A DNA stretch of 64,000 bases from Coriobacteriia bacterium. Its GTDB lineage: Bacteria > Actinomycetota > Coriobacteriia > Anaerosomatales > PHET01. Positions 1 through 64,000 of this stretch are shown in pieces. Within the stretch, counting starts at the first letter, position 1; every line of letters starts with the position of its first letter. The translations under genes were made by a program, and so were the position numbers. The notes beneath the pieces are model-generated. The model made no database searches. It saw nothing but the letters and a program-made list of their open reading frames with translations, and was not told the DNA's origin. The stretch covers positions 62,001 through 126,000 of the forward strand of contig JAXMKZ010000030.1 of NCBI GenBank assembly GCA_034370385.1, read 5' to 3'.

Positions 1-95
1 ACGCACGTTACTGCCCTGTGGCACAATACGGTAGGTTTGATTGCACGATTTCGCTCGGGACGACCCGGGTGTGCCGCATGAGGGGCTGATCACAC

Positions 96-992
96 ATGAC
101 CACACCGAGATTCGGGCGGATGATCACCGCGATGGTGACGCCGTTTGACTCCGATAATGCGCTCGACCTGCCGCGAGCTGCGCAGCTCGCCGATCGGCTG
201 CTGGCAACGGGCTCGGATTCGCTCGTCGTGTGCGGAACGACCGGCGAGAGTCCAACCGTCTTCTACGACCAGAAGATGGACCTCTTCAGCGCCGTGCTGG
301 ACGCGGTCGATGGAAGAGCGCGCGTCATCGCCAACGCCGGCGACAACTGCACCAATGATTCGGTGGAGTTCGCGAAGAAGGTTGTCGACATCGGAGTCGA
401 CGCGATAATGGCCGTCGTGCCCTACTACAACAAACCGCCCCAAGAAGGGCTGTATCGCCACTTCCGTGCGATAGCTGAAGCGGTAGACGTGCCCGTGATC
501 CTTTACAACATCCCGGGTCGTTGCGTCATCAACATGGAGCCTGACACCGTCCTGAGACTGGCGCACGACTGCACCAATGTCGTTGCCCTCAAGCAGGCCA
601 ACGCCGACCTTTCGCAGACCGCGGCGATCTTGGCAGATGCGCCCGCTGGATTCGAGGTCTTCGCAGGGGACGATGAACTCACGCTGCCGTTGATGGGACT
701 TGGTGCCACCGGGGTCATCTCGGTGCTCAGCCACGTGTCGGGAGTACGCTTCAAGGAGATGATCGATGCCGCTGCGACGGGCGATCACACCCGTGCTCTG
801 CGCATCCATCTCGAACTCCTCCCGCTCATGAAGACGCTCTTCCTCACCTCCAACCCCATCATGGTGAAGAAGGCCCTCGAACTCATGGGCTTCCCCGTAG
901 GCGGCGTGCGGCTGCCGCTGGTGGAACCCACCCAACAACAGATTGAAGAGCTGATTCGGGTCATGCGTCATGTAGGCGCGCTCGAGCAGTAG
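96..992 (+). CDS. dapA: 4-hydroxy-tetrahydrodipicolinate synthase
   Basis: This 298-residue protein should condense pyruvate with aspartate semialdehyde, the committed step of the diaminopimelate/lysine pathway in the cytoplasm. The Schiff-base signature is complete: GTTGESPT at residues 47-54 (Thr48/Thr49), YYNKPP with Tyr111, YNIPGR with Tyr137 and Arg142, and the catalytic Lys166 in ALKQA. The length is normal for the family. The ATG start is preceded by AGGGG about ten bases upstream. dapF and dapL lie further along the same strand, so several diaminopimelate genes are in this window; dapB is not seen. RNase J follows after 39 bases, probably co-transcribed. Confidence 0.95.
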   Translation: MTTPRFGRMITAMVTPFDSDNALDLPRAAQLADRLLATGSDSLVVCGTTGESPTVFYDQKMDLFSAVLDAVDGRARVIANAGDNCTNDSVEFAKKVVDIGVDAIMAVVPYYNKPPQEGLYRHFRAIAEAVDVPVILYNIPGRCVINMEPDTVLRLAHDCTNVVALKQANADLSQTAAILADAPAGFEVFAGDDELTLPLMGLGATGVISVLSHVSGVRFKEMIDAAATGDHTRALRIHLELLPLMKTLFLTSNPIMVKKALELMGFPVGGVRLPLVEPTQQQIEELIRVMRHVGALEQ

Positions 993-1031
993 TACGGCAC
1001 CATCCACCTGAAAGGAACGCTGCCCACGCCT

Positions 1032-2714
1032 ATGGCGAAGAAGAATCCTCCTCGTGAGGCACAAAGACTGAGAGTCATCCCCTTGGGGGGGCTCGACGGA
1101 ATCGGCAAGAACATGACCGTCTTCGAGTTCGGAGGCGAAATGCTTCTGGTCGATGCGGGAATCATGTTTCCCGATGACGACACCCCTGGGGTCGACCTGA
1201 TACTGCCCGACTACGCCTACGTCGTGAAGAATCGAGAACGTCTTCGAGGAATCGTGATCACGCACGGTCACGAGGATCACACGGGGGCCCTGCCCTACCT
1301 ACTCAAAGAGCTCGATGTGCCGGTTCCCATCTTGGGCACCCAGCTTACGCTGGGGCTCGTCAAGGGCAAGCTCGACGAACACGGCATCAAGAAGCCCAAG
1401 CTGCGCGAGGTCAAGGGTGGAAGCCACGTGTCACTCGGCGTCTTCGGACTTGATTTCTTCGCCGTGAACCACTCCATACCGGACGGTGTGGGTGTGTTCA
1501 TCCGCACCCCGGTGGCCACTGTGCTGCATACCGGCGACTTCAAACTTGACCAGACCCCCATCGACGGAAGACTCACCGACTACGGAGCACTCGCCCGTTT
1601 CGGGAAGTCGGGGGTCACTCTTCTCATGAGCGACTCCACCGGCGCGGAGAGCAAGGGCTTCTGCCGCTCAGAGTCTGAAGTCGGCGCGGCACTTCGAAGC
1701 ATCACTGCGTCTGCCGCGCAGCGGGTGATCGTCGCCTCCTTCGCAAGCCACATCCACCGCCTTCAGCAGGTCTGCGACGCGGCGGTGGCATCAGGGCGAA
1801 AGGTCGTCGTTACAGGCCGCTCCATGGTCCAGAACACCAAGATCGCCCGCGACTTGGGCTACCTCACCATCGACGATGACAACATCCTCGACGCTTTCGA
1901 CTCCAACGGTCTTCCCCCCGAGAAGGTCGTGGTCCTGTGCACCGGTAGTCAGGGAGAGCCTCTTTCGGCACTTGCGCGCATGGCTAACGGCGACCATCGC
2001 ACCGTCGCGGTCGAGCGGGGCGATACGGTCATCATCTCGGCGAGCCCGGTTCCCGGTAACGAGAAAGCGGTCAGCCGTGTCATCAACCGTCTGACCAAGG
2101 CGGGAGCTCACGTGGTACACCGAGGAACCGCCGACGTCCACGTCTCGGGCCATGCCTCAGCCGAGGAACTCAAGTTGATGCTCAATCTCACTCAGCCGGA
2201 GTTCTTCGCTCCCATCCACGGCGAGACCAGGCATCTTGCTGCTCATGCCCGACTGGCGCATTCAGTGGGTATTCCTGAAGACGCCGTGTTCATTCTCGAC
2301 AACGGTGATGTCCTCGAGATCGACGAGGAGGAGGCCCGTGTCGGCGAGCGGGTGGAGTCCGGCGTCGTCTATGTCGACGGCACGAGCGTAGGCGACCTGG
2401 GCCAAGTCATTCTGCGCGACCGGCAGCACATGAGCCAGGACGGTATCGCCACGATCGTCATCGTCATCGACAGCCGCACGGGCAAGGTCACCGCCGAACC
2501 CGAACTCGTCACTCGCGGCATTGTCGTGCCTGAGGGCGGAGATATTGCCGAAGAGGCGCGCGCTCGGGTGGCCAAGACCCTCGCCAAGACCGGACGAGAG
2601 GGCGTCACTGACCATGCGGTTGTCAAGCGGGCTGTGCGCGAGTCGCTGTCGCAGTTCTTCTGGGAGCGCACGCGTCGTCGGCCGATGATCATCCCCGTCG
2701 TTATGGAGGTCTAG
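1032..2714 (+). CDS. rnj: Ribonuclease J
   Basis: This 560-residue metallo-beta-lactamase/beta-CASP ribonuclease should act in mRNA decay and RNA maturation with combined 5'-3' exonuclease and endonuclease activity. The metal-binding core is visible: HGHEDH at 78-83, NHSIPD at 146-151 and HTGDFK at 166-171, followed by a beta-CASP domain and an HVSGHAS motif near residue 365. The length matches the family. A second major decay nuclease, RNase Y, is encoded at 13.0 kb, so this organism has the Gram-positive decay pair. The uppP start codon lies two bases after the stop, with its ribosome binding site inside the end of this gene. Confidence 0.94.
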   Translation: MAKKNPPREAQRLRVIPLGGLDGIGKNMTVFEFGGEMLLVDAGIMFPDDDTPGVDLILPDYAYVVKNRERLRGIVITHGHEDHTGALPYLLKELDVPVPILGTQLTLGLVKGKLDEHGIKKPKLREVKGGSHVSLGVFGLDFFAVNHSIPDGVGVFIRTPVATVLHTGDFKLDQTPIDGRLTDYGALARFGKSGVTLLMSDSTGAESKGFCRSESEVGAALRSITASAAQRVIVASFASHIHRLQQVCDAAVASGRKVVVTGRSMVQNTKIARDLGYLTIDDDNILDAFDSNGLPPEKVVVLCTGSQGEPLSALARMANGDHRTVAVERGDTVIISASPVPGNEKAVSRVINRLTKAGAHVVHRGTADVHVSGHASAEELKLMLNLTQPEFFAPIHGETRHLAAHARLAHSVGIPEDAVFILDNGDVLEIDEEEARVGERVESGVVYVDGTSVGDLGQVILRDRQHMSQDGIATIVIVIDSRTGKVTAEPELVTRGIVVPEGGDIAEEARARVAKTLAKTGREGVTDHAVVKRAVRESLSQFFWERTRRRPMIIPVVMEV

Positions 2715-2716
2715 AC

Positions 2717-3553
2717 GTGGGCCTCTTCGAAGTGGTGGTCCTCGCTGTTGTTCAGGCAATCACGGAGTTCCTGCCCATCTCGTCAGACGGTCACCTCATA
2801 CTGGTGCCGACGCTCGCCGGGTGGGAACGCTTCGGCCTCGGCTTCGACGTTGCGCTCCACCTGGGAACGCTCATCGCCACGGTCATCTACTTTCGTAGAG
2901 ATGTCGCAGCGCTTGCGCTAGGCTTGTTCTCCCGTGAACCCGAGCGCTCTAAGGACCGCAGGTTAGCGTGGGTGCTGCTGGCCGCCACCGTTCCTAGTGT
3001 TGCGGTGGTGCTCGTCTTGGAGGCCTTTGTAAGCGGCGTCGAATCGAGGCCTGTCAACGAGCAGATCGTCATCTCCGCCTGGGGTCTACTCGTCACCACC
3101 GTCCTACTGGTGGCCTCGGAAGCCATATCCTCGCTGGAGAAGCGGCGACAGGCACCCAGTGATGACGCATCGGCCATCTCATGGCCCAAGGCGCTTGCCG
3201 TCGGGTTCGCGCAGGGATTCGCTGTGCTACCGGGAGTGTCACGCTCGGGGACCACGATCGCTTCGGCACAGGCACTTGGCATCACGCGCGGCGAAGCTGC
3301 CCGCTTCTCATTCCTGCTCTCCATTCCGATCATCTCTGCTGCGACGGCCAAGAAGCTTCTGGATGTAGCAACAGGTGAAGAGTCGATGCCTGAGCCGATG
3401 CTCGTCATCGTGGGTATCGCCGTTACAGCAGTCGTCGGCTACGCGGTCATCGGCCTTCTGCTGCCGTTTGTACGCAAGCACTCCTTGTTGTGGTTCGCCG
3501 CATACACCTCGATTGCAGGTATTCTCTTGCTGGCAGTCTACGGACCCCTCTAG
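2717..3553 (+). CDS. uppP: Undecaprenyl-diphosphate phosphatase
   Basis: This integral-membrane protein of 278 residues belongs to the BacA/UppP family, which dephosphorylates undecaprenyl pyrophosphate to recycle the lipid carrier for peptidoglycan. The two conserved motifs are present: QAITE at 13-17 running into PISSDGHL at 20-27, and PGVSRSGTT at 172-180. The first motif carries Asp where many relatives have Ser or Thr. The GTG start has a strong GGAGG at 2705-2709 located inside the last codons of rnj, so translation is probably coupled. Hydrophobic segments cover most of the chain. Confidence 0.93.
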   Translation: MGLFEVVVLAVVQAITEFLPISSDGHLILVPTLAGWERFGLGFDVALHLGTLIATVIYFRRDVAALALGLFSREPERSKDRRLAWVLLAATVPSVAVVLVLEAFVSGVESRPVNEQIVISAWGLLVTTVLLVASEAISSLEKRRQAPSDDASAISWPKALAVGFAQGFAVLPGVSRSGTTIASAQALGITRGEAARFSFLLSIPIISAATAKKLLDVATGEESMPEPMLVIVGIAVTAVVGYAVIGLLLPFVRKHSLLWFAAYTSIAGILLLAVYGPL

Positions 3554-3572
3554 CAGAAACGACTCGCACCCG

Positions 3573-5816
3573 GTGGCAAGCGATAAGAGCACAGGCCCCT
3601 CGCGCAGCCGCTCGAGCAACGGCTCCAAGCGTCCTCCCGCGCGCAAGCCCAGCGCACCTCAGGGCATGCTCGACGATCGCGCCAAACGCGACATAGTCGG
3701 TGTTGCCCTGTCGGCGCTCGCTGTCGGGCTTATGATCGCGGTGGTGAGTCGGTCGACGGGTGTGGCCGCAGAAGCCGCCTCATATGGCCTGAAGGCCGCG
3801 TTTGGCATCGGTGCCTACCTGATTCCCATCGGCCTTTTGCTGTGGGGCGTTTCCTTCTTCGTGCGCGCGGACATTAGGGAGGGGCGCACCGGCATCGGCA
3901 TTGCGATCATCGTCATCGCCTTGATCTCGCTCACCGCCCTGATGACGCCGGAAGGCGACTACCTGCACGCCGAGCTGGTCGCGTCGTATGGCGGCTACTC
4001 CGGAGGTGCGCTCGCCTGGGCACTTGCCACACCGACCACTCCCGCTATCGCTGCGGTTCTGCTGGTCGGCCTGCTCCTCATCGGGCTGGTGGTGATCGGT
4101 CTGTCGATCTCAGGCCTGGTCGAGCTGGTGCGCGCCCGCTTCAACGGAGAAGACCATACGGCCGCTGAGCCCGCCTCACGACGACGCGAGCGCGCGCCGA
4201 AGACCATGCCGATCAGCGATGACCCCAGCTCCGCGCCTGAGGCCACCGCGGCGCATCCGGTTCGTATCGCCAAGAACGGCAAACCCGATCCGGAAGCCGG
4301 TAGAAAGACCGTACCCACCCCGGCCGCCCGTGCCCCGCGCGCCATGGAGGGTTTCGAGCTTCCACCCGCACTGATGCTCGCGCGCACCTCCGAATCGGCA
4401 GCGAAGCACCGCACGACCGATAACGAGCTCAAGGCCACGGCCGAGACTGTCCGTTCGACGCTCGCTACCTTCGACATCCCGTCACGTGTCGTCGGATGGG
4501 TTGCAGGACCTACGATCACGTTGTTCAAGATCGAGATCGCGAAGGGCATTCGGCTCAACCGGGTGACCGCTCTGGCCGACGATCTGGCCCTTGCCTTGGC
4601 CGCATCCACGATTCGAATCCAAGCGCCGATTCCAGGCGAGGCCTTGGTCGGCATCGAGGTACCGAACGTGCGTCGCTCGTCAGTCACGCTCGGAGACGTG
4701 CTCGCACCGGCGGGCGAGGGGGGTCCGCTACTCCTGGGTATCGGCAAGGACGTCGCAGGCGACCCTGCGCAGGCCGACCTTGCGCTCATGCCGCACATCC
4801 TCCTGGGCGGAACCACCGGTTCGGGCAAGTCGGTTGCGATCAACGCGATGCTCGTGAGCATCCTCATGCGATCAACCCCATCCGAGGTTCGCTTGATCCT
4901 GATCGACCCCAAGCGCGTGGAGCTCTCGCTCTACAACGGGGTGCCGCATCTCTACGTGCCGGTTGTTACCGAACCCAAAGAAGCCGCAAGCGCCTTGGCA
5001 TGGTCGGTAAGCGAGATGGAACGCCGACTCAAGGTGCTGCAGGTGGCCGGCGTTCGCAATATCGGCGCCTACAACGCCCTGCTGCAAGAGGGCAAAGGTC
5101 CTGAGGGCGCCGCCGAGATGCCCTACCTTGTCATCGTGATCGACGAGCTGGCTGACCTGATGATGATCGCGGCCAAGGAAGTCGAGGACTCCATCTGTCG
5201 TATCGCGCAGCTGGCTCGTGCCGCAGGAATCCACCTCATCGTGGCCACACAGCGTCCTGAGGCCAACGTGGTGACCGGATTGATCAAGGCGAACATCACC
5301 AACCGTATCGCTTTCAACGTCGCCAGCTCGATCGACTCGCGCGTCATCTTGGACCAGCCCGGTGCCGAGAAGCTGGTCGGACTCGGTGACATGCTGTTCT
5401 CGACACCGAAGTTCGACAAGCCCAAGCGTATTCAAGGCTGTTATGTCTCTGAAGACGAGATCGAGAAGATCGTCGCACACCTCAAAGAGCAATCGGAACC
5501 CGATTATCACACCGAGATCCTTCACTTGAAGGTATCCTCGACGGGTGGTGGCGGCGTCGACTCCGGCGAGGACGACGATCCGCTCATCTGGGAGGCGGCA
5601 GACATCGTCGTGACGAGCGGCCTAGGATCCACCAGCATGCTCCAGCGACGACTCAAGGTGGGATACGCGCGCGCAGGGCGCATCATGGACATGCTCGAAG
5701 CCAAGGGTGTCGTCGGCCCCCCCGACGGCTCCAAACCCCGCGAGGTCAACGTTGACGTCGAGGAGCTTGAAGCCATCAGAGCTTTCGAACGCGAAGACGC
5801 TCAGGAGGGAATCTAG
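3573..5816 (+). CDS. ftsK: DNA translocase FtsK/SpoIIIE
   Basis: This protein pumps chromosomal DNA through the division septum and, in the FtsK family, activates XerCD recombination at dif. From the GTG at 3573 it has 747 residues. It shows a basic N-terminus, four membrane helices (about 41-59, 76-97, 106-124, 155-180), a Ser/Pro/Ala-rich linker to about residue 340, the motor domain with Walker A GGTTGSGKS near 412-420, and a C-terminal winged-helix gamma domain near 670-735. I preferred 3573 because the open frame upstream only overlaps uppP; no good ribosome binding site precedes it, and ATG 3666 is an alternative. The gamma domain matters because a dif-like site lies at 31.7 kb. Confidence 0.92.
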   Translation: MASDKSTGPSRSRSSNGSKRPPARKPSAPQGMLDDRAKRDIVGVALSALAVGLMIAVVSRSTGVAAEAASYGLKAAFGIGAYLIPIGLLLWGVSFFVRADIREGRTGIGIAIIVIALISLTALMTPEGDYLHAELVASYGGYSGGALAWALATPTTPAIAAVLLVGLLLIGLVVIGLSISGLVELVRARFNGEDHTAAEPASRRRERAPKTMPISDDPSSAPEATAAHPVRIAKNGKPDPEAGRKTVPTPAARAPRAMEGFELPPALMLARTSESAAKHRTTDNELKATAETVRSTLATFDIPSRVVGWVAGPTITLFKIEIAKGIRLNRVTALADDLALALAASTIRIQAPIPGEALVGIEVPNVRRSSVTLGDVLAPAGEGGPLLLGIGKDVAGDPAQADLALMPHILLGGTTGSGKSVAINAMLVSILMRSTPSEVRLILIDPKRVELSLYNGVPHLYVPVVTEPKEAASALAWSVSEMERRLKVLQVAGVRNIGAYNALLQEGKGPEGAAEMPYLVIVIDELADLMMIAAKEVEDSICRIAQLARAAGIHLIVATQRPEANVVTGLIKANITNRIAFNVASSIDSRVILDQPGAEKLVGLGDMLFSTPKFDKPKRIQGCYVSEDEIEKIVAHLKEQSEPDYHTEILHLKVSSTGGGGVDSGEDDDPLIWEAADIVVTSGLGSTSMLQRRLKVGYARAGRIMDMLEAKGVVGPPDGSKPREVNVDVEELEAIRAFEREDAQEGI

Positions 5817-5817
5817 C

Positions 5818-6567
5818 GTGGCGACCCTAGGCGAAACACTGCGCGAACGTCGAATCAGCCTCGGTATCACCATCGAACAGGCTCAGGACGCCACGCGGAT
5901 CCGGGGCAGACTGCTGGAAGCTCTTGAGAGCGGCTCCTACGACAAGCTGCCCAATCCGGGTTACGTTCGCGGCTTCATCTCCAGCTACGCGCGACTACTG
6001 GAACTGGACCCACAGCCTCTGCTGCAGATCTACAAGGCCGAGACCGGCGAGCGTCGCAGCCAAGACCTCAACCTCCCTCAAGTCGACGAGGCCGTCGCTC
6101 GCTCGGGAGAACAGCACGCGCTCCCGTGGGGCGCCGCAGTCGGCGTCGTCGCCCTCATCGTGGTAGTGGCGATCGCGATCTGGGGAATCGGTCGCCTGAC
6201 AAGCTCGAACGACACCCAGCCGGCGCAGCCGCTGCCCGTCAGCGGAGCGAGTGGGACCGCCGGGGACGACCCGTCGAACGCCACGGGGACGGCTGAAGGT
6301 GAGCCCGACGCGGCGACGGTGCCGTTCACCTTGGTCGTTGCCGTCGACTCGGACGGGGCGTCTTGGATCAGAATCGTTGTTGACAAGAAGCAGGCGTACG
6401 AGGGCACACTTACCGGCGGGCAGTCAAAGACCTACGAGGTCACGAAGTCGGCGACTGTCAAGGTCGGCAAGCCCAGTTCGGTCACCATCGAGAAGGACGG
6501 CAAGGTTGTGCAGATTCCCGAAGGCGACACGCCAACGGTGAAGCTCACAGCAGACGTGACCCAATAG
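5818..6567 (+). CDS. RodZ-like helix-turn-helix membrane protein
   Basis: This 249-residue protein has a Cro/C1-type helix-turn-helix region at about residues 3-70, one membrane helix at about 103-126 and an extracytoplasmic C-terminal beta domain at about 160-249. The layout is that of RodZ/YmfM, which links the cell-shape machinery to the membrane; the C-terminal part resembles DUF4115. The GTG start has AGGAGG at 5803-5808, within the end of ftsK. Its position between ftsK and rimO/pgsA is common in Gram-positive bacteria. I cannot tell from sequence whether it binds DNA, MreB or both. Confidence 0.85.
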   Translation: MATLGETLRERRISLGITIEQAQDATRIRGRLLEALESGSYDKLPNPGYVRGFISSYARLLELDPQPLLQIYKAETGERRSQDLNLPQVDEAVARSGEQHALPWGAAVGVVALIVVVAIAIWGIGRLTSSNDTQPAQPLPVSGASGTAGDDPSNATGTAEGEPDAATVPFTLVVAVDSDGASWIRIVVDKKQAYEGTLTGGQSKTYEVTKSATVKVGKPSSVTIEKDGKVVQIPEGDTPTVKLTADVTQ

Positions 6568-6589
6568 TCATGGAGAGGGGCAGTTTCCA

Positions 6590-7087
6590 GTGGCCAAAGA
6601 CTCAAGCTTCGACGTCGTATCTGAAGTGGACCTGCAGGAAGTAGACAACGCCTACCAGCAGGCAGCCAAGGAACTCATCCAACGCTACGACCTCAAGGAC
6701 TCGGGCGCCGCCCTTGAGTACAGCAAGGGCGAGAAGACGTTCACGCTGACCGCGCCATCCGATTTCGTCGCCAAGCAGGTCATGGATGTCTTGAACGGCA
6801 AGCTCGTTCGGCGCAACGTCGACCTGAAGGCCGTATCCTGGGGCACCCCTCAGGCGGCCAGCGGCGATGGCGTGCGCTACCTCGGCAAGATCGTCATGGG
6901 CATCGAGACGGATCTGGCCCGCAAGATCAACAAAGACATCCGCGATCAGAAGTTCAAGGTCAAAGTGCAGATCGAAGGCGACAAGCTCCGTGTCTTCTCG
7001 TCGAGTAGAGACGATCTCCAGGCGGTCATAGGATTCCTCAAGGACGCTGACTACGGCATCCCGCTCCAGTACACCAACTATCGGTGA
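6590..7087 (+). CDS. yajQ: YajQ-family cyclic dinucleotide/nucleotide-binding protein
   Basis: The 165-residue protein matches the YajQ (UPF0234) family along its whole length, from the N-terminal SFDVVSEVDLQEVDNA block to the C-terminal LQYTNYR ending. Family members fold as two ferredoxin-like domains and bind nucleotides; some bind cyclic-di-GMP. That role is family knowledge and is not proven by this sequence. The GTG start is preceded by GGAGAGGGG at 6572-6580. Its stop codon overlaps the GTG of rimO in a GTGA arrangement, so the two are translationally coupled. Confidence 0.9.
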   Translation: MAKDSSFDVVSEVDLQEVDNAYQQAAKELIQRYDLKDSGAALEYSKGEKTFTLTAPSDFVAKQVMDVLNGKLVRRNVDLKAVSWGTPQAASGDGVRYLGKIVMGIETDLARKINKDIRDQKFKVKVQIEGDKLRVFSSSRDDLQAVIGFLKDADYGIPLQYTNYR

Positions 7088-8400
7088 CCCGGGCGCCTCA
7101 CAGCGGCGCGACTATCGCCTTCATCACCTTGGGCTGCCCCAAGAACGAGGTGGACAGCGACCGCATGCGGGCCGACACCCTCAATGCCGGCTACTCGGTC
7201 GTCGATTCTGCACAACCGGCGGACGTCATCGTGGTGAACACCTGCTCCTTCATCCGCGACGCTACTGAGGAGTCGATAGCGACCGTCTTCGACGTTCTCG
7301 GAGTGGATTCGTCGGGCCAGACCCCGGCGGTCATCGTCGTTGGCTGCATGGTCTCCCGATACGGCGACGAGCTGGCGGATTCGCTCACTGAGGTGTCCGC
7401 CTTCCTCCCTGTGAGCGACGAGCACCGGCTTGTAGACGAGATCGAACGGCTCACGGGCATCGCACGCTCCCCGGCCGCACAGGGAACCGCCACTCGAACC
7501 GGCAGCGGCCCCTCGGCGTACCTGCAGATCTCCGACGGCTGTCACCGCGCTTGCGCGTACTGCACCATCCCCTCGATCCGGGGTGACTACGTCAGTCGAT
7601 CTCTGGCAGAGGTCGTAGACGAGGCGAAACACCTCGTCGATTCGGGAGCGCGCGAGCTCGTCCTCATCGGGCAGGACATCACTTCGTGGGGCCGTGACCT
7701 CGACTCCGACCTGACGCTGGCGGACCTGATCGACCAGATCGCGGCCGTGCCCGGACTACGCTGGCTGCGATTGATGTACCTGCAGCCTGACGGGGTGTCG
7801 GACCTGCTGCTGGAACGTATGGCCGCGCATGCGAACGTGTGTCGCTACATGGACATCCCGCTTCAGCATGCGAGCGCATCGGTGCTTCGCCGGATGCGAC
7901 GGCGCGGCTCCCTTGAGGAGTACCTCGATCTCGTCGAGCGGATTCGATCCGTTCTGCCCGGGATCGCACTGCGCACAACCCTCATCGCAGGCTTCCCTGG
8001 CGAAACGCGCGCTGACGTGGCCGCACTGCACCAGTTCGTTCGTCGCGCCCAGTTCGACTACGTCGGCGTATTCGTCTACTCGCCGGAAGAGGACACTGAA
8101 GCCGCGACTCTGCCTGACCAAGTGCCCCTGCGTACACGCAGGGCGCGTGCTCAGCGCCTGCGCGATCTGTGCGATGATATGTGTGTCGCACGGGTGCAGC
8201 ACCGTATCGGAGATGTCCTCGAGGTGTTGGTCGAGGGTGTCGATCCCGATGAAGGGGTTGTTGTCGGCAGGTGGCGAGGTCAGGCCCCCGAGATCGATGG
8301 ATTCGTTCTGCTGGACCAGGGCGAACCCGGACAGATCGTCAACGCGAGAATCGTCGACACCCTGGGCTACGACCTAGAAGGGGAAGTGCTCTCAGAATGA
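7084..8400 (+). CDS. rimO: Ribosomal protein uS12 methylthiotransferase RimO
   Basis: A 438-residue radical-SAM methylthiotransferase that should add a methylthio group to the conserved Asp of ribosomal protein S12. It has the N-terminal UPF0004 domain with cluster ligands Cys18, Cys54 and Cys88, the radical-SAM motif CHRACAYC (Cys153, Cys157, Cys160) and a C-terminal TRAM-like region. LGCPKNEVDSDRM near the start is the RimO type, unlike the FGCQMN of MiaB found at 17.5 kb, so the two paralogues can be told apart. It overlaps yajQ by four bases upstream and pgsA by an ATGA downstream. Confidence 0.94.
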   Translation: MTRAPHSGATIAFITLGCPKNEVDSDRMRADTLNAGYSVVDSAQPADVIVVNTCSFIRDATEESIATVFDVLGVDSSGQTPAVIVVGCMVSRYGDELADSLTEVSAFLPVSDEHRLVDEIERLTGIARSPAAQGTATRTGSGPSAYLQISDGCHRACAYCTIPSIRGDYVSRSLAEVVDEAKHLVDSGARELVLIGQDITSWGRDLDSDLTLADLIDQIAAVPGLRWLRLMYLQPDGVSDLLLERMAAHANVCRYMDIPLQHASASVLRRMRRRGSLEEYLDLVERIRSVLPGIALRTTLIAGFPGETRADVAALHQFVRRAQFDYVGVFVYSPEEDTEAATLPDQVPLRTRRARAQRLRDLCDDMCVARVQHRIGDVLEVLVEGVDPDEGVVVGRWRGQAPEIDGFVLLDQGEPGQIVNARIVDTLGYDLEGEVLSE

Positions 8401-9065
8401 CCGCTCCCAGGAAGAAGATGAACGCCGCCAACGCCGTCACCATCACACGCATGGTGCTCATTCCCGTCTTTCTGGTCCTGATGCTCTCTGACTGGCCACG
8501 GTGGCTCAACACGCCGACTATCTGGGGCGCGCTTCAGCCGTGGATCGCTGCGATCGTGTTCACCCTGCTCGCGGCCACGGATGGTGTGGATGGCTACCTC
8601 GCACGATCGCGCAACGAAATCACCACGTTCGGCAAGTTCATCGACCCACTGGCGGACAAGCTCTTGGTGACCGCTGCGCTACTCGCCCTCATAGAACTCA
8701 ACGTCTTGCCGGCCTGGGTTGCCTTCGTGATCATCAGCCGCGAGTTCATCGTGAGCGGCCTGCGTATGGTGGCCTCGGCCGAGGGGAAGGTCATCGCGGC
8801 TGCGTGGTCCGGCAAGGTCAAGACGGTCCTTCAGATCGTCGCGGTGGTCATGTTCATCGTGAAGGATTCGCTGCTCCTTGCCGACACGCTCGGATCCCAG
8901 TTCGCCCTCTTCTTCCAGTTCACCGCATGGGCGGTCATGGGCGCTGCGGTCGCAATGACGATCGCGTCGATGATCGACTACTTTCGCCATGCGGCAGACG
9001 TACTGGAAGGTCCGTGGTCCAACCCCGAGAACCTCGCCGTGGCAGATGAAGCCTCCACTTCCTAG
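8397..9065 (+). CDS. pgsA: CDP-diacylglycerol-glycerol-3-phosphate 3-phosphatidyltransferase
   Basis: This 222-residue membrane enzyme should make phosphatidylglycerol phosphate. The CDP-alcohol phosphotransferase signature is perfect: Asp62, Asp65-Gly66, Ala69-Arg70, Gly79, Asp83, Asp87. Several hydrophobic helices flank it. The ATG overlaps the rimO stop as ATGA, and I prefer this start because the frame upstream only shadows rimO; the ATG at residue 8 is an alternative. The neighbourhood rimO-pgsA-cinA-recA is common in Gram-positive genomes. A second, divergent family member is encoded at 62.0 kb. Confidence 0.92.
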   Translation: MTAPRKKMNAANAVTITRMVLIPVFLVLMLSDWPRWLNTPTIWGALQPWIAAIVFTLLAATDGVDGYLARSRNEITTFGKFIDPLADKLLVTAALLALIELNVLPAWVAFVIISREFIVSGLRMVASAEGKVIAAAWSGKVKTVLQIVAVVMFIVKDSLLLADTLGSQFALFFQFTAWAVMGAAVAMTIASMIDYFRHAADVLEGPWSNPENLAVADEASTS

Positions 9066-9074
9066 CGAGACCTG

Positions 9075-10298
9075 ATGCGCCCTCGCGCGGCGATAGTGAC
9101 GGTGGGCTCAGAACTCGTCGAGGGACTTCGAGTCGACACGAACACCGCCGAGGTCGCCCACGCGCTCACTGCTCGGGGTTTCTGGGTCGCCGAGACGGTA
9201 AGCGTTGGTGACGTGATGTCAGTGATCGCCGATACGCTGCGGCGTCTGGCGGATGAGAACGCACTCGTCGTGGTCACGGGTGGTCTTGGCCCCACCCACG
9301 ACGATATCACCCGCGAGGCGGCGGCTCAGGCCCTCGGGGCCACTCTCACCAGAGACTCGGCTCTAGAGAATCATCTGCGACCGGTCCTCAGTCGTCACAC
9401 CGACCCGCAGGCGGCAGCTCAGGTTCTCAGACAAGCGGACGTGCTCGAAGGCGCGGATGTGATCATGCCCACGACGGGCACCGCCCCGGGGCTGATCATC
9501 TCAACCGGGTCGTGCATCCTCTCGCTGCTTCCCGGTCCTCCGACCGAGATGCGTCCCATGCTTGCAGCCTTGCTCGCACGCTTCCCGGAGCAAAAGATGT
9601 TTCCGATCGACCTGGGAGTCACGGGCCTAGGAGAGTCTGACGCCCAGGTCCGGGCACTACGTGCGCTCGAGCCGTTTCCGGGCGTGCGCCTCACGGTGCT
9701 CGCGCGACCAGGAGACGTCCACGTCATCCTCGTCGATGAGGGCGGCGGTGCCGCCCGGCTCAGACGGGCGGCCGACGCGGTCGCTTCTGAGCTCGACGAT
9801 CACGTCTACTCGATCGACGGAGACACACTGGCTGGGGCCGTCGTTGCTGCAGCCCGCGCATCCAAAGTACACATCGCGCTTGCCGAATCGTGTACCGGGG
9901 GGATGGTGTCTCAGGCTCTCACGAGCGTTCCGGGAGCCTCTGACGTCTTCCTCGGAGGGGTCGTGGCCTACGACAACGAGGTCAAGATCGAGCTGCTCGA
10001 TGTACCTCCCGGCCTTCTTGCCCAGTACGGAGCCGTGAGCGAGGAGACGGCGAAGGCTATGGCAGAGGGCGCCCGGGCCCGGCTTCACGCCGACGTTGCG
10101 CTCTCGGTCACCGGCATCGCGGGCCCCACGGGCGGCAGCGCAGACAAGCCAGTCGGACTGGTGTGGTTCGGGGTGGCCGACCGCTCGAAGACGTATGCGG
10201 TCGCGCGACGCTTCGCGCCCACAGGTCGCCTCGCGATCCGTGATCGGGCGGTGACCGTCGCTTTGGACCTGCTGCGCCGCGAGATCGTGGGGTTGTGA
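9075..10298 (+). CDS. cinA: CinA family protein (MoCF-like domain plus nicotinamide-nucleotide amidase domain)
   Basis: At 407 residues this is a full-length two-domain CinA. The N-terminal molybdopterin-binding-like domain contains GGLGPTHDDITR at 69-80. The C-terminal domain, from about residue 255, has AESCTGG at 270-276, typical of nicotinamide-nucleotide amidases that salvage NAD from NMN. In several Gram-positive bacteria cinA lies next to recA and is expressed with competence genes; here only the small thpR gene separates the two. No competence genes are visible in the window, so a DNA-repair or NAD-recycling role is the safer reading. Confidence 0.92.
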   Translation: MRPRAAIVTVGSELVEGLRVDTNTAEVAHALTARGFWVAETVSVGDVMSVIADTLRRLADENALVVVTGGLGPTHDDITREAAAQALGATLTRDSALENHLRPVLSRHTDPQAAAQVLRQADVLEGADVIMPTTGTAPGLIISTGSCILSLLPGPPTEMRPMLAALLARFPEQKMFPIDLGVTGLGESDAQVRALRALEPFPGVRLTVLARPGDVHVILVDEGGGAARLRRAADAVASELDDHVYSIDGDTLAGAVVAAARASKVHIALAESCTGGMVSQALTSVPGASDVFLGGVVAYDNEVKIELLDVPPGLLAQYGAVSEETAKAMAEGARARLHADVALSVTGIAGPTGGSADKPVGLVWFGVADRSKTYAVARRFAPTGRLAIRDRAVTVALDLLRREIVGL

Positions 10299-10302
10299 CA
10301 CC

Positions 10303-10905
10303 TTGAGATGCTTCTTAGCAGTCGCCCTGCAGCCAGCGCTGCGCGAGGCCCTCGTGCGGTGTACCCAAAGCCTCCGAGCGGCTGCGCCTGAGTGGGGCGG
10401 GGAGAAATGGGTTACTGCGGACAACCTCCACGCCACGGTGAGCTTCCTTGGGGAGGTACCGACCAGCGGTCTGCACCAGCTTTCGTCGTCGATGGACTCG
10501 CAGCTCGGGTCGATAGCGCCCTTCTCACTTCGATTCGGCGGCCTTCAAGCGATTCCGCATCCGTCACGATGCCGGATGATCTGGGCCTCGTTCTCCGACG
10601 ATCACGACTCCTTCCGCGGCCTATGCACCGCCGTGGCGGGCTCCGCCTTTCAGGCACTGGGTCGACCGCCGCATCGGCCGTCCGTGAAACCCCACGTGAC
10701 CCTCTGTCGCGCGCGAGGCGTCCGCACGCTGAGTGACGTCGCTCTCACGGGGGCTTCTGTGGCTTTGACCAGCGATGACACCTTCATGTCAGTGCTCTCG
10801 GTTACGTTGTTCTCAAGCCGGCTGACGAAGCGCGGCCCGGTCTACGAGGTTTTGGAATCATGGCCGCTCGGGGGCAACGACGACGACCGATGTGTGCCGC
10901 GATGA
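10303..10905 (+). CDS. thpR: RNA 2',3'-cyclic phosphodiesterase (2'-5' RNA ligase family)
   Basis: The 200-residue protein carries the two HxTx tetrapeptides that define the 2H phosphoesterase family: HATV at 43-46 and HVTL at 131-134. These act on 2'-5' linked RNA or 2',3'-cyclic phosphates. The start is a TTG four bases after the cinA stop, and the product begins MRCFLAVAL, the usual family N-terminus, which supports the unusual start codon. It ends about 40 bases before the recA promoter. Confidence 0.88.
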   Translation: MRCFLAVALQPALREALVRCTQSLRAAAPEWGGEKWVTADNLHATVSFLGEVPTSGLHQLSSSMDSQLGSIAPFSLRFGGLQAIPHPSRCRMIWASFSDDHDSFRGLCTAVAGSAFQALGRPPHRPSVKPHVTLCRARGVRTLSDVALTGASVALTSDDTFMSVLSVTLFSSRLTKRGPVYEVLESWPLGGNDDDRCVPR

Positions 10906-10945
10906 TCGACCGTCAAAGTCGGCGGCGCAGGTACATCAGAGGTCG

Positions 10946-10974
10946 TTGACATCGAACAGGTGTTCGTGTAGGGT
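10946..10974 (+). promoter_or_regulatory. recA promoter with embedded SOS (LexA) box
   Basis: TTGACA at 10946-10951 is followed after 17 bases by TAGGGT at 10969-10974. The spacer contains CGAACAGGTGTTCG at 10953-10966, which fits the Gram-positive LexA operator pattern CGAAC-N4-GTTCG. LexA bound here would cover both promoter elements. The identical 14-mer occurs in the lexA upstream region at 26378-26391. This is a sequence reading; binding is inferred. Confidence 0.85.
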
Positions 10975-11022
10975 CGGGTTGCCCCTAGGGTTCCCCGCAT
11001 CCCGGATTGGAGCGAGTGAGGA

Positions 11023-12084
11023 ATGGATCGCGACAAAGAGAAGATTCTCGACGTCACCAAGGAACAGATCGACAAGAAGTTCGGCAAGGGGTCGATCATG
11101 AAGCTCGGCGACCATGCGTCGAACGTACAGATCGCGGTGATACCCACCGGATCGCTGGCCCTGGATGCCGCACTGGGTATCGGAGGCATCCCGCGGGGAC
11201 GAATCGTGGAGATCTACGGTCCTGAGTCATCCGGCAAGACGACGCTGGCCCTGCAGATCTTGGCCGAGGCCCAAGCGATGGGCGGCGTGGTCGCGTTCAT
11301 CGACGCAGAACACGCTTTGGACCCCGGATATGCCGCCAAGCTGGGTGTCGACATCGACGAGCTGTTGATCAGCCAGCCGGACACGGGCGAGCAGGCCTTG
11401 GAGATAGCCGACATGCTGGTTCGCAGCGGAGCGATCGACGCCGTCGTCATCGACTCGGTCGCCGCGCTCGTCCCGCGTGCTGAACTCGAGGGGGAGATGG
11501 GCGACGCGTCCATCGGCCTTCAAGCCCGGCTGATGAGCCAGGCTCTGCGCAAGCTGGCCGGCTCTCTGAGCAAATCGCACACTACCTGCATATTCATCAA
11601 TCAGCTCCGAGAGAAGATCGGCGTCATGTTCGGCAGCCCTGAGACGACCACCGGCGGCCGCGCCCTCAAGTTCTTCTCAACGATCCGCATCGATGTGCGC
11701 AGGGTCGACTCCATCAAGCAAGGCACCGACATCGTTGGTAACCGTGTCCGCGCTAAGGTCGTGAAGAACAAGGTGGCTCCGCCGTTCAGGCAGGCTGAGT
11801 TCGACCTCATGTACGGCAGCGGGATCTCAAAGGAGGGGTCCATCCTCGATCTGGGTGTCGAGGAGGGCATCGTGGCCAAGTCGGGTGCCTGGTACACGTA
11901 CGGCGAGGAGCGCCTCGGCCAAGGACGTGAGGCCGCGAAGGAGTTCCTGCGCGAGACCCCCGATCTCCGTGACGAGATCGAACTCAAGATCCGATCGTCG
12001 ATCGGGCTGCCAGGTGCGGCTCCGGCCCTCGCCGAGGCCTCCCCTGAAGCGGCGAGCGTGGTGCCGATCGCCGCTGACAAGTAG
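11023..12084 (+). CDS. recA: Recombinase RecA
   Basis: A full-length 353-residue RecA, the DNA strand-exchange protein and LexA co-protease activator. Walker A GPESSGKT sits at residues 66-73, the Walker B-like VVIDSVAAL stretch near 140, and the loop-2 region with [16 protein letters not shown] near 200. The C-terminal tail is Ala/Pro/Glu-rich and divergent, as usual. ATG 11023 begins [10 protein letters not shown], an acceptable RecA N-terminus. It is preceded by an SOS-box promoter, so it should be damage-inducible, and it is followed by recX. Confidence 0.98.
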
Positions 12085-12094
12085 GCTCGCCTTG

Positions 12095-12697
12095 ATGGGC
12101 GCCGTGACCGTGCAACGAATCGAGGTGACCGGACCCGCTGGCAGGGTCCGGCGCCTCGTTTTCGATGACGGCAGCTCGCGGACAACTTCCGCTGCGGTCA
12201 TCAAGGTCCTGGCGCTGGAAGAGGGGTCACTGGTCGATGAAGAGCAACTCGCCCAGAGTGAAGACTCATGCGCCCGGGACCGGGTACTGAGAATGCTGTC
12301 CTCACGCGAGCGGTCGCGAGCCGATGTGGCGTCGCGCCTGCAGACCGACGGCTACTCGGTTGCCCTGAGCGAAACCATCTGCGGTCGGTTCGTGGAACTC
12401 GGTCTCATCGACGACGATCGCTTCGCGCGCATGCTTGTGCGCACCCAGGCTCGGAGCGGATTCGGCGGTAGGCGCATCGCCGCCGATCTGCGTCGTCACG
12501 GCGTAGCCGAAACGATTGCCACCGCGGCTCTGGCCGAAGAGTATGGGTCCGAGACCGAGCTTCTCAGGACGCTTCTCGCCAACCGCCCCAGGCGTGATTC
12601 AGATAGTCGTGAGAAGGTTCTGCGCCGTTTCGTGAACCGCGGATTCAGCGTCACCCAGGTTCTCGAAGTGCTTCGCGAAGAACCACGGCACGAGTAG
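12095..12697 (+). CDS. recX: Regulatory protein RecX
   Basis: This 200-residue protein matches RecX, the modulator that binds RecA filaments and limits their activity. The RecX repeats are visible: a core beginning ARDRVLRMLSSRERSR, the ELGLIDDDRFARMLVR motif and a final helical repeat ending EVLREEPRHE. An N-terminal extension of about 60 residues, rich in beta-prone sequence, precedes the core. I placed the start at ATG 12095, eleven bases after the recA stop; GTG 12104 is an alternative. The gene almost certainly shares the SOS-controlled recA transcript. Confidence 0.88.
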   Translation: MGAVTVQRIEVTGPAGRVRRLVFDDGSSRTTSAAVIKVLALEEGSLVDEEQLAQSEDSCARDRVLRMLSSRERSRADVASRLQTDGYSVALSETICGRFVELGLIDDDRFARMLVRTQARSGFGGRRIAADLRRHGVAETIATAALAEEYGSETELLRTLLANRPRRDSDSREKVLRRFVNRGFSVTQVLEVLREEPRHE

Positions 12698-12700
12698 CGG

Positions 12701-12734
12701 TGCCGTTCGTCAGAGCATTTTGCCGTTCGTCAGA
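12701..12734 (+). repeat. 14-bp direct repeat, 20-bp period, upstream of the rny promoter
   Basis: TGCCGTTCGTCAGA occurs at 12701-12714 and again at 12721-12734, exactly 20 bases apart, or about two helical turns. The pair lies just after recX and ends 20 bases before a promoter-like TTGACG. The spacing on one helix face is typical of tandem regulator sites, but no known binding motif is recognised. Confidence 0.5.
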
Positions 12735-12754
12735 TTGCATGTGGGGCGCTTCAG

Positions 12755-12784
12755 TTGACGGTTTCTCCTGCTCAAGCGTACTAT
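12755..12784 (+). promoter_or_regulatory. Promoter-like sequence upstream of rny
   Basis: TTGACG at 12755-12760 and TACTAT at 12779-12784 are separated by 18 bases. This lies in the 330-base gene-free stretch between recX and rny. A transcript from here would have a leader of about 235 bases that contains two hairpins, the second followed by a T-rich run. Confidence 0.5.
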
Positions 12785-13027
12785 CTGCATAGCATCTGTG
12801 ATTATTCGCGCTCCGTGATACGCGGGGGAGCGGTTGAGTGGCGTTCTGACGATTTGCGCTAACGAATGGCCGTAGTGCCTCGCGTGCGCATACCTGCAGG
12901 TCGTTCGCCCTTTCGTCGTGAATCACGGGTGCCGGACCGATGTGTCCGGCTCTTATTCTTTGTTTGAGAGCTGTGCACGCTGTTCGCCATTGACATGAGC
13001 TTGACACCACCAATGGAAGGAGGGCGT
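12785..13027 (+). other. Long leader of rny or independent small RNA
   Basis: Together with the repeat and promoter just upstream, this is the only stretch longer than 300 bases without a protein gene (12698-13027). Downstream of the -10 element it can form a hairpin with arms CGCTCC (12809-12814) and GGAGCG (12827-12832), then a terminator-like hairpin at 12931-12950. I found no match to T-box, cyclic-di-GMP, SRP or tmRNA signatures by eye. It could be an attenuated rny leader or a small RNA of about 170 bases. Two TTGACA-like hexamers occur at 12990 and 13001 but lack a -10 partner. Confidence 0.45.
12931..12966 (+). terminator. Terminator-like hairpin inside the rny leader
   Basis: GCCGGAC (12931-12937) pairs perfectly with GTCCGGC (12944-12950) around a six-base loop and is followed by TCTTATTCTTTGTTT. 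This fits an intrinsic terminator. It sits between the promoter at 12755 and the rny start, so it would end a short RNA or regulate read-through into rny. Confidence 0.55.
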
Positions 13028-14566
13028 ATGGACGCAACGCAGCTACTCATCGTCATCGTCGCACTACTCATCGGCATCGCCCTCGGCTACGCGATCAATC
13101 GTTACCTCATCAAGGATCGCGCATCCCGCGCTACAGACGAAGCTGAACGCCTCGTCAAGGACGCGGAGAAGCAGGCCGAGACCCTCAAGAAGGAAGCGCT
13201 GCTCGAAGCGAAGGATCAGATCTTCCGCTTGAAGCAGGAGACGGAAGCCGAGGTCAAGGAGCGTCGCAAGGAGATTCAAGCCGCGGAGACCCGTCTCGCA
13301 CAGCGCGAGGAGTCGGTTGACCGGCGCGCCGAGTCCATGGACAAGCGCGAACACCAGCTCGCCTCGCAGCAGGGCCAGATCCAGAAGCGTGAGAAGGATC
13401 TGGAGGAGATGATCGACGAGGAGCGTGGGCGCCTTGAGTCGGTGGCCGGCATGACGGCCGACGAAGCTCGTCAGGAGCTTCTCAATCGTATCCAGGATGA
13501 CGTGAAGCGTGACGCCGCCAACTACATTCGCGAGGCGGAATCACGTGCACGTGAGGAAGCAGACAAGAAGGCGCGCAACATCGTGAGCATTGCGATTCAG
13601 CGCGTTGCCGCCGATCACACGGCCGAGTCCACCGTGTCGGTCGTTCACATCCCCAGTGACGACATGAAGGGCCGCCTCATCGGTCGTGAGGGTCGCAACA
13701 TCAGGGCGTTCGAGCAGTTGACGGGCATCAACCTGATTGTCGATGACACCCCCGAGGCCGTCGTGCTCTCCAGCTTCGACCCGGTTCGGCGTGAGGTCGG
13801 CCGCATCACACTCGAGACCCTGATCGCAGACGGACGTATCCATCCCGCCCGCATCGAGGAGATGTTCAACAAGGCGGACCAGATCGTCAGCCAGCAGATA
13901 CACGAGGCCGGCGAGCAGGCCGCGTTCGACTCCGGAGTTCACAACCTGCACCCCGAGCTGATTCGCACCCTCGGCCGCCTCAAGTTCCGTACGAGCTACG
14001 GACAGAACGTCCTCAACCACTCGCTCGAAGTGTCGTGGTTGTGCGGAGTCATGGCTGCGGAGCTTGGAGTCGACACGACGCTGGCGAAGCGCGCCGGACT
14101 CCTCCACGACCTCGGGAAGGCCATCGATCACGAAGTCGAGGGCCCTCACGCCGTCATCGGAGCGGACCTTGCCCGCCGCATGAACGAGCCCAAGGCCATC
14201 GTCCACGCCATCGAAGCGCATCATGCAGACGTCGAGCCTGCAACCATCGAAGCCGTCTTGGTCCAGGCTGCTGATGCCATATCAGCCGCTCGTCCGGGTG
14301 CCCGCCGCGAGACGCTCGAGAGCTACATCAAGCGGCTTGAGAAGCTTGAAGCGGTCGCAAACTCGCATCGCGGCGTCGAACGCACGTATGCCATGCAGGC
14401 CGGCCGCGAGATTCGCGTTATGGTCAAGCCGGACCAGATTTCAGACTCCGATTCGGTCGTACTTGCCCGCGACATCGCCAAGCAGATCGAGGACGAGCTC
14501 GAGTATCCGGGTCAGGTCAAGGTCATGGTGATTCGCGAGAGCAGGGCCGTGGACTACGCGAAGTAG
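13028..14566 (+). CDS. rny: Ribonuclease Y
   Basis: A 512-residue membrane-anchored endoribonuclease that initiates mRNA decay. The order of parts is standard: membrane helix at 5-22, a long charged coiled coil to about 170, a KH domain with [10 protein letters not shown] near 215, and an HD domain with LHDLGKAID near 358. I chose ATG 13028 because AAGGAGG at 13017-13023 precedes it and the protein then begins at the membrane helix; an ATG 33 bases upstream in the same frame lacks such a site. A strong hairpin terminator follows. Confidence 0.95.
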
Positions 14567-14587
14567 TTCTTGGTGATTTCACTCACG

Positions 14588-14616
14588 AAACCCCTGGCCT
14601 GACCGGCCGGGGGTTT
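14588..14616 (+). terminator. Intrinsic terminator after rny
   Basis: AAACCCC-T-GGCC and GGCC-G-GGGGTTT form a stem of about twelve positions with one mismatch around the loop TGACC, running from 14588 to 14616. It lies 21 bases after the rny stop and is followed by a modest TTT run within the stem end. Confidence 0.75.
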
Positions 14617-14705
14617 CGGTCGTTTGGGAAGCGGGGGAGTTCATCATCACGACGGATGAGTCCGTTCAAATACGAACCGCAACCAAGGACGATCTCGCTG
14701 AGTGC

Positions 14706-15128
14706 TTGCGGGTTCAACGAGATGCGTTCTATCGGGTATCTGCCGAGCTGTCGATCGCGAGTGATCTTCTTCCTCCGCTGCGCGAAACCCTGGGGGATCT
14801 CCAGCGACTCCTCGATGAAGGAACGGTGTTCTTGATGGCCTTCAGCGGGCGCGAACTCGTCGGGAGCGTGCGCGGCTGGCAGACCGAATCCGGCGTGGAG
14901 GTCGGCAGACTCTGTGTGGCGAGCGGCTGGACACGACGTGGCGTGGCCAGCGCCCTGATGGACGCGCTCGAGTCCTCATTCTCTCGCCCCCAGCGCTTCA
15001 TCCTTTTCACCGGGCACGACGCAGTCGCGCCTCGTGCACTGTACGAGAAGCGGGGATACCGCCTTTTCGCTACCGAGGAGACAGCAGCTACCACGCTCGT
15101 TTGGCTCGAGAAGAGATGTGTCGAGTGA
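14706..15128 (+). CDS. GNAT-family N-acetyltransferase (true start probably upstream)
   Basis: The product has the GNAT core: VGRLCVASGWTRRGVASALM contains the acetyl-CoA pyrophosphate loop pattern RRGVASAL, and a YEKRGYRLF motif lies near the end. Substrate unknown. From the first canonical start, TTG 14706, it has 140 residues but lacks the first beta strand. The same frame stays open upstream to a TGA at 14574 and encodes VQIRTATKDDLAECL, a typical GNAT N-terminus, yet contains no ATG, GTG or TTG. A GGGGGAG at 14633-14639 is suitably placed for an ATC start at 14643 or 14646. It stands alone between a terminator and the GHKL ATPase gene. Confidence 0.75.
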   Translation: MRVQRDAFYRVSAELSIASDLLPPLRETLGDLQRLLDEGTVFLMAFSGRELVGSVRGWQTESGVEVGRLCVASGWTRRGVASALMDALESSFSRPQRFILFTGHDAVAPRALYEKRGYRLFATEETAATTLVWLEKRCVE

Positions 15129-15162
15129 GTGTCAGCGCGCCGAGTCGGGTTATCCTGTCTCC

Positions 15163-16239
15163 ATGACGGACAAAGACCTGCTCTCATTTGTCACCGCAGT
15201 ATCCGGTGACACCTATCTCAAGGTCGAGGAGAACCTCGGCGAAGGCTTCGTTCGCCTCCAGGTCTCTGAGGCGGAGCGCCGCCAGGCGAAGCACGACATC
15301 CGGGGCGTCGAGGACATCGTCGTTGAGCTCCTTCGAAACGCGCGCGATGCCCACGCTCAACGGATTCTCGTGGCGACTCAGCGCGAGGGCGACGTTCGCA
15401 CGCTCACGGTTCTGGACGATGGAGTTGGTGTGCCCACGTCGTTGCGTGAGCGCATCTTCGAGCCGCGCGTCACGAGCAAGCTTGAGACTATGGTCATGGA
15501 CCGCTGGGGGGTGCACGGGCGGGGGATGGCGCTCTTCTCCATCCGCTCCAACGCTCTGTCGGCCGACATCATCGCAAGCGCTCCCCACCGCGGCGCCTCG
15601 GTCAATGTGACCGTCGATACCTCCTCGCTGACGGAGCGTGCCGACCAGTCCACCTGGCCGACCATCGACAAGAATGCATCGGGTAGCGCACGAGTTGCCC
15701 GGGGGCCGCACAACATCGTACGCAACGTCGTTGAGTTCGCCCTGGAGCACCCGGAGATCGACCTGTTCTTCGGCTCGCCCACCGAGGTACTTGCCACCGT
15801 CGTGACTTTGGCTCGCTTCGAGATGGACGAAGTGGACCTCTTGCGCTGCGACGATCTGAGCCGCCTGCAGGTGTGGCAGCGGCCCGGGGCAGCCGTCGAT
15901 GCAGCCGAACTGTGCGACACCGCAAGCGACATCGGTCTACCGGTGTCCGAGAGAACCGCTCATCGCATACTGGCCGGGGACGTAGTGCCCTTGAGGACTG
16001 TTGCGGCGACCGCGCTCAAGTCGACTGTGGCGGCCGTGGATCCCCGTGCCGTCGACATCTACCGGGATCGTCGCGGTCTGAAGATCGATGCCGGTGACTT
16101 GGACGCTTTCTCGGGCGAGCTTGAGCGCGCTTTCGATGCGATCGCGGAACGCTACTTTCTCCACTTGCGTACGGCTCCGAAGATCACTGTCGGTCGGGAC
16201 GATATCCGTGTTCGGTTCGAGGTGGATAAAGAGGACTAA
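15163..16239 (+). CDS. GHKL-type ATP-binding protein linked to spoVS
   Basis: A 358-residue protein with an N-terminal HATPase fold: N box ELLRNARDAHA (Glu55, Asn59), G1 box DDGVGVP at 85-91 and G2-like HGRGMAL at 118-124. This resembles the ATPase parts of MutL, Hsp90 and histidine kinases. There is no histidine phosphoacceptor domain and no obvious MutL C-terminal domain; the rest (about 150-358) is not recognised. The ATG at 15163 is the first good start; upstream frame overlaps the acetyltransferase gene. It is followed by spoVS in the same direction. Function unknown, possibly a conformational ATPase working with SpoVS. Confidence 0.75.
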   Translation: MTDKDLLSFVTAVSGDTYLKVEENLGEGFVRLQVSEAERRQAKHDIRGVEDIVVELLRNARDAHAQRILVATQREGDVRTLTVLDDGVGVPTSLRERIFEPRVTSKLETMVMDRWGVHGRGMALFSIRSNALSADIIASAPHRGASVNVTVDTSSLTERADQSTWPTIDKNASGSARVARGPHNIVRNVVEFALEHPEIDLFFGSPTEVLATVVTLARFEMDEVDLLRCDDLSRLQVWQRPGAAVDAAELCDTASDIGLPVSERTAHRILAGDVVPLRTVAATALKSTVAAVDPRAVDIYRDRRGLKIDAGDLDAFSGELERAFDAIAERYFLHLRTAPKITVGRDDIRVRFEVDKED

Positions 16240-16367
16240 CACCTTCGTCTCCCGCGCGATATACTGAAGAACGCGCCACTTACACGCGTCGTACCATAGA
16301 TCACGCCACCAAACGCAGCAGCCGCCTCACACGCGGCACGAAGCTACAGTTCCACCAGGGAGGGACC

Positions 16368-16643
16368 GTGGAAGTCCTTAAGGTGTCGAGCAAGTCAAAT
16401 CCCAACTCCGTCGCAGGGGCACTCGCCGGCATCGTTCGCGAGCAAGGCGCGGTCGAGATGCAGACGGTGGGAGCGGGGGCTCTCAATCAGGCCATCAAAG
16501 CGATTGCGATCGCACGGGGCTTCATAGCGCCCTCAGGCCTGGAGCTCACCTGTGTTCCCGCCTTCGCAGACATCCTGATCAACGGCGAGGAGAGAACTGC
16601 GATTCGCCTGCTGGTAGAGCCCAGGGACATGAATCGGGTCTGA
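16368..16643 (+). CDS. spoVS: Stage V sporulation protein S family (SpoVS)
   Basis: The 91-residue protein, starting MEVLKVSSKSNPNSVAGALA, is a clear SpoVS, an Alba-like small protein. In endospore formers it affects septation and coat assembly; it also occurs in non-sporulating thermophiles and actinobacteria, where its role is unclear. The GTG start has AGGGAGGG at 16357-16364. The 128-base region before it holds a TATACT at 16260-16265 without a convincing -35 partner. It lies between the GHKL ATPase and a PHP phosphoesterase gene. Confidence 0.93.
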   Translation: MEVLKVSSKSNPNSVAGALAGIVREQGAVEMQTVGAGALNQAIKAIAIARGFIAPSGLELTCVPAFADILINGEERTAIRLLVEPRDMNRV

Positions 16644-16645
16644 CC

Positions 16646-17473
16646 TTGCATGCCGTGAAGGCGGACCTGCACACACACTCCACCGCCTCCGATGGGATGC
16701 TCACGCCCCGTGAGCTTGTCGAACTTGCAGCCTCGTCAGGTCTCACCCACCTTGCGCTCACCGACCATGACTCCGTCGACGGGCTGGACGAGGCCTCGGC
16801 CTCGGCCAAGAACCTCGGCGTGGTGCTGATACCGGGGGTCGAGCTCTCCGCAACCTCCCCTGACGGTTCTGACGTCCACATTCTGGGCTTCTTCGTCGAT
16901 CGGACGAACGCACCGTTCCGAAGTGAACTCCGTGACCTGCGCGCTGCGCGTCTTCGCCGCGCGGCTCTCATGACCGAAGCTCTGTCTGCCGCCGGTCTGA
17001 CCATCTCACTGAACGACGTCCTCCACCACGCCGGCAGCGGAGCGGTCGGTCGCAGTCACGTCGCCCGGGCTATCGTCACCGCAGGTCATGCGCGGTCGGT
17101 TCACGATGCTTTTCTTCACCTCATCGGCAGAGGACGTCCGTACTACGTCGCCAAGGAGGCGCACTCGCCTGAAGAGGCGATTCGGTGCATCAGAAGTGCC
17201 GGTGGGATACCGGTCATCGCACACCCCGGAGTCGGAGGACTCGGCAACCTGATCGAGGGCCTCGCCGCCCATGGCCTTGCGGGCGTGGAGGCCTACCACG
17301 CCGACCATCTGCCGGAGGTGCGCCGGGAGTTCGCCGAGCAGGCTACCCGTCTTGGGCTCCTCGTGACCGGCGGTTCGGACTTCCATTCCTTGAACGGGCC
17401 TAACCCGGCTCTTGGCAGCGTCGATCTGCCCGAAGAAGCACTTCGCCGGCTTCTAGCCGCTTCGGGCAGATGA
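16646..17473 (+). CDS. PHP-domain phosphoesterase (RNase AM / YciV-like)
   Basis: This 275-residue protein has the full PHP metal-binding set: DLHTHSTASDG near residue 7, LTDHDS near 39, IPGVELS near 68, a mid-chain HVARAI, IAHPGV near 190 and GGSDFHS near 246. The closest known relatives are 5'-3' exoribonuclease RNase AM and 3',5'-nucleoside bisphosphate phosphatases; I cannot decide between these. The start is TTG 16646 or, nine bases on, GTG 16655. It begins three bases after spoVS and overlaps an ATG of the next open frame at its stop. Confidence 0.85.
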   Translation: MHAVKADLHTHSTASDGMLTPRELVELAASSGLTHLALTDHDSVDGLDEASASAKNLGVVLIPGVELSATSPDGSDVHILGFFVDRTNAPFRSELRDLRAARLRRAALMTEALSAAGLTISLNDVLHHAGSGAVGRSHVARAIVTAGHARSVHDAFLHLIGRGRPYYVAKEAHSPEEAIRCIRSAGGIPVIAHPGVGGLGNLIEGLAAHGLAGVEAYHADHLPEVRREFAEQATRLGLLVTGGSDFHSLNGPNPALGSVDLPEEALRRLLAASGR

Positions 17474-17532
17474 CGGGGCGGATCAGGTCCCGAGCTTTGC
17501 TCGCGGACAGCGTGCTACACTCCCAATCCGCT

Positions 17533-18870
17533 ATGGACACCTTCGTGATTCGCACCTTCGGGTGCCAGATGAACAAGCACGACTCCGAGCGCATCAGCGG
17601 GCTCCTGTCAGCCGCTGGCATGCGGCCGGTCTCAGAGGCACAGGACGCCCATGTCATCGTCTTCATGACGTGCTGCGTCAGGGAGAATGCCGACGAACGA
17701 CTCATCGGTCAGGTGGCAAGTCTCAAGGCGCTCAAACCTCGGAGAGGCGAGGGTCCCTTGATTGCCGTCGGTGGGTGCATCGGACAAAGAGACGGAGAAC
17801 GCCTCATCGAACAGGTGCCGCACATCGATGTGGTGTTCGGCACGCACAACGTGAGCAGGCTTCCCTTCCTGCTTCAGGCGGCCCGCGACGCCAACCGTGC
17901 CCAGGTGGAGGTGTTGGCCGAGTCCACCGAGTTCACGAGCGATCTACCCAGCGAGCGCGAGCATCCATGGCACGCATGGCTGCCGATAACGGTCGGGTGC
18001 AACAACTTCTGCTCATACTGCGTGGTACCTCACGTCCGTGGCCGGGAGCGCAGCCGCTCCATGGAGGCTATCGTCCTGGAGGCGCAGCACCTCGTGGCAG
18101 ACGGCGTACTCGAGATCACGCTTCTGGGCCAGAACGTCAACTCGTATGGACGGGACCTTTTCGGCGAACCCCGTTTTGCCGAGATCCTTCGGCGTGTAGC
18201 CGATACCGGGGTGCAGAGGATCCGCTTCGCCACGAGCCACCCGAAGGATCTTCTGGACGAGACGATCCGCGTCATGACCGACACTCCTGCAGTCATGCCG
18301 TACCTGCATCTGCCGGTTCAGTCCGGTTCCGACGCGATCCTTGCAAGGATGAACCGTCACTACACCGCCGAGCACTACCTGGAACTGGTCGAGAAACTCT
18401 ACTCCGCTCTACCGCACATGGCGCTGTCGACCGATGTGATCGTCGGGTTCCCCGGAGAGACGGAGGACGATTTCGAACGCACTTTGCACCTCGTTCAGAC
18501 CGCTCGCGTCGATCAGGCGTTCACCTTCATATACTCGCCACGCGAGGGTACGCCCGCCGCTAGCATGGGTGATCAGGTGCCCCGGGAGGTCTCGCAGGTG
18601 AGGTTCGACCGGCTTGTGGATCTCGTGCAGCGCTCGGCATTCGCCAAGAACAAGGTTCTCACCGGCACCGTGCAACCCGTGCTGTTCACCGGCACGAGCA
18701 AACGCGACCCGCGCGTGCTCGCGGGGCGCACCCCCGGCAACAAGGTGGTTCACGTGACCCTTGGGGACGAACAGAGCGCCTCTTCGTTCGCCGGCAAGGT
18801 TCTGGACGTCTCCATCGAAGATGCTCAGACCTGGTTCCTTTCCGGTCGCTTGCTGGGTACGAACCCCTAA
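17533..18870 (+). CDS. miaB: tRNA-2-methylthio-N6-dimethylallyladenosine synthase
   Basis: A 445-residue radical-SAM methylthiotransferase that modifies A37 of tRNAs reading UNN codons. It starts MDTFVIRTFGCQMN, the MiaB signature. Cluster ligands are Cys11, Cys47 or 48 and Cys82; the radical-SAM motif CNNFCSYC uses Cys156, Cys160 and Cys163. A C-terminal TRAM domain follows. An in-frame ATG at 17470 overlaps the preceding stop as ATGA and would add 21 residues; I prefer 17533 because relatives start there, although no clear ribosome binding site is seen. Its substrate-making partner miaA lies two genes downstream. Confidence 0.93.
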   Translation: MDTFVIRTFGCQMNKHDSERISGLLSAAGMRPVSEAQDAHVIVFMTCCVRENADERLIGQVASLKALKPRRGEGPLIAVGGCIGQRDGERLIEQVPHIDVVFGTHNVSRLPFLLQAARDANRAQVEVLAESTEFTSDLPSEREHPWHAWLPITVGCNNFCSYCVVPHVRGRERSRSMEAIVLEAQHLVADGVLEITLLGQNVNSYGRDLFGEPRFAEILRRVADTGVQRIRFATSHPKDLLDETIRVMTDTPAVMPYLHLPVQSGSDAILARMNRHYTAEHYLELVEKLYSALPHMALSTDVIVGFPGETEDDFERTLHLVQTARVDQAFTFIYSPREGTPAASMGDQVPREVSQVRFDRLVDLVQRSAFAKNKVLTGTVQPVLFTGTSKRDPRVLAGRTPGNKVVHVTLGDEQSASSFAGKVLDVSIEDAQTWFLSGRLLGTNP

Positions 18871-18931
18871 GTAGGGTCGTCTTCCGGCAGCGCGTATACG
18901 GGAAGGCCGCAGTCCAGGGGGTCTAGCAGAC

Positions 18932-20314
18932 ATGAGTAGCGTGCCCGTCTTCGGCGTCATCGCGCCGCATCCTCCGATCTTCGTAGCGAGTGTGGGTGGA
19001 GAGCGCACTCATCAGACCCGACGATCGATCGACGCGCTCCAGAGGGCCGCCCACGCGTTGCATCTGTTCGACCCCGATACCCTCGTGCTCATGTCTCCGC
19101 ACGCTCCCGCGCTCGCAGACGCCTTCCTCGTTGACGGGGCCGAGCAGCTGTCGGGGTCACTTGGTACGTTCGGCGACGATCGTTTGCGCTCGTATCGAGG
19201 AGACCCTGAACTCGCTTCCGCGATCGCCTCGGAAGTGGCTACCGTGGGACACGCGGTCGCCCTGCGCTCGGAGGACCCCCGGCTGCAGCCCGGCTGGCTC
19301 GATCACGCGTCGATCGTCCCGCTGGATTTTCTCGACAAGGACTCGCGCTATGCGCTGGTCGTCGTCTCACTGTCCCACCTTGGCTACCACGCTCACCGTG
19401 ACTTCGGCGCTGCGGTCGCCTGTGCCGCCGAACGCATCGGTCGCCGCGTTGCGTTCATCGCCAGCGGTGATCTCTCGCATCGATTGACCCCCGACGCACC
19501 GGCGGGCTACTCGGTTCGGGGACAGGAGCTGGACGCTTGGATCATCGACCGCGTTGCCCAAGGGTCTCTCGCGCAGCTGGTGGACTGTGATCGCGATCTG
19601 GCGGAGGCGGGAGGCGAGTGCGGGCTTCGCTCCATCATCGCGCTCGGAGGGTACTGCGGCGAGGACCCCGCACCCGTACGGAAGTTGTCGTATGAGGGGC
19701 CGTGGGGCGTCGGATACCTCACCGCGCTCGTCGGCCACGCAGCCCTCGAATCCGACGACGCGGCTCGGACACCCGCGACCGGGTACCGAGGCGGGACTCC
19801 CGGAGCGGACGAGTCTGAGGTCGTCAGGCTCGCGCGCAGGGCCATCGTGTCACGCGTGAGCGCCGACGCCGTGGTGTCCGACGCCGCGCTCGCGGGTGCT
19901 GAGTATCCGGAGCGCGCCGGCGTCTTCGTCTCCCTCCACCGTCACGGGGACCTGCGTGGCTGCATCGGCACCATCGCACCCACGCAGGCGTACCTTGGAG
20001 CGGAGGTGGTGGGCAACGCAGTCGAGGCGGCGACCAACGACCCGCGGTTCCCGTCACTCTCAGCTGATGAACTCGAGGACCTCGAGATCAAAGTGGATGT
20101 GCTTCATGCTCCCGAGCCCGCCGCAGTGGAGGACCTGGACCCCGCGCACTTCGGGGTGATCGTCACCAGTGGATGGCGACGCGGTCTGCTCCTACCCGAT
20201 CTCGACGGGGTGGACGACGTTGATACCCAGATCGCCATTGCGCTGCGAAAGGCCGGAATCGGGCCCAAAGAGGAGTACGCCCTGCAGCGCTTCCAGGTGG
20301 ACCGCTACACTTAG
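18932..20314 (+). CDS. MEMO (LigB-like) and AMMECR1 domain fusion protein
   Basis: The 460-residue chain has two domains. Residues about 1-265 resemble the MEMO/LigB class III extradiol dioxygenase fold, with IAPHPPIFV at the start, SPHAP near 54 and SGDLSHRL near 178. Residues about 285-460 form an AMMECR1 domain with GVFVSLHRHGDLRGCIGT and AVEAATNDPRFPSL. These are components B and A of the AmmeMemoRadiSam set; the radical-SAM component is not in this window. Biochemical function is not established for the family. It sits between miaB and miaA, which suggests an RNA- or cofactor-related role, but that is only context. Confidence 0.88.
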   Translation: MSSVPVFGVIAPHPPIFVASVGGERTHQTRRSIDALQRAAHALHLFDPDTLVLMSPHAPALADAFLVDGAEQLSGSLGTFGDDRLRSYRGDPELASAIASEVATVGHAVALRSEDPRLQPGWLDHASIVPLDFLDKDSRYALVVVSLSHLGYHAHRDFGAAVACAAERIGRRVAFIASGDLSHRLTPDAPAGYSVRGQELDAWIIDRVAQGSLAQLVDCDRDLAEAGGECGLRSIIALGGYCGEDPAPVRKLSYEGPWGVGYLTALVGHAALESDDAARTPATGYRGGTPGADESEVVRLARRAIVSRVSADAVVSDAALAGAEYPERAGVFVSLHRHGDLRGCIGTIAPTQAYLGAEVVGNAVEAATNDPRFPSLSADELEDLEIKVDVLHAPEPAAVEDLDPAHFGVIVTSGWRRGLLLPDLDGVDDVDTQIAIALRKAGIGPKEEYALQRFQVDRYT

Positions 20315-20317
20315 CGG

Positions 20318-21265
20318 GTGAGCGAACACCCCTCAGACACCTCAACCCTGCGCGTCCTGGCCGTGGTCGGACCAACATGCGTAGGGAAGTCCGACGTCGC
20401 GGAGCGCCTCGCACTGGCCGACGACGGCGAGATCGTATCGGCCGATGCCATGCAGGTGTACCGGGGGATGGACATCGGGACGGCGAAGCCGAGCCTGACT
20501 AAGCGGATGGTGCCGTACCACTGTGTCGACCTGGTCGACCCCGGCACCCCGTACTCCGCTGCTCTCTTCCAGCGAGACGCACGCGAGGCCATCGCCGGCT
20601 GTGCTGCGCGCGGTCGACTGCCTATCGTGTGCGGCGGCACAGGACTCTACGTGAGAGCCGCACTCGATCCACTTTCGTTCCCGCCGCCGGCTGAACGGGA
20701 TGCTGACACGACGCGCGAACGCTATGGGGCCCTGGCGGCTGAGTTGGGCCCGCAGGGCCTCCATGCACTGCTTGCCGACCGCGACCCCAAAAGCGCTGCC
20801 CTCATCCACCCGAACAACGTGCGTCGGGTCCTGCGCGCCCTCGAGATGGCGGACGAGGGGGTCTCTTACGCAACACAGGCGTGTGGGTTCTCAGAGCGCA
20901 CAAGCATCTTCGCTGCGGCGTTTCTCGGATTGACCATGGAACGCCGGGCACTCTATGAGCGCATCGACAGGCGGGTGGACTCGATGATGGCAGCCGGACT
21001 GCTAGCCGAAGTCGAGCTGCTTGTGCGCTCGGGGTTTCGCGAGGCGCTCACCGCCGCGCAGGCAATCGGCTACAAGGAGTTCGTACCGGTCCTCGATGGC
21101 GCCCTCTCGGTCGATGAGGCCGTCGCTTCGGTCAAGATGGCCACACGTCGCTACGCTAAGCGTCAACTCACCTGGTTCCGCGCGGACGAACGCATACGAT
21201 GGGTGGATGTGACCGATCTTTCACCTGCCGAAACGCTCGCTGCGGCCCAAGAGGCGCTAAGATGA
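20318..21265 (+). CDS. miaA: tRNA dimethylallyltransferase
   Basis: This 315-residue enzyme transfers the dimethylallyl group to A37 of tRNA, making the substrate of MiaB. The P-loop GPTCVGKS is at 18-25, followed by EIVSADAMQVYRGMDIGTAK near 39-58, which is diagnostic of MiaA. The C-terminal part has YKEFVPVL and RYAKRQLTWFR. The GTG start lies four bases after the preceding stop. The P-loop has Cys-Val where most relatives have Ala-Ser or Thr-Ala, still consistent with nucleotide binding. Confidence 0.95.
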   Translation: MSEHPSDTSTLRVLAVVGPTCVGKSDVAERLALADDGEIVSADAMQVYRGMDIGTAKPSLTKRMVPYHCVDLVDPGTPYSAALFQRDAREAIAGCAARGRLPIVCGGTGLYVRAALDPLSFPPPAERDADTTRERYGALAAELGPQGLHALLADRDPKSAALIHPNNVRRVLRALEMADEGVSYATQACGFSERTSIFAAAFLGLTMERRALYERIDRRVDSMMAAGLLAEVELLVRSGFREALTAAQAIGYKEFVPVLDGALSVDEAVASVKMATRRYAKRQLTWFRADERIRWVDVTDLSPAETLAAAQEALR

Positions 21266-21299
21266 GAGTACCTACCGCACGTCAGGGGGCGCGAACACA

Positions 21300-22175
21300 G
21301 TGGATCTGAACTTCACGAAGATGCACGGGCTCGGCAACGATTTCATCGTCATCGACGACCGTGAGGGAGAACTCGAGCTGGCTCCTGAAGCGGTCGAGTG
21401 GTTCTGCGACAGGAACTTCGGCATCGGCGCTGACGGCCTCATGCTGGTGCGCCCGGCGACCACAGGAGAGGCGGACTTCTCGTGGTGGTTCCGAAACTCC
21501 GATGGATCCGTGGCGGAGATGTGCGGCAACGGGATTCGGTGCTTTGCCAAGTACGTGGTCGACCACGGCCTCGTCTCTGCTGAGTCACGCTCCGTCCGCG
21601 TCGAGACCGATCTGGGAGTCTATGAGGTCGAGATCAGGCGCTCGGATGACGGCCTTGTGGAGTCTGCCACCGTCGACATGGGGGCTCCCATCCTCCGTCC
21701 CGCCGATATTCCCACCACCTTGTCGTGCGAGGACCCTGAGGATCCGGTCATCAACTGCGATCTGAACACCTCGACGGGGCCAGTTTCCGTATCGTGCATC
21801 TCTATGGGCAACCCTCACTGCATCATCTTCGTCGATGATGTGGAGACCGCTCCCGTGTACGAGCTTGGATCCGAGATCGAGATTGATCCCGCGTTTCCCC
21901 GAAAGACCAACGTCGAGTTCGTCCAGATCCTTGGAGACGATCGCATGCGCCTGCGCGTGTGGGAGCGGGGAGTGGGGGAGACGCTTGCCTGTGGGACGGG
22001 TGCTTGCGCAGCGACGGTAGCCACCGCGCTGTCATGCCGGGGAGGACGGGACGCCACTGTGGAACTCCCCGGAGGCGAACTCGTTATCCGGTGGTCTGAA
22101 GACGGACATGTACTCATGACCGGGCCTGCGGAAGAGGTCTTCGCGGGAGTGCTCCGCATTCCCGAGGATGACTGA
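21300..22175 (+). CDS. dapF: Diaminopimelate epimerase
   Basis: A 291-residue enzyme converting LL- to meso-diaminopimelate without cofactor. The two catalytic cysteines are present: Cys75 in MCGNGIRCFAKYV and Cys231 in ETLACGTGACAA. MHGLGNDFIVID at the N-terminus is the usual opening. The GTG start is preceded by AGGGGGC. The last eight bases overlap the start of the next gene. With dapA and the dapL-type aminotransferase in this window it completes the short route from tetrahydrodipicolinate to meso-diaminopimelate. Confidence 0.96.
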   Translation: MDLNFTKMHGLGNDFIVIDDREGELELAPEAVEWFCDRNFGIGADGLMLVRPATTGEADFSWWFRNSDGSVAEMCGNGIRCFAKYVVDHGLVSAESRSVRVETDLGVYEVEIRRSDDGLVESATVDMGAPILRPADIPTTLSCEDPEDPVINCDLNTSTGPVSVSCISMGNPHCIIFVDDVETAPVYELGSEIEIDPAFPRKTNVEFVQILGDDRMRLRVWERGVGETLACGTGACAATVATALSCRGGRDATVELPGGELVIRWSEDGHVLMTGPAEEVFAGVLRIPEDD

Positions 22176-23049
22176 CGTCGACCGCCGCCCTTCACTGGCT
22201 CTGAGCAATGAGGCACTCGCTACGCTTGCCTGTCCGGTCTGCACAGAACCTCTGCACGCCACATCCGGTTCTCTCGCGTGCGAAGCGGGCCACGTTTTCG
22301 ACCTCGCCCGTCAAGGCTACGTGAGCCTTCTTGCGGGAGGATCGACGTCTGACACCGGGGACAGCGCGGATATGGTCACCGCGCGATCGCGGTTCTTGGC
22401 GGGTTCACACTACGACCCCATCGCGGCCGCGGTCGTCGACGCCCTAGCGTCGTCACCAAGCGCAGGCCGTCCGATCGCAGATGCCGGGGCGGGCACCGGG
22501 TGGCTGCTCTCACGGGTGCTGGACGCGGACTCGGCGCGTTGCGCCGGTGTGGCACTCGACCTATCCAAGTACGCGGCGCGTCGGGCCGCCCAAGCGCACC
22601 CACGCATCCTGTCTGTGGTCGCAGACATCTGGAGACCCCTGCCGCTGGCCTCTGGGGTCTTCGACGCGGTGCTGAACTTCTTCGCCCCCAGGAACGCTTC
22701 TGAGTTCGCGCGTGTACTCGCCCCTTCGGGCGTCGTCGTCGCGGTGACGCCGCTGGCTTCGCATCTGTGTGAAGTGCGAACCATCCTACCGCTGCTGCGA
22801 ATCGAGCCAGCAAAGCACGAGCGTCTGGCCGCGGTGATGGCCGACGATTTCGAGATGGCTGTGGATCATGACGTCGCCTTCGCGATGCGATTGAGTCACT
22901 CAGACATCACCGACCTGGTGGCTATGGGTCCGTCCTCGCACCATGTCGACGACGCGGTCATCCGAGAATCGATCACCGGACTGCCCGCCGAGGTCGAGGT
23001 CACCGGTGCGGTACGCGTCTCCATGTTTCGCAAGCGTAACGGCTCGTGA
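22168..23049 (+). CDS. 23S rRNA guanine-N1 methyltransferase, RlmA family
   Basis: A 293-residue SAM-dependent methyltransferase with an N-terminal zinc site formed by Cys22, Cys25, Cys38 and His42 (ACPVC...CEAGH), followed by the RlmA phrase FDLARQGYVSLL and SAM motif ADAGAGTGW near 112. In Gram-positive bacteria the RlmA-II/TlrB members methylate G748 of 23S rRNA, whereas Gram-negative RlmA-I acts on G745; I infer the first but cannot prove the target. The ATG lies inside the last codons of dapF, so translation is coupled. Confidence 0.86.
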   Translation: MTDVDRRPSLALSNEALATLACPVCTEPLHATSGSLACEAGHVFDLARQGYVSLLAGGSTSDTGDSADMVTARSRFLAGSHYDPIAAAVVDALASSPSAGRPIADAGAGTGWLLSRVLDADSARCAGVALDLSKYAARRAAQAHPRILSVVADIWRPLPLASGVFDAVLNFFAPRNASEFARVLAPSGVVVAVTPLASHLCEVRTILPLLRIEPAKHERLAAVMADDFEMAVDHDVAFAMRLSHSDITDLVAMGPSSHHVDDAVIRESITGLPAEVEVTGAVRVSMFRKRNGS

Positions 23050-23135
23050 AGGCCACTTCACCGGGCCGCCACGAGTGTTACCATGTCACGCACGACCCAC
23101 GGTCACCGATGTGATCGTCCACCGATACGAGAAGG

Positions 23136-24305
23136 ATGCTGATCGCCTTGAGGACCGCCACGCGCATCGCGAATCTGCCCCCGTACCTCTTCGCCGAGAT
23201 CGACCGCAAGAAGGAGGAGAAGCAGGCGCAGGGTGTGGACGTGATCTCTCTGGGCATCGGTGACCCCGACATGCCGACGCCTAACCGCATCGTCGATGCG
23301 ATGGCGCAGGCCATACGGAACCCCGGCAACCACCAGTATCCGAGCTACTACGGCTCCAAGCCCTACCGTGAGGCGTGCGCTGAGTGGGTGCGGCGGCGCT
23401 TCGCGATCGAGCTCGATCCCGCCACCGAGGTTCTCGCTCTCATCGGTAGCAAGGAGGGCATCGCCCACCTGTTCCCGGCGTTCGTCGATCCGGGCGACTA
23501 CACGCTCGTGCCCGGCGTCGGCTACCCCGTGTATCACACCGGAGGCATCCTCTCTGGCGGACTGACCCACTGGATGCCGATGAGTGACAGCAACGACTGG
23601 CTGGCCGACTTCGAGTCCACGCCCGCAGACGTGCTAGCCAAGACGAAGATGATGTTCCTGAGCTACCCCAACAATCCGTCGTCAGCCATCGCGCCGGTCG
23701 AATACTTCGACAAGGCGATCGCATTCGCCCGCGAGCACGACATTCTGCTCGTGCACGACAACGCGTACTCGGAGATCGGCTTTGACGGCTACAAGCCGCC
23801 AAGCCTACTGGAGCGCCCGGGCGCGCGCGATGTCGCGATCGAACTGTTCAGCTGCTCGAAGGCGTACAACATGACCGGCTGGCGAGCGGCGTTCGCGGCA
23901 GGCAATCCCGATGCGATCAAGGCACTTGGAACGGTCAAGTCCAATATCGACTCCGGCATATTCACGGCCGTCCAGGACGCCGCGATAGAGGCCATGCTCG
24001 GCCCACAGGACGACGTCGTCGAGATGAGCAAGCTCTACCAGCGCCGTCGTGACCTGGTGATGGACGCCCTCGACTCCATCGGGCTGTCAGCACGCACCCC
24101 GAAGGGCACCATCTACGTGTGGGCTCGCATTCCCGAGGGGACGACATCTGCCGAGTATGCAGGACGCGTGCTTGACGAGGCCGGCGTCATCGTCGCCCCC
24201 GGCAGCGCATACGGACCCGACGGCGAAGGATACATCCGCATCTCGCTGGCAACGCCTGACGATCGTCTCGTCGAGGCCCTCGAGCGGATCAAGACCTCTC
24301 TCTAG
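23136..24305 (+). CDS. dapL: LL-diaminopimelate aminotransferase (DapL-type)
   Basis: This 389-residue fold-type I PLP aminotransferase contains NLPPYLFAEIDRKK, LGIGDPDMPTP, the substrate phrase YPSYYGSKPYREA and the PLP lysine, Lys242, in SCSKAYNMTGWR. These features match DapL, which makes LL-diaminopimelate directly from tetrahydrodipicolinate and glutamate. Other class I aminotransferases remain possible, but dapA and dapF nearby support the assignment. ATG 23136 abuts GAGAAGG; TTG 23148 is better spaced from it and gives a more typical N-terminus. Confidence 0.87.
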   Translation: MLIALRTATRIANLPPYLFAEIDRKKEEKQAQGVDVISLGIGDPDMPTPNRIVDAMAQAIRNPGNHQYPSYYGSKPYREACAEWVRRRFAIELDPATEVLALIGSKEGIAHLFPAFVDPGDYTLVPGVGYPVYHTGGILSGGLTHWMPMSDSNDWLADFESTPADVLAKTKMMFLSYPNNPSSAIAPVEYFDKAIAFAREHDILLVHDNAYSEIGFDGYKPPSLLERPGARDVAIELFSCSKAYNMTGWRAAFAAGNPDAIKALGTVKSNIDSGIFTAVQDAAIEAMLGPQDDVVEMSKLYQRRRDLVMDALDSIGLSARTPKGTIYVWARIPEGTTSAEYAGRVLDEAGVIVAPGSAYGPDGEGYIRISLATPDDRLVEALERIKTSL

Positions 24306-24324
24306 GTGGGCGTACCCTTCTAAC

Positions 24325-25644
24325 GTGACCAAGAACAGGACGTACCCGCATACCGGCGAAGAGCACGACGCGGAACGAGAGCGCGCGATTCTGGTCGGCA
24401 TCGATCGCAACTCCGCCGACTGGCCGCTCGAGGAGTCGCTCGCTGAGCTCACGCGCCTGGCGCACACTGCCGGCGCCGACGTGGTCGGCACCCTGACTCA
24501 ACGCATGGACCGCCCGCACCCGCGCACGTTCATCGGAAGCGGCAAGGCCGAAGAGGTGGCGGCGTTGGCGGCGAGCCAACGCGCCACGGCCGTCATCTTC
24601 GACGATGACCTCAGCCCGAGCCAGCAGGCCAATCTCGAAGGTATCCTTCCTGATGTCAAGGTGCTCGACCGTACGCAGCTGATCCTCGACATCTTCGCGC
24701 TGCACGCCGAGAGCCGCGAGGGGAAGCTCCAGGTGGAGCTTGCGCAGCTCGAATACCTTCTTCCGCGCCTGCGCGGCATGTGGGGGCACCTGACGCGAGA
24801 GCGTCTGGGAGGCGGACGCGGGACACGATTCGGCGCAGGTGAGTCGCAGCTGGAAGTGGACCGCCGTCTGGCCCGAAGGCGCATCTCCGAACTCAAGCGT
24901 GAGCTCCGTGCCGTCTCCGGCGAACGCGAGCTGCAGCGCAAGCGTCGAGCTCGCTCAGGCGTCTTTCGTGTGGCACTCGTGGGTTACACGAACGCCGGAA
25001 AATCGACGCTCCTCAACGCGCTCACGAACGCCGACGTGCTCGCGTATGACATGCTGTTCGCCACACTCGACTCGACGACGCGGCGCCTCGAGATACCGGA
25101 CGGTCGTGAGATCACGATCACCGATACGGTCGGGTTCATTCACAAGCTGCCACACGGTTTGGTCGAGGCTTTCAAATCCACACTCGACGAGGTCAATGAG
25201 GCAGACCTGCTTCTCCAGGTCACCGACGCGGGCGCGCCACAACGTGATGCCCAGATGCAGTCCGTGCGCGAGGTCTTGCAGGAGATCGACGCGCACACAC
25301 GTCCGAGCGTTGTGGTGTTCAACAAGATCGACACGCTGTCAGACGAGGAGCGCGTGGCGCTAGCCAGACGCCATCCCACCGCGGTCTATTGCTCGGCGCT
25401 CAACGTCGAGGGCGTGGACGGCGTGATCGATCGCATCGCCGACGAGGCGGCGCGCGACAGCGTCACGCTCACCTTGGTCGTGCCCTACACGCGCGGTGAG
25501 ATGGTTCGGCTCGCGCACGAACGAGCCCAGATACTGTCCGAGCGTCACGGCGAGGATGGCACCCAGCTTGTCCTGCGGGTGCCGCCGGTTCTAGCTCCGC
25601 GCTTCGAGGAGTTCCGGGTTGCCCCAGCCGACGAAGACGGCTAG
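24325..25644 (+). CDS. hflX: GTPase HflX
   Basis: A 439-residue ribosome-associated GTPase that splits stalled or stressed 70S ribosomes. The N-terminal HflX domain includes [13 protein letters not shown] and the glycine-rich [18 protein letters not shown] loop. The G domain has GYTNAGKST at 220-228, [11 protein letters not shown] and NKID. I took GTG 24325 as the start because upstream codons only overlap the aminotransferase gene. Its stop codon overlaps the lexA stop from the other strand by four bases, so the two genes are convergent with no room for a separate terminator. Confidence 0.93.
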
Positions 25645-26300
25645 ATCCTCCGAAACAGCGCGACGACCTTTCCGAGGATCACCACGTCACGAACGTAGAT
25701 CGGCTCCATAGCCGAGTTCTCGGGCTGAAGCCGGATACGGTCTGCCTCGCGGAAGAATGTCTTGACCGTGGCCTCCGGCTCTCCAGAGAACTCGTCGGCA
25801 ACCATGGCGACGACGATCTCGCCGTTGGAGGCGGTCTCCTGCTGCTTCACCACGACGAAGTCCCCGTTGAGGATACCGGCCTCGATCATCGAGTCACCGC
25901 GGACCTTCAGTATGAACGTCCGCTCGCCTGAGAACTCAGCCGGAAGGGGGAGCGTGCCCTCGATGTTCTCGGATGCGAGAATCGGCTGACCGGCGGCGAC
26001 CTGGCCTACGATCGGCACCGCGTGGACCTGGCCGAAATCGATCGCCGAATCGGTGTCGCGGAAGTCAAAGACCTCCAAGGCCCGCGGCTTCGATGGATCG
26101 CGGCGGATGAACCCCTTCGATTCGAGCGCAGAAAGATGCGAATGCACCGTCGACGAGGACGATAGTCCGACAGCATCTCCGATCTCTCTCACGCTCGGCG
26201 GATACCCTTTGCGATGAATCTCCGCGCGGATGAAGTCCAAGATCTGCTGCTGGCGCTTGGTCAGTTCCCGCTGGTAAGCCAATGCGGTCTCCCTCGACAT
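25641..26300 (-). CDS. lexA: LexA repressor
   Basis: The 219-residue SOS repressor. The N-terminal winged helix (about 11-75) starts [14 protein letters not shown]. The self-cleavage site is Ala103-Gly104 in GQVAAGQP, and the catalytic dyad is Ser137 (RGDSM) and Lys180 (ATVKTFF). It is the only - strand gene in the left half of the window. The ATG at 26300 may be replaced by TTG 26285, which has AGGGAG upstream and gives a more usual length. Three LexA boxes lie in the divergent region shared with the yneA-like gene, so it should repress itself. Confidence 0.96.
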
Positions 26301-26346
26301 CGAACGCCTGTACGCAGGGAGTGTAACGCTTGTTCCCTGTGTAGTG

Positions 26347-26360
26347 CAAACACGCGTTCG
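26347..26360 (-). promoter_or_regulatory. LexA box proximal to lexA
   Basis: Read on the - strand this is CGAACGCGTGTTTG, matching the CGAAC-N4-GTT pattern with one deviation. It lies 47 bases upstream of the lexA ATG and is a likely autoregulatory operator. Confidence 0.65.
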
Positions 26361-26370
26361 CTATTTCTAC

Positions 26371-26398
26371 TTGACACCGAACAGGTGTTCGTTACTAT
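26371..26398 (+). promoter_or_regulatory. Promoter of the yneA-like gene with SOS box
   Basis: TTGACA (26371-26376) and TACTAT (26393-26398) are 16 bases apart. The spacer holds CGAACAGGTGTTCG at 26378-26391, identical to the box in the recA promoter. This is the best promoter match seen in the window. Confidence 0.85.
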
Positions 26399-26403
26399 GT
26401 ATA

Positions 26404-26417
26404 CGAACGTACGTTCG
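26404..26417 (+). promoter_or_regulatory. Second LexA box, perfect palindrome
   Basis: CGAACGTACGTTCG is a perfect 14-bp palindrome of the LexA operator type. It lies immediately downstream of the -10 element and would cover the transcription start of the yneA-like gene. Its centre is 26 bases from the neighbouring box centre. Confidence 0.85.
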
Positions 26418-26493
26418 CATTAGTGATCTGGCGATGTCAGACCCTCAGCGTAGGCTGACCGCACACGATTACTCGAAGCAGGAGGTAGGACGT

Positions 26494-26838
26494 ATGGACC
26501 GGAGACGTCACTCTGACCGGAGCCCCCGAGCGCGGGCGGTGCCCGTGCTGAATCGCGATGTGGCCGTGGCGACTGTCATGATCGCTCTGCTTATCGCCGC
26601 CGTGCTGGCATCGAAGTCTCCAACCGTTGACTTTGCGACGACTTCATCGGTGACCGTCCAGCCTGGCGATACCCTGTGGAGCCTAGCTAGCGCTCACCCT
26701 GTGCGAGGTCTCGATACCGCACAGTGCGCCAGCGCGATCGCCTCGCTCAATCAGATGTCCGGCTCGGCACTGATCGCCGGGAGCGTCGTACACGTCCCGT
26801 CGTCTGTCTCACCCGGAGCGGCTGTGGCCATGCGTTAG
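26494..26838 (+). CDS. LysM-domain membrane protein, YneA-like SOS division inhibitor candidate
   Basis: The 114-residue protein has a basic N-terminus, one membrane helix at about 24-42 and a LysM domain beginning VTVQPGDTLWSLAS near 58. This is the layout of YneA, the SOS-induced cell-division suppressor of Bacillus, which is also divergent from lexA. Sequence similarity outside LysM is not evident, so the function rests on layout and context. ATG 26494 has GGAGG at 26481-26485; the longer open frame upstream would run through the operators and is not credible. nrdR follows on the same strand. Confidence 0.8.
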   Translation: MDRRRHSDRSPRARAVPVLNRDVAVATVMIALLIAAVLASKSPTVDFATTSSVTVQPGDTLWSLASAHPVRGLDTAQCASAIASLNQMSGSALIAGSVVHVPSSVSPGAAVAMR

Positions 26839-26960
26839 CCTGGCTTTCTCGGGCGCCGAACTCTCACTGCATAGGATATCCGGGCTCAAGGTGACACGAT
26901 CGCTTCAGCCAATGCCGAAGGTTCACGCCCGCTGCAATGCGCTTTCTCGATGACCTTCTG

Positions 26961-26989
26961 TTGAAGCCCTATATCTTGTGTGCTAACGT
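26961..26989 (+). promoter_or_regulatory. Candidate nrdR promoter with NrdR-box-like sequence
   Basis: GCCCTATATCTTGTGT at 26966-26981 agrees with the NrdR-box pattern acaCwAtATaTwGtgt at 13 of 16 positions. TTGAAG (26961-26966) and TAACGT (26984-26989) could be weak -35 and -10 elements 17 bases apart, which would place the box in the spacer. Only one box is seen, whereas NrdR sites usually come in pairs. Confidence 0.4.
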
Positions 26990-27020
26990 CGCAGCTGACC
27001 TAGATGTGGGGGTGAGCTGC

Positions 27021-27467
27021 GTGCGTTGTCCCTTCTGTGGACATGGTGAGACCAAAGTCGTCGACTCTCGTACCTCGGAGTCGCAAGACGCCATCAGGAG
27101 ACGGCGCGAATGCCTCGAATGCACGGAGCGGTTCACCACCTATGAGCGTCGCGAAGAGATGCCTCTCATGGTGCTGAAGAAGGATGGTGCACCTGAACCG
27201 TTCGACCGAGCCAAGCTCATGCGCGGCCTGTTCGTTGCTACCGCCAAACGCGGTGTCACTCCCGATGAACTCGAATTCCTGATAGACGACATCGAGTCTG
27301 AACTTCACAACTCGTTTCGCTATGAGGTAGACAGCCTCACATTGGGTGACATGGTCCTTCAGCGCCTGCTCGTGCTCGACAAGGTCGCCTACGTGCGCTT
27401 CGCGTCAGTCTACAAGGAGTTCCAGGACCTCGATGAGTTCACTCGAGAGCTCAAGGGACTCGCCTAG
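27021..27467 (+). CDS. nrdR: Transcriptional repressor NrdR
   Basis: This 148-residue regulator senses ATP/dATP and represses ribonucleotide reductase genes. Zinc-ribbon cysteines are Cys3, Cys6, Cys31 and Cys34 (CPFC and CLEC), followed by the ATP-cone domain from about residue 48 (MVLKKDGAPEPFDRAKL). I chose GTG 27021 because it gives the family N-terminus beginning at the zinc ribbon and has GGGGGTGA just upstream; a longer in-frame start at 26937 would add 28 unrelated residues. It is followed three bases later by dut, another deoxynucleotide-pool gene. Confidence 0.94.
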   Translation: MRCPFCGHGETKVVDSRTSESQDAIRRRRECLECTERFTTYERREEMPLMVLKKDGAPEPFDRAKLMRGLFVATAKRGVTPDELEFLIDDIESELHNSFRYEVDSLTLGDMVLQRLLVLDKVAYVRFASVYKEFQDLDEFTRELKGLA

Positions 27468-27469
27468 CC

Positions 27470-27901
27470 ATGGACCTCCCCATCCGTCTCCTCGACAGTG
27501 GACTCCCGATGCCCGCGTACGCGCACGAGGGCGACGCTGGACTCGATCTCTTCGCAGCTCACGACACCTGTATCGAGCCGGGCGAACGCGTGTTGATCGG
27601 AACCGGGGTCGCTGTCGCTATACCTGAAGGTTATGCCGGTTTCGTCCAACCGCGCAGCGGTCTCGCCCTGCGCTCGGGGCTCTCGTTCGTGAACACGCCG
27701 GGCCTCATCGACAGTCACTACCGCGGCGAGATAAAGCTGATTGCGGTCAACCTCGATCCGGTGGATTCGATTCGAGTCACCAGAGGCCAGAAGGTCGCAC
27801 AGCTTGTGGTGCAGCCCGTGGTTCGGGTCGTTCCGGTCCAGGTCACGGCCCTCGACCCAACCACCAGAGGGGAGGGGGGCTTTGGCAGCACCGGCACCTA
27901 G
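27470..27901 (+). CDS. dut: Deoxyuridine 5'-triphosphate nucleotidohydrolase
   Basis: A 143-residue trimeric dUTPase with all five motifs: EGDAGLDL near 22, PRSGLALRSGL near 63, NTPGLIDSHYRGEI near 77, RGQKVAQLVV near 104 and the C-terminal GEGGFGSTGT. It hydrolyses dUTP to dUMP and keeps uracil out of DNA. ATG 27470 follows the nrdR stop after two bases. Its last 20 bases overlap the beginning of the Nudix gene in another frame. Confidence 0.96.
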   Translation: MDLPIRLLDSGLPMPAYAHEGDAGLDLFAAHDTCIEPGERVLIGTGVAVAIPEGYAGFVQPRSGLALRSGLSFVNTPGLIDSHYRGEIKLIAVNLDPVDSIRVTRGQKVAQLVVQPVVRVVPVQVTALDPTTRGEGGFGSTGT

Positions 27902-28349
27902 CGGTCCTCGCATTCGTGTGGCCGCGGCCATCCTGATCGACGATCGCCTCGTCCTCGTGCGACATCGTGCAGCACGCGCCTCCTACCACCTGCTTCCCGG
28001 TGGGGGCGTTGGCTATCGAGAGACCCTTGAAGACGCGCTCGTGCGTGAAGTCGAGGAAGAGACCGGCCTGGCGGTCACGCTCGGTGAACCGCTGCTGATC
28101 TCCGACACGATAGACCCCAGCGGTCCACGCCACGTCGTCAACATCACGTTCTCTGCCACTGTCGTCGGCGGCGCCATCACGGACCGACCATCTGACGCAC
28201 AGGTAGAAGCGGTGGAACTGGTCCGGCTTGATGCGCTCACCGGTCTAGACCTGAGGCCGCCAATCGCCGGCCAGCTACGGGCGATGCTCAGCGGACAGAG
28301 CGTTGAACCCACGCGCTATTTGGGCTCACTGTTCACGACCGGGTCGTGA
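27882..28349 (+). CDS. Nudix hydrolase
   Basis: The 155-residue protein contains a canonical Nudix box in GGGVGYRETLEDALVREVEEETGL, consistent with G-x5-E-x7-REVEEE-x-G. Substrate unknown; pairing with dut suggests clean-up of non-canonical nucleotides. I set the start at TTG 27882 because GGAGGGGGGC lies immediately upstream and no other start fits the frame before the conserved IRVAAAILID strand. It overlaps dut by 20 bases. A perfect hairpin spans its stop codon. Confidence 0.85.
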   Translation: MAAPAPSGPRIRVAAAILIDDRLVLVRHRAARASYHLLPGGGVGYRETLEDALVREVEEETGLAVTLGEPLLISDTIDPSGPRHVVNITFSATVVGGAITDRPSDAQVEAVELVRLDALTGLDLRPPIAGQLRAMLSGQSVEPTRYLGSLFTTGS

Positions 28350-28353
28350 ACAG
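28329..28353 (+). terminator. Perfect 11-bp inverted repeat at the Nudix stop codon
   Basis: CTGTTCACGAC (28329-28339) pairs perfectly with GTCGTGAACAG (28343-28353) around a three-base loop. It may terminate the dut operon, though only TTT follows. A TTGACA begins at 28355, so it could instead be an operator for the permease gene. Confidence 0.45.
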
Positions 28354-28477
28354 TTTGACATAAGTCGACCGGCGGTCGAACGATATGCTCCACGAAGGGG
28401 GTGACGGCTCCGCGCTCAGCATTGCTCTAACAGCGGCAAGAGGCAGACTCACGAAGCAATGACAGAAGGGTGGATCA

Positions 28478-29902
28478 ATGGAGGGGTTCTTCAAGTTCTC
28501 TGAGCGCGGGACCGATCTCAAGACTGAGATCATCGCTGGCCTCACAACGTTTCTGACCATGGCCTACATCATCTTTGTGAACCCGGGCATCCTATCGGCC
28601 GCCGGGGTTCCGTTCGCGGGTGCCGCAACAGCTACGGCGTTGGGTGCCGCACTCATGTGCATCGCCATGGGCGTCATCAGCAACCGGCCTTTGGCACTGG
28701 CCTCGGGTATGGGCCTGAACGCGGTGGTCACCTTTTCGATCATCGGGTTCGCACAGGCCAACGTACCGTGGCAGGTGGGCATGTCGGTCATCTTCGTCGA
28801 AGGTATCCTGATTTTCCTGCTGGTACTGTCCGGGCTTCGTGAGTCGATCATGAACGCGATTCCACTCGACCTGAAGCGTGCCATCGGTGTGGGAATCGGC
28901 CTCTTCATCACGGTCATAGGCCTCATTGAGGGCGGAATCATCACCCCGAACCAGGCTACGGTTGTCTCCTTGGGTGACTTCACCAAGCCCTACGTCTGGG
29001 TGGCCCTTATCGGACTGTTCGCCATCCTCGCGTTCATGGCGCTCGGCATCAAGGGCGACATCCTGTGGGGCATCTTGGTTGCGACGGGCGCCGCGTTGCT
29101 GCTCAACGTCACCTCGCTGCCAAAGGCCATTGTCGCCAACCCTGACTTCTCCACGTTCATGGCGCCCTTCCAGCAGGTAGAGGGCGGAATGGCCATCACC
29201 CAGATCTTCACTCCGGCCCTGTTGTTCGCGGTGTTCGCGGTCATGCTGTCCGACTTCTTCGACACCATGGGTACCGTGATCTCAGTGGGCGAGCAGGCCG
29301 GATTCACTGACGCCGAGGGCAACGTCCCCGGTGTTCGCAACATTCTGTTGGTGGACTCAGCGGCCGCCGCCACCGGTGGCCTGTTCGGCGCCAGCTCGAT
29401 CACGACCTACATCGAGTCGGCTGCTGGCGTGGCTGAGGGCGGTCGTACTGGCCTGACCGCCATCGTTGCGGGCGTGCTCTTCGCGATTGCGGCGTTCTTC
29501 TCGCCCGTCGTTCAGATGATCGGTGGGGGATTCGCGGTCGTCAACACCGAACGGTTCGGGAGCTTCCTCGCTGCTGGCTTCACCGTGCCCGATGGCACCA
29601 GTTTCTTCTCGTTCCCGATCACAGCGGGCGCGCTCATCATCGTCGGCTTCCTCATGATGAAGGGTGTTCGCGAAATCGACTGGAACAACCTTGAGGACGC
29701 GTTCCCCGCATTCATGACGATCGTCGGTATTCCGCTGACGTACAACATCAGCTGGGGCATCGGCCTGGGCTTCATCAGCTACATCGTCATCAAGATCTTC
29801 CACGGCAAGGTCAAGGATATCCACCCGCTTATGTGGGTGGCGGGTCTAGCTTTCCTCGGCGCGTTCCTTCAGGGGCCGATCCTCAGCCTCATCACCGGCT
29901 AA
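28478..29902 (+). CDS. AzgA-type (NCS2) purine permease
   Basis: A 474-residue transporter with about 12-14 hydrophobic segments. EIIAGLTTFLTMAYIIFVNP at 13-32 and GMGLNA near 77 are hallmarks of the AzgA/PbuG group of proton symporters for adenine, guanine or hypoxanthine. The ATG has AAGGGTGG upstream. The 128-base leader contains no recognisable purine riboswitch. Purine salvage genes apt and hpt occur on the other strand at 44.7-45.8 kb, which fits uptake of purine bases. A strong hairpin separates it from the next permease. Confidence 0.9.
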   Translation: MEGFFKFSERGTDLKTEIIAGLTTFLTMAYIIFVNPGILSAAGVPFAGAATATALGAALMCIAMGVISNRPLALASGMGLNAVVTFSIIGFAQANVPWQVGMSVIFVEGILIFLLVLSGLRESIMNAIPLDLKRAIGVGIGLFITVIGLIEGGIITPNQATVVSLGDFTKPYVWVALIGLFAILAFMALGIKGDILWGILVATGAALLLNVTSLPKAIVANPDFSTFMAPFQQVEGGMAITQIFTPALLFAVFAVMLSDFFDTMGTVISVGEQAGFTDAEGNVPGVRNILLVDSAAAATGGLFGASSITTYIESAAGVAEGGRTGLTAIVAGVLFAIAAFFSPVVQMIGGGFAVVNTERFGSFLAAGFTVPDGTSFFSFPITAGALIIVGFLMMKGVREIDWNNLEDAFPAFMTIVGIPLTYNISWGIGLGFISYIVIKIFHGKVKDIHPLMWVAGLAFLGAFLQGPILSLITG

Positions 29903-29912
29903 CAACAGCTCA

Positions 29913-29941
29913 AGGCCCCCGGTTCAACGAGCCGGGGGCCT
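29913..29941 (+). terminator. Hairpin between the two permease genes
   Basis: AGGCCCCCGG (29913-29922) pairs perfectly with CCGGGGGCCT (29932-29941) around a nine-base loop. The tail TCTC is weakly T-rich. It probably terminates or attenuates transcription between the permeases. Confidence 0.7.
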
Positions 29942-29965
29942 CTCACAACGGACAAGGAGGGTGAA

Positions 29966-31306
29966 GTGGCAGCCAGTCAAGACGTCGTCCAAACCGACGA
30001 AGTGATGCCGCTATCGCGCGCAATCCCGCTCTCGCTTCAGCACCTGATGGCCATGTTCGGCGCGACCGTTCTCGTCCCGATTCTCACGGGCCTGGACCCC
30101 GGCGTAGGACTGATGACCTCGGGCATCGGGACTATCCTGTACTTGATCTGCGTCCGCAACAAGATTCCGAGCTACCTAGGCTCGAGCTTCGCCTTCATCG
30201 CTCCGATCATCGCAGTCGGTGGCGGACCAGGTGGCAAGAATATACCGGCTGCGCTCGGTGGACTTGTTGTCGCCGGCGTTGTCTACATGGTCGTGGCAGC
30301 CGTAGTCAAAGCATTTGGAACCGGCTGGCTCAACAGACTGCTTCCACCGGCACTCGTGGGCTCGATCGTCGTAGTCATCGGACTAGGGCTGTCGGCCGTG
30401 GCGGTGAAGATGTCCATGTTCCCGTTTGCGGACCCGACTCAGGGCTTCGATCCCAAGCTCATCGCTGTGGCCACGATCACCCTGGCTGCAGCCATCGTGT
30501 TCTCAAGCTTCTTCAAAGGCTTTCTCAAGACGATACCGGTGCTCATGGGCATCGTCGTCGGCTACCTTGTGTCCATTCCGCTCGGCCTCGTCAGCTTTGA
30601 AGGTATCCAGAGCGCCTCATGGATCGGGCTGCCCACGCTGACGTTCCCGGTCTTCGAGCTTGACGCGATACTCATCATCGCCCCAGTGGCGGTCGTGGTC
30701 ATCATCGAGCACATCGGGCACCTTCTGGTCATCAACGAGATCACGGGCAAGGACTTCACCCCGATGCTTCCCGAGTCGCTGTTCGGCGACGGCCTGGCGA
30801 CCGCGATCTCGGGCGCCGTCGGCGGCACTCCGTCGACCACGTACGCTGAGAACATCGGCGTCATGGCCGTTACTCGCGTCTACGCGACTCAGATGTTCTG
30901 GTTCGCCGGTGCGTTCGCCATTGTCATCGGCGGCTTCGTGCCGAAGTTCAACGCGGCGATCAGCTCGATTCCCACGGCGGTCATGGGCGGGATCTCGCTG
31001 CTCCTGTTCGGCTTGATCGCTTCCAGCGGAATCCGCCTGCTGGCCAACAGTGGTATCGATTTCAGCCACAGCCGGAATCTGATTCTCTCAAGTGTGGTAC
31101 TGGTCATCGGCATCGGCATGGAGACTGGCGGGTTCGCCATTCCGCTGGGCAAGTACACCGTTCCGGGTATGGCACTCGCTGCCTTCGTCGGAATCCTGCT
31201 CAATCTGGTACTACCCAAGGAGAGCACAGGCCTGGCCGTCGACTCGCCGGCCTTCGTCGCCGAAGTGCAGGCTGAGGCTGCAGAGGCGGCAGACGCACGA
31301 GCGTAG
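29966..31306 (+). CDS. UraA-type (NCS2) uracil/xanthine permease
   Basis: A 446-residue member of the NCS2 branch that includes UraA and PbuX. The N-terminus SLQHLMAMFGATVLVPIL and the SSFAFIAPI motif near 72 are typical, and EHIGHLLVINEITGKDF near 251 carries the conserved Glu of the substrate site. Uracil and xanthine transporters are hard to separate by eye. GTG 29966 follows AAGGAGG at 29954-29960. It is flanked by hairpins on both sides, so it may be made mostly from its own message. Confidence 0.9.
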   Translation: MAASQDVVQTDEVMPLSRAIPLSLQHLMAMFGATVLVPILTGLDPGVGLMTSGIGTILYLICVRNKIPSYLGSSFAFIAPIIAVGGGPGGKNIPAALGGLVVAGVVYMVVAAVVKAFGTGWLNRLLPPALVGSIVVVIGLGLSAVAVKMSMFPFADPTQGFDPKLIAVATITLAAAIVFSSFFKGFLKTIPVLMGIVVGYLVSIPLGLVSFEGIQSASWIGLPTLTFPVFELDAILIIAPVAVVVIIEHIGHLLVINEITGKDFTPMLPESLFGDGLATAISGAVGGTPSTTYAENIGVMAVTRVYATQMFWFAGAFAIVIGGFVPKFNAAISSIPTAVMGGISLLLFGLIASSGIRLLANSGIDFSHSRNLILSSVVLVIGIGMETGGFAIPLGKYTVPGMALAAFVGILLNLVLPKESTGLAVDSPAFVAEVQAEAAEAADARA

Positions 31307-31329
31307 CAGCTAGGCACGAGTCCGACGTT

Positions 31330-31372
31330 TGACGCCCCCGGTTGCCATAAGGATTGGTGGCCGGGGGCGTCA
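31330..31372 (+). terminator. Strong hairpin after the uracil/xanthine permease
   Basis: TGACGCCCCCGG (31330-31341) pairs perfectly over 12 bp with CCGGGGGCGTCA (31361-31372), and wobble pairs extend it inward. It lies just before the ribosome binding site of the small lipoprotein gene. Confidence 0.75.
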
Positions 31373-31391
31373 CTTAGGGAGGCGAACATAC

Positions 31392-31628
31392 ATGCGATTC
31401 CGCCGCAGGATCACACTCGTGGTCATGTCCGCGGCTCTGGCGCTCATCCTGACCGGGTGTTCGACATCCGGAGGCGACGACAAGAACGACTCGCAGGCCC
31501 AGCCGGCGACGCCAGCCACGGGTGGAATCACCGAGCCGATCGACGACGCGCAGGATGCCGCCGACGACGCCAACGATGTGATACAGCAGCAGCAGGACGC
31601 GGTCCAGGATCTTGAGGACGGGGACTAA
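31392..31628 (+). CDS. Small secreted lipoprotein of unknown function
   Basis: This 78-residue protein has a basic start, a hydrophobic signal segment and the lipobox LTGC near residue 20, so it should be lipidated and exported. The mature part is acidic, Gln/Asp/Ala-rich and probably helical or disordered (DDAQDAADDANDVIQQQQDA). No family is recognised. ATG 31392 has AGGGAGG at 31376-31382. It is the last + strand gene before the switch in gene direction, and a GGGACT/AGTCCC palindrome spans its stop codon. Confidence 0.75.
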   Translation: MRFRRRITLVVMSAALALILTGCSTSGGDDKNDSQAQPATPATGGITEPIDDAQDAADDANDVIQQQQDAVQDLEDGD

Positions 31629-31651
31629 GTCCCGTGACGACACCACGCGAT

Positions 31652-31673
31652 GCCCAGAGAAGGCCTGCTGGGC
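31652..31673. terminator. Weak hairpin in the convergent spacer
   Basis: GCCCAG (31652-31657) and CTGGGC (31668-31673) can pair around a ten-base loop. No T-run follows. It may help end transcription of the lipoprotein gene. Confidence 0.3.
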
Positions 31674-31693
31674 GTGGGTGGAGACTGACGCAT

Positions 31694-31721
31694 ATGTCTG
31701 ATAATGCATCTTATGTCATAT
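31694..31721. other. Candidate chromosomal dif site (XerC/XerD recombination site)
   Basis: The sequence has an 11-bp left arm ATGTCTGATAA (31694-31704), a 6-bp centre TGCATC (31705-31710) and an 11-bp right arm TTATGTCATAT (31711-31721). This is the 11-6-11 layout of bacterial dif, with the conserved inner GATAA and TTATGTCA core of the XerC- and XerD-type arms. The arms are partly palindromic (7 of 11 positions). It lies in an AT-rich intergenic spacer exactly where + genes meet - genes. No xer gene or integrated element is adjacent. Assignment is by pattern and position only. Confidence 0.7.
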
Positions 31722-31791
31722 TGATATCGAAAGACTTATCCCCTGCGAGTCTCGTGTCCCCTGGATACACCCGCTCAGCGGAGCCGAGCGT

Positions 31792-32127
31792 TCAGGCGGT
31801 CGGGTCTTCGTCGGTGTCCGGCGCCGGGGACGGCGTCAGGTAGGCGTCCTCGAACTGGGCTTTCGTCATCTCCAAGAGATCCTCTTGAGCGCGCTCGAGG
31901 ATCGCCTCAGCCTCGGCGCGATCTTCGAGTACACCCACGGAGACCACGGCCTCGTAGTCGTCCAGCCGAACGGCCTCGATTCTCCACCGCTCAGACTCCT
32001 GCGGCTCCACTTCAGGAGGCGTCCGGTACAAGATATCGTCGCGCCACTCGAAGTCGGCGGCATCAGTCGAGTCGACGCGCGTGAGCCTTACCCGCCAGAA
32101 ATCATCAGCTGCACCGATGATCTTCAT
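31792..32127 (-). CDS. Conserved-looking hypothetical protein
   Basis: The 111-residue protein begins MKIIGAADDFWRVRLTRVDS and ends in an acidic Pro/Asp-rich tail. It lacks a signal peptide or membrane helix and has a mixed alpha/beta composition with a helical EDRAEAEAILERAQEDLLEM segment. I do not recognise it. ATG 32127 was chosen over a longer frame because that frame overlaps the upstream SH3 gene; AAGGA lies about 12 bases before it. It is the last gene of a three-gene set with the SH3 and membrane proteins. Confidence 0.6.
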   Translation of the reverse strand: MKIIGAADDFWRVRLTRVDSTDAADFEWRDDILYRTPPEVEPQESERWRIEAVRLDDYEAVVSVGVLEDRAEAEAILERAQEDLLEMTKAQFEDAYLTPSPAPDTDEDPTA

Positions 32128-32131
32128 GCCG

Positions 32132-32572
32132 TTACTTGTCCTTTGCCTCGGTGTAGTTAGGGTTCGATGACACCCAGCCCTTGGAGCCATCTGAAGACCG
32201 AACCTCGTACCACCCGGACCTCTTGGATAGCAGCGTGAGTTTCTCGCCCTTCCTCAGACCGCGGATGGGCGTGGCATCGGCCTCAGGCTTAGTGCGGAAG
32301 TTGAGCCCGTCGATGAGCACCACGACTGTACCGGCGGCGGCTTCCGGTTTGGTTGTGGGCTTGGGCTTCGCCTCGTCACCAGCCTCGTCCTCCCCTTCTT
32401 GCGCTGGCGGGGGGGCGGTCGTGTCAACAGAGGCGGCTCCGCTTCCAGCCTGCGCGGCCTGGCTGCTGGCGTCGCGATACTCACTCCACCAGCCGCGTAC
32501 TGTCAGTACAAGCACAAGCAGAACCACTGCTGCAGCAATGCCCTTGGCGTACTTGAGTGTCTCTGCGCTCAC
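32132..32572 (-). CDS. Membrane-anchored bacterial SH3-domain protein
   Basis: A 146-residue protein with one N-terminal membrane helix (about 10-26), a Pro/Glu/Lys-rich linker and a C-terminal SH3b domain from about residue 82: LNFRTKPEADATPIRGLRKGE, then WYEVRSSDGSKGWVSS. Such domains usually bind peptidoglycan or cell-wall peptides outside the membrane. Partner unknown. Its first codons overlap the stop of the next upstream gene by four bases, indicating an operon with the membrane protein at 32569-33117. Confidence 0.8.
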   Translation of the reverse strand: MSAETLKYAKGIAAAVVLLVLVLTVRGWWSEYRDASSQAAQAGSGAASVDTTAPPPAQEGEDEAGDEAKPKPTTKPEAAAGTVVVLIDGLNFRTKPEADATPIRGLRKGEKLTLLSKRSGWYEVRSSDGSKGWVSSNPNYTEAKDK

Positions 32573-33117
32573 AGGTACAGTCCCCCACCGTAGACAGCGG
32601 TCTCATCCAGGCCAAAGGACTCGCTTACCTCAGCAAGGCTTCGGCGCGCCTTCTGCGTATATGCCCTGACAGCCTTGAGGTCGATGGTCGCCAGAAGTTC
32701 CAGCGCGCCTTCTTCCCGATCATCATCCGAGATGCGCGACGCCTCCTGCGCTACCAGGAATGCGGCGTCACCAAGTTCCTCCGCCAGAACGACCAACGAA
32801 CGAGGAAGCGCCATCCGATCCAGTTCGTCGGCGAGCATCGTGGCCCGCATCGCAACCTCATGCAGCGCCCGGCGTTCGCTCGACTCAGGGTCTTTGGCGA
32901 ACTCAGCGAGAGCCTCATCATCTCCCTCGGACAAGCGGGTGAGGGTCTCGTCAAGACCCTGTGCGGCGGCCTCGACCGCCTCCGCCTTCACGAGGAGCCG
33001 AAGCAGGCGCTTCCGGCTGTACGCGCGCCAGCCCAAGAAAGCGCCACCGACGGCGGCCGCAAGAAGAAGGACCACACCAACTACAAGAGCAATCGTCGCC
33101 CAACCGGGCACGGACAC
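32569..33117 (-). CDS. Single-pass membrane protein with helical domain, unknown function
   Basis: A 182-residue protein with one membrane helix at about 8-30, a short basic stretch (RAYSRKRLLRLL) and a long helical, acidic cytoplasmic-type region to the end. No conserved catalytic motif is apparent and no family is recognised. It is co-directional and overlapping with the SH3-domain gene, so the two may form an envelope-linked pair. The next gene upstream, paaK, ends 35 bases away. Confidence 0.65.
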   Translation of the reverse strand: MSVPGWATIALVVGVVLLLAAAVGGAFLGWRAYSRKRLLRLLVKAEAVEAAAQGLDETLTRLSEGDDEALAEFAKDPESSERRALHEVAMRATMLADELDRMALPRSLVVLAEELGDAAFLVAQEASRISDDDREEGALELLATIDLKAVRAYTQKARRSLAEVSESFGLDETAVYGGGLYL

Positions 33118-33152
33118 ACCTCCTGCGCGCAGCTAGAGTTCAATCCACCGTG

Positions 33153-34457
33153 TCAGCTATCGTCTCGGCGGTCCAACACCCGCTTCGATTTGCCAGCTGA
33201 GCGCTCGATAGCCCCCGATTCCACCAGCGTAACCTTCGCGCGCAACCCCAGAACGGATTGCAGCTTGTCGGCTACCGCCTTCTGAAACCCGACCATCTCC
33301 GCCATGATATCCGAAAACACGGCCTCCTCGACTTCGATGCGCACTTCAAGGTCGTCGAGATTGTGTTGACGCTCGACTACGATGAGGTAGTGGGGTCGCA
33401 CGCCTTCGATGGCGAAGAGGACATCCTCGATCTGACTGGGGAACACGTTGACTCCGCGAATGATGAGCATGTCATCGGTACGCTGTCTGACCTGGCTCAT
33501 CCTGGCGAGAGTCCTACCGCACTCGCAGCGCGACGTGTCGAGAACGGTCAGATCGCGGGTTCGGTACCTGAGCACGGGGAATGCTTCCTTGGTGAGCGTC
33601 GTGATGACCAGTTCGCCTTCTTCGCCCGGTCCAACCGGCTCACCGGTGGCCGGGTCGACGACCTCGGCCAGAAGGTGGTCTTCGGCTAGGTGCAGGCCGC
33701 ACGAGCACTCGCACTCGCCACTGACGCCCGGCCCCATGACCTCGGACAGCCCGTAGTTGTCCGTGGCGCGGATACCGAGTCTGGCTTCGATCTCGCTCTT
33801 CATCTTCGCTGAACACGGCTCCCCGCCGAACAGTCCCAGCCGCAACGGCAGCGCTGAGAAGTCGACGCCCAGCTGTTCGCCCTGTTCTGCCAGATACAGA
33901 GCGTAACTGGGTGTCGAAACGAGTACCGTGGTGCCGAAATCCGCCATCATCATCAGGTGACGTTCGGTCTGCCCGCTGCCAGCGGGGATGATGGTCGCTC
34001 CGATACGTTCGATTCCGTAGTGCATGCCCCACCCGCCGGTGAACATCCCGTAGAGGAACGCCATGTCCACGAGGTCGCCGCGATGGACACCTGCCGATGC
34101 GGCCACCCGGGCGGTGAGCTCGGTCCACGTGTTGATGTCGCCGCGCGAGTAGCCCACGACGATAGGTTTGCCCGTGGTTCCACTCGATGAGTGAATCCGC
34201 ACGACTTCGTCAAGCGGCAGGGCGAACATCCCGAATGGGTACGTGTCCCGCAGCGCGATCTTGTCCGTGAACGGCAACCTGCGCACGTCGTCAAGGGAAC
34301 GGATGTCGCGGGGCTTGATCCCCCGCTCGTCCATGAGCCGCCGGTAATGCGGCACGCGCTCGTAGGACCACGACACGGTCATCTGCAGGCGCCTGAGCTG
34401 CAGGGCGTGCAGGGACACGCGGTCCATACACTCGTACTCCGGATTCCATATAGTCAC
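33153..34457 (-). CDS. paaK: Phenylacetate-CoA ligase family enzyme, copy 1
   Basis: A 434-residue AMP-forming acyl-CoA ligase. The ATP-binding phrase [15 protein letters not shown] is near 93, [12 protein letters not shown] near 237, RTRDLT near 310 and the hinge/C-terminal [19 protein letters not shown] near 330-348. It should activate phenylacetate or related aryl acids to CoA thioesters. Archaeal and anaerobic relatives are often linked to indolepyruvate oxidoreductase genes, as here: iorA, iorB, an ACT protein and the liv transporter lie upstream in the same direction. A second copy is at 56.0 kb. The exact acid is unknown. Confidence 0.92.
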   Translation of the reverse strand: MTIWNPEYECMDRVSLHALQLRRLQMTVSWSYERVPHYRRLMDERGIKPRDIRSLDDVRRLPFTDKIALRDTYPFGMFALPLDEVVRIHSSSGTTGKPIVVGYSRGDINTWTELTARVAASAGVHRGDLVDMAFLYGMFTGGWGMHYGIERIGATIIPAGSGQTERHLMMMADFGTTVLVSTPSYALYLAEQGEQLGVDFSALPLRLGLFGGEPCSAKMKSEIEARLGIRATDNYGLSEVMGPGVSGECECSCGLHLAEDHLLAEVVDPATGEPVGPGEEGELVITTLTKEAFPVLRYRTRDLTVLDTSRCECGRTLARMSQVRQRTDDMLIIRGVNVFPSQIEDVLFAIEGVRPHYLIVVERQHNLDDLEVRIEVEEAVFSDIMAEMVGFQKAVADKLQSVLGLRAKVTLVESGAIERSAGKSKRVLDRRDDS

Positions 34458-34504
34458 GCTTTGGCATCCCTTCTGCCTTCGCCGATCACGGACCTGTTGC
34501 CGCG

Positions 34505-35242
34505 TCAGCTACCGCTTGCCACGTCGCCACCAAGATAGATGCGACTCACACTCTCATCGCCCAGTAACTCCGTGGACGTGCCTTCGAGCACCATACGCCC
34601 TGTGCGCATCACGTACCCGCGTTGCGCGTGCTTCAGCGCCAATCGGGCATCCTGCTCCACCAAGAGCACCGTGACTCCATCAGCGAGCAGGGCGTCAACC
34701 GCCGCGAATATCTCGGCGATGACAAGCGGAGCGAGGCCGAGAGACGGCTCGTCAAGCAGTAGCAGCCGTGGCGAGGACATAAGCGCACGACCGACCGCGA
34801 GCATCTGCTGCTCCCCTCCGGACAGCGTCTGCGCAGGCTGTGTCGCCCGCTCCTTGAGCACGGGAAACAGCTGCTGGACGCGCTCGCGCCGTGCCGCAGA
34901 ACCGGATCGGCCTCCCGAGACGCTGTATGCACCCAGCTCAAGGTTCTCAGCCACGCTCATGCTGCCAAACAGCAGGCGCCCCTCAGGCACCAGAGCGATG
35001 CCCTCCCGAACGAGCCGCTCAGGCTTCATGCGCGTGATGTCCGCTCCTGCGTACAACACCCTCCCTGCGCTTGCAGGCAGAAGCCCGACGATGGACTTGA
35101 GCAGGGTCGACTTGCCCGCGCCATTTGCGCCGATGAGTGCAACGAGCTCGCCCTCGTGCACTTCGAGATCGATACCGTGGAGAACGGCCGAGCGACCGTA
35201 GCCGGCCATGAGCTCTTCGACGCGAAGGAGCGGATCAGCCAT
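34505..35242 (-). CDS. livF: Branched-chain-type amino acid ABC transporter ATPase LivF
   Basis: A 245-residue ABC ATPase with Walker A GANGAGKST near 36, the signature TLSGGEQQML near 135 and Walker B LLLLDEPSLGLAP near 156, plus the LivF-type VEQDARLALKHAQRGYVM. ATG 35242 was chosen over an ATG 18 bases upstream because GAGGAG lies at a better distance and the protein then starts at the first strand. It overlaps the end of livG by eight bases. It powers uptake of hydrophobic or aromatic amino acids with LivG, LivH, LivM and the binding proteins. Confidence 0.94.
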   Translation of the reverse strand: MADPLLRVEELMAGYGRSAVLHGIDLEVHEGELVALIGANGAGKSTLLKSIVGLLPASAGRVLYAGADITRMKPERLVREGIALVPEGRLLFGSMSVAENLELGAYSVSGGRSGSAARRERVQQLFPVLKERATQPAQTLSGGEQQMLAVGRALMSSPRLLLLDEPSLGLAPLVIAEIFAAVDALLADGVTVLLVEQDARLALKHAQRGYVMRTGRMVLEGTSTELLGDESVSRIYLGGDVASGS

Positions 35243-36005
35243 CTTCCGGCTCCTCTCCAAGGTACGCCGTGATCACGGCGGGGTCGTTTTGGATCATGCG
35301 CGGCGGACCTTCCGCGATCTTGCATCCGCGATCGATGACGACGATCTCATCAGAGACCTGCATGACGAGCCCCATGTCGTGTTCGACGATGAGAATCGTG
35401 ACGCCTGAGTCGCGCACGCGGCGCAGGGTATCGACCAGATCGCGTGTCTCGCTCGCATTGAGACCTGCCGCCGGCTCGTCGAGCAGAACCAGAGAGGGCG
35501 ATGTGGCCAGAGCTCGAGCGATCTCTGTGAGGCGACGGATTCCCGCCGGAAGATCTGCTGCCGGTGTCTGGGCCCACTCCTCGATTCCGATGCGGCGTAA
35601 CAGACGCGCTGCGTCCTCGGACGATTGGCGCTCCTCGCCGATAGCTCGGGGATGCCGTAGTGCCGCCGCAACGAATCCGGACTTCAGGCCTGCGCCCGCA
35701 CCTACCATGACGTTCTCGTGCGCGGACATCTCATCGAACAACTGAGTGTTTTGGAAGGTTCGGGCAAGACCCTTGCGCACCGCCCTGATCGGCTTGACTC
35801 CCACCATCTGCTCGCCCTTGAACAGAACCGAGCCATCATCGGGTCTCTCGAACCCGGTGAGGCAGTTGAAGAGGGTCGTCTTCCCGGCCCCGTTGGGCCC
35901 TATAAGCGCCTTGATCTGACCCTCGTGCACATCGAACGAGACTCCGTCGACGGCGGTCAGGCCGCCGAATCGCTTGGTAACCTCCCGTACCTGCAACAGC
36001 GTCAT
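35235..36005 (-). CDS. livG: Branched-chain-type amino acid ABC transporter ATPase LivG
   Basis: The 256-residue partner ATPase. Walker A GPNGAGKTT lies near 36, the signature LPAGIRRLTEIARAL near 150 and Walker B LVLLDEPAAGLNASE near 172; the EHDMGLVMQVSD ending segment is LivG-like. The signature has AGIRR where many transporters have SGGQQ, which is usual for LivG proteins. It overlaps livM by four bases at its start and livF by eight at its end. Confidence 0.94.
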   Translation of the reverse strand: MTLLQVREVTKRFGGLTAVDGVSFDVHEGQIKALIGPNGAGKTTLFNCLTGFERPDDGSVLFKGEQMVGVKPIRAVRKGLARTFQNTQLFDEMSAHENVMVGAGAGLKSGFVAAALRHPRAIGEERQSSEDAARLLRRIGIEEWAQTPAADLPAGIRRLTEIARALATSPSLVLLDEPAAGLNASETRDLVDTLRRVRDSGVTILIVEHDMGLVMQVSDEIVVIDRGCKIAEGPPRMIQNDPAVITAYLGEEPEDG

Positions 36006-36973
36006 GATCGCCCCCCTCCCCCGAGGCGCCGCAGCAGGCCTGCGACCCCCTGCGGGGCGAGAATGACCACGAGCACGATCGCCAACCCGTACAGGTCCTC
36101 TCGATACGATTGGACGACACGCGCGACGTCGCGAGAAAGGCCCGGAACGACGGCGTCGGAGTACTGCAGCAGGGTCAACGCGACCGCGGCGACCACCGGC
36201 CCCGCCAAGGACCCGGTACCACCGATGACCGCCATGGCCAGAAACGTCACCGATGCTCCGACCGTGAAGATGCTCGGCGATACGAACCCGACGACACCGG
36301 CGTACAGCGCGCCCGAGAGACCGGCGAGCGCAGCGCTCATGACGAACACTCTTACCTTCACCCCAACGGTATCAACGCCGCTCGCCACCGCACCCAGCTC
36401 GCTCCCATGGAGCGCCCTCATCGCCCGACCGGGGCGCAGCATCGTCATGTTCCACGCAACCAGCAGCGCGACACCGACAACCCCCCAGACAAGCCAATAG
36501 AGAGCGGCCGGTTCGCGGAACTCAAACGACCCGATCACGGGAAACGGGATACCGGAGAACCCATCGACACCGCCCGTGAGCGGCTCCGCCTCGACAAAGG
36601 CGAGGGTCATCAGTTCCCCGAAGCCAAGCGTCGCCATTGCGAGGTAGTGTCCCTTGAGCCGCAGACTGGGAAGGGCAAGGATGAGTCCGCCTAGCGCAGC
36701 GACAAGGCCCGCCGTGGCAAACCCGACGATCCACGGCAACTCGAGTCGCACGGTGAAGATCGCGCAGGTATATGCGCCAAGGCCCACGAAGGCCGCGTGG
36801 CCGAGCGACACCTGTCCTGCGTAGCCGAACAACAACGACAAGCCGACGATCACGAGCACGTTCATACCGACGAAGGTAAGAACCTTGAGCAGGAAGCGAT
36901 CGTCAATCAGCAGGGGTCCTGCTGCCACGACTCCGGCCGCTACGAACGGGATGATGAGCTGAGCCTTCTTCAT
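36002..36973 (-). CDS. livM: Branched-chain-type amino acid ABC transporter permease LivM
   Basis: A 323-residue permease with about ten hydrophobic segments. It contains FGYAGQVSLGHAAFVGLGAY near 49 and LRLKGHYLAMATLGFGE near 105, both LivM hallmarks, and the cytoplasmic loop GSELGAVASGVDTVGVKVRVFV that couples to the ATPases. I start it at ATG 36973 (MKKAQLII); the frame is open further upstream but that part shadows livH. It begins five bases after the livH stop. Confidence 0.93.
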   Translation of the reverse strand: MKKAQLIIPFVAAGVVAAGPLLIDDRFLLKVLTFVGMNVLVIVGLSLLFGYAGQVSLGHAAFVGLGAYTCAIFTVRLELPWIVGFATAGLVAALGGLILALPSLRLKGHYLAMATLGFGELMTLAFVEAEPLTGGVDGFSGIPFPVIGSFEFREPAALYWLVWGVVGVALLVAWNMTMLRPGRAMRALHGSELGAVASGVDTVGVKVRVFVMSAALAGLSGALYAGVVGFVSPSIFTVGASVTFLAMAVIGGTGSLAGPVVAAVALTLLQYSDAVVPGLSRDVARVVQSYREDLYGLAIVLVVILAPQGVAGLLRRLGGGGRS

Positions 36974-36978
36974 CGTGG

Positions 36979-37851
36979 TCACACCTTCTCCCGGCCGAGT
37001 CCACCGAGCAGCCCTTGCGGACGAAGGAACAAGACGCCGAGAAGAACGATCAGCGCGACCGCGTCCTTGTACAGGGGATTGATGTAGCCCGCCGTCATGC
37101 TCTCGAGCAGACCGAGAATCAGCCCTCCGCCGACCGCGGCCACCGGATTGCCCAGCCCACCCAGGATCGCCGCCGAGAAGCCTTTCACACCCATGGACGC
37201 TCCGACGTAGAACGCCGTCTGCGTCAACGGCGCTACGACCAGACCCCCCAAAGCCCCGAGCGCGGCCGCGAGCGCGAACGAGACCGTCACCATGCGGCCG
37301 GCGTCGATACCGACGAGGCGGGCGGCGTCCCTGCGGATCGAGGTAGCGCGCATCGCCTTGCCGAAGAGTGTCCGTCGATACATGAATGCCAAGGCGATCA
37401 CGGCTACCGCGGTGATTCCCCACACCCAGACCGTCTGACGCTCGATTGCTGCGCCGAGAACCCGCAGAGAGGGCCCTGCGGTGAACGGTGCCAAAGGGCG
37501 CTCGTCCGGACCGAAGACGTGCAGGGCAAGCTGCCGTATCACCACCGAACCGCCGATCGTGACCATGATGATTCGCAGCGGATCACCGGAGGCAATCGGT
37601 CGTACGGCAAGCAGCTCGAAGACCCCGCCGATCACCGCGGTGATCAGTACGGATCCGATCACCGCGAAGCCAAGGGGGGCGCCCGCTTGGGCGAGCGCTA
37701 CCCCTATCATGCCTCCGAGCATGAAGAATTCGCCTTGGGCGAAGTTGATCGCACCGGTCGCGCCGTAGACGAGGGTGAATCCAAGGGCGACCAGTGCGTA
37801 GACGGCGCCGCTCTTCAGCCCCGCGACGATGAATTGCAGCAGGTCAGCCAC
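36979..37851 (-). CDS. livH: Branched-chain-type amino acid ABC transporter permease LivH
   Basis: A 290-residue permease opening MADLLQFIVAGLKSGAVYALVALGFTL, with YGATGAINFAQGEFFMLG, the LivH pattern. Several hydrophobic helices follow, and the EAA-like loop is RRTLFGKAMRATSIRRDAARLVGID near 168. It pairs with LivM to form the membrane channel. It lies 42 bases downstream of the second binding-protein gene and in the same transcription unit. Confidence 0.94.
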   Translation of the reverse strand: MADLLQFIVAGLKSGAVYALVALGFTLVYGATGAINFAQGEFFMLGGMIGVALAQAGAPLGFAVIGSVLITAVIGGVFELLAVRPIASGDPLRIIMVTIGGSVVIRQLALHVFGPDERPLAPFTAGPSLRVLGAAIERQTVWVWGITAVAVIALAFMYRRTLFGKAMRATSIRRDAARLVGIDAGRMVTVSFALAAALGALGGLVVAPLTQTAFYVGASMGVKGFSAAILGGLGNPVAAVGGGLILGLLESMTAGYINPLYKDAVALIVLLGVLFLRPQGLLGGLGREKV

Positions 37852-37893
37852 GCCGCGACACCGGCTTTTGCAGGCTATGGGAACGCGAGCGCG

Positions 37894-39072
37894 TCACTCA
37901 GCAGCCACCCACTTGCCTCCTTCGATTCGATACGTGGCGAGATCCTCGCGCGTGAGGCCGTTGTGGTCCTCGGCGCTGAACGTGAAGCTGCCTCCGAAGC
38001 CTGCGAGCCCACTCGTCGCCTCTATGGCGTCGCGAAGCTGCGCGGGAGATGCATCGGTACCTGCGCGCTCCAGTGCATCCGCCACGATGGCGAGGGCGTC
38101 AAAGGCATGGCCAGCGAAGATGTCGGGGGCCTCACCGTACGCCGCCTCGTAGCGAGTCGCGAAGTCCGATACCGATTGGTACTCAGGCGACCCTTCGCCC
38201 CAGTTCGACGGAATCAGGCTCTTCCCCGTTCCGAATACGAAACCCTCCGCTGCCCCCTCAGATCCTTCAATGAACTCGGCACGGGCCTGTCCCGACCCGC
38301 CGAACAACGGCAGCTTCATGCCCAGATCACGCGCGGACTTCATCGCGATCGCTGCCTCCTTGCCAGCTGTCCAGAGCAGTACCGCGTCGGCACCCGAGCC
38401 CTTCATACGTGTCAGTTGCGCAGTCAGATCGGTGTCCCCGGGGTTGAATGTCTCGTCGGCGACGATGTCGATGCCCGCAGGGGGAGCCTCCGCGATTATC
38501 ACATCACGGCCATCCTTGCCATAGCCGCCACTGTCAGTGAGCAAGGCCACCTTCGTGTGCCCGGACTCCTTCATGACCTCGAGCACGTACGGGACCACGA
38601 GATTGTTCGACCACGGCGTCTGAAACACGAGCGGATCAAAATCCCCCGTGACCACGGTCCCCCCCGCAAGCGAAATCTGCGCGATTCCTGCACGCTGGAT
38701 GTCGCCGCGCATAGCCATTGTCGGTCCAGTGCCCGTTGCCCCGATCAGGGCCACGACCCCGTCCTGTTCGATGAGTTTTGAGGTGGCAGCGACTGCCTTC
38801 GCTTCATCGGTAGCGTCATCCTCGATCAGAAGCTCGATCGGGGACCCGTTGATCCCGCCCGCGTCATTGATGCGGGCAACCTCTAGGTCAAGCGCGTTCT
38901 TCTCGGCCTCGCCGAGAGCGGCGTACGTCCCCGTGAGGGACAGCACCGCACCGATGCGAACCGGTTGCGCGTCAGACGTTGTCTCCTGCGCGCCCTCGCC
39001 ACATCCGACCGCCGATCCGATCATCAATACTGCGATCGCGGCGATAACGACTCTTCCCACCCTCGAATCCAC
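37894..39072 (-). CDS. Periplasmic-type amino acid binding lipoprotein (LivJ-like), copy A
   Basis: The 392-residue protein has a lipobox near residue 24 (GSAVGC) and a type I periplasmic-binding fold beginning VRIGAVLSLTGTYAALGEAE. It should capture an amino acid at the outer membrane face for the LivHMGF transporter. GTG 39072 has AGGAGG six bases upstream, which decides the start against longer open frame. Its neighbour upstream is a close paralogue, and a large hairpin lies between the two genes. Ligand unknown; aromatic or branched amino acids are likely from context. Confidence 0.9.
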   Translation of the reverse strand: MDSRVGRVVIAAIAVLMIGSAVGCGEGAQETTSDAQPVRIGAVLSLTGTYAALGEAEKNALDLEVARINDAGGINGSPIELLIEDDATDEAKAVAATSKLIEQDGVVALIGATGTGPTMAMRGDIQRAGIAQISLAGGTVVTGDFDPLVFQTPWSNNLVVPYVLEVMKESGHTKVALLTDSGGYGKDGRDVIIAEAPPAGIDIVADETFNPGDTDLTAQLTRMKGSGADAVLLWTAGKEAAIAMKSARDLGMKLPLFGGSGQARAEFIEGSEGAAEGFVFGTGKSLIPSNWGEGSPEYQSVSDFATRYEAAYGEAPDIFAGHAFDALAIVADALERAGTDASPAQLRDAIEATSGLAGFGGSFTFSAEDHNGLTREDLATYRIEGGKWVAAE

Positions 39073-39091
39073 TTTCAGCCTCCTCACGACG

Positions 39092-39127
39092 GCAGGTGTG
39101 GGCGGGCCTCGCCCCGCCCACACCTGC
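39092..39127 (-). promoter_or_regulatory. Intercistronic 15-bp perfect hairpin between binding-protein genes
   Basis: GCAGGTGTGGGCGGG (39092-39106) pairs perfectly with CCCGCCCACACCTGC (39113-39127) around a six-base loop. It starts 16 bases after the stop of copy B and ends before the ribosome binding site of copy A. It has no T-run, so it may stabilise the upstream message or partly terminate transcription. Confidence 0.75.
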
Positions 39128-39142
39128 GCTGGTCACGTGGTA

Positions 39143-40354
39143 TTACTCGGCGAGCTTGAAGGCACCGTCCTCGATGACGTAGAAGGTGAGGTCGTCCTTC
39201 GTGAGCCCGTTGTGGTCGGTGGGCGACATATTGAACGTGCCGCCGATACCAACGAATCCGGAGGTCTTCTCAATCTCGTCGCGGATAGCAGCAGACGTCA
39301 GATCTCCCTGGACGCGCCTGGCGGCCTCGACAATGAGATACAGCGAGTCGTACGCGTGCCCGGCGAACGTGGACGGCTCAACGCCCGTGGCCTCCTTGAA
39401 ACGTGCGATGAACTCGGTGGCGACCACATAGCCCTCGGTACCTTCACCGTAGGCCTCAGGGATGAGCACCTTTCCGGCCGCGATCTTCATGCCGTTGGCG
39501 GCCTCGCCGGCACCCTCAGCAAACTCCTTGCGTGCATTGCCGTGGCTACCGTAGACGGGCAGCTTCATGCCAAGGTCGTTCGCGTTTTTGACGACGGTAG
39601 CCGCCTCTTTGCCTGCGGTCCACATGACGAGGGCGCCCGCATCGGTACCCTTGATCTTGGTGAGTTGGGCCGTCATGTCGGTGTCGCCGGGATTGAACGT
39701 CTGGCTCGAGACTATCTCGATTCCCGCCTTGGGTGCTTCGGCCTCGAGCACAGCAAGGCCGTCCTTGCCGAAGCCGCCAGAGTCGGTGATGACTCCGATC
39801 TTCGTGATTCCGGCGGCCTTGATGGCCTCAAGAGTGGTCGGGACAACGATGGTATTCGACCACGGAGTCGCGAACACGAGTGGGTCGAACTCAGCGGTGA
39901 TGACGGTTCCGCCTGCCATCGAGACCTGGGGGACGCCGGCGCGGTTGATGTCCCCACGCATCGCCATGGTCTGTCCGGTGCCGGTGGCACCGATGATGGC
40001 GAGAACCTGGTCTTGATCGATGAGCTTGCTCGTCGCGGCGACGGCCTTGGCCTCGTCGGTGGCGTCATCCTCGATGATGAGCTCGACCGGCCTGCCGTTG
40101 ATACCCCCGTCAGCGTTGATGCGCTCCACTTCCATCTCGAGCGCGGCCTTCTCAGGCTCCCCCAGACCGGCATACGTGCCGGTCACCGAAACGACGGCGC
40201 CGATCTTGACCGGCTCGCCACTTACTTCACCGCTCCCACCGGCCTCGGGCGCCGGTTCACTCGGAGCGGAGCACGCCACTAGCGTGACCGCTAGCGCTGC
40301 GGACAACGCCGCCACCAACACCGCGATCGATAGCCTTAGAACTCTTCCTCTCAT
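39143..40354 (-). CDS. Periplasmic-type amino acid binding lipoprotein (LivJ-like), copy B
   Basis: A 403-residue paralogue of copy A, with lipobox LVAC near 26, a Ser/Glu/Gly-rich spacer and the binding fold starting VKIGAVVSVTGTYAGLGEPE. ELIIEDDATDEAKAVAATSKLI and GATGTG-TMAMRGDI are nearly identical in both copies. ATG 40354 has AGGAGGT seven bases upstream. It is the first transporter gene in the transcript after the ACT gene and is followed by the strong hairpin, which would favour its expression over downstream genes. Confidence 0.9.
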   Translation of the reverse strand: MRGRVLRLSIAVLVAALSAALAVTLVACSAPSEPAPEAGGSGEVSGEPVKIGAVVSVTGTYAGLGEPEKAALEMEVERINADGGINGRPVELIIEDDATDEAKAVAATSKLIDQDQVLAIIGATGTGQTMAMRGDINRAGVPQVSMAGGTVITAEFDPLVFATPWSNTIVVPTTLEAIKAAGITKIGVITDSGGFGKDGLAVLEAEAPKAGIEIVSSQTFNPGDTDMTAQLTKIKGTDAGALVMWTAGKEAATVVKNANDLGMKLPVYGSHGNARKEFAEGAGEAANGMKIAAGKVLIPEAYGEGTEGYVVATEFIARFKEATGVEPSTFAGHAYDSLYLIVEAARRVQGDLTSAAIRDEIEKTSGFVGIGGTFNMSPTDHNGLTKDDLTFYVIEDGAFKLAE

Positions 40355-40411
40355 TCCCGTACCTCCTATGGCACTCGGTTGTTCGACCGCGCAGATGCCC
40401 GACACGAGCCC

Positions 40412-40828
40412 CTAGATCCGCGCGATCTCTTCTTGGCTTACGAGCTCGACCGGCGAGTCCTTCAGGAGCGACACGGCCCGATCGATGTCGGCGACGTTGA
40501 TGACCACGTAGGTCGAAATGAGGCTGTAGACGTACTCAATATTCACGCCCGCATCTGAAACCTGCTTGAGAACAGCGGCAAGGCCACCGGGTTGATCCGG
40601 GAGGTTGAGACAGACGACTTCCGACTCCTTCACCGTGAACCCGGCATCACCGAGGGCGCTCTTCCCGGCCTCGGGATCGTTCACGACAAGCCGAACGATG
40701 CCGTAATCGGCGGTGTCAGAGACGGAGAATCCGCGGATGTTCACATCGTGCGCACCGAGAACCTCAGTGACCTCGCTGACCCTGCCGGCTTTATTCTCGA
40801 TGAATACGCTCAGCTGCTTGACGTTCAC
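40412..40828 (-). CDS. Tandem ACT-domain protein, copy 1
   Basis: A 138-residue protein made of two ACT domains, starting KQLSVFIENKAGRVSEVTEVL and, in the second half, LPDQPGGLAAVLKQVSDAGVNIEYVY. ACT domains bind amino acids and regulate enzymes or transcripts. GTG 40828 has GGGGGAG eight bases upstream; it overlaps the iorB stop, so translation is coupled. A paralogue sits directly beside the second paaK at 55.6 kb. It may sense the aromatic or branched amino acids handled by this cluster. Confidence 0.87.
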   Translation of the reverse strand: MNVKQLSVFIENKAGRVSEVTEVLGAHDVNIRGFSVSDTADYGIVRLVVNDPEAGKSALGDAGFTVKESEVVCLNLPDQPGGLAAVLKQVSDAGVNIEYVYSLISTYVVINVADIDRAVSLLKDSPVELVSQEEIARI

Positions 40829-41415
40829 AGTCCGCACTCCCCCTTCAGGCATACCTCTCGGCCGAGTTCAAATGCACGCAGATTGGCTTCGACGGTCTTG
40901 GGCGGAACCCTTGAGGCAATGACATCGATCCAGGCGCTCTTGTCGAACTCCAGCCCGACCGAGAGCGCCCCCATGAGCACGACGTTGGCGGACTTGGGGC
41001 TGCCCGCGCGACATGCGAGCACGTCCGCATCGACGAAGATCGCTCCCTCATGCTCAAGGGCAGCTTCCAGCCCATGGACTGCGCGCACGTCGCCCGTCAG
41101 AACAGGCAACGGCTGAATGGCCCGCGGGTTGACCAGCAGACGCCCGCCGAGCTTCACGTAGTGGACACGGCGCATCGCTTCGATGATCTCGAAGGCCACG
41201 AGGTGATCGACATCGCCGGGGTCGGTCACCGGTGAGTGGACTTCATCGCCGAATCGCACGATGGTATCCACGCTGCCGCCGCGCTGCGCCATGCCGTGCA
41301 CCTCGGACAGCTTCACGGCCATGCCGGCTGCCGCGGCGACCTTGGCAAGCAGGTCGGCCGCGAGAATCGTCCCTTGTCCACCCACGCCGCACAACATCAC
41401 CGTGGTTGCAGGCAC
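40825..41415 (-). CDS. iorB: Indolepyruvate:ferredoxin oxidoreductase, beta subunit
   Basis: A 196-residue subunit of the gamma-type 2-oxoacid oxidoreductase family: VMLCGVGGQGTILAADLLA at the start, and SEVHGMAQRGGSVDTIVRFG near 40, which are diagnostic. With IorA it oxidises arylpyruvates to arylacetyl-CoA and reduces ferredoxin. GTG 41415 is placed seven bases after GGAGG; a GTG six bases earlier is too close to that site. It follows the iorA stop by two bases. Confidence 0.92.
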   Translation of the reverse strand: MPATTVMLCGVGGQGTILAADLLAKVAAAAGMAVKLSEVHGMAQRGGSVDTIVRFGDEVHSPVTDPGDVDHLVAFEIIEAMRRVHYVKLGGRLLVNPRAIQPLPVLTGDVRAVHGLEAALEHEGAIFVDADVLACRAGSPKSANVVLMGALSVGLEFDKSAWIDVIASRVPPKTVEANLRAFELGREVCLKGECGL

Positions 41416-41417
41416 GT

Positions 41418-43181
41418 TCACACCTCCCCGATATCGCAGGCCGGACCTGTGTGCGTGATCGCAGCGAACTTGCAGACCTGCACGCACTGCGCACAGCCCA
41501 CACAGACCGAGACGTCGATATAGGCCTTGCTCGTAGCCTCATCCTTACCGATCGCCGGGCACCCGAGGCGGACACAAGCGCCACACGAGGTACACGCGTC
41601 TTCATCGACGGCGTACGGCTGTCCCTTGTCCTTGACGAGGAGGGCACAGGGGGCCCGAAACACGATGACTGACAGCTCTTCGGTTGACGTCTCCTCACGC
41701 AGTGCAGACTCGGTCGCCGCCACGTCGTGCGGATCGACCGTCCTGACCCTCTGGACACCGATAGTCGTGCACAGCGCCTCAAGGTCGAGTTCGTGGGAGT
41801 GACGCTTCTGCAACGTGATGCCGTTCACGGGGTTGCCTTGATGGCCCGTCATCGCCGTGATTCGATTGTCGAGGATGGCGATGGTGCCTCCGCCTCCGTT
41901 GTACACCGTGTTCACGAGTCCGGTGATGCCCGAGTGCGCAAACGTTGAGTCGCCGATGACGCCGACGACCGGGCGGTCAGCGAATCCTCCCGCCAGTTCC
42001 GCCCCGTGCGCCATTCCCACGGCCGCACCCATACAGACGCACGTGTCCATAGCAGCCAGCGGTCGAAGGGCGCCCAGTGTGTAGCAGCCGATGTCGCCGG
42101 TCACCACGGCCTTGATCTTGCGAAACGCATGGAACACGGGTCGGTGGGGACAGCCCGGGCACATCAGCGGCGGGCGTGGCGGGAGAGTGTCGTCGCGCTC
42201 CCTCAGCACCGGATCCGGCATGCCGACAGCTCTTCTGATCATGCCCGGGGTGATCTCACCGGCCCCTGGAAGCCCTGAATCGCTCAGCACCACGCCCATC
42301 TGCAGAAGCGAGCGCTCGAGATATCCATCAGCCTCCTCGACCACGATGAGGCGCTCCACTCGTGAAGCGAACTCGGCGATGAGCTTCTCCGGGAGCGGGA
42401 ACGTCATGCCGAGCTTCAACACCGACGCCTCAGGCAAGGCCTCCCGCACGTGCTCGTAGCACACACCTGCGCACACAACGCCCAGCTCGGCCTTACGGTA
42501 CTCCGCCCGGTTGAGCGGCGAACTCTCGGCAAACGCCGCCAGCGCGCTCATCCGCGCGTCGAGGTCAACACGGCGAGCCCTGGCCATGGCTGGCATCATG
42601 ACCCACTTAGACGGGTCCGGGCGGTAGGGTGCACGCGCGGACTGCTCGATCCTCTCGCCACACTCAACCATCGACTTGCCATGGCAGACTCGCACGGTCG
42701 AGCGAACCAAGACGACTACGTCGAAGCGCTCGGACAGCTCAAAGGCCTCGCGGGTGAACTGCAGCGCCTCCTGTGAGTCAGACGGATCGAGCATCGGAAC
42801 GCGTGCGAATGCCGCGTAGTTGTGAGAGTCCTGTTCGTTCTGAGACGAGTGCATCCCGGGGTCATCGGCAACCAGTACCACCAAGCCGCCGTTGACACCG
42901 GTGTACGCCAGCGTGAACAGCGGGTCCGCCGCAACGTTCAAGCCGACGTGTTTGGTCGTCACGAGGGTCCTGGCGCCGCCGAATGACACGCCTGCAGCGA
43001 CTTCGAGGGCTACCTTTTCGTTGGGAGCCCATTCGGCATATACATCGGGAAGTGTCGCGAAGTGCTGGAGGGTCTCCGTTGACGGTGTCCCGGGGTAGCC
43101 AACCCCAACCGAGACGCCCGCTTCCCATGCGCCCTGTGCGACAGCCTCATTGCCCGAAAGCAGCGTTCGCCCCACGATCAC
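41418..43181 (-). CDS. iorA: Indolepyruvate:ferredoxin oxidoreductase, alpha subunit
   Basis: This 587-residue subunit has an N-terminal pyrimidine-binding domain (GYPGTPSTE near 28), a central TPP-binding domain (GDIGCYTLGALRPL and VGVIGDSTFAHSG) and a C-terminal ferredoxin domain with two 4Fe-4S motifs: CTSCGACVRLGC and CVGCAQCVQVC. The enzyme is oxygen-sensitive and works in anaerobic amino acid catabolism. Start is GTG 43181 or, two codons on, GTG 43175, which is better placed after AAGGGG. It is the first gene of the ior-ACT-liv-paaK cluster. Confidence 0.95.
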   Translation of the reverse strand: MIVGRTLLSGNEAVAQGAWEAGVSVGVGYPGTPSTETLQHFATLPDVYAEWAPNEKVALEVAAGVSFGGARTLVTTKHVGLNVAADPLFTLAYTGVNGGLVVLVADDPGMHSSQNEQDSHNYAAFARVPMLDPSDSQEALQFTREAFELSERFDVVVLVRSTVRVCHGKSMVECGERIEQSARAPYRPDPSKWVMMPAMARARRVDLDARMSALAAFAESSPLNRAEYRKAELGVVCAGVCYEHVREALPEASVLKLGMTFPLPEKLIAEFASRVERLIVVEEADGYLERSLLQMGVVLSDSGLPGAGEITPGMIRRAVGMPDPVLRERDDTLPPRPPLMCPGCPHRPVFHAFRKIKAVVTGDIGCYTLGALRPLAAMDTCVCMGAAVGMAHGAELAGGFADRPVVGVIGDSTFAHSGITGLVNTVYNGGGGTIAILDNRITAMTGHQGNPVNGITLQKRHSHELDLEALCTTIGVQRVRTVDPHDVAATESALREETSTEELSVIVFRAPCALLVKDKGQPYAVDEDACTSCGACVRLGCPAIGKDEATSKAYIDVSVCVGCAQCVQVCKFAAITHTGPACDIGEV

Positions 43182-43234
43182 CCCTTACGCTGGCCGGATA
43201 ACCGAGCCCCAGCCTATGCGCCAGGGTGTGGCGA

Positions 43235-43243
43235 ATAATAGCA
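43235..43243 (-). promoter_or_regulatory. Extended -10 promoter-like element upstream of iorA
   Basis: On the - strand TGCTATTAT fits an extended -10 (TGnTATNNT). It lies about 55 bases upstream of the iorA start in a spacer otherwise free of signals. No convincing -35 is seen. Confidence 0.4.
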
Positions 43244-43265
43244 CAGGGTTGACCGCGAAATGGAC

Positions 43266-43306
43266 GCTGAGCGGGGCGAACGGGCGGCTGAGCGGCGTGA
43301 ACGGCG
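43266..43306. repeat. Two-copy imperfect tandem repeat
   Basis: GCTGAGCGGGGCGAACGGGC (starting 43266) is followed by GCTGAGCGGCGTGAACGGCG (43287-43306), units of 21 and 20 bases. It lies in the spacer between iorA and the NlpC/P60 gene. Significance unknown. Confidence 0.55.
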
Positions 43307-43405
43307 GCTCAATGGTACGAGCCACTCACCGTGGCCGGAAGGGGACTCTCACCGCTGGCCAATCGCTCCTGCCGTCACAGCTGTCAGCCCCGTCAGCCGC
43401 ACACG

Positions 43406-44536
43406 TCAGGGTCGAACGCCGCCGACGTAGTCACCTCTCGATTCGATCCGCGCGAGGAGCGAGGCTTCGCTGACCAGTTCACCCGTCTGCGGCGCGTGGA
43501 TCATCTGACCGCCTCCGATATAGAAGGCCACGTGGTGAACGCGATTGGGATCGCCGTTGCGCCCGAAGAAGACGAGGTCTCCCGGCTGAAGCAGGTCCAG
43601 ACGATCAGGGGGGATGTACGCCCCGACGCGATACTGCTGGCGCGACGTGCGCGGCAGATTGATGCCGACCTCGCGGTAACAGTACTGCACGAGGCCGGAG
43701 CAGTCGAAGCCTGACGGTGTCGTTCCACCCCACACGTACCACGTCACACCCACGTATCTCCGGGCGATATCGATCACTGCGGCATGCGGCTCGCCAAGCG
43801 CTGACGCGACGAACGGACGCCCGGCACGGCCCACTGTCCCGGACGTGGCCACAGCGGCCGCACGCGCCGCCCGTTCGCGAGCGAGCTTCTCCTGCCGTGC
43901 CTTCTCCGCCACGATGAGTTTCTTGAGGTCCGAATCGAGTTCTGCGAGGTAGCGCTTCTGCTTGGAGACCGCGGCGGTCATCCCCGCGCGCGCCTCACGA
44001 GCCTCGTTTCGCTGCACTACCTGCTCTGCACGGCGTCGCTCGAGGGATGACTTCGTGGCCTCAATGGTGGTCTTGGCGGCCTTCACATCCTGCACGAGGT
44101 CGGCATCACTCTGCCCGATCCGTCGCATCAGATCCATGCGCGTGACGAGGTCCTTGAAGTCGGTCGCACCGAGCACGACCTCGACCCAATCAATACCCCC
44201 GTTGCGATACATGGCGGCCGCGCGCCCGTTGAGCTGCCCCTCTGCGCCCTCGAGCTCCGTCATCGCAGAACCGAGTTCCGCCTCAGCTTCACTGATGCGA
44301 GCTCGGGTGGTCTTCAGCGCGTCGTCGGCGGCGAGATAGTCTTCAGTCCGCTCTTCGAGATCAGCGGCAAGGTCGTCGAGGCGCGTGCGGGCTTCAGAGG
44401 CCCGCTTCTCAGCCTTGCGGATCTGCTCGTTACTGGGGGTCGCGCCCGCCTGAACGACGAGTCCCCCGAGAAGGGCGACCACAAGAGCTGCTACAAGCGC
44501 GTGTCGCGCACGTGGACCCAGCACTCGCACAACCAC
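43406..44536 (-). CDS. Secreted NlpC/P60 peptidoglycan hydrolase with coiled coil
   Basis: A 376-residue exported protein: signal peptide (about 1-32), a long coiled coil (about 35-235) and a C-terminal NlpC/P60 domain with the catalytic Cys in FDCSGLVQYC near 277 and His in RVHHVAFYIG near 338. It should cleave peptide stems of peptidoglycan, as the RipA and CwlO families do during cell separation and growth. The start may be GTG 44536 or GTG 44530, both downstream of AGGAGG. It is transcribed alone, after the apt terminator. Confidence 0.92.
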   Translation of the reverse strand: MVVRVLGPRARHALVAALVVALLGGLVVQAGATPSNEQIRKAEKRASEARTRLDDLAADLEERTEDYLAADDALKTTRARISEAEAELGSAMTELEGAEGQLNGRAAAMYRNGGIDWVEVVLGATDFKDLVTRMDLMRRIGQSDADLVQDVKAAKTTIEATKSSLERRRAEQVVQRNEAREARAGMTAAVSKQKRYLAELDSDLKKLIVAEKARQEKLARERAARAAAVATSGTVGRAGRPFVASALGEPHAAVIDIARRYVGVTWYVWGGTTPSGFDCSGLVQYCYREVGINLPRTSRQQYRVGAYIPPDRLDLLQPGDLVFFGRNGDPNRVHHVAFYIGGGQMIHAPQTGELVSEASLLARIESRGDYVGGVRP

Positions 44537-44564
44537 ACACCTCCTGCTGCTTCAACAAGACTGC

Positions 44565-44593
44565 TACGTACGAGGTGTCGATCAGTGTCACAA
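44565..44593 (-). promoter_or_regulatory. Promoter-like sequence for the NlpC/P60 gene
   Basis: Read on the - strand, TTGTGA (44588-44593) and TACGTA (44565-44570) are separated by 17 bases. It lies between the apt terminator and the NlpC/P60 start. Confidence 0.4.
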
Positions 44594-44613
44594 TCGCCAC
44601 CCCAATAGTAGCA

Positions 44614-44637
44614 CGGACGCCCCTCGCGGGGCGTCCG
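44614..44637 (-). terminator. Terminator after apt
   Basis: CGGACGCCCC (44614-44623) and GGGGCGTCCG (44628-44637) form a perfect 10-bp stem with a tetraloop, 27 bases past the apt stop. On the - strand it is followed by TGCTACTATT, a weak T-rich tail. It probably ends the long cluster from the RsiG-like gene to apt. Confidence 0.75.
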
Positions 44638-44664
44638 GCACGCCGGTCCATCGGTTCGGCAGGC

Positions 44665-45183
44665 TCAGTCGATGTGAATGAGCGATACGATTGGCAGGTC
44701 CTCGGGGAGCCTGCTGCGCCCCTCGAGGAAGTCGAGTTCGATGAGAAACGCGAAGCCGGCGATTCTCGCCCCCGTCTCCAGCACCAGCTTGGCCTTCGCT
44801 GCCGCTGTTCCGCCGGTTGCGAGTACATCGTCGACGATCAGGACGACATCCGCGGGCCCGAACGCGTCCGCGTGAACCTCGAGAGAGTCGGTTCCGTACT
44901 CCAGATCGTAGGTCACCGTGGTGGTTTCCCAGGGCAGTTTGCCGGGCTTGCGCGCAGGGACGAACCCCGCACCGAGCCGATAGGCCAGCGCGCCGCCAAA
45001 GATGAAACCTCGTGCTTCGGCACCCATGACCTTGGTGACCCCGTGCTTCGCGTAGTCACCGCACAGGGTATCGATCGCGGCATGGAACCCCTCAGGGCTC
45101 GCCAGCAGGGGCGTGATGTCCTTGAAGATGATGCCTTCCTTCGGCCAGTCCGGCACGTCGCGGATGTAGCTCGAAAGGTCCAC
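44665..45183 (-). CDS. apt: Adenine phosphoribosyltransferase
   Basis: A 172-residue salvage enzyme making AMP from adenine and PRPP. The PRPP-binding motif VLIVDDVLATGGT lies near 113-125, and IRDVPDWPKEGIIFKDITPLL near the N-terminus is the standard Apt opening. GTG 45183 has AGGAGGAACC just upstream. It is the last gene of a run with hpt and is followed by a terminator. Together with hpt and the AzgA-type permease it gives a complete purine-base salvage route. Confidence 0.95.
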   Translation of the reverse strand: MDLSSYIRDVPDWPKEGIIFKDITPLLASPEGFHAAIDTLCGDYAKHGVTKVMGAEARGFIFGGALAYRLGAGFVPARKPGKLPWETTTVTYDLEYGTDSLEVHADAFGPADVVLIVDDVLATGGTAAAKAKLVLETGARIAGFAFLIELDFLEGRSRLPEDLPIVSLIHID

Positions 45184-45255
45184 TTGGTTCCTCCTGTCGG
45201 TTGGAATGAAGCCCGCACAGCGTACCTTAAGGAGGCTGCTCCCTCCACACGCGCA

Positions 45256-45807
45256 TCATCCGTAGACTGCCTCATCGCGCAGTTCGGCCACGTAGGGCAA
45301 GTTGCGGTACCGCCCCCCTAGATCCAATCCGTAGCCGACCAAGAACCGGTCAGACAGTTCGAATCCACGATAGGCCAGCGGGACATCGGCGATCCTGCGC
45401 GCCGGCTTGTCGAACAGTGCGCACACCTCGACGCTCGCCGCCCCCCTTGCGTTCAGAAGGCCGAGCACGTAGTTGACGGTCAGGCCGGTGTCGACGATGT
45501 CTTCGACAAGGACCACCCGCGCGCCCTCGATATCATCGTCGAGGTCCTTCGTCACGCGAACGGCACCCCCCTGCCCCGGTACGTACTGCGCAACGGCCAT
45601 GAAGTCGAGCCTCACATCACACTCCATCGCGCGGCACAGGTCAGCGAGGAAGAACACGCCTCCCCGCAAAACGGTGACCAACCGTACCGTGTCTCCACCA
45701 CCGTCATGAGCGAGTCTGGCGCCCAGTTCAGCCACGCGCGTCGCGATCTGAGCTGACGTCGCAACCACACGAGAGCACTCGGGGGGCAGCGGCGGATCGG
45801 GAATCAC
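45256..45807 (-). CDS. hpt: Hypoxanthine/guanine phosphoribosyltransferase
   Basis: A 183-residue enzyme converting hypoxanthine or guanine to IMP or GMP. The PRPP loop is VLVEDIVDTGLT near 99-110, with TVLRGGVFFLADL near 45 and FLVGYGLDLGGRYRNLPYV near the C-terminus, all typical. It overlaps the stop of the nuclease-fold-like gene by four bases at its start and is followed by apt after 72 bases. Confidence 0.95.
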   Translation of the reverse strand: MIPDPPLPPECSRVVATSAQIATRVAELGARLAHDGGGDTVRLVTVLRGGVFFLADLCRAMECDVRLDFMAVAQYVPGQGGAVRVTKDLDDDIEGARVVLVEDIVDTGLTVNYVLGLLNARGAASVEVCALFDKPARRIADVPLAYRGFELSDRFLVGYGLDLGGRYRNLPYVAELRDEAVYG

Positions 45808-46262
45808 GGCAACCGTCCCGATTCGGAGCCGTCCGGTGAGGCGACGAATCCGCCTCCATCGGCATGCTCGCGAGCTTCGGAGGTGACGCCGAACCGCGCG
45901 AGGAGCGCGCGGAAATCCTTCTGGTAGAACACCTTGATGTTCACCTCGGGGTAGAGCTCCTTCAGCCGACGCACCTTGCGGTTCTTCTTCGTCACGAGCT
46001 TCTGGCTCATCGTGGTGAGTTCGATGTAGAGATCGAAATCGGACAAGTAGAAGTCGGGCGTGAAATAGGCGATGACGTTACCCTCGCCGTCCCACTGAAT
46101 CGGAAACGACGTGGGCTCGTACTGCCAGGCTATCCGGTAGTAGTCGAGAATCTCAGCCGCCACTCGTTCGCTGGCGTGCGCGAACTCGATCTGGTCAAGC
46201 GGTGGATGCGCCAGCGCCTCGCCCGCCGCGCCCTGTGCGTTGGTGTCGGCGCGGTTCCCCAT
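45804..46262 (-). CDS. Unknown protein with a possible PD-(D/E)XK nuclease-like fold
   Basis: The 152-residue protein has the strand pattern of restriction-endonuclease-like folds: WQYEPTSF near 47, FTPDFYLSDFDLYIEL at 67-82 and a basic helix MSQKLVTKKNRKVRRLKELYP, then VNIKVFYQKDF. Asp70 and Glu81 occupy metal-ligand positions, but the expected Lys of ExK is Thr83 (ELT). It might therefore be inactive or use the downstream lysines. It lies between a MerR regulator and hpt, overlapping hpt by four bases. Function unknown. Confidence 0.6.
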   Translation of the reverse strand: MGNRADTNAQGAAGEALAHPPLDQIEFAHASERVAAEILDYYRIAWQYEPTSFPIQWDGEGNVIAYFTPDFYLSDFDLYIELTTMSQKLVTKKNRKVRRLKELYPEVNIKVFYQKDFRALLARFGVTSEAREHADGGGFVASPDGSESGRLP

Positions 46263-46265
46263 GAA

Positions 46266-46970
46266 TCAGGAGAAGTCCTCGAAGGACTTGGTTAGCGCCC
46301 TGCGAAGCAACCGGCCTTTCAGTTGATCTGTCAGGCTGCCAAGCTCTGAGAGCGTCTCGGCGAGGCGCTGGCGTGACTCCGCGGTGCGGTGCCGAAAGGT
46401 AGGAAGCACGATCTGTGAGAACAGGGCCGCCTCACGTTCGGCGAACGTCTCGTACATGCGGAGATGACGGGGCTCGACGCCGAAACGCCGCAGATCCCAT
46501 GCGGCATGAAGCGATGGAACGTCCGCCCGGTCGACGGCGTCCCCCCGCTCGCCGACGATGAGCCGCACGATACCGAACTCGGCAAGCTCGCGCACGAACG
46601 TCACGGGAATCCCGAACGCGGAGGGCACATCGTCGACCGGAACCGGATCCTCGTCGCCCACGACGACCTGCAGGGGCTCCTCGGCGACTCCCGTGCGCTC
46701 CAACTCAGCGGGAACGCGACCGCGATCGTACTCGACAAGCCGCTCTTTGATGACCGCCAGCGGCAGGAAGTGCCCCTTCTGGAGGCGCAGAATCATCTCG
46801 ACCCGAGCGACGTCGGACTGGCTGAACTTCCGATAGCCACCTTGGGTGCGCTCAGGGCAGATGAGGCCCTCGTCCTCCAAGAACCGCACCTTGGAGATGG
46901 ACAGATCGGGATAGGTGCCCTTCAAACGCTGAACAACCTCACCGATGGTCAGGTAGTCTCTGCTGCTCAC
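46266..46970 (-). CDS. MerR-family regulator (Rv1828/FtsR-like)
   Basis: A 234-residue regulator with a MerR winged helix at about 6-75: LTIGEVVQRLKGTYPDLSISKVRFLEDEGLI, then QGGYRKFSQSDVARVEMILRLQ. The long C-terminal region has a second MerR-like helical part. Its start overlaps the FHA gene by four bases, the same order as garA-Rv1828 in mycobacteria, where the homologue controls division or growth genes. No signal-binding cysteines stand out. The role in this organism is inferred from synteny. Confidence 0.85.
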   Translation of the reverse strand: MSSRDYLTIGEVVQRLKGTYPDLSISKVRFLEDEGLICPERTQGGYRKFSQSDVARVEMILRLQKGHFLPLAVIKERLVEYDRGRVPAELERTGVAEEPLQVVVGDEDPVPVDDVPSAFGIPVTFVRELAEFGIVRLIVGERGDAVDRADVPSLHAAWDLRRFGVEPRHLRMYETFAEREAALFSQIVLPTFRHRTAESRQRLAETLSELGSLTDQLKGRLLRRALTKSFEDFS

Positions 46971-47416
46971 GAGCGATGACGCCCCGCTGAGTAGACCATC
47001 TGGAACATGCCGATCTGCAGAACGTCACCGTCTGAGAGCTGCGCGACGTCAACGCATACGCCATTGACGTACGTCCCGTTCAACGAGCCGTCATCATGCA
47101 CGGTGACCTCGCCTGAAGAGACCTCAAGCCGAGCGTGTCGGCGTGACACGGTCATGTCATTGAGGAAGATGTCGCTCTCGGGGTCTCTGCCGATGTTCAG
47201 GGTCTCACGCTCAAGGTAGAAGCTCTCACCCGTCTCCGGCCCCTTGCGCACAACGAGTACGGGGCCCTGTTTGGCTTCCCCGAAGGCTGAGTCATGATGA
47301 AGCTCAGCTACGACCGGCTCGAACGACTCGGTGGCATCGGACTGCGAGGTACCGCACGCCGGGCAACCCGAAGCGTCGGCACTGATGTCCGCACCGCACA
47401 CCCTGCATTCACGCAC
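46967..47416 (-). CDS. Zinc-ribbon plus FHA-domain protein (GarA/OdhI-like)
   Basis: The 149-residue protein starts with a zinc ribbon (CRVC at 4-7 and CPAC near 18-21) and continues with an FHA domain: LVVRKGPETGESFYL, IGRDPESDIFLNDMTVSRRHARL and GSLNGTYVNG. FHA domains bind phosphothreonine. GarA/OdhI of actinobacteria has no zinc ribbon but a phosphorylated N-terminal Thr motif; here Thr29 in SDATESFEP is a loose candidate. It pairs with the MerR gene. No Ser/Thr kinase is in this window. Confidence 0.87.
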   Translation of the reverse strand: MRECRVCGADISADASGCPACGTSQSDATESFEPVVAELHHDSAFGEAKQGPVLVVRKGPETGESFYLERETLNIGRDPESDIFLNDMTVSRRHARLEVSSGEVTVHDDGSLNGTYVNGVCVDVAQLSDGDVLQIGMFQMVYSAGRHRS

Positions 47417-47444
47417 GTGTCGTCACCTCCCGAGACCCTGCCGG

Positions 47445-47705
47445 CTAGCCGAAGAGGTCAGATCCCGTGTTGGTCATGGCTGCACGAATCTCGCTCTCCA
47501 GGGCGTCGACGATCTCCGGATTCTCCAGAATCTCAGCGCGCTTCTGATCGTTAAGCCGATTACGAACGTAGGGATCGTCGATGACCTCCATGAGTCGGCG
47601 CCCGTTGTGCACCTCGCGAATCGTGTACTCGATCACTCGCTCTTCGACGGCGTCGGTGGTGACGTCATCGAGGAAGCTCTTGAGTCGCTCATTGATTGTT
47701 GACAC
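47445..47705 (-). CDS. Small helical hypothetical protein
   Basis: An 86-residue, mostly helical and charged protein beginning STINERLKSFLDDVTTDAVEERVIEYTIREV. No family is recognised and there is no signal peptide. GTG 47705 has AAGGAGG five bases upstream, which fixes the start. Placement between the RsiG-like gene and the FHA gene, all in one direction with short gaps, suggests a shared regulatory operon. Confidence 0.7.
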   Translation of the reverse strand: MSTINERLKSFLDDVTTDAVEERVIEYTIREVHNGRRLMEVIDDPYVRNRLNDQKRAEILENPEIVDALESEIRAAMTNTGSDLFG

Positions 47706-47748
47706 ACGTCCTCCTTGTCGGCCCGTCATGGGCGTCACACCAACCTGA

Positions 47749-48057
47749 CTAGTCTTCTTCCAAGTCGTCCATAGCTACATCGAAGCGCGAGACGCCCCTC
47801 AGGTCGTTTGCCAGAATGTCGATCAGGCGCTCGACATCGCTGCCTCCGATGACATCGTCGCCGGCGTCGTGGCTGCTCTTGAGCCTGCGCACCAGCTCAG
47901 CACGCAGGATGTCGATCTTCCCATGCAAGACGCGGCGACGATACGAGGTGCGCTGCTCCTCCGCATAGAGATCATCAAGTAGCGATCTCAGCTCGTCATT
48001 GGTCTTGGCGCTGAGGTCGAGCAGTGCCTCATCGATCTGCTTGTGCTCTTCGGTCAT
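47749..48057 (-). CDS. RsiG-like helical protein (possible cyclic-di-GMP-responsive anti-sigma factor)
   Basis: The 102-residue protein is a predicted helical hairpin: LSAKTNDELRSLLDDLYAEEQ, then SYRRRVLHGKIDILRAELVRR. Residues Glu34, Ser38, Arg41, His45 and Asp49 match the RsiG cyclic-di-GMP signature E-x3-S-x2-R-x3-Q-x3-D, except that Gln is replaced by His. In Streptomyces RsiG sequesters the sigma factor WhiG when bound to cyclic-di-GMP; homodimeric one-motif versions are known in other actinobacteria. No WhiG-type sigma factor is in the window. Family assignment is by motif and layout. Confidence 0.65.
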   Translation of the reverse strand: MTEEHKQIDEALLDLSAKTNDELRSLLDDLYAEEQRTSYRRRVLHGKIDILRAELVRRLKSSHDAGDDVIGGSDVERLIDILANDLRGVSRFDVAMDDLEED

Positions 48058-48149
48058 CTCTCTCCTCCCCTAGTGGCGCATGTCAGATTGTATCGCATGG
48101 CACCGACAATGGCTCGACGTGAGGTCAAGCCTTATCCTGCGCGTGCAGA

Positions 48150-48923
48150 TCAGGAACAAACGCGGGTCGAGGCCAGAGCCGCGCGTGCGAGCTCGGACTC
48201 ATGCGCGGTCCACGAACCGAGGCGAAGGTCGACATCGAGGATCTGCCCGAACGCGTCGACGACGGCTTGGGTGATGCGAGGGGTCTCGGGGGCTTCGCCG
48301 AGCGCCTGGTCCAGGGTGACGGTCTGTCGGGCGAGACGCTGCGCGCACTCGGTATCCAGCATGAACGCCCGAGCCTCGCGGCCTATATCGCGGCTTCGGG
48401 TGAACGAGCCGTGCTGTAGCACCGTCGCTCCCGACCACACCTGTGCCGAACCAGAGAGCTTGAGTGGCCCAAGCGACAGATCCGCACGCGTCGTCGAAAG
48501 GTAGCATGCCGCGGTCGCGGTATCCGTTCGGTCGTGGTGCACCAGCGCGGCGTCTACCCCCAACAGACGATAGGCCTCGGCCAACGCGGCCGACAGGTGC
48601 CGATACGAAGCAGCCACACCGCGCGGGATCCCGTCGTCGGCGGAAGCGATGAGGGCGTACGTTACCTCGTCGTCGTGCAGTACCCCCCTGCCGCCCGTAG
48701 GGCGCCGCACCACGTCTATGCCCTCAGCGGCACAGTAGTCGCGGTCGACTCCCTCAGCGCCCTGGAAACGACCGATCGTCACGGTGGGACGCGCCCATCC
48801 GTACAGTCGAAGGGTCGGCGCAACCGCGCCGTCGTCCCGAGCCTGCAGCGCGGCCCGGTCAAGCGCCATGTTCAAGGCGCCGTCGACCGGGCCGTCGATA
48901 AGGAGCCTCCATACCGGCTTCAC
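48150..48923 (-). CDS. Lipoate/octanoate transferase family protein (LipM/LplA-like)
   Basis: A 257-residue protein of the biotin/lipoate ligase fold: RRPTGGRGVLHDDEVTYALI near 74-93 and LKLSGSAQ near 154 with the conserved Lys, and Cys139 in ACYLSTT where the octanoyltransferase LipM has its catalytic cysteine. It should attach lipoyl or octanoyl groups to GcvH. It overlaps the end of gcvPB by four bases, so it belongs to the glycine cleavage operon. I cannot separate a ligase from an octanoyltransferase with certainty. Confidence 0.87.
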   Translation of the reverse strand: MKPVWRLLIDGPVDGALNMALDRAALQARDDGAVAPTLRLYGWARPTVTIGRFQGAEGVDRDYCAAEGIDVVRRPTGGRGVLHDDEVTYALIASADDGIPRGVAASYRHLSAALAEAYRLLGVDAALVHHDRTDTATAACYLSTTRADLSLGPLKLSGSAQVWSGATVLQHGSFTRSRDIGREARAFMLDTECAQRLARQTVTLDQALGEAPETPRITQAVVDAFGQILDVDLRLGSWTAHESELARAALASTRVCS

Positions 48924-50419
48924 GCTTGCGGGGGCCTCCAGCGCAGATCGGGCGTGCGCGCAGCGCGAGCCTCATCAAGGCGTCTCACCGGGGTCGTGTA
49001 CGGTGCGCCCTTCACCAGGTCAGGGTCCGAGCCGGCCTCTCCAGCTATGGCGATAAGAGCCTCAGCGAAAGCATCGAGCGCACTCAGCGGTTCTGTCTCC
49101 GTCGGTTCGATCATCATCGCCTCGTCGACAAGCAGGGGAAAGTAGACGGTCGGCGGATGGAATCCGTGGTCAAGCAGACGCTTGGCCATATCGAGGGTGC
49201 GAACCCCGTTGGCCTTCTTCTGCCGTGAACCGGACAGGACGAACTCGTGCATGCATGTGCGGTCGTAGGGTACCTCGAACGCGTCACGCAGACGCTCTTT
49301 GAGGTAGTTCGCGGAGAGTACGGCCTGCTCGGCGGCGTCTCGAACGCCTGACGCACCGATCGCGCGGATGTAGGTGTACGCTCGCACGAGCACTCCGAAG
49401 TTGCCGTAGAACGAACGCACCCGGCCCAGGGACTCCTCAGGCCAATCGAGTCCGAACGTACCGTCGGGGAATGCGACCGGAAGGGGCCCGGGAAGGAAGC
49501 GGGCGAGGTGGTCGTTGACGCACACCGGACCCGCACCCGGACCTCCGCCCCCGTGGGGCGTTGAGAACGTCTTGTGCAGGTTGATGTGCAGGGCGTCGAA
49601 GCCGAGATCACCCGGTCGGGTCACCCCCATGATCGCGTTGAGGTTCGCGCCGTCACAGTAGGCGTAGGCTCCGACAGCATGCACCGCTTCAGTGATCTCG
49701 AGTATCCGCGGGTCGAACAGCCCGAGCGTGTTGGGATTCGTGAGCATGAAGGCGGCTACGTCGGTGTCGAGCGCCGCCTTGAGCGCTTCCACGTCCACGA
49801 GACCGTTCGGATCGCTGGCAACGGTTACCGTCTCGTATCCACACATCGTCACGGTGGCGGGATTCGTGCCGTGCGCGGTCTCGGGGATGATCACCCGTTT
49901 GCGCGCGTCTCCGGCCGCCTCGTGGGCGGCACGGAAGACCATGAGCGCGGCAAGCTCACCGTGAGCGCCGGCGGATGGCTGCAGCGTGACGCCGGGCAGC
50001 CCCGATATCTCGCCGAGTGCGGTTGCCAAACCGTGCATGAGCGCCAGTGCGCCCTGGAGCGTCTCGAGGGGTTGATACGGATGAAGGCCGGCGAAGCCCT
50101 CGAGCCGACATGCGTCCTCGTTGACGCGGGGGTTGTATTTCATCGTGCAGCTGCCAAGCGGGTAGAAGCCGGAGTCGACCCCGAAGTTCATCTCCGCAAG
50201 GTGCGCGTAGTGCCGCATGATCTCGAGCTCAGTGACATGGGGAAGGCGCGGGGCTTCGTTGCGTCCTGCTCCACCCAGCACAACGTCAAGGTCGATATCA
50301 GGCACGTCGAGAGCGGGTGCGAGCACACAAGAAGACTCAGGCGCTCCGAGGTCGAATATCAACGTCCGAGGTCCGGGCAACGGCGCACCTGCCGGCGTGT
50401 TGGCCAGATGCTCACTCAT
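48920..50419 (-). CDS. gcvPB: Glycine dehydrogenase (decarboxylating) subunit 2
   Basis: The 499-residue PLP-carrying half of split P-protein. The PLP lysine is in LHINLHKTFSTPHGGGGPG near 290. FYPLGSCTMKYNP near 85 is a standard GcvPB motif. It decarboxylates glycine and passes the aminomethyl group to GcvH. Order and overlaps (four bases with gcvPA and with the lipoate gene) show a tight operon. Confidence 0.95.
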   Translation of the reverse strand: MSEHLANTPAGAPLPGPRTLIFDLGAPESSCVLAPALDVPDIDLDVVLGGAGRNEAPRLPHVTELEIMRHYAHLAEMNFGVDSGFYPLGSCTMKYNPRVNEDACRLEGFAGLHPYQPLETLQGALALMHGLATALGEISGLPGVTLQPSAGAHGELAALMVFRAAHEAAGDARKRVIIPETAHGTNPATVTMCGYETVTVASDPNGLVDVEALKAALDTDVAAFMLTNPNTLGLFDPRILEITEAVHAVGAYAYCDGANLNAIMGVTRPGDLGFDALHINLHKTFSTPHGGGGPGAGPVCVNDHLARFLPGPLPVAFPDGTFGLDWPEESLGRVRSFYGNFGVLVRAYTYIRAIGASGVRDAAEQAVLSANYLKERLRDAFEVPYDRTCMHEFVLSGSRQKKANGVRTLDMAKRLLDHGFHPPTVYFPLLVDEAMMIEPTETEPLSALDAFAEALIAIAGEAGSDPDLVKGAPYTTPVRRLDEARAARTPDLRWRPPQA

Positions 50420-51747
50420 AGCGAGGCCACCTCCTTCACGAACGCGTCGATCTCGCCACGCGTCCGCTTCTCGGTGACCGCGAACACCACGAGGTCCCCG
50501 CCCTCCGGCGCCTCCACGACGACACCCGCCAGATACCCGCGAGCAAGCATCTCGTCGTGCATCTCAGAAGCGTCGCCCTCGTAGGCAAGGGCGAACTCGT
50601 AACCGAAGGGAGTACCCCACGGAGCCGAGAACCGACCGGTGGACAGCAGCGCATCGCGCAGGTAGTGCGCCTTGGCCACGCACGAACGCGCAATACCGAC
50701 CAACCCTTCAGCCCCCACGGCACACAGGTACGCCCCGGCCGCAAGCGCGTTGAGCGCGTGATTGCTGCAGATATTGGATGTCGCCTTCTCGCGCCGTATG
50801 TGCTGCTCGCGGGTGGACAGCGTCAGAACGAATGCGTGATTACCGTCGATATCGACGGTGCGTCCGACGAGCCGACCCGGCATCTGTCGAACATGGCTCT
50901 CACGGCAGGCGAACAGGCCCAGCCCTGGACCACCGAGACTCATGGGGCTTCCGAGTGGTTGACCTTCGCCCACCACGATATCGGCGCCGAAGGTCGAGGG
51001 GGGCTCAAGCACACCCAGCATGATCGGATTGGACGCGACCACGAAGAGCGCCCCCGCGGCCCTGGCGACCGCACCGATAGCGGCCAGGTCCTCGATGTTG
51101 CCCACGAAGTTAGGTGAGGCCACCAGTACCGCGGCCGTCCGGTCATCGACCAACGAGGCGAGACTCGACGCATCGCTGAGACCGCCGGTGCACTCGTCGC
51201 CGACTACCTCCAGCAGCCCCGAAGCGGCGTAGGTCTCGAGGGTCTCTATCCACTCGGGATGCACGGTTCCCGACACCACCACACGTGAACGCCGGGTGAT
51301 TCGACACGCCATGAGCGCTGCCTCGACGAAAGCGGTCGCTCCGTCGTACATGCTGGCGTTGGCCACGTCCATGCCGGTCAGCTCGCAGACCATGGACTGG
51401 TACTCATAGATGCCTTGAAGCGTGCCCTGACTGACTTCGGGCTGGTAAGGCGTGTAGGCGGTGAAGAACTCAGGCCGTCGGAGAATGTGGTCGACCACAC
51501 TGGGGATGTGATGGTCGTACATCCCGGCGCCGGCGAACGACACCAACTCGGTCGCGGGCACGTTCTGGTTCGCAAGACCGCGCACGTGCCGGACAAGATC
51601 GACTTCGGACAGGGGCTCGGGCAGATCAAGCAGCCCCTGAAGCACCGCTTGCGCCGGCACATCGGCGAAGAGCTCCCCGATCCCGGTCACTCCGACCGTG
51701 GCCAGCATATGCTCCCGCTGCGCACAGGTGATCGGGATGTAGCGCAT
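50416..51747 (-). CDS. gcvPA: Glycine dehydrogenase (decarboxylating) subunit 1
   Basis: The 443-residue N-terminal half of the P-protein, starting MRYIPITCAQREHMLATVGV. It has YTPYQPEVSQGTLQGIYEYQSM near 98, MYDGATA near 132 and STREQHIRREKATSNICSN near 320, all typical of GcvPA. It lacks the PLP lysine, which is on GcvPB. The split form is found in Gram-positive and thermophilic bacteria, while many others have a single chain. It begins three bases after gcvH. Confidence 0.95.
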   Translation of the reverse strand: MRYIPITCAQREHMLATVGVTGIGELFADVPAQAVLQGLLDLPEPLSEVDLVRHVRGLANQNVPATELVSFAGAGMYDHHIPSVVDHILRRPEFFTAYTPYQPEVSQGTLQGIYEYQSMVCELTGMDVANASMYDGATAFVEAALMACRITRRSRVVVSGTVHPEWIETLETYAASGLLEVVGDECTGGLSDASSLASLVDDRTAAVLVASPNFVGNIEDLAAIGAVARAAGALFVVASNPIMLGVLEPPSTFGADIVVGEGQPLGSPMSLGGPGLGLFACRESHVRQMPGRLVGRTVDIDGNHAFVLTLSTREQHIRREKATSNICSNHALNALAAGAYLCAVGAEGLVGIARSCVAKAHYLRDALLSTGRFSAPWGTPFGYEFALAYEGDASEMHDEMLARGYLAGVVVEAPEGGDLVVFAVTEKRTRGEIDAFVKEVASL

Positions 51748-51749
51748 TC

Positions 51750-52133
51750 CTAGCCCTGAGCTACGAACTCGTCGTAGTCCTCAGCGCTCATGAGCCCATC
51801 GACCTGGGTGGCATCGCCCAGCCTGATCTTGACCATCCATCCATCACCGTGCGGGCTCGCATTGACGGTCTCAGGCGAGTCACCCAGGGCGTCATTGACC
51901 TCGACGATCTCGCCGGAAACCGGTGCGTATAGTTCGGAGACCGACTTCACTGACTCAATCTCACCGAAGGTCTCGCCCGCGACCAGTGCATCCCCGGCGG
52001 ACGGCAGGTCGACGTAGACGACTTCACCAAGCTGGTCCTGAGCGAAGTGCGAGATCCCCACAGTGGCGATATCGCCCTCGACGACGACCCATTCGTGCGC
52101 CTCGGAGTAGACGCGATCGTTGGGGTGTGTCAT
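51750..52133 (-). CDS. gcvH: Glycine cleavage system H protein
   Basis: A 127-residue lipoyl carrier. The lipoylated lysine lies in the conserved GEIESVKSVSELYAPVSGEI near residue 63. The N-terminal VYSEAHEWV is the usual H-protein opening. ATG 52133 follows GGAAGGAGC. It carries the aminomethyl group between P- and T-proteins; no L-protein (dihydrolipoamide dehydrogenase) is in the window. Confidence 0.96.
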   Translation of the reverse strand: MTHPNDRVYSEAHEWVVVEGDIATVGISHFAQDQLGEVVYVDLPSAGDALVAGETFGEIESVKSVSELYAPVSGEIVEVNDALGDSPETVNASPHGDGWMVKIRLGDATQVDGLMSAEDYDEFVAQG

Positions 52134-52159
52134 TGGTGCTCCTTCCGGTGTGGTGCTGG

Positions 52160-53290
52160 TCAGGGCGTCTGAACCCCGGACAGCGATGTCGATGTCACGA
52201 ACGGAGGCTTCACAGCCGTCGCCGACGCCTTCTTGGCCCTGATCGCGACCTCGAACGTCGTGCCGAGCGAGGACAGTCCCGCTGGAACGTACGCGGTCGC
52301 GATGCCGGTCTCGAGAGTCGGCGAGAACGTACCGCTCGCTACCTTACCCACCTCGACACCGCCATGCAACACGGGGAATCCATGTCGGGGAATCCCACCG
52401 ACAACGGAGAGGAAGACGAGTCTGCGCTCGGGGCCCTCGTCCCGGATGCGTTGAACCGCGCCGTGACCGACGAAGTCCCCTTTGTCCTTGGCCACGACCC
52501 AGCCGAGTCCGGCGGATATCGGATCCACTCCCCGGTCCATATCGCTGCCATACAAGTGGTAGCCCATCTCCAGCCTCAAGGTATCGCGCGCACCAAGACC
52601 GCAGGGCGTTACCTCGGAGAATGACAGGAGCAGGCGCCATACAACCGGGGCGTCAGAGGAACGACAGACGATCTCGACGCCGTCCTCGCCGGTGTATCCC
52701 GTCCGGGCGATCAGACACGGAACGGCTCCGTCAAGAAGGCCCTCGCCGATACAGAAGCGATCCGGGGCGATCCAGTCCGGCCCCACAAGCTCAGAGACGA
52801 TACGTAGAGCCTCAGGTCCCTGGAGCGCGATGAGCGCGGTGCGGTCCGACTCGTCGACCAGCTCGACGTCGTCGGGGGCCTGGCGCTTGAGAAAGTCGAA
52901 ATCCTGCTCACGGTTCGAGGCGTTCGCGATGATGAAGTACTCGAGGTCACCGGAGTGGTAGACGATCAGATCGTCGAGTATTGCGCCCTGCTCATCCAGC
53001 AGCAGCGTGTACTGCGCCTGCCCGATCTCTGAAATCTTGCGAAGGTCGTTGGTGAGCGCCCTTTGAAGAAACTCGAACGCTCCGAATCCGAATACCCGGA
53101 ACTCGGCCATGTGCGAGACGTCGAAGATGCCCGCTCTCGAGCGGACCGCCCGATGTTCTTCGATGATGCCTGCGTACTGCACCGGCATCTCGAAACCCGC
53201 GAAGGGCACCATGCGAGCCCCCAGGGCCAGATGCTCCTCGTAGAGAGATGTTCGCTTCAGTCCACGATCGGATCGTTGCACTCCGCTCAC
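52160..53290 (-). CDS. gcvT: Aminomethyltransferase (glycine cleavage T protein)
   Basis: A 376-residue tetrahydrofolate-dependent enzyme that releases ammonia and forms methylene-THF. It starts KRTSLYEEHLALGARMVPFAGFEMPVQY, with FDVSHMAEF near 56 and ARTGYTGEDGVEI near 193, and ends with a barrel domain. GTG 53290 is chosen from the homologous length; longer open frame upstream is unrelated. It is the first gene of the gcv operon and lies 77 bases after the carboxypeptidase gene. Confidence 0.94.
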   Translation of the reverse strand: MSGVQRSDRGLKRTSLYEEHLALGARMVPFAGFEMPVQYAGIIEEHRAVRSRAGIFDVSHMAEFRVFGFGAFEFLQRALTNDLRKISEIGQAQYTLLLDEQGAILDDLIVYHSGDLEYFIIANASNREQDFDFLKRQAPDDVELVDESDRTALIALQGPEALRIVSELVGPDWIAPDRFCIGEGLLDGAVPCLIARTGYTGEDGVEIVCRSSDAPVVWRLLLSFSEVTPCGLGARDTLRLEMGYHLYGSDMDRGVDPISAGLGWVVAKDKGDFVGHGAVQRIRDEGPERRLVFLSVVGGIPRHGFPVLHGGVEVGKVASGTFSPTLETGIATAYVPAGLSSLGTTFEVAIRAKKASATAVKPPFVTSTSLSGVQTP

Positions 53291-53367
53291 GTTCCCGCCC
53301 TTCTCCCGATGTGCTCGATCAACGCGTTCCCCGCCAGGTGATGCCGCCACCGCCTCGTGGCGATTCA

Positions 53368-54645
53368 CTACTCAGGGGCGCCGCTCAGCTTGCGCCACGC
53401 TCTCGTCAGGGCGATTCCTATCCGCTCAAGGGGTCCGGGACGCTCAACGTCTGCAGCCGCGACGAGCGGAATCGTCGCGACCACCTCGTCGCCTTGCGTG
53501 AACGTCGCCACTCCGATTCTCTGGCCCGCGCGCACGGGCGCGGCCACATCGGGTGTCGTGACCTCTCTCGTGATCGGGCCTGCAAGGTCAAAGACGGTCA
53601 CCGTCACGTCCTCGGAGACGGCTGCAGGCACGGTGACGTCCAGATAGTCGGTGACGGCAGCCTCTCCGATCACCGAACCGGCGGACACAAGCTTCTGCGG
53701 ACGATAGTGCGCGAAGCCGAAGTCGAGCATCTCGCGGGCGTCCCGAAAACGTCGGAGCTCGTTGGTGGTGCCGAGCACGACCGCTTGCAGCTCGACTCCG
53801 TCCCGTGCCGCTGAGACAACCACCGAGTAGCCGGCGTCGCTGGTCCAACCGGTCTTGATGCCATTGGCGCCCGCATAGTTGCCTATCAGCAGGTTCGTGG
53901 AGAGGACCTTCTCTGCTCGTGCTCCTGAACCTATGACCGCCGTCTTCTGCGCAACGATGCGGCGAAACAGAGGCTTGGTCATCGCATAGCGCGTCATCAC
54001 CACGACATCCGACGCGCTTGCGTAACCGCCCTCCTCGTCGAGGCCGTGAGGGTTCTTGAAGTGAGTGCGCTTAAGCCCCAGCTCGCGCGCCTTCGCGTTC
54101 ATCAGGTCGACGAACGGTTCCTCGCCACCTGCAACGTGCGCAGCCAGAGCGACGGCTGCGTCGTTTCCGGACTTCACAAGAAGCGCTTCGAGCACCTCAG
54201 AGACGGGCAGCTTCTCGCCCTCCCGCAAGAATGCCGTCGACTCCCCCACACGGGTGGACGATCGCGGGATGGTGATGAGCTCGTCAGGCGCTGTCTCCTC
54301 CATCACCACGATCGCCGTCATGACTTTCGTGATGCTCGCGATAGCGCGCCTGTCGGCGGCCCGACGGGCCCACAGCACTCGGCCATCGTCTGTCGCAAGA
54401 ATACCGGCTGCCATGGTGACGTCCGGGAGCGCGGCCTTGGGCAGCCCGAGTTCCGTGCGTGTCTGACCGTCGACGCGGTCGGACGGCAAGACGACGGCGA
54501 CACCAGGCGTTGGCACGATCAGGGAGAACGCAAGAGCGAGCGCCAAGCATCGCGCGACCGGTCTGAACAGCTGGGCCTTGGAAGAATACGGACACACGTT
54601 GGACAAGCCCTCGCTTTCGCATACCGGTAGGGGAAGGCGGAGCAT
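53368..54645 (-). CDS. D-alanyl-D-alanine carboxypeptidase (class A, DacA/DacF-like)
   Basis: A 425-residue exported penicillin-binding protein. Signal peptide at about 20-50 (ARCLALALAFSLIVPTPGVA), the SxxK motif ASITK near 112, SGN in VKSGNDAA near 174, and KTG in GIKTGWT near 284; a C-terminal PBP5-type beta domain follows, ending in an amphipathic basic helix. It should trim pentapeptides in the cell wall. ATG 54645 has GAGGT upstream; GTG 54597 is an alternative. It is divergent from the GGDEF-like gene. Confidence 0.9.
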   Translation of the reverse strand: MLRLPLPVCESEGLSNVCPYSSKAQLFRPVARCLALALAFSLIVPTPGVAVVLPSDRVDGQTRTELGLPKAALPDVTMAAGILATDDGRVLWARRAADRRAIASITKVMTAIVVMEETAPDELITIPRSSTRVGESTAFLREGEKLPVSEVLEALLVKSGNDAAVALAAHVAGGEEPFVDLMNAKARELGLKRTHFKNPHGLDEEGGYASASDVVVMTRYAMTKPLFRRIVAQKTAVIGSGARAEKVLSTNLLIGNYAGANGIKTGWTSDAGYSVVVSAARDGVELQAVVLGTTNELRRFRDAREMLDFGFAHYRPQKLVSAGSVIGEAAVTDYLDVTVPAAVSEDVTVTVFDLAGPITREVTTPDVAAPVRAGQRIGVATFTQGDEVVATIPLVAAADVERPGPLERIGIALTRAWRKLSGAPE

Positions 54646-54775
54646 GCAGTCCGCACCTCGCGTGCACGTCAGTATGCCACCCGACCCCACGAGAATGCTC
54701 GCAACTCGGACGAACTGTTGCGATACTGGATACGAGGATGGTCCTTGAGCCGCGAATCGGAAGGGTCCAGCAACG

Positions 54776-55582
54776 ATGACACTGTCACGCATAGAATCTC
54801 TGATCCTCGCCGTCGGGGCGGCGATGATCGTCGGCTCGCTCGCGGTGTCGCTGCCGGTCGGTGGCCCCCCGGAGGTAATCGAGATAGTCGCCAATCTCAT
54901 GCTGTTCGGCGTGCTGTTCGGTGCGGTGAAGTGGGGTCGCCGAGGTGGGCTCATCGCAGCCATCATCGCGGCGAGCGTCTACATCCTCATGCGCATACCC
55001 ACGCTGCAGGCGGTACCGATATCCCCTGAGACGATGATCATCATCGGCTCGCGCCTAGCCGCGCTGGGCATCCTCGGCGTCATCGGCGGCGAGGCGACCA
55101 CGCGAGTGAAGTACATCATGGCCGGCCTTGAGGAAGACAGCTCCATCGATGAATGGAGCCGCGTGTTCAACGAGAAGCACGTCGCTGTCGAACTGATGCA
55201 GTCACTGGGTCGCACTGACCGTTACGGCGAGCCGTTCTCGATCGTGATCTTCACCCTGTCGCCGTCGCTGTTTGCGGGATTCAGCTCGTCGCGCCAACGC
55301 TCCGTCGTACGGGGCCTGGCCGATCTCATCCGATCGGACCTTCGGATGGTGGACGAGGTGGCGCGCCTCAACGACGGACGATTCCTCGTCTTGTTGCCGC
55401 ATACGCCCAAAGCCGGCGGCGCCGTGGTCGGTGACCGTCTGGGTGGGCTGACGAAGACCAAGCTCGGGGCTCAGGATCGCTCGGTGACGTGGCAGGTCCT
55501 CTCCACGCCTGAGGACACCGACGCGCTTCGCGCACTGCACGCCAGTCTGGCTGCGGGGCCGCAGGATGATCAGACGTCGTAG
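54776..55582 (+). CDS. Membrane protein with degenerate GGDEF-like domain
   Basis: The 268-residue protein has about four membrane helices (about 5-25, 38-52, 57-74, 86-105), then a domain with GGDEF topology: a SLGRTDRYGEPFSIVIFTLSP strand region and DEVARLNDGRFLVLLP, where RLNDGRF (residues 197-203) replaces the catalytic R-GGDEF loop. Catalysis of cyclic-di-GMP synthesis is therefore unlikely; a sensory or binding role is possible. It is the only + strand gene in the right half of the window and overlaps the convergent ACT gene by 13 bases at its end. Confidence 0.78.
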   Translation: MTLSRIESLILAVGAAMIVGSLAVSLPVGGPPEVIEIVANLMLFGVLFGAVKWGRRGGLIAAIIAASVYILMRIPTLQAVPISPETMIIIGSRLAALGILGVIGGEATTRVKYIMAGLEEDSSIDEWSRVFNEKHVAVELMQSLGRTDRYGEPFSIVIFTLSPSLFAGFSSSRQRSVVRGLADLIRSDLRMVDEVARLNDGRFLVLLPHTPKAGGAVVGDRLGGLTKTKLGAQDRSVTWQVLSTPEDTDALRALHASLAAGPQDDQTS

Positions 55583-55995
55583 AGGTCAGACGCGCTCAGT
55601 ACCGAGAACCCCGCTGCTTCCAGCACCGCCTGCGCTCGGTCGTCGTCGACCCTGAACACATCGACCGCCGAGCTTGCCGTCGGACGCACGAAACAGTAGG
55701 CGTACTCGACGTTCATCCCCTCTTCGCCCAGCGCCTCGAGAAGGTCCGCCAGCCCGCCGGGTCGGTCCGGAACCTCGACCGCTACCACCGGCGTGAGCGA
55801 GGCACCGAAACCCTTCGCATCGAGAAGGTCTTTCGCCCGTTGCGGTGAATCGCAGATGATGCGGACCACTCCGAAGTCGCTCGTGTCCGCAACCATCAGC
55901 GCATGCATGTTGATTCCCGCGTCGCCCAACGTCCGCGTGAGCTCCGCCAGCCGACCTGAGGTGTTCTCAAGAAAGACACTCACCTGGTTGACCAT
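55570..55995 (-). CDS. Tandem ACT-domain protein, copy 2
   Basis: A 141-residue two-ACT protein, paralogous to the one at 40.4 kb: NQVSVFLENTSGRLAELTRTL and later VPDRPGGLADLLEALGEEGMNVEYAY. Both copies share the N-terminal SVF(I/L)EN and PxRPGGLA features. It follows paaK copy 2 after three bases in the same direction, and its 3' end overlaps the GGDEF-like gene on the other strand. A likely role is amino acid or aryl-acid sensing for the ligase next to it. Confidence 0.87.
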   Translation of the reverse strand: MVNQVSVFLENTSGRLAELTRTLGDAGINMHALMVADTSDFGVVRIICDSPQRAKDLLDAKGFGASLTPVVAVEVPDRPGGLADLLEALGEEGMNVEYAYCFVRPTASSAVDVFRVDDDRAQAVLEAAGFSVLSASDLYDV

Positions 55996-55998
55996 GAC

Positions 55999-57303
55999 CT
56001 AGGCACCCCCTTCGGCGCGCAGGTCGACAACCCGCTTCGCCTTGCCCTCGGAACGGGCGATCGACTTGGGCTCTACCAGCTTCACCTTGATCGAGACCGC
56101 GAGCGCCGATTCGATCTCGGTCTTCACCCGCCGCTGCAACGCCTCAAGTTCGCGCACCTCGTCGAAGTGGAACTCCGGGACGACCTCGACGTGAACCTCG
56201 ACGTCGTCCATGGAACCACGCTTCGTGAGAACCACCTGGTAGTGCGGCGCGACCATCGGCACCCCCATGAGCACCTGCTCGATCTGGCTCGGGTAGACAT
56301 TCACGCCACGGATGATGAGCATGTCATCACTGCGTCCCGTGACGCGTTCGATGCGGCGGAAGGTGCGCCCACAGGCGCACGGCTCCGGAATGATGCGGCT
56401 GATGTCGCGCGTGCGATACCGGATGACGGGAATGCCCTCTTTGGTCAGCGTCGTGAACACCACCTCACCGGTCTCGCCGTCCGCGAGCGGCTCCATCGTC
56501 TCGGGATCGACGATCTCGACGAGGAAGTGGTCTTCGAACACGTGTAATCCGCACTGGTGGACGCACTCACTCGCAACGCCCGGGCCCATCACTTCGGAGA
56601 GCCCATAGATGTCGATGGCCTTCACGCCGAGTTCGTCCTCGATCTGCCGACGCATCTGCTCACTCCACGGCTCGGCGCCGAACACGCCCACCTTGAGCGG
56701 CAGATCCCGCGGGTCGATGCCCATCTCGCGCGCGGTCTCGGCGATGAGCAGCGCGTAGCTCGGCGTGCAGGCGAGCACGGTGACGCCGAAATCTTTGAGA
56801 ATCTGTACCTGCCTTTTGGTGTTTCCGCCCGAGACCGGCACCGTGAGTGCCCCGAGCCGCTCCGAGCCATAGTGGGCCCCGAGGCCACCGGTGAACAGTC
56901 CATAGCCATACGTGACCTGAATGGCGTCGTCGGCCGTCGCTCCGGCGCAGGCGAACGTCCGCGCCATCAGGTCCGACCACCGCTCGATGTCGCCCTTGGT
57001 GTATCCGACGACCGTGACCTGCCCAGTCGTACCACTTGACGAATGAACACGGACGATATCGCGCAGCGGCACCGCGAACATCCCGTAGGGGTACGCCGCA
57101 CGCAGGTCATCCTTGACCGTGAAGGGCACGCGCCGAAGGTCGTGAAGCGTGCTCAGCGTTGAGGGATCGAAGCCTGCGGCTGCGAACTTGTCGCGGTAGG
57201 TCGGGACGGTCTCATTCACCCGGGCGAGCAGGTCCTTGAGGCGTGCGAGCTGCAATGCCTCGATGTCGGCCCTGGGCATTGCCTCACACTCTGGTTGATA
57301 CAC
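55999..57303 (-). CDS. paaK: Phenylacetate-CoA ligase family enzyme, copy 2
   Basis: A 434-residue acyl-CoA ligase, the same length as copy 1. It has [15 protein letters not shown] near 92, [11 protein letters not shown] near 237, RTRDISRI near 310 and [21 protein letters not shown] near 330-350. It should activate an aryl acid with ATP and CoA. Copies 1 and 2 differ widely outside motifs, so they are not a recent duplication. Coupled with ACT copy 2. Likely substrates: phenylacetate, 4-hydroxyphenylacetate or indoleacetate. Confidence 0.92.
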
Positions 57304-57351
57304 GGCTCCCCCTCAATCCGCGCTGCCACGCCCTGTGCGCCTCCGAAACCC

Positions 57352-59256
57352 CTAGGGCTTCGGGGTGCCGGTCGGCGTGGCCGATTCGGCCGGCTTGGGC
57401 TTCGTGCCCACGCGGACAACTTCGACCTTCGGTTTGTAGTGCGACCTGAACTGATCCTCGCGCACCACCTGGCCGTCCTTGTAGACAGTCCGCGTGACCG
57501 TGATTCTACGCCCATTGATGCCCTTGTCCTCAACCGACTTCGTGCCCTTGAGCATGGTCGGATCCTTGACCTGCTCGATCGGGAACGGCGTGATGTTGGT
57601 CCAGGGCCCCTTCTGCGCCTCTACGTCGTAGCCCGGGTCGGTGCCGTAAAGCGCGATCGTGACAGACGACCCGGTGTAGCTCACCGACACCAGCACCCAA
57701 TGCTTCGTGTCGTTTCTGAACTTGATGTCGGGACCGCCCCACGAGACGGTGGCATCCCGACCGTCCGGGTAGTGTGAGATGTAGAACGAGTGGTTCTGCC
57801 GCTGGACGATGGGCAGACCGGACTCGAAAGCCGCATTGAACAACGTCGTGCCGACCTGACAGATTCCACCGCCGAGCTGGGGAACGAGCTTGCCGTTCAC
57901 AATGGCATTAGCCTCGGTGTAGCCCTTCGCAGCTGTGCGCTCACCCACGGAGCCGTTGAAGGAGAATGTGGCTCCGGGTGCTATCAGCTTGCCGTCGAGA
58001 GCGTCTCCGAGGAGGTGAATGTTGCTGACTCGCGCCGTGTGACCGCCGTCGTAGGTGGTGGTGTAGCGCGAAATGCGCTCCTTGATGCCCATCGCCTCGG
58101 CATCGGCAGTCGTGATCCGGGGTTGCGCCGTGGCGGTCCTGAGTTCGAAGGTGCGATCCGAAGCGGGCATCGGCAGTTCAGAGGTGAGCTCGCTCGCGAG
58201 TGCCTGCAGGTCAGGACCGATGCCTGCCTGAGAGGGAATTATGCTCACCCGGCCGTTGGCCGTGGAGAAGCGGGCGCTCTTTGCTGGACGCCCGATCTTG
58301 GCACCCACCGCGGGAACCACGCTCTTGCCGGCCTTCTCAGACGATATGTGCGCAAGAAGCGTCACATCCGCGGGGGCACTCGACGTCAGGGAGCCCGCGG
58401 CTTGCGTGGTGTCTTCGCTATCAGGTAGCGGCGTGTCGCTGCGACGGAAGGCGAGCCACTTCGCGACTTCGTCCTCGTCGAAGCGCCACTCCTTGCCCTT
58501 GTACGTGACGGTGACGGGACCGGCGATCATCGCCTTGCCCACCTCAAGCGCCGCCTTAGCGTCGGCGTCCGACACCGCCGGTGGCAGGGTCTCCACCACC
58601 GCGGCGACCTGACGGTCCGTCGCCACCATGGCCGAAAGAATCTCAGCGCTCGTACGGGCGTGGACGAGACCGCGGCCCGCCTTCGAGGGCTTCACGGCGA
58701 GTTCGGTCCCCGTGATGGCGACGCGTGCGTCCACCGGCTCGACATCAGTGCCCTTGGCGATCTCGGCGAGCACCTTTCCCATACGGGTGGCCTCGGCAAC
58801 GGGCAGCGCAGGCAGATCCCGCCTGCCGAACCAGGCAGAGAGCCGGCCACCAACGAGGCCGAACAGGCCGCCCTCCCGACCGACCGCCATCGCTTGGGCG
58901 ACCATACGGTCGTAGTCGAAACTCAGTCCGATGTCTTCGGCGGGCACGTCCCAGGAGTCATCGCCGTAGACGACGACGACCGGCTTCTCGACCTGCTTGG
59001 GCAAAGCGGCTTCCAGTGTCAGGCCCGCCGCATCAGGTTTCATCCCGCCGATGGGTACGCCAGCCACCGTCACCCCAGGGTGCACCCGACCCCAACTCAT
59101 TCCCATCTCGAGAGCCACGATGAGAACGACGGCGACGACACCTGTGATGATTGCAGCCAAGGGTATCTTCTGCTGACGCGCAGCGGCGCGCTGCAGCGCG
59201 CGATCGCGCCTGCGCTGAGCGTAGTCGACGCTAGAGATACTGGGAGAATCGGTCAC
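57352..59256 (-). CDS. VanW-family protein with peptidoglycan-binding and G5 domains (YoaR-like)
   Basis: A 634-residue protein with one membrane helix near 31-50, then two putative peptidoglycan-binding (PG_binding_4-like) regions, a VanW domain (GATFSFNGSVGERTAAKGYTEA and GGGICQVGTTLFNAAF) and a G5 domain with a Pro/Thr-rich tail. Such proteins face the cell wall; the VanW domain's function is not known. GTG 59256 has CAGGGG eight bases upstream. It is followed by the second paaK after 48 bases, with no shared theme. Confidence 0.9.
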   Translation of the reverse strand: MTDSPSISSVDYAQRRRDRALQRAAARQQKIPLAAIITGVVAVVLIVALEMGMSWGRVHPGVTVAGVPIGGMKPDAAGLTLEAALPKQVEKPVVVVYGDDSWDVPAEDIGLSFDYDRMVAQAMAVGREGGLFGLVGGRLSAWFGRRDLPALPVAEATRMGKVLAEIAKGTDVEPVDARVAITGTELAVKPSKAGRGLVHARTSAEILSAMVATDRQVAAVVETLPPAVSDADAKAALEVGKAMIAGPVTVTYKGKEWRFDEDEVAKWLAFRRSDTPLPDSEDTTQAAGSLTSSAPADVTLLAHISSEKAGKSVVPAVGAKIGRPAKSARFSTANGRVSIIPSQAGIGPDLQALASELTSELPMPASDRTFELRTATAQPRITTADAEAMGIKERISRYTTTYDGGHTARVSNIHLLGDALDGKLIAPGATFSFNGSVGERTAAKGYTEANAIVNGKLVPQLGGGICQVGTTLFNAAFESGLPIVQRQNHSFYISHYPDGRDATVSWGGPDIKFRNDTKHWVLVSVSYTGSSVTIALYGTDPGYDVEAQKGPWTNITPFPIEQVKDPTMLKGTKSVEDKGINGRRITVTRTVYKDGQVVREDQFRSHYKPKVEVVRVGTKPKPAESATPTGTPKP

Positions 59257-59423
59257 AAATAGCCCCTGGATCGCTGGTGTTCACGAAACACCGAAGAGCC
59301 GCCCTCGAGCACGGCACGACGGTTAGCGTATGGTACCTGCGCGTGAGCGACCTGACGCGACTCGTCACACGCCCGTTACGCTGCGGTATTCCCGGCTCAT
59401 CGAGCAAGCCGCGCGCCATCACT

Positions 59424-61931
59424 TCAGTCTGGGGCAATCGCGCGCTCCACGACACCCACCCACTGAGCGACTCGCTCGCCGGCGACGTCATCGTTCGGCC
59501 CCTCAGCCCACACGCCGACCATCGGCTCGTTCGCATCTGGCAGCACAAGAACCCATCCATCCGGGAAGCGTATGCGCACCCCCTCGGTGAGATCGACGTC
59601 CAGGTCCGCCGAAGCCTCACTGACGCCGCGCATCACGACGCCCTTGCGGGTGGACGGACAGAACACCTGTGCATGGTGCAGGTAGTAGTCAGGAAGGTCC
59701 GCGACGACGCGGTCTAGTGACGTATCCAGGTGCTTGATCATGCGGGCAAGCATCCCGACAGTGAGAACCCCGTCGAAGGCCGGAAAGAAGTCACCGAAGA
59801 TGAATCCGCCCGCAGCTCCGCCCGCAAACGCGGCCCGCCCGTCAACGACCGCCTGTGCCAGCGCCCGTCTCGACAACCCGGGACGCACGACCGTTCTGCC
59901 GTGTGAAGCAGCCAGCCGCTCGACCGCGTTGGAGGCTGTCAGCGGCACCGCGATCGCGCCTTCCACGTCCGCGCGTGTTCTGCACCATAGGTCCACGACC
60001 GCATGGAGAGCTCTCTCGCCTTCGAGCACCGCTCCGGAGCCGGTCATCAGACGCACCCGCTCGGCACCGCGGTCAAACGCGACTCCGAAATCGGCGCCGA
60101 ACAACTCGACGCCGCGCCGCAGCTCGGCCACCGCCTCCTCGCTCACCTCGCCACAACCGTTAGTCGATTCGCTATCGACCACGGGGTTGAGTGCGATGAG
60201 GTTGAGGTGCCAGGAACCGGCGACCAGGGGCAGGACGAAGGACGCCGCGCCGCACCCCATGTCGGCAACCACCTTGCTCCATATCGGATCCATCCCCGCA
60301 TCAGAGATGGCGTCGTTGAGGGCGGCGGCGTAGTACTCGAGGGGACGGGGTGGGTAGACGATCTCGCCTACGTCGGAGAAGAACGCCCTGCGGAACTCGC
60401 CCCTGAAGTAGAGGCGCTCGATCTTCTTCTGGGCCGACGGGCCGATGTCAAGGCCGTGCTTGTCGAAGAAGCGAATATCGAGTGCTTGAGGGTCGAGCCG
60501 TGACGCCGCGATGTGCAGACCGCCGACGCACCTGGTCTTCTGAGTCGTGAACCTGCTCACGGCGGGCGAAGCCACTCTCAGGTCGCGCACGTTGATACCA
60601 GCGGCATTGAGTCCGGCTATCATCGCTCGCTTGATCATCCGGGCCGACCTCGAGGTATCGCGGGTGACCACGACATGCCCGCCTTTGGGCAGCAATGACC
60701 CAAAGGCCTCAGCGATCTTGAGCGCGAGCTCAGCGGTGATGTCGATGCCGACCAGCCCGCTGATACCGGAGTCCGCAAAGATCGTCCGAGAGTGACCGGA
60801 CTCCCATATCACCGAGGAGTTGACGGTGGCCGCGGCCTCGATGCGCTTGTAGGGGTAGACCTGCACGTTCGCGCCGACGTGCGCGCCCCGCCCAACCACC
60901 GATTCTGAGCCGATCGATACCCCTGGGTCGACAACCGCACCGGCGCGAACGTCAACGCTTCGACACAGAACGGTTCCCGAAACGGTCGCGCCCCTACCGA
61001 CGAACGTCTCCTCCCACAGCACCGACTGCTCCACGCGCGCATCGACGCCGATGACGCAGTTGTCCCCGATCACCGAGTAGTCGCCGACCACCGCTCCGGA
61101 TCTGACGGTGACGTTGTCTCCAAGAACGACCTTGTCACCGAGGGTGGCATCGGAGGCGACGTTCGCATTGTCCGCCACCCACAGGGACTCGCTCGCATGC
61201 ACCCCGGGGACGTAGATCTTCGCTTTGCCGTCTAGAATGTCGCGGTGGACCTCGAGGTAGCTCTCCCGGCTACCGACGTCACACCAGTACCCATCGACCA
61301 CGATCCCATAGATCGCGTGGCCCTTCTCCATCAGCTTGGGAAAGAGATCCGCTGAGAAGTCGTACGGACCAGCGGGAATCTCGTCGAGCACCCACGGCTC
61401 CACCACGTAGATGCCGGTGTTGATGCGATCACTGAAGACCTGGCCCCACGTCGGCTTCTCGAGGAAGCGCTCCACTCGGCCCTCATCGTCGATGATGACC
61501 ACTCCGAACTCGAGCGGATCCGGGACCGCTTTCAGGGCGATGGTCACCGCTCCGCCTGAAGCCCGATGGAACGCGATCACCTCGCCCAGATCGATGTCGG
61601 TGAGCGCGTCACCGCTGATGACGACGAACGGCTCATCTCCGGCCAACAGCGATGCGGCATTCTTCACCGAGCCGGCGGTCCCAAGGGGCGTCTCCTCGAC
61701 GGCGTAGTCGAGGTGCATTCCCCACTCTTCGCCATCGGCGAAGTACTCCTCAATGACTTGGGGCATGAACGCGAGCGTCGCCACCACGTCGGTTATGCCG
61801 TGGTGCTTCACCAGTCCGAGAATATGCTCCATGACCGGTTGATTGACGATCGGGACCATCGGTTTGGGCAGAAGCGATGTCAAGGGCCTCAATCTCGTGC
61901 CCTCTCCGCCCGCCATGATCACAGCCTTCAT
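59424..61931 (-). CDS. Sugar nucleotidyltransferase fused to degenerate phosphomannomutase domain
   Basis: The 835-residue protein has an N-terminal nucleotidyltransferase (GGEGTRLRP at 8-16, Lys23, [12 protein letters not shown] near 105), hexapeptide repeats (about 245-370) and a C-terminal phosphomannomutase-like part. The last lacks key motifs: the serine loop reads AASRLDP instead of TASHNP, the metal loop FDRGAER instead of DGDADR, and the sugar loop GGAAGG instead of GEESGH. Mutase activity is therefore doubtful; GDP-mannose or UDP/ADP-sugar synthesis by the N-terminal domain is plausible. ATG 61931 follows GGGGGG. It follows pgsA-like gene after 24 bases. Confidence 0.85.
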
Positions 61932-61955
61932 GGTCCCCCCTTCGATCGACATGTT

Positions 61956-62615
61956 CTAGGTGACGACAGCGCCCTTGGCCCTTAATGCCGTGAACGCCTG
62001 GGACGTATAGACGACGGCCGTGATGGCCGATGCGACGATGCCCGCGTAAACGAACCACATCCACACCACAACGGGGTCGGCCCCGAAGCCAGGCAACGCC
62101 TGCGACTCGACGACCCCCAGCCCGGGCATCTCGGGCACTCCGAGGATCAGACCAGCGAACCCTACCAGCAGCAACAGGGTCGTCAGCTTACCAGTGAAGA
62201 TGACCGGCAGCCTGGAGACTCCCCTTTTGGCGAGGTAAGCCGCCCCTACCAGCAGATACACATCCCTGGCCAGCAGGAAGAGAACGACCCACAGCGGTAC
62301 ACGCTCCTCGATATACAGCCCGAGCACACCAGCCGCAAGGAGCAGCCGGTCTACCAGAGGATCGATGGCCTTGCCGATCTCGGTCACCGTGCCGGTCCGT
62401 CTGGCGATCTGACCGTCAAGCCAATCCGTCGAAGCCGCAAGGGCGAACAAGAGGAAAGCGAGCATGTCGTTCTTGCCGCTGATGAAGACCGCGAATGCGA
62501 ATGGCACAAGCATCAACCGCAGCACGGTGATGATGTTCGCCAAGGTGTACACATCATGGCTGTGGTCCACGGACGGTCCGTCAGGGGACGGTACGCCGCT
62601 GTCGGTCTCTACCAC
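61956..62615 (-). CDS. CDP-alcohol phosphatidyltransferase, second copy
   Basis: A 219-residue membrane protein with the complete CDP-alcohol signature DWLDGQIAR-x8-G-x3-D-x3-D (DWLDGQIARRTGTVTE, then IGKAIDPLVDR). It shows only limited likeness to pgsA at 8.4 kb and may make a different phospholipid, such as cardiolipin or a phosphoinositol, or phosphatidylglycerol phosphate. GTG 62615 has GGAGG eight bases upstream and lies inside the last codons of corA, so they are coupled. Product not decided. Confidence 0.84.
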   Translation of the reverse strand: MVETDSGVPSPDGPSVDHSHDVYTLANIITVLRLMLVPFAFAVFISGKNDMLAFLLFALAASTDWLDGQIARRTGTVTEIGKAIDPLVDRLLLAAGVLGLYIEERVPLWVVLFLLARDVYLLVGAAYLAKRGVSRLPVIFTGKLTTLLLLVGFAGLILGVPEMPGLGVVESQALPGFGADPVVVWMWFVYAGIVASAITAVVYTSQAFTALRAKGAVVT

Positions 62616-63565
62616 CAGTTCTTCCTCCGGAAATACACCGCCATCATGCCGGCCAAGACAAGCATCGCGCCCATAGCCGCAGGGAACGCCCAAGGCTCCA
62701 TGGGCGGCGGCCACATACCGCCCAGCAGGTTCATACCGTAGATACCCGATAGGAGCGTGAGCGCACCGATAAGGACGGTCACCACCGTCAGGACCTTCAT
62801 CACCTCATTCAGGCGGTTGGACTGCGCAGACAGGTAGATGTCCATGACCGCCGAGCCTATGTCTCGGTACGTCTCAAGTGACTCCTCGATGTGAACGAGA
62901 TGATCGACCACATCGTCGAAGTAGCGGTACGCCTCTTCAGACACGTGGTCGCGCTCCCTGGTGAGCGCGCGAACCATGTCACGCTGCGGCGACACGATAC
63001 GATGCAGCACCAACAGTTGGCGCCGCAAGGAGTACAGCTCTTCAAGATCAGCCGGGGTGGGATTGGCGAGCATGCGGTCTTCGACGTCCTCCAAGCGGTC
63101 ACCGATTCCATCCGCAACGGGAAGCATGGAGTCGACGAGTCGGTCGAGAATGCCATGCAGCACCCAGTCCGGTCCCTTGGACATCAGACGCTGGGCGTCC
63201 CGCGCAACCTCGTCGATGGCCTCGACGACGCCGTCATGCAGCGTCACCAGGTAGGTGGGACCGCAGAAGACGTCGAGTTCATCGATTCGCAACCGCCCGT
63301 CTTCGCCACTATGGGCCGTGAGCCACGTCAGGAACGGTCCCTCCGGGTACAGATCGAGCTTCGGCCGCCTCTGCGGGTGCAACGAGTCCTCAACGGCAAG
63401 GGGGTGCAGCCCGAACGGGGCCCCGACGCGCGCAAGAGTCTCCTCAGCCGGGCCTGCCACATCGACCCAGCACCACGCGGCTCTCTGCGCTGGTTCGAAC
63501 TCTTCGAGGCCACCTTGCTGCAGTGTGCCCTCGGCATCGATCCAACGAACGGTGACCGACCCCAT
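62609..63565 (-). CDS. corA: CorA-type magnesium/cobalt transporter
   Basis: A 318-residue protein with a large cytoplasmic N-terminal domain, a long helix and two membrane helices near the C-terminus. The pore motif is YGMNLLGG near 284, and a basic RRKNWW tail follows the second helix. ATG 63565 has GAGGGG just upstream and gives the normal length. It overlaps the phosphatidyltransferase gene by seven bases. It should mediate Mg2+ uptake. Confidence 0.93.
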   Translation of the reverse strand: MGSVTVRWIDAEGTLQQGGLEEFEPAQRAAWCWVDVAGPAEETLARVGAPFGLHPLAVEDSLHPQRRPKLDLYPEGPFLTWLTAHSGEDGRLRIDELDVFCGPTYLVTLHDGVVEAIDEVARDAQRLMSKGPDWVLHGILDRLVDSMLPVADGIGDRLEDVEDRMLANPTPADLEELYSLRRQLLVLHRIVSPQRDMVRALTRERDHVSEEAYRYFDDVVDHLVHIEESLETYRDIGSAVMDIYLSAQSNRLNEVMKVLTVVTVLIGALTLLSGIYGMNLLGGMWPPPMEPWAFPAAMGAMLVLAGMMAVYFRRKNWW

Positions 63566-63641
63566 GCGCGCTCCCCTCGTGTGACTCCCGCCCCAAAGAG
63601 TGTACGCGCGAAGCCCGCAGAAGAGCACCCGCCGTGAGGAA

Positions 63642-64000
63642 CTACCAGATCAAGACGTTGAGTTCGCTTACGTCCTCATAGCCGAAACCGGTGTCGAACA
63701 GGAATGCGAACTCGTCGTCGGCCTCAGGGGAGAAGTCGAAGGTATCGCTGCATTCATCGTTCATGAAGACGCTTTCTGCCGATGAGTCGTCCACGCGGCA
63801 CCAAGCGGGCTCCGAAAGCTTCACGCCGTACGTCCTGCCCTCGCTCAACTCGATATCGACTCTGAACAGGTAGGTCGGGACGTACGCTTCCCCCTCGTCG
63901 GCATCCACATCTGCGTCAGGGTCAAGACCACCATCTTCGGGCAGACCGCCGTCGTCGGGGGCGGGGTGGGTGATCGCGGGATCCAGACCCGGCTCACCGG
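63642..64000 (-). CDS. 5'-truncated gene for an acidic protein of unknown function
   Basis: The open frame reaches the window end without a start, so only the C-terminal 118 residues are visible. The first part is a linker rich in Pro, Asp and Gly (PAPDDGG, PEDGGLDPDADVDADEGE), followed by a beta-rich acidic domain with two cysteines (WCRVDDSS and NDECSDTFDF). A GTG at 63908 is inside the low-complexity linker and is unlikely to be the real start. No family recognised; an exported protein is possible. Confidence 0.65.
   Translation of the reverse strand, partial: GEPGLDPAITHPAPDDGGLPEDGGLDPDADVDADEGEAYVPTYLFRVDIELSEGRTYGVKLSEPAWCRVDDSSAESVFMNDECSDTFDFSPEADDEFAFLFDTGFGYEDVSELNVLIW

Follow-up and report, generated by a model that had tools for sequence, protein, structure and literature searches.

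Canonical dif sites of the XerCD type, as described in E. coli, B. subtilis and Actinobacteria, are 28 bp long with an 11-6-11 layout and conserved inner arms, and occur once per chromosome in the terminus region of genomes that encode XerC/XerD and FtsK (PMC3025954). The distances between dif and the skew switch have been surveyed in Proteobacteria and Firmicutes, with outliers of at most 3% of the genome (Kono et al. 2011, PMC3025954). A 2018 survey found that the skew switch tracks dif and not the antipode, with a mean separation from dif of 13 kb that also holds in asymmetric chromosomes, and its authors asked for a different mechanism (PMC6199493). In P. aeruginosa PAO1-UW, a recent inversion has set dif apart from the replication midpoint; the KOPS follow dif, and the GC skew still switches at dif (PMC6199493). 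KOPS switch at dif, which need not equal the terminus (PMC13342612). In Gemmatimonadota, the terminus region contains a strongly strand-biased block whose genes nearly all run toward the terminus, and the sign change of the skew falls together with the gene switch there (PMC11237797). At issue is what the strand composition bias of the terminus reflects: replication, or segregation through dif and FtsK.

We analyzed a 64-kb window, comprising bases 62001–126000 of the 151-kb contig C30, from the 2.69-Mb, 65-contig assembly of an uncultured Coriobacteriia bacterium. Read from the sequence, the 28-mer ATGTCTGATAATGCATCTTATGTCATAT has an exact 11-6-11 layout and is flanked by a small lipoprotein ORF and the first minus-strand gene, which converge on the spacer that holds it (Table 1), as the original prediction had it. 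The site resembles the canonical ones in its length, layout, inner arms, single occurrence, terminus location and encoded partners; unlike them, its center across the order reads TRYATC with an invariant C at position 17. Its core, GATAATN5TTATGTCA, has one copy without mismatches in the 2.69-Mb assembly, where a search for a second copy returned a runner-up with two mismatches and 33 further matches with three. Within the window, it is the sole match at up to three mismatches (0.64 expected).

Table 1. Features of the 64-kb window, with positions counted from its first base.
Feature	Position	Strand	Remarks
Left flank	1..31693	+	genes nearly all + (dif-ward); synonymous-site skew lagging-type
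FtsK DNA translocase with gamma domain	3375..5816 (about; start codon unrefined)	+	~26 kb left of dif
RGGGGAG toward dif	11490..11496	+	
RGGGGAG toward dif	12824..12830	+	
RGGGGAG toward dif	14633..14639	+	
RGGGGAG toward dif	21974..21980	+	
RGGGGAG toward dif	25946..25952	+	
RGGGGAG toward dif	27868..27874	+	
Uracil/xanthine (NCS2) permease	29966..31306	+	conserved left neighbor of dif
Small lipoprotein ORF	31392..31628	+	last + gene before dif; read from sequence
dif, 28 bp	31694..31721	+	XerC-type arm ATGTCTGATAA, center TGCATC, XerD-type arm TTATGTCATAT
GGGG (CCCC on +)	31740..31743	-	~19 nt beyond the XerD-side arm; oriented toward dif
First - gene right of dif	31792..32129	-	position conserved in 32 relatives; no assigned family
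RGGGGAG toward dif	32390..32396	-	
RGGGGAG toward dif	34811..34817	-	
RGGGGAG toward dif	36016..36022	-	
RGGGGAG toward dif	40157..40163	-	
RGGGGAG toward dif	40837..40843	-	
RGGGGAG toward dif	48065..48071	-	
RGGGGAG toward dif	54241..54247	-	
RGGGGAG toward dif	57306..57312	-	
RGGGGAG toward dif	62219..62225	-	
RGGGGAG toward dif	63571..63577	-	

The motif recurs with at most one mismatch in 41 of 61 relatives. A relaxed pattern learned from relatives is present, essentially as one copy each, in 48 of 52 genomes when the whole order is counted and in 47 of 51 when the near-complete ones are. When the orthologous spacers were aligned, per-column conservation covered the 28 bp and a single T before them and went no further; the flanks are otherwise unalignable. 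A search for an extended dif with further conserved flanks yielded only this T and a position-locked CCCC, which 15 of 41 genomes carry with its start 19–21 nt from dif (mean 0.34 per position) and which is possibly a contact for FtsK gamma or an accessory protein beside XerD. Rfam and tRNA scans of the 64-kb window found nothing. Among IMG/VR contigs, the dif pattern occurs in a single 25-kb entry, IMGVR_UViG_3300035701_000263 (L315:27-51), which starts 26 nt from the site and may represent either ordinary chromosome or an element inserted at dif.

The surroundings of the site are equally stable. The order hflX-lexA-nrdR-permease-dif-(minus-strand genes)-paaK is fixed in most genomes; depending on the gene, the left block from hflX to the permease and the right block of the small minus-strand gene and paaK are retained in 18–37 of 40 relatives, and the orientation of the dif motif relative to this synteny is constant throughout. 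A trigger factor identity for the left neighbor of dif was dropped, and the gene is an NCS2 permease. Further left, still close to dif in the terminus region, lies a block of core genes, rnj-ftsK-rodZ-(MiaB/RimO-like)-cinA-rny-dapL-hflX-lexA-nrdR (window 1032–29902). The genome encodes one FtsK with a gamma domain (2.6e-27), on the left side of dif, and ftsK lies 25–28 kb from dif on that same side in all six genomes checked. The proposed search for xerC and xerD returned two genes of the XerC/D type, on contigs C30 and C23; because both proteins score above the PRK00283 cut-off and slightly below both the XerC and the XerD equivalog cut-offs, either may be XerC and the other XerD.

Coding sequence left of dif points toward the site over about 90% of its length in most genomes and, in the window's own genome, over 100% for most of the 93 kb to the left. 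As in Gemmatimonadota (PMC11237797), the terminus region here holds a block of genes nearly all pointing at the terminus, with a polarity switch; unlike in Gemmatimonadota, the skew sign change and the gene switch are separated in this order. The slope of the local GC skew does change at dif, from between about 0 and −0.02 on the left to about −0.07 on the right. The cumulative GC skew of contig C30, however, peaks at ~49 kb, 45 kb left of dif, and not at dif, where its turning point had been expected. The original prediction stood in part: no better 28-mer was found elsewhere, and the skew does change at the site, but this change stems from gene polarity and not from the replication strand.

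We located the replication-strand switch through synonymous sites on contig C30 and on stretches of relatives, chiefly in G014, the only complete chromosome profiled, of which about two-thirds was sampled (1,838,614 bp; dif at 693,097; dnaA at 1,465,795; antipode of dnaA at 546 kb). Its total skew is positive to ~560 kb, near zero until dif and negative beyond. The GC and TA skews at synonymous sites switch at ~560 kb, which is ~130 kb left of dif and near the dnaA antipode. Across the chromosome, the sense-strand GC skew at fourfold sites is +0.03 to +0.04 for leading genes and −0.10 to −0.13 for lagging genes. The plus-strand genes between 570 and 693 kb have a fourfold GC skew of −0.123 (references: +0.034 for leading and −0.132 for lagging) together with a low TA skew, and are thus of the lagging type; the few minus-strand genes there have a skew of −0.019 and a high TA skew, nearer the leading type. 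A discriminant trained on the chromosome arms (82% and 75% in cross-validation) called 6 of 57 plus-strand genes and 4 of 4 minus-strand genes in this interval leading. The original prediction had forks meeting at dif on the premise that genes are co-oriented with replication. That part was not supported: dif lies in the terminus region, and the switch lies ~130 kb to its left in G014 and ~60–90 kb to its left in a second relative, G042 (switch at ~300–330 kb, dif at 389 kb). All 93 kb to the left of dif are lagging-type in the window's genome (−0.10 to −0.20), and the minus-strand genes to the right range from −0.04 to −0.08; this puts the switch past the end of the contig, over 90 kb left of dif.

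The same asymmetry is present in the 10-kb flanks of dif in 40 of 41 genomes (mean −0.162 vs −0.035), and a Wilcoxon p value for this comparison overstates independence because the genomes are related; the near-dif asymmetry is not clear in G002 and G021. The TA signal alone is weak and is indistinct in the window's genome. Because its synonymous-site skew is of the lagging type despite its plus-strand genes, the left flank is probably replicated leftward, head-on to transcription, as the rnj to nrdR block also appears to be. By these skews, dif is not the place where the replication strand bias turns, and replication appears to run against the genes that lie from the switch to dif. Skew records long-term history and may differ from the present fork meeting point. 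We sought the fork-trap proteins Tus and RTP and detected neither, which fits a free meeting of forks near the midpoint. Coincidence of dif with the skew switch is a usual trait of dif sites, not a strictly defining one. The G014 offset of ~7% (dif at 693 kb, switch at ~560 kb, 1.84 Mb) exceeds the ≤3% of the earlier survey (PMC3025954). As in PAO1-UW, dif lies apart from the replication midpoint while the polar motif described below follows dif; unlike in PAO1-UW (PMC6199493), the skew switch here is found close to the midpoint instead of at dif, and the whole order shares the arrangement.

An improbable alternative is that forks do meet at a genuine dif and that the left-flank skew is an effect of gene content, produced by well-expressed genes of the ftsK-rny-hflX kind that prefer C-ending codons. 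The left block does consist of conserved core genes, and the use of C in NNY codons is higher there. When tested, this expression or codon explanation was disfavored: the GC and TA skews move together while the use of G in NNR codons is not raised, the few genes on the opposite strand shift in the opposite direction, hexamers of the replication type flip in all sequence, and the position of the switch near the dnaA antipode would have to be a coincidence.

With the two polarities set apart in this way, words tied to replication become distinguishable from those tied to dif. We picked RGGGGAG in G014 and then tested it within 10 kb of dif in the 40 other genomes, where 352 copies point toward dif and 16 away (left, 154 plus and 4 minus; right, 12 plus and 198 minus). 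The polarity agrees in 40 of 40 genomes and persists at 196:13 after similar sequence contexts are collapsed. It switches at dif regardless of gene strand, with toward-to-away counts of 27:0 in minus-strand genes on the left, 15:2 in plus-strand genes on the right and 49:1 in spacers. De novo, GGGGAG is the most polar hexamer, and substitutions weaken its polarity. The word is also commoner near dif, with densities of ~0.6 per kb within 4 kb and 0.33 per kb at 4–10 kb, and in the G014 interval its density is about twice that of the arms. Of the 20 copies in the window, 16 point toward dif (Table 1), and this total shows no over-representation relative to shuffled sequence (21 expected). The case for a KOPS is consequently built on polarity and on how dense the word is close to dif. 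Because the over-representation usual for KOPS is absent, our claim is that RGGGGAG works like KOPS, as a putative member of the class.

Like the KOPS GGGNAGGG of E. coli and Vibrio and the SRS of B. subtilis, RGGGGAG is a G-rich polar word that switches at dif and is denser nearby; it differs from both in its letters. The E. coli KOPS itself is also polar in the 40 genomes, at about half the frequency of RGGGGAG (163:17). The word GAGAAGGG, which we take to be the SRS of B. subtilis, is unsupported as the guide motif of this lineage, as it is hardly polar (18:11). Other Actinobacteria and Coriobacteriia with the same dif type have RGGGGAG at 44:3 toward dif. In the distant phyla Omnitrophota, Armatimonadota, Acidobacteria and Bacillota with this dif type (L159-L238), the word is mostly dif-ward, with few copies each. 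In Thermoanaerobacterales/Tepidanaerobacter, also of this dif type, a tRNA gene, apparently tRNA-Trp, with a GGGGAG/CTCCCC stem lies ~60–200 nt from dif (L166, L191, L225, L232), and the opposed RGGGGAG pairs seen beside dif in Thermoanaerobacterales are the two ends of that stem. We found no paper in the open-access literature linking GGGGAG with FtsK, and no description in the literature of an FtsK guide motif for this group.

G-rich words with strand bias are common on leading strands, and RGGGGAG might accordingly be a Chi-like or other replication-strand motif instead of a KOPS. The orientation of Chi follows replication. Near ~560 kb in G014, replication-type hexamers flip, and words of the GCGAGG type are flipped across the interval (65:121); RGGGGAG keeps its polarity there, remaining dif-ward (26:2), and flips at dif itself. 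We regard a replication-strand motif as distinctly improbable. From its distribution, RGGGGAG is likely the KOPS of this lineage, which FtsK would read.

Dif-like sites are used by phages and genetic islands (PMC5357621), but it is extremely improbable that the 28-mer represents a chance match, a degenerate site or the attachment site of a mobile element (IMEX), with the working dif elsewhere, given its single copy, the lack of an adjoining integrase, its order-wide syntenic conservation and the convergence of the KOPS upon it. The identification of the 28-mer as the chromosomal dif, at which XerC and XerD would bind and recombine, is strongly supported because the site is unique, its conservation is order-wide and limited to 28 bp, its synteny and orientation are fixed, its partner genes are present and a polar motif converges on it.

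We consider it very probable that the whole locus is explained by a dif, an FtsK guided by RGGGGAG and forks that meet ~60–130 kb left of dif. XerC and XerD would bind the two arms of dif, while FtsK would load on RGGGGAG, the proposed KOPS, and pump DNA toward dif from both sides until its gamma domain activates XerD, upon which chromosome dimers would be resolved at the septum. The forks would usually meet on the side of the permease and FtsK, ~60–130 kb away from dif and close to the midpoint opposite oriC. Because they would meet left of dif, the other fork would pass through dif and replicate the left flank against the direction of its genes. The sequence, uniqueness, conservation and synteny of the site, its partner genes, the motif polarity and the skew signatures are direct observations; XerC/XerD action at dif, FtsK guidance and septal resolution make up the standard pathway, which we infer from its parts.

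Two accounts of the separation fit the data. Unequal growth of the arms or an old rearrangement may have moved the midpoint, after which the skew re-equilibrated while the gene order stayed. Alternatively, the direction of genes may be actively maintained by FtsK traffic. History is the simpler reading. It is possible, though doubtful, that FtsK-driven segregation rather than replication holds gene direction near dif: over ~60–130 kb, nearly all genes would be kept aimed at dif, in line with FtsK pumping and against the course of replication, and would have been for as long as the order has existed.

The dif itself is ordinary; the interest lies in the lineage's likely KOPS and in the long-lived split that sets the replication skew apart from dif, the KOPS and the gene polarity. 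RGGGGAG is a newly recognized and concrete candidate for the FtsK guide motif of the group. This order presents a long-lived natural separation in which replication-type skew goes with the midpoint opposite oriC, and gene polarity and the KOPS-like motif go with dif. Such a separation makes the question of replication versus segregation testable.
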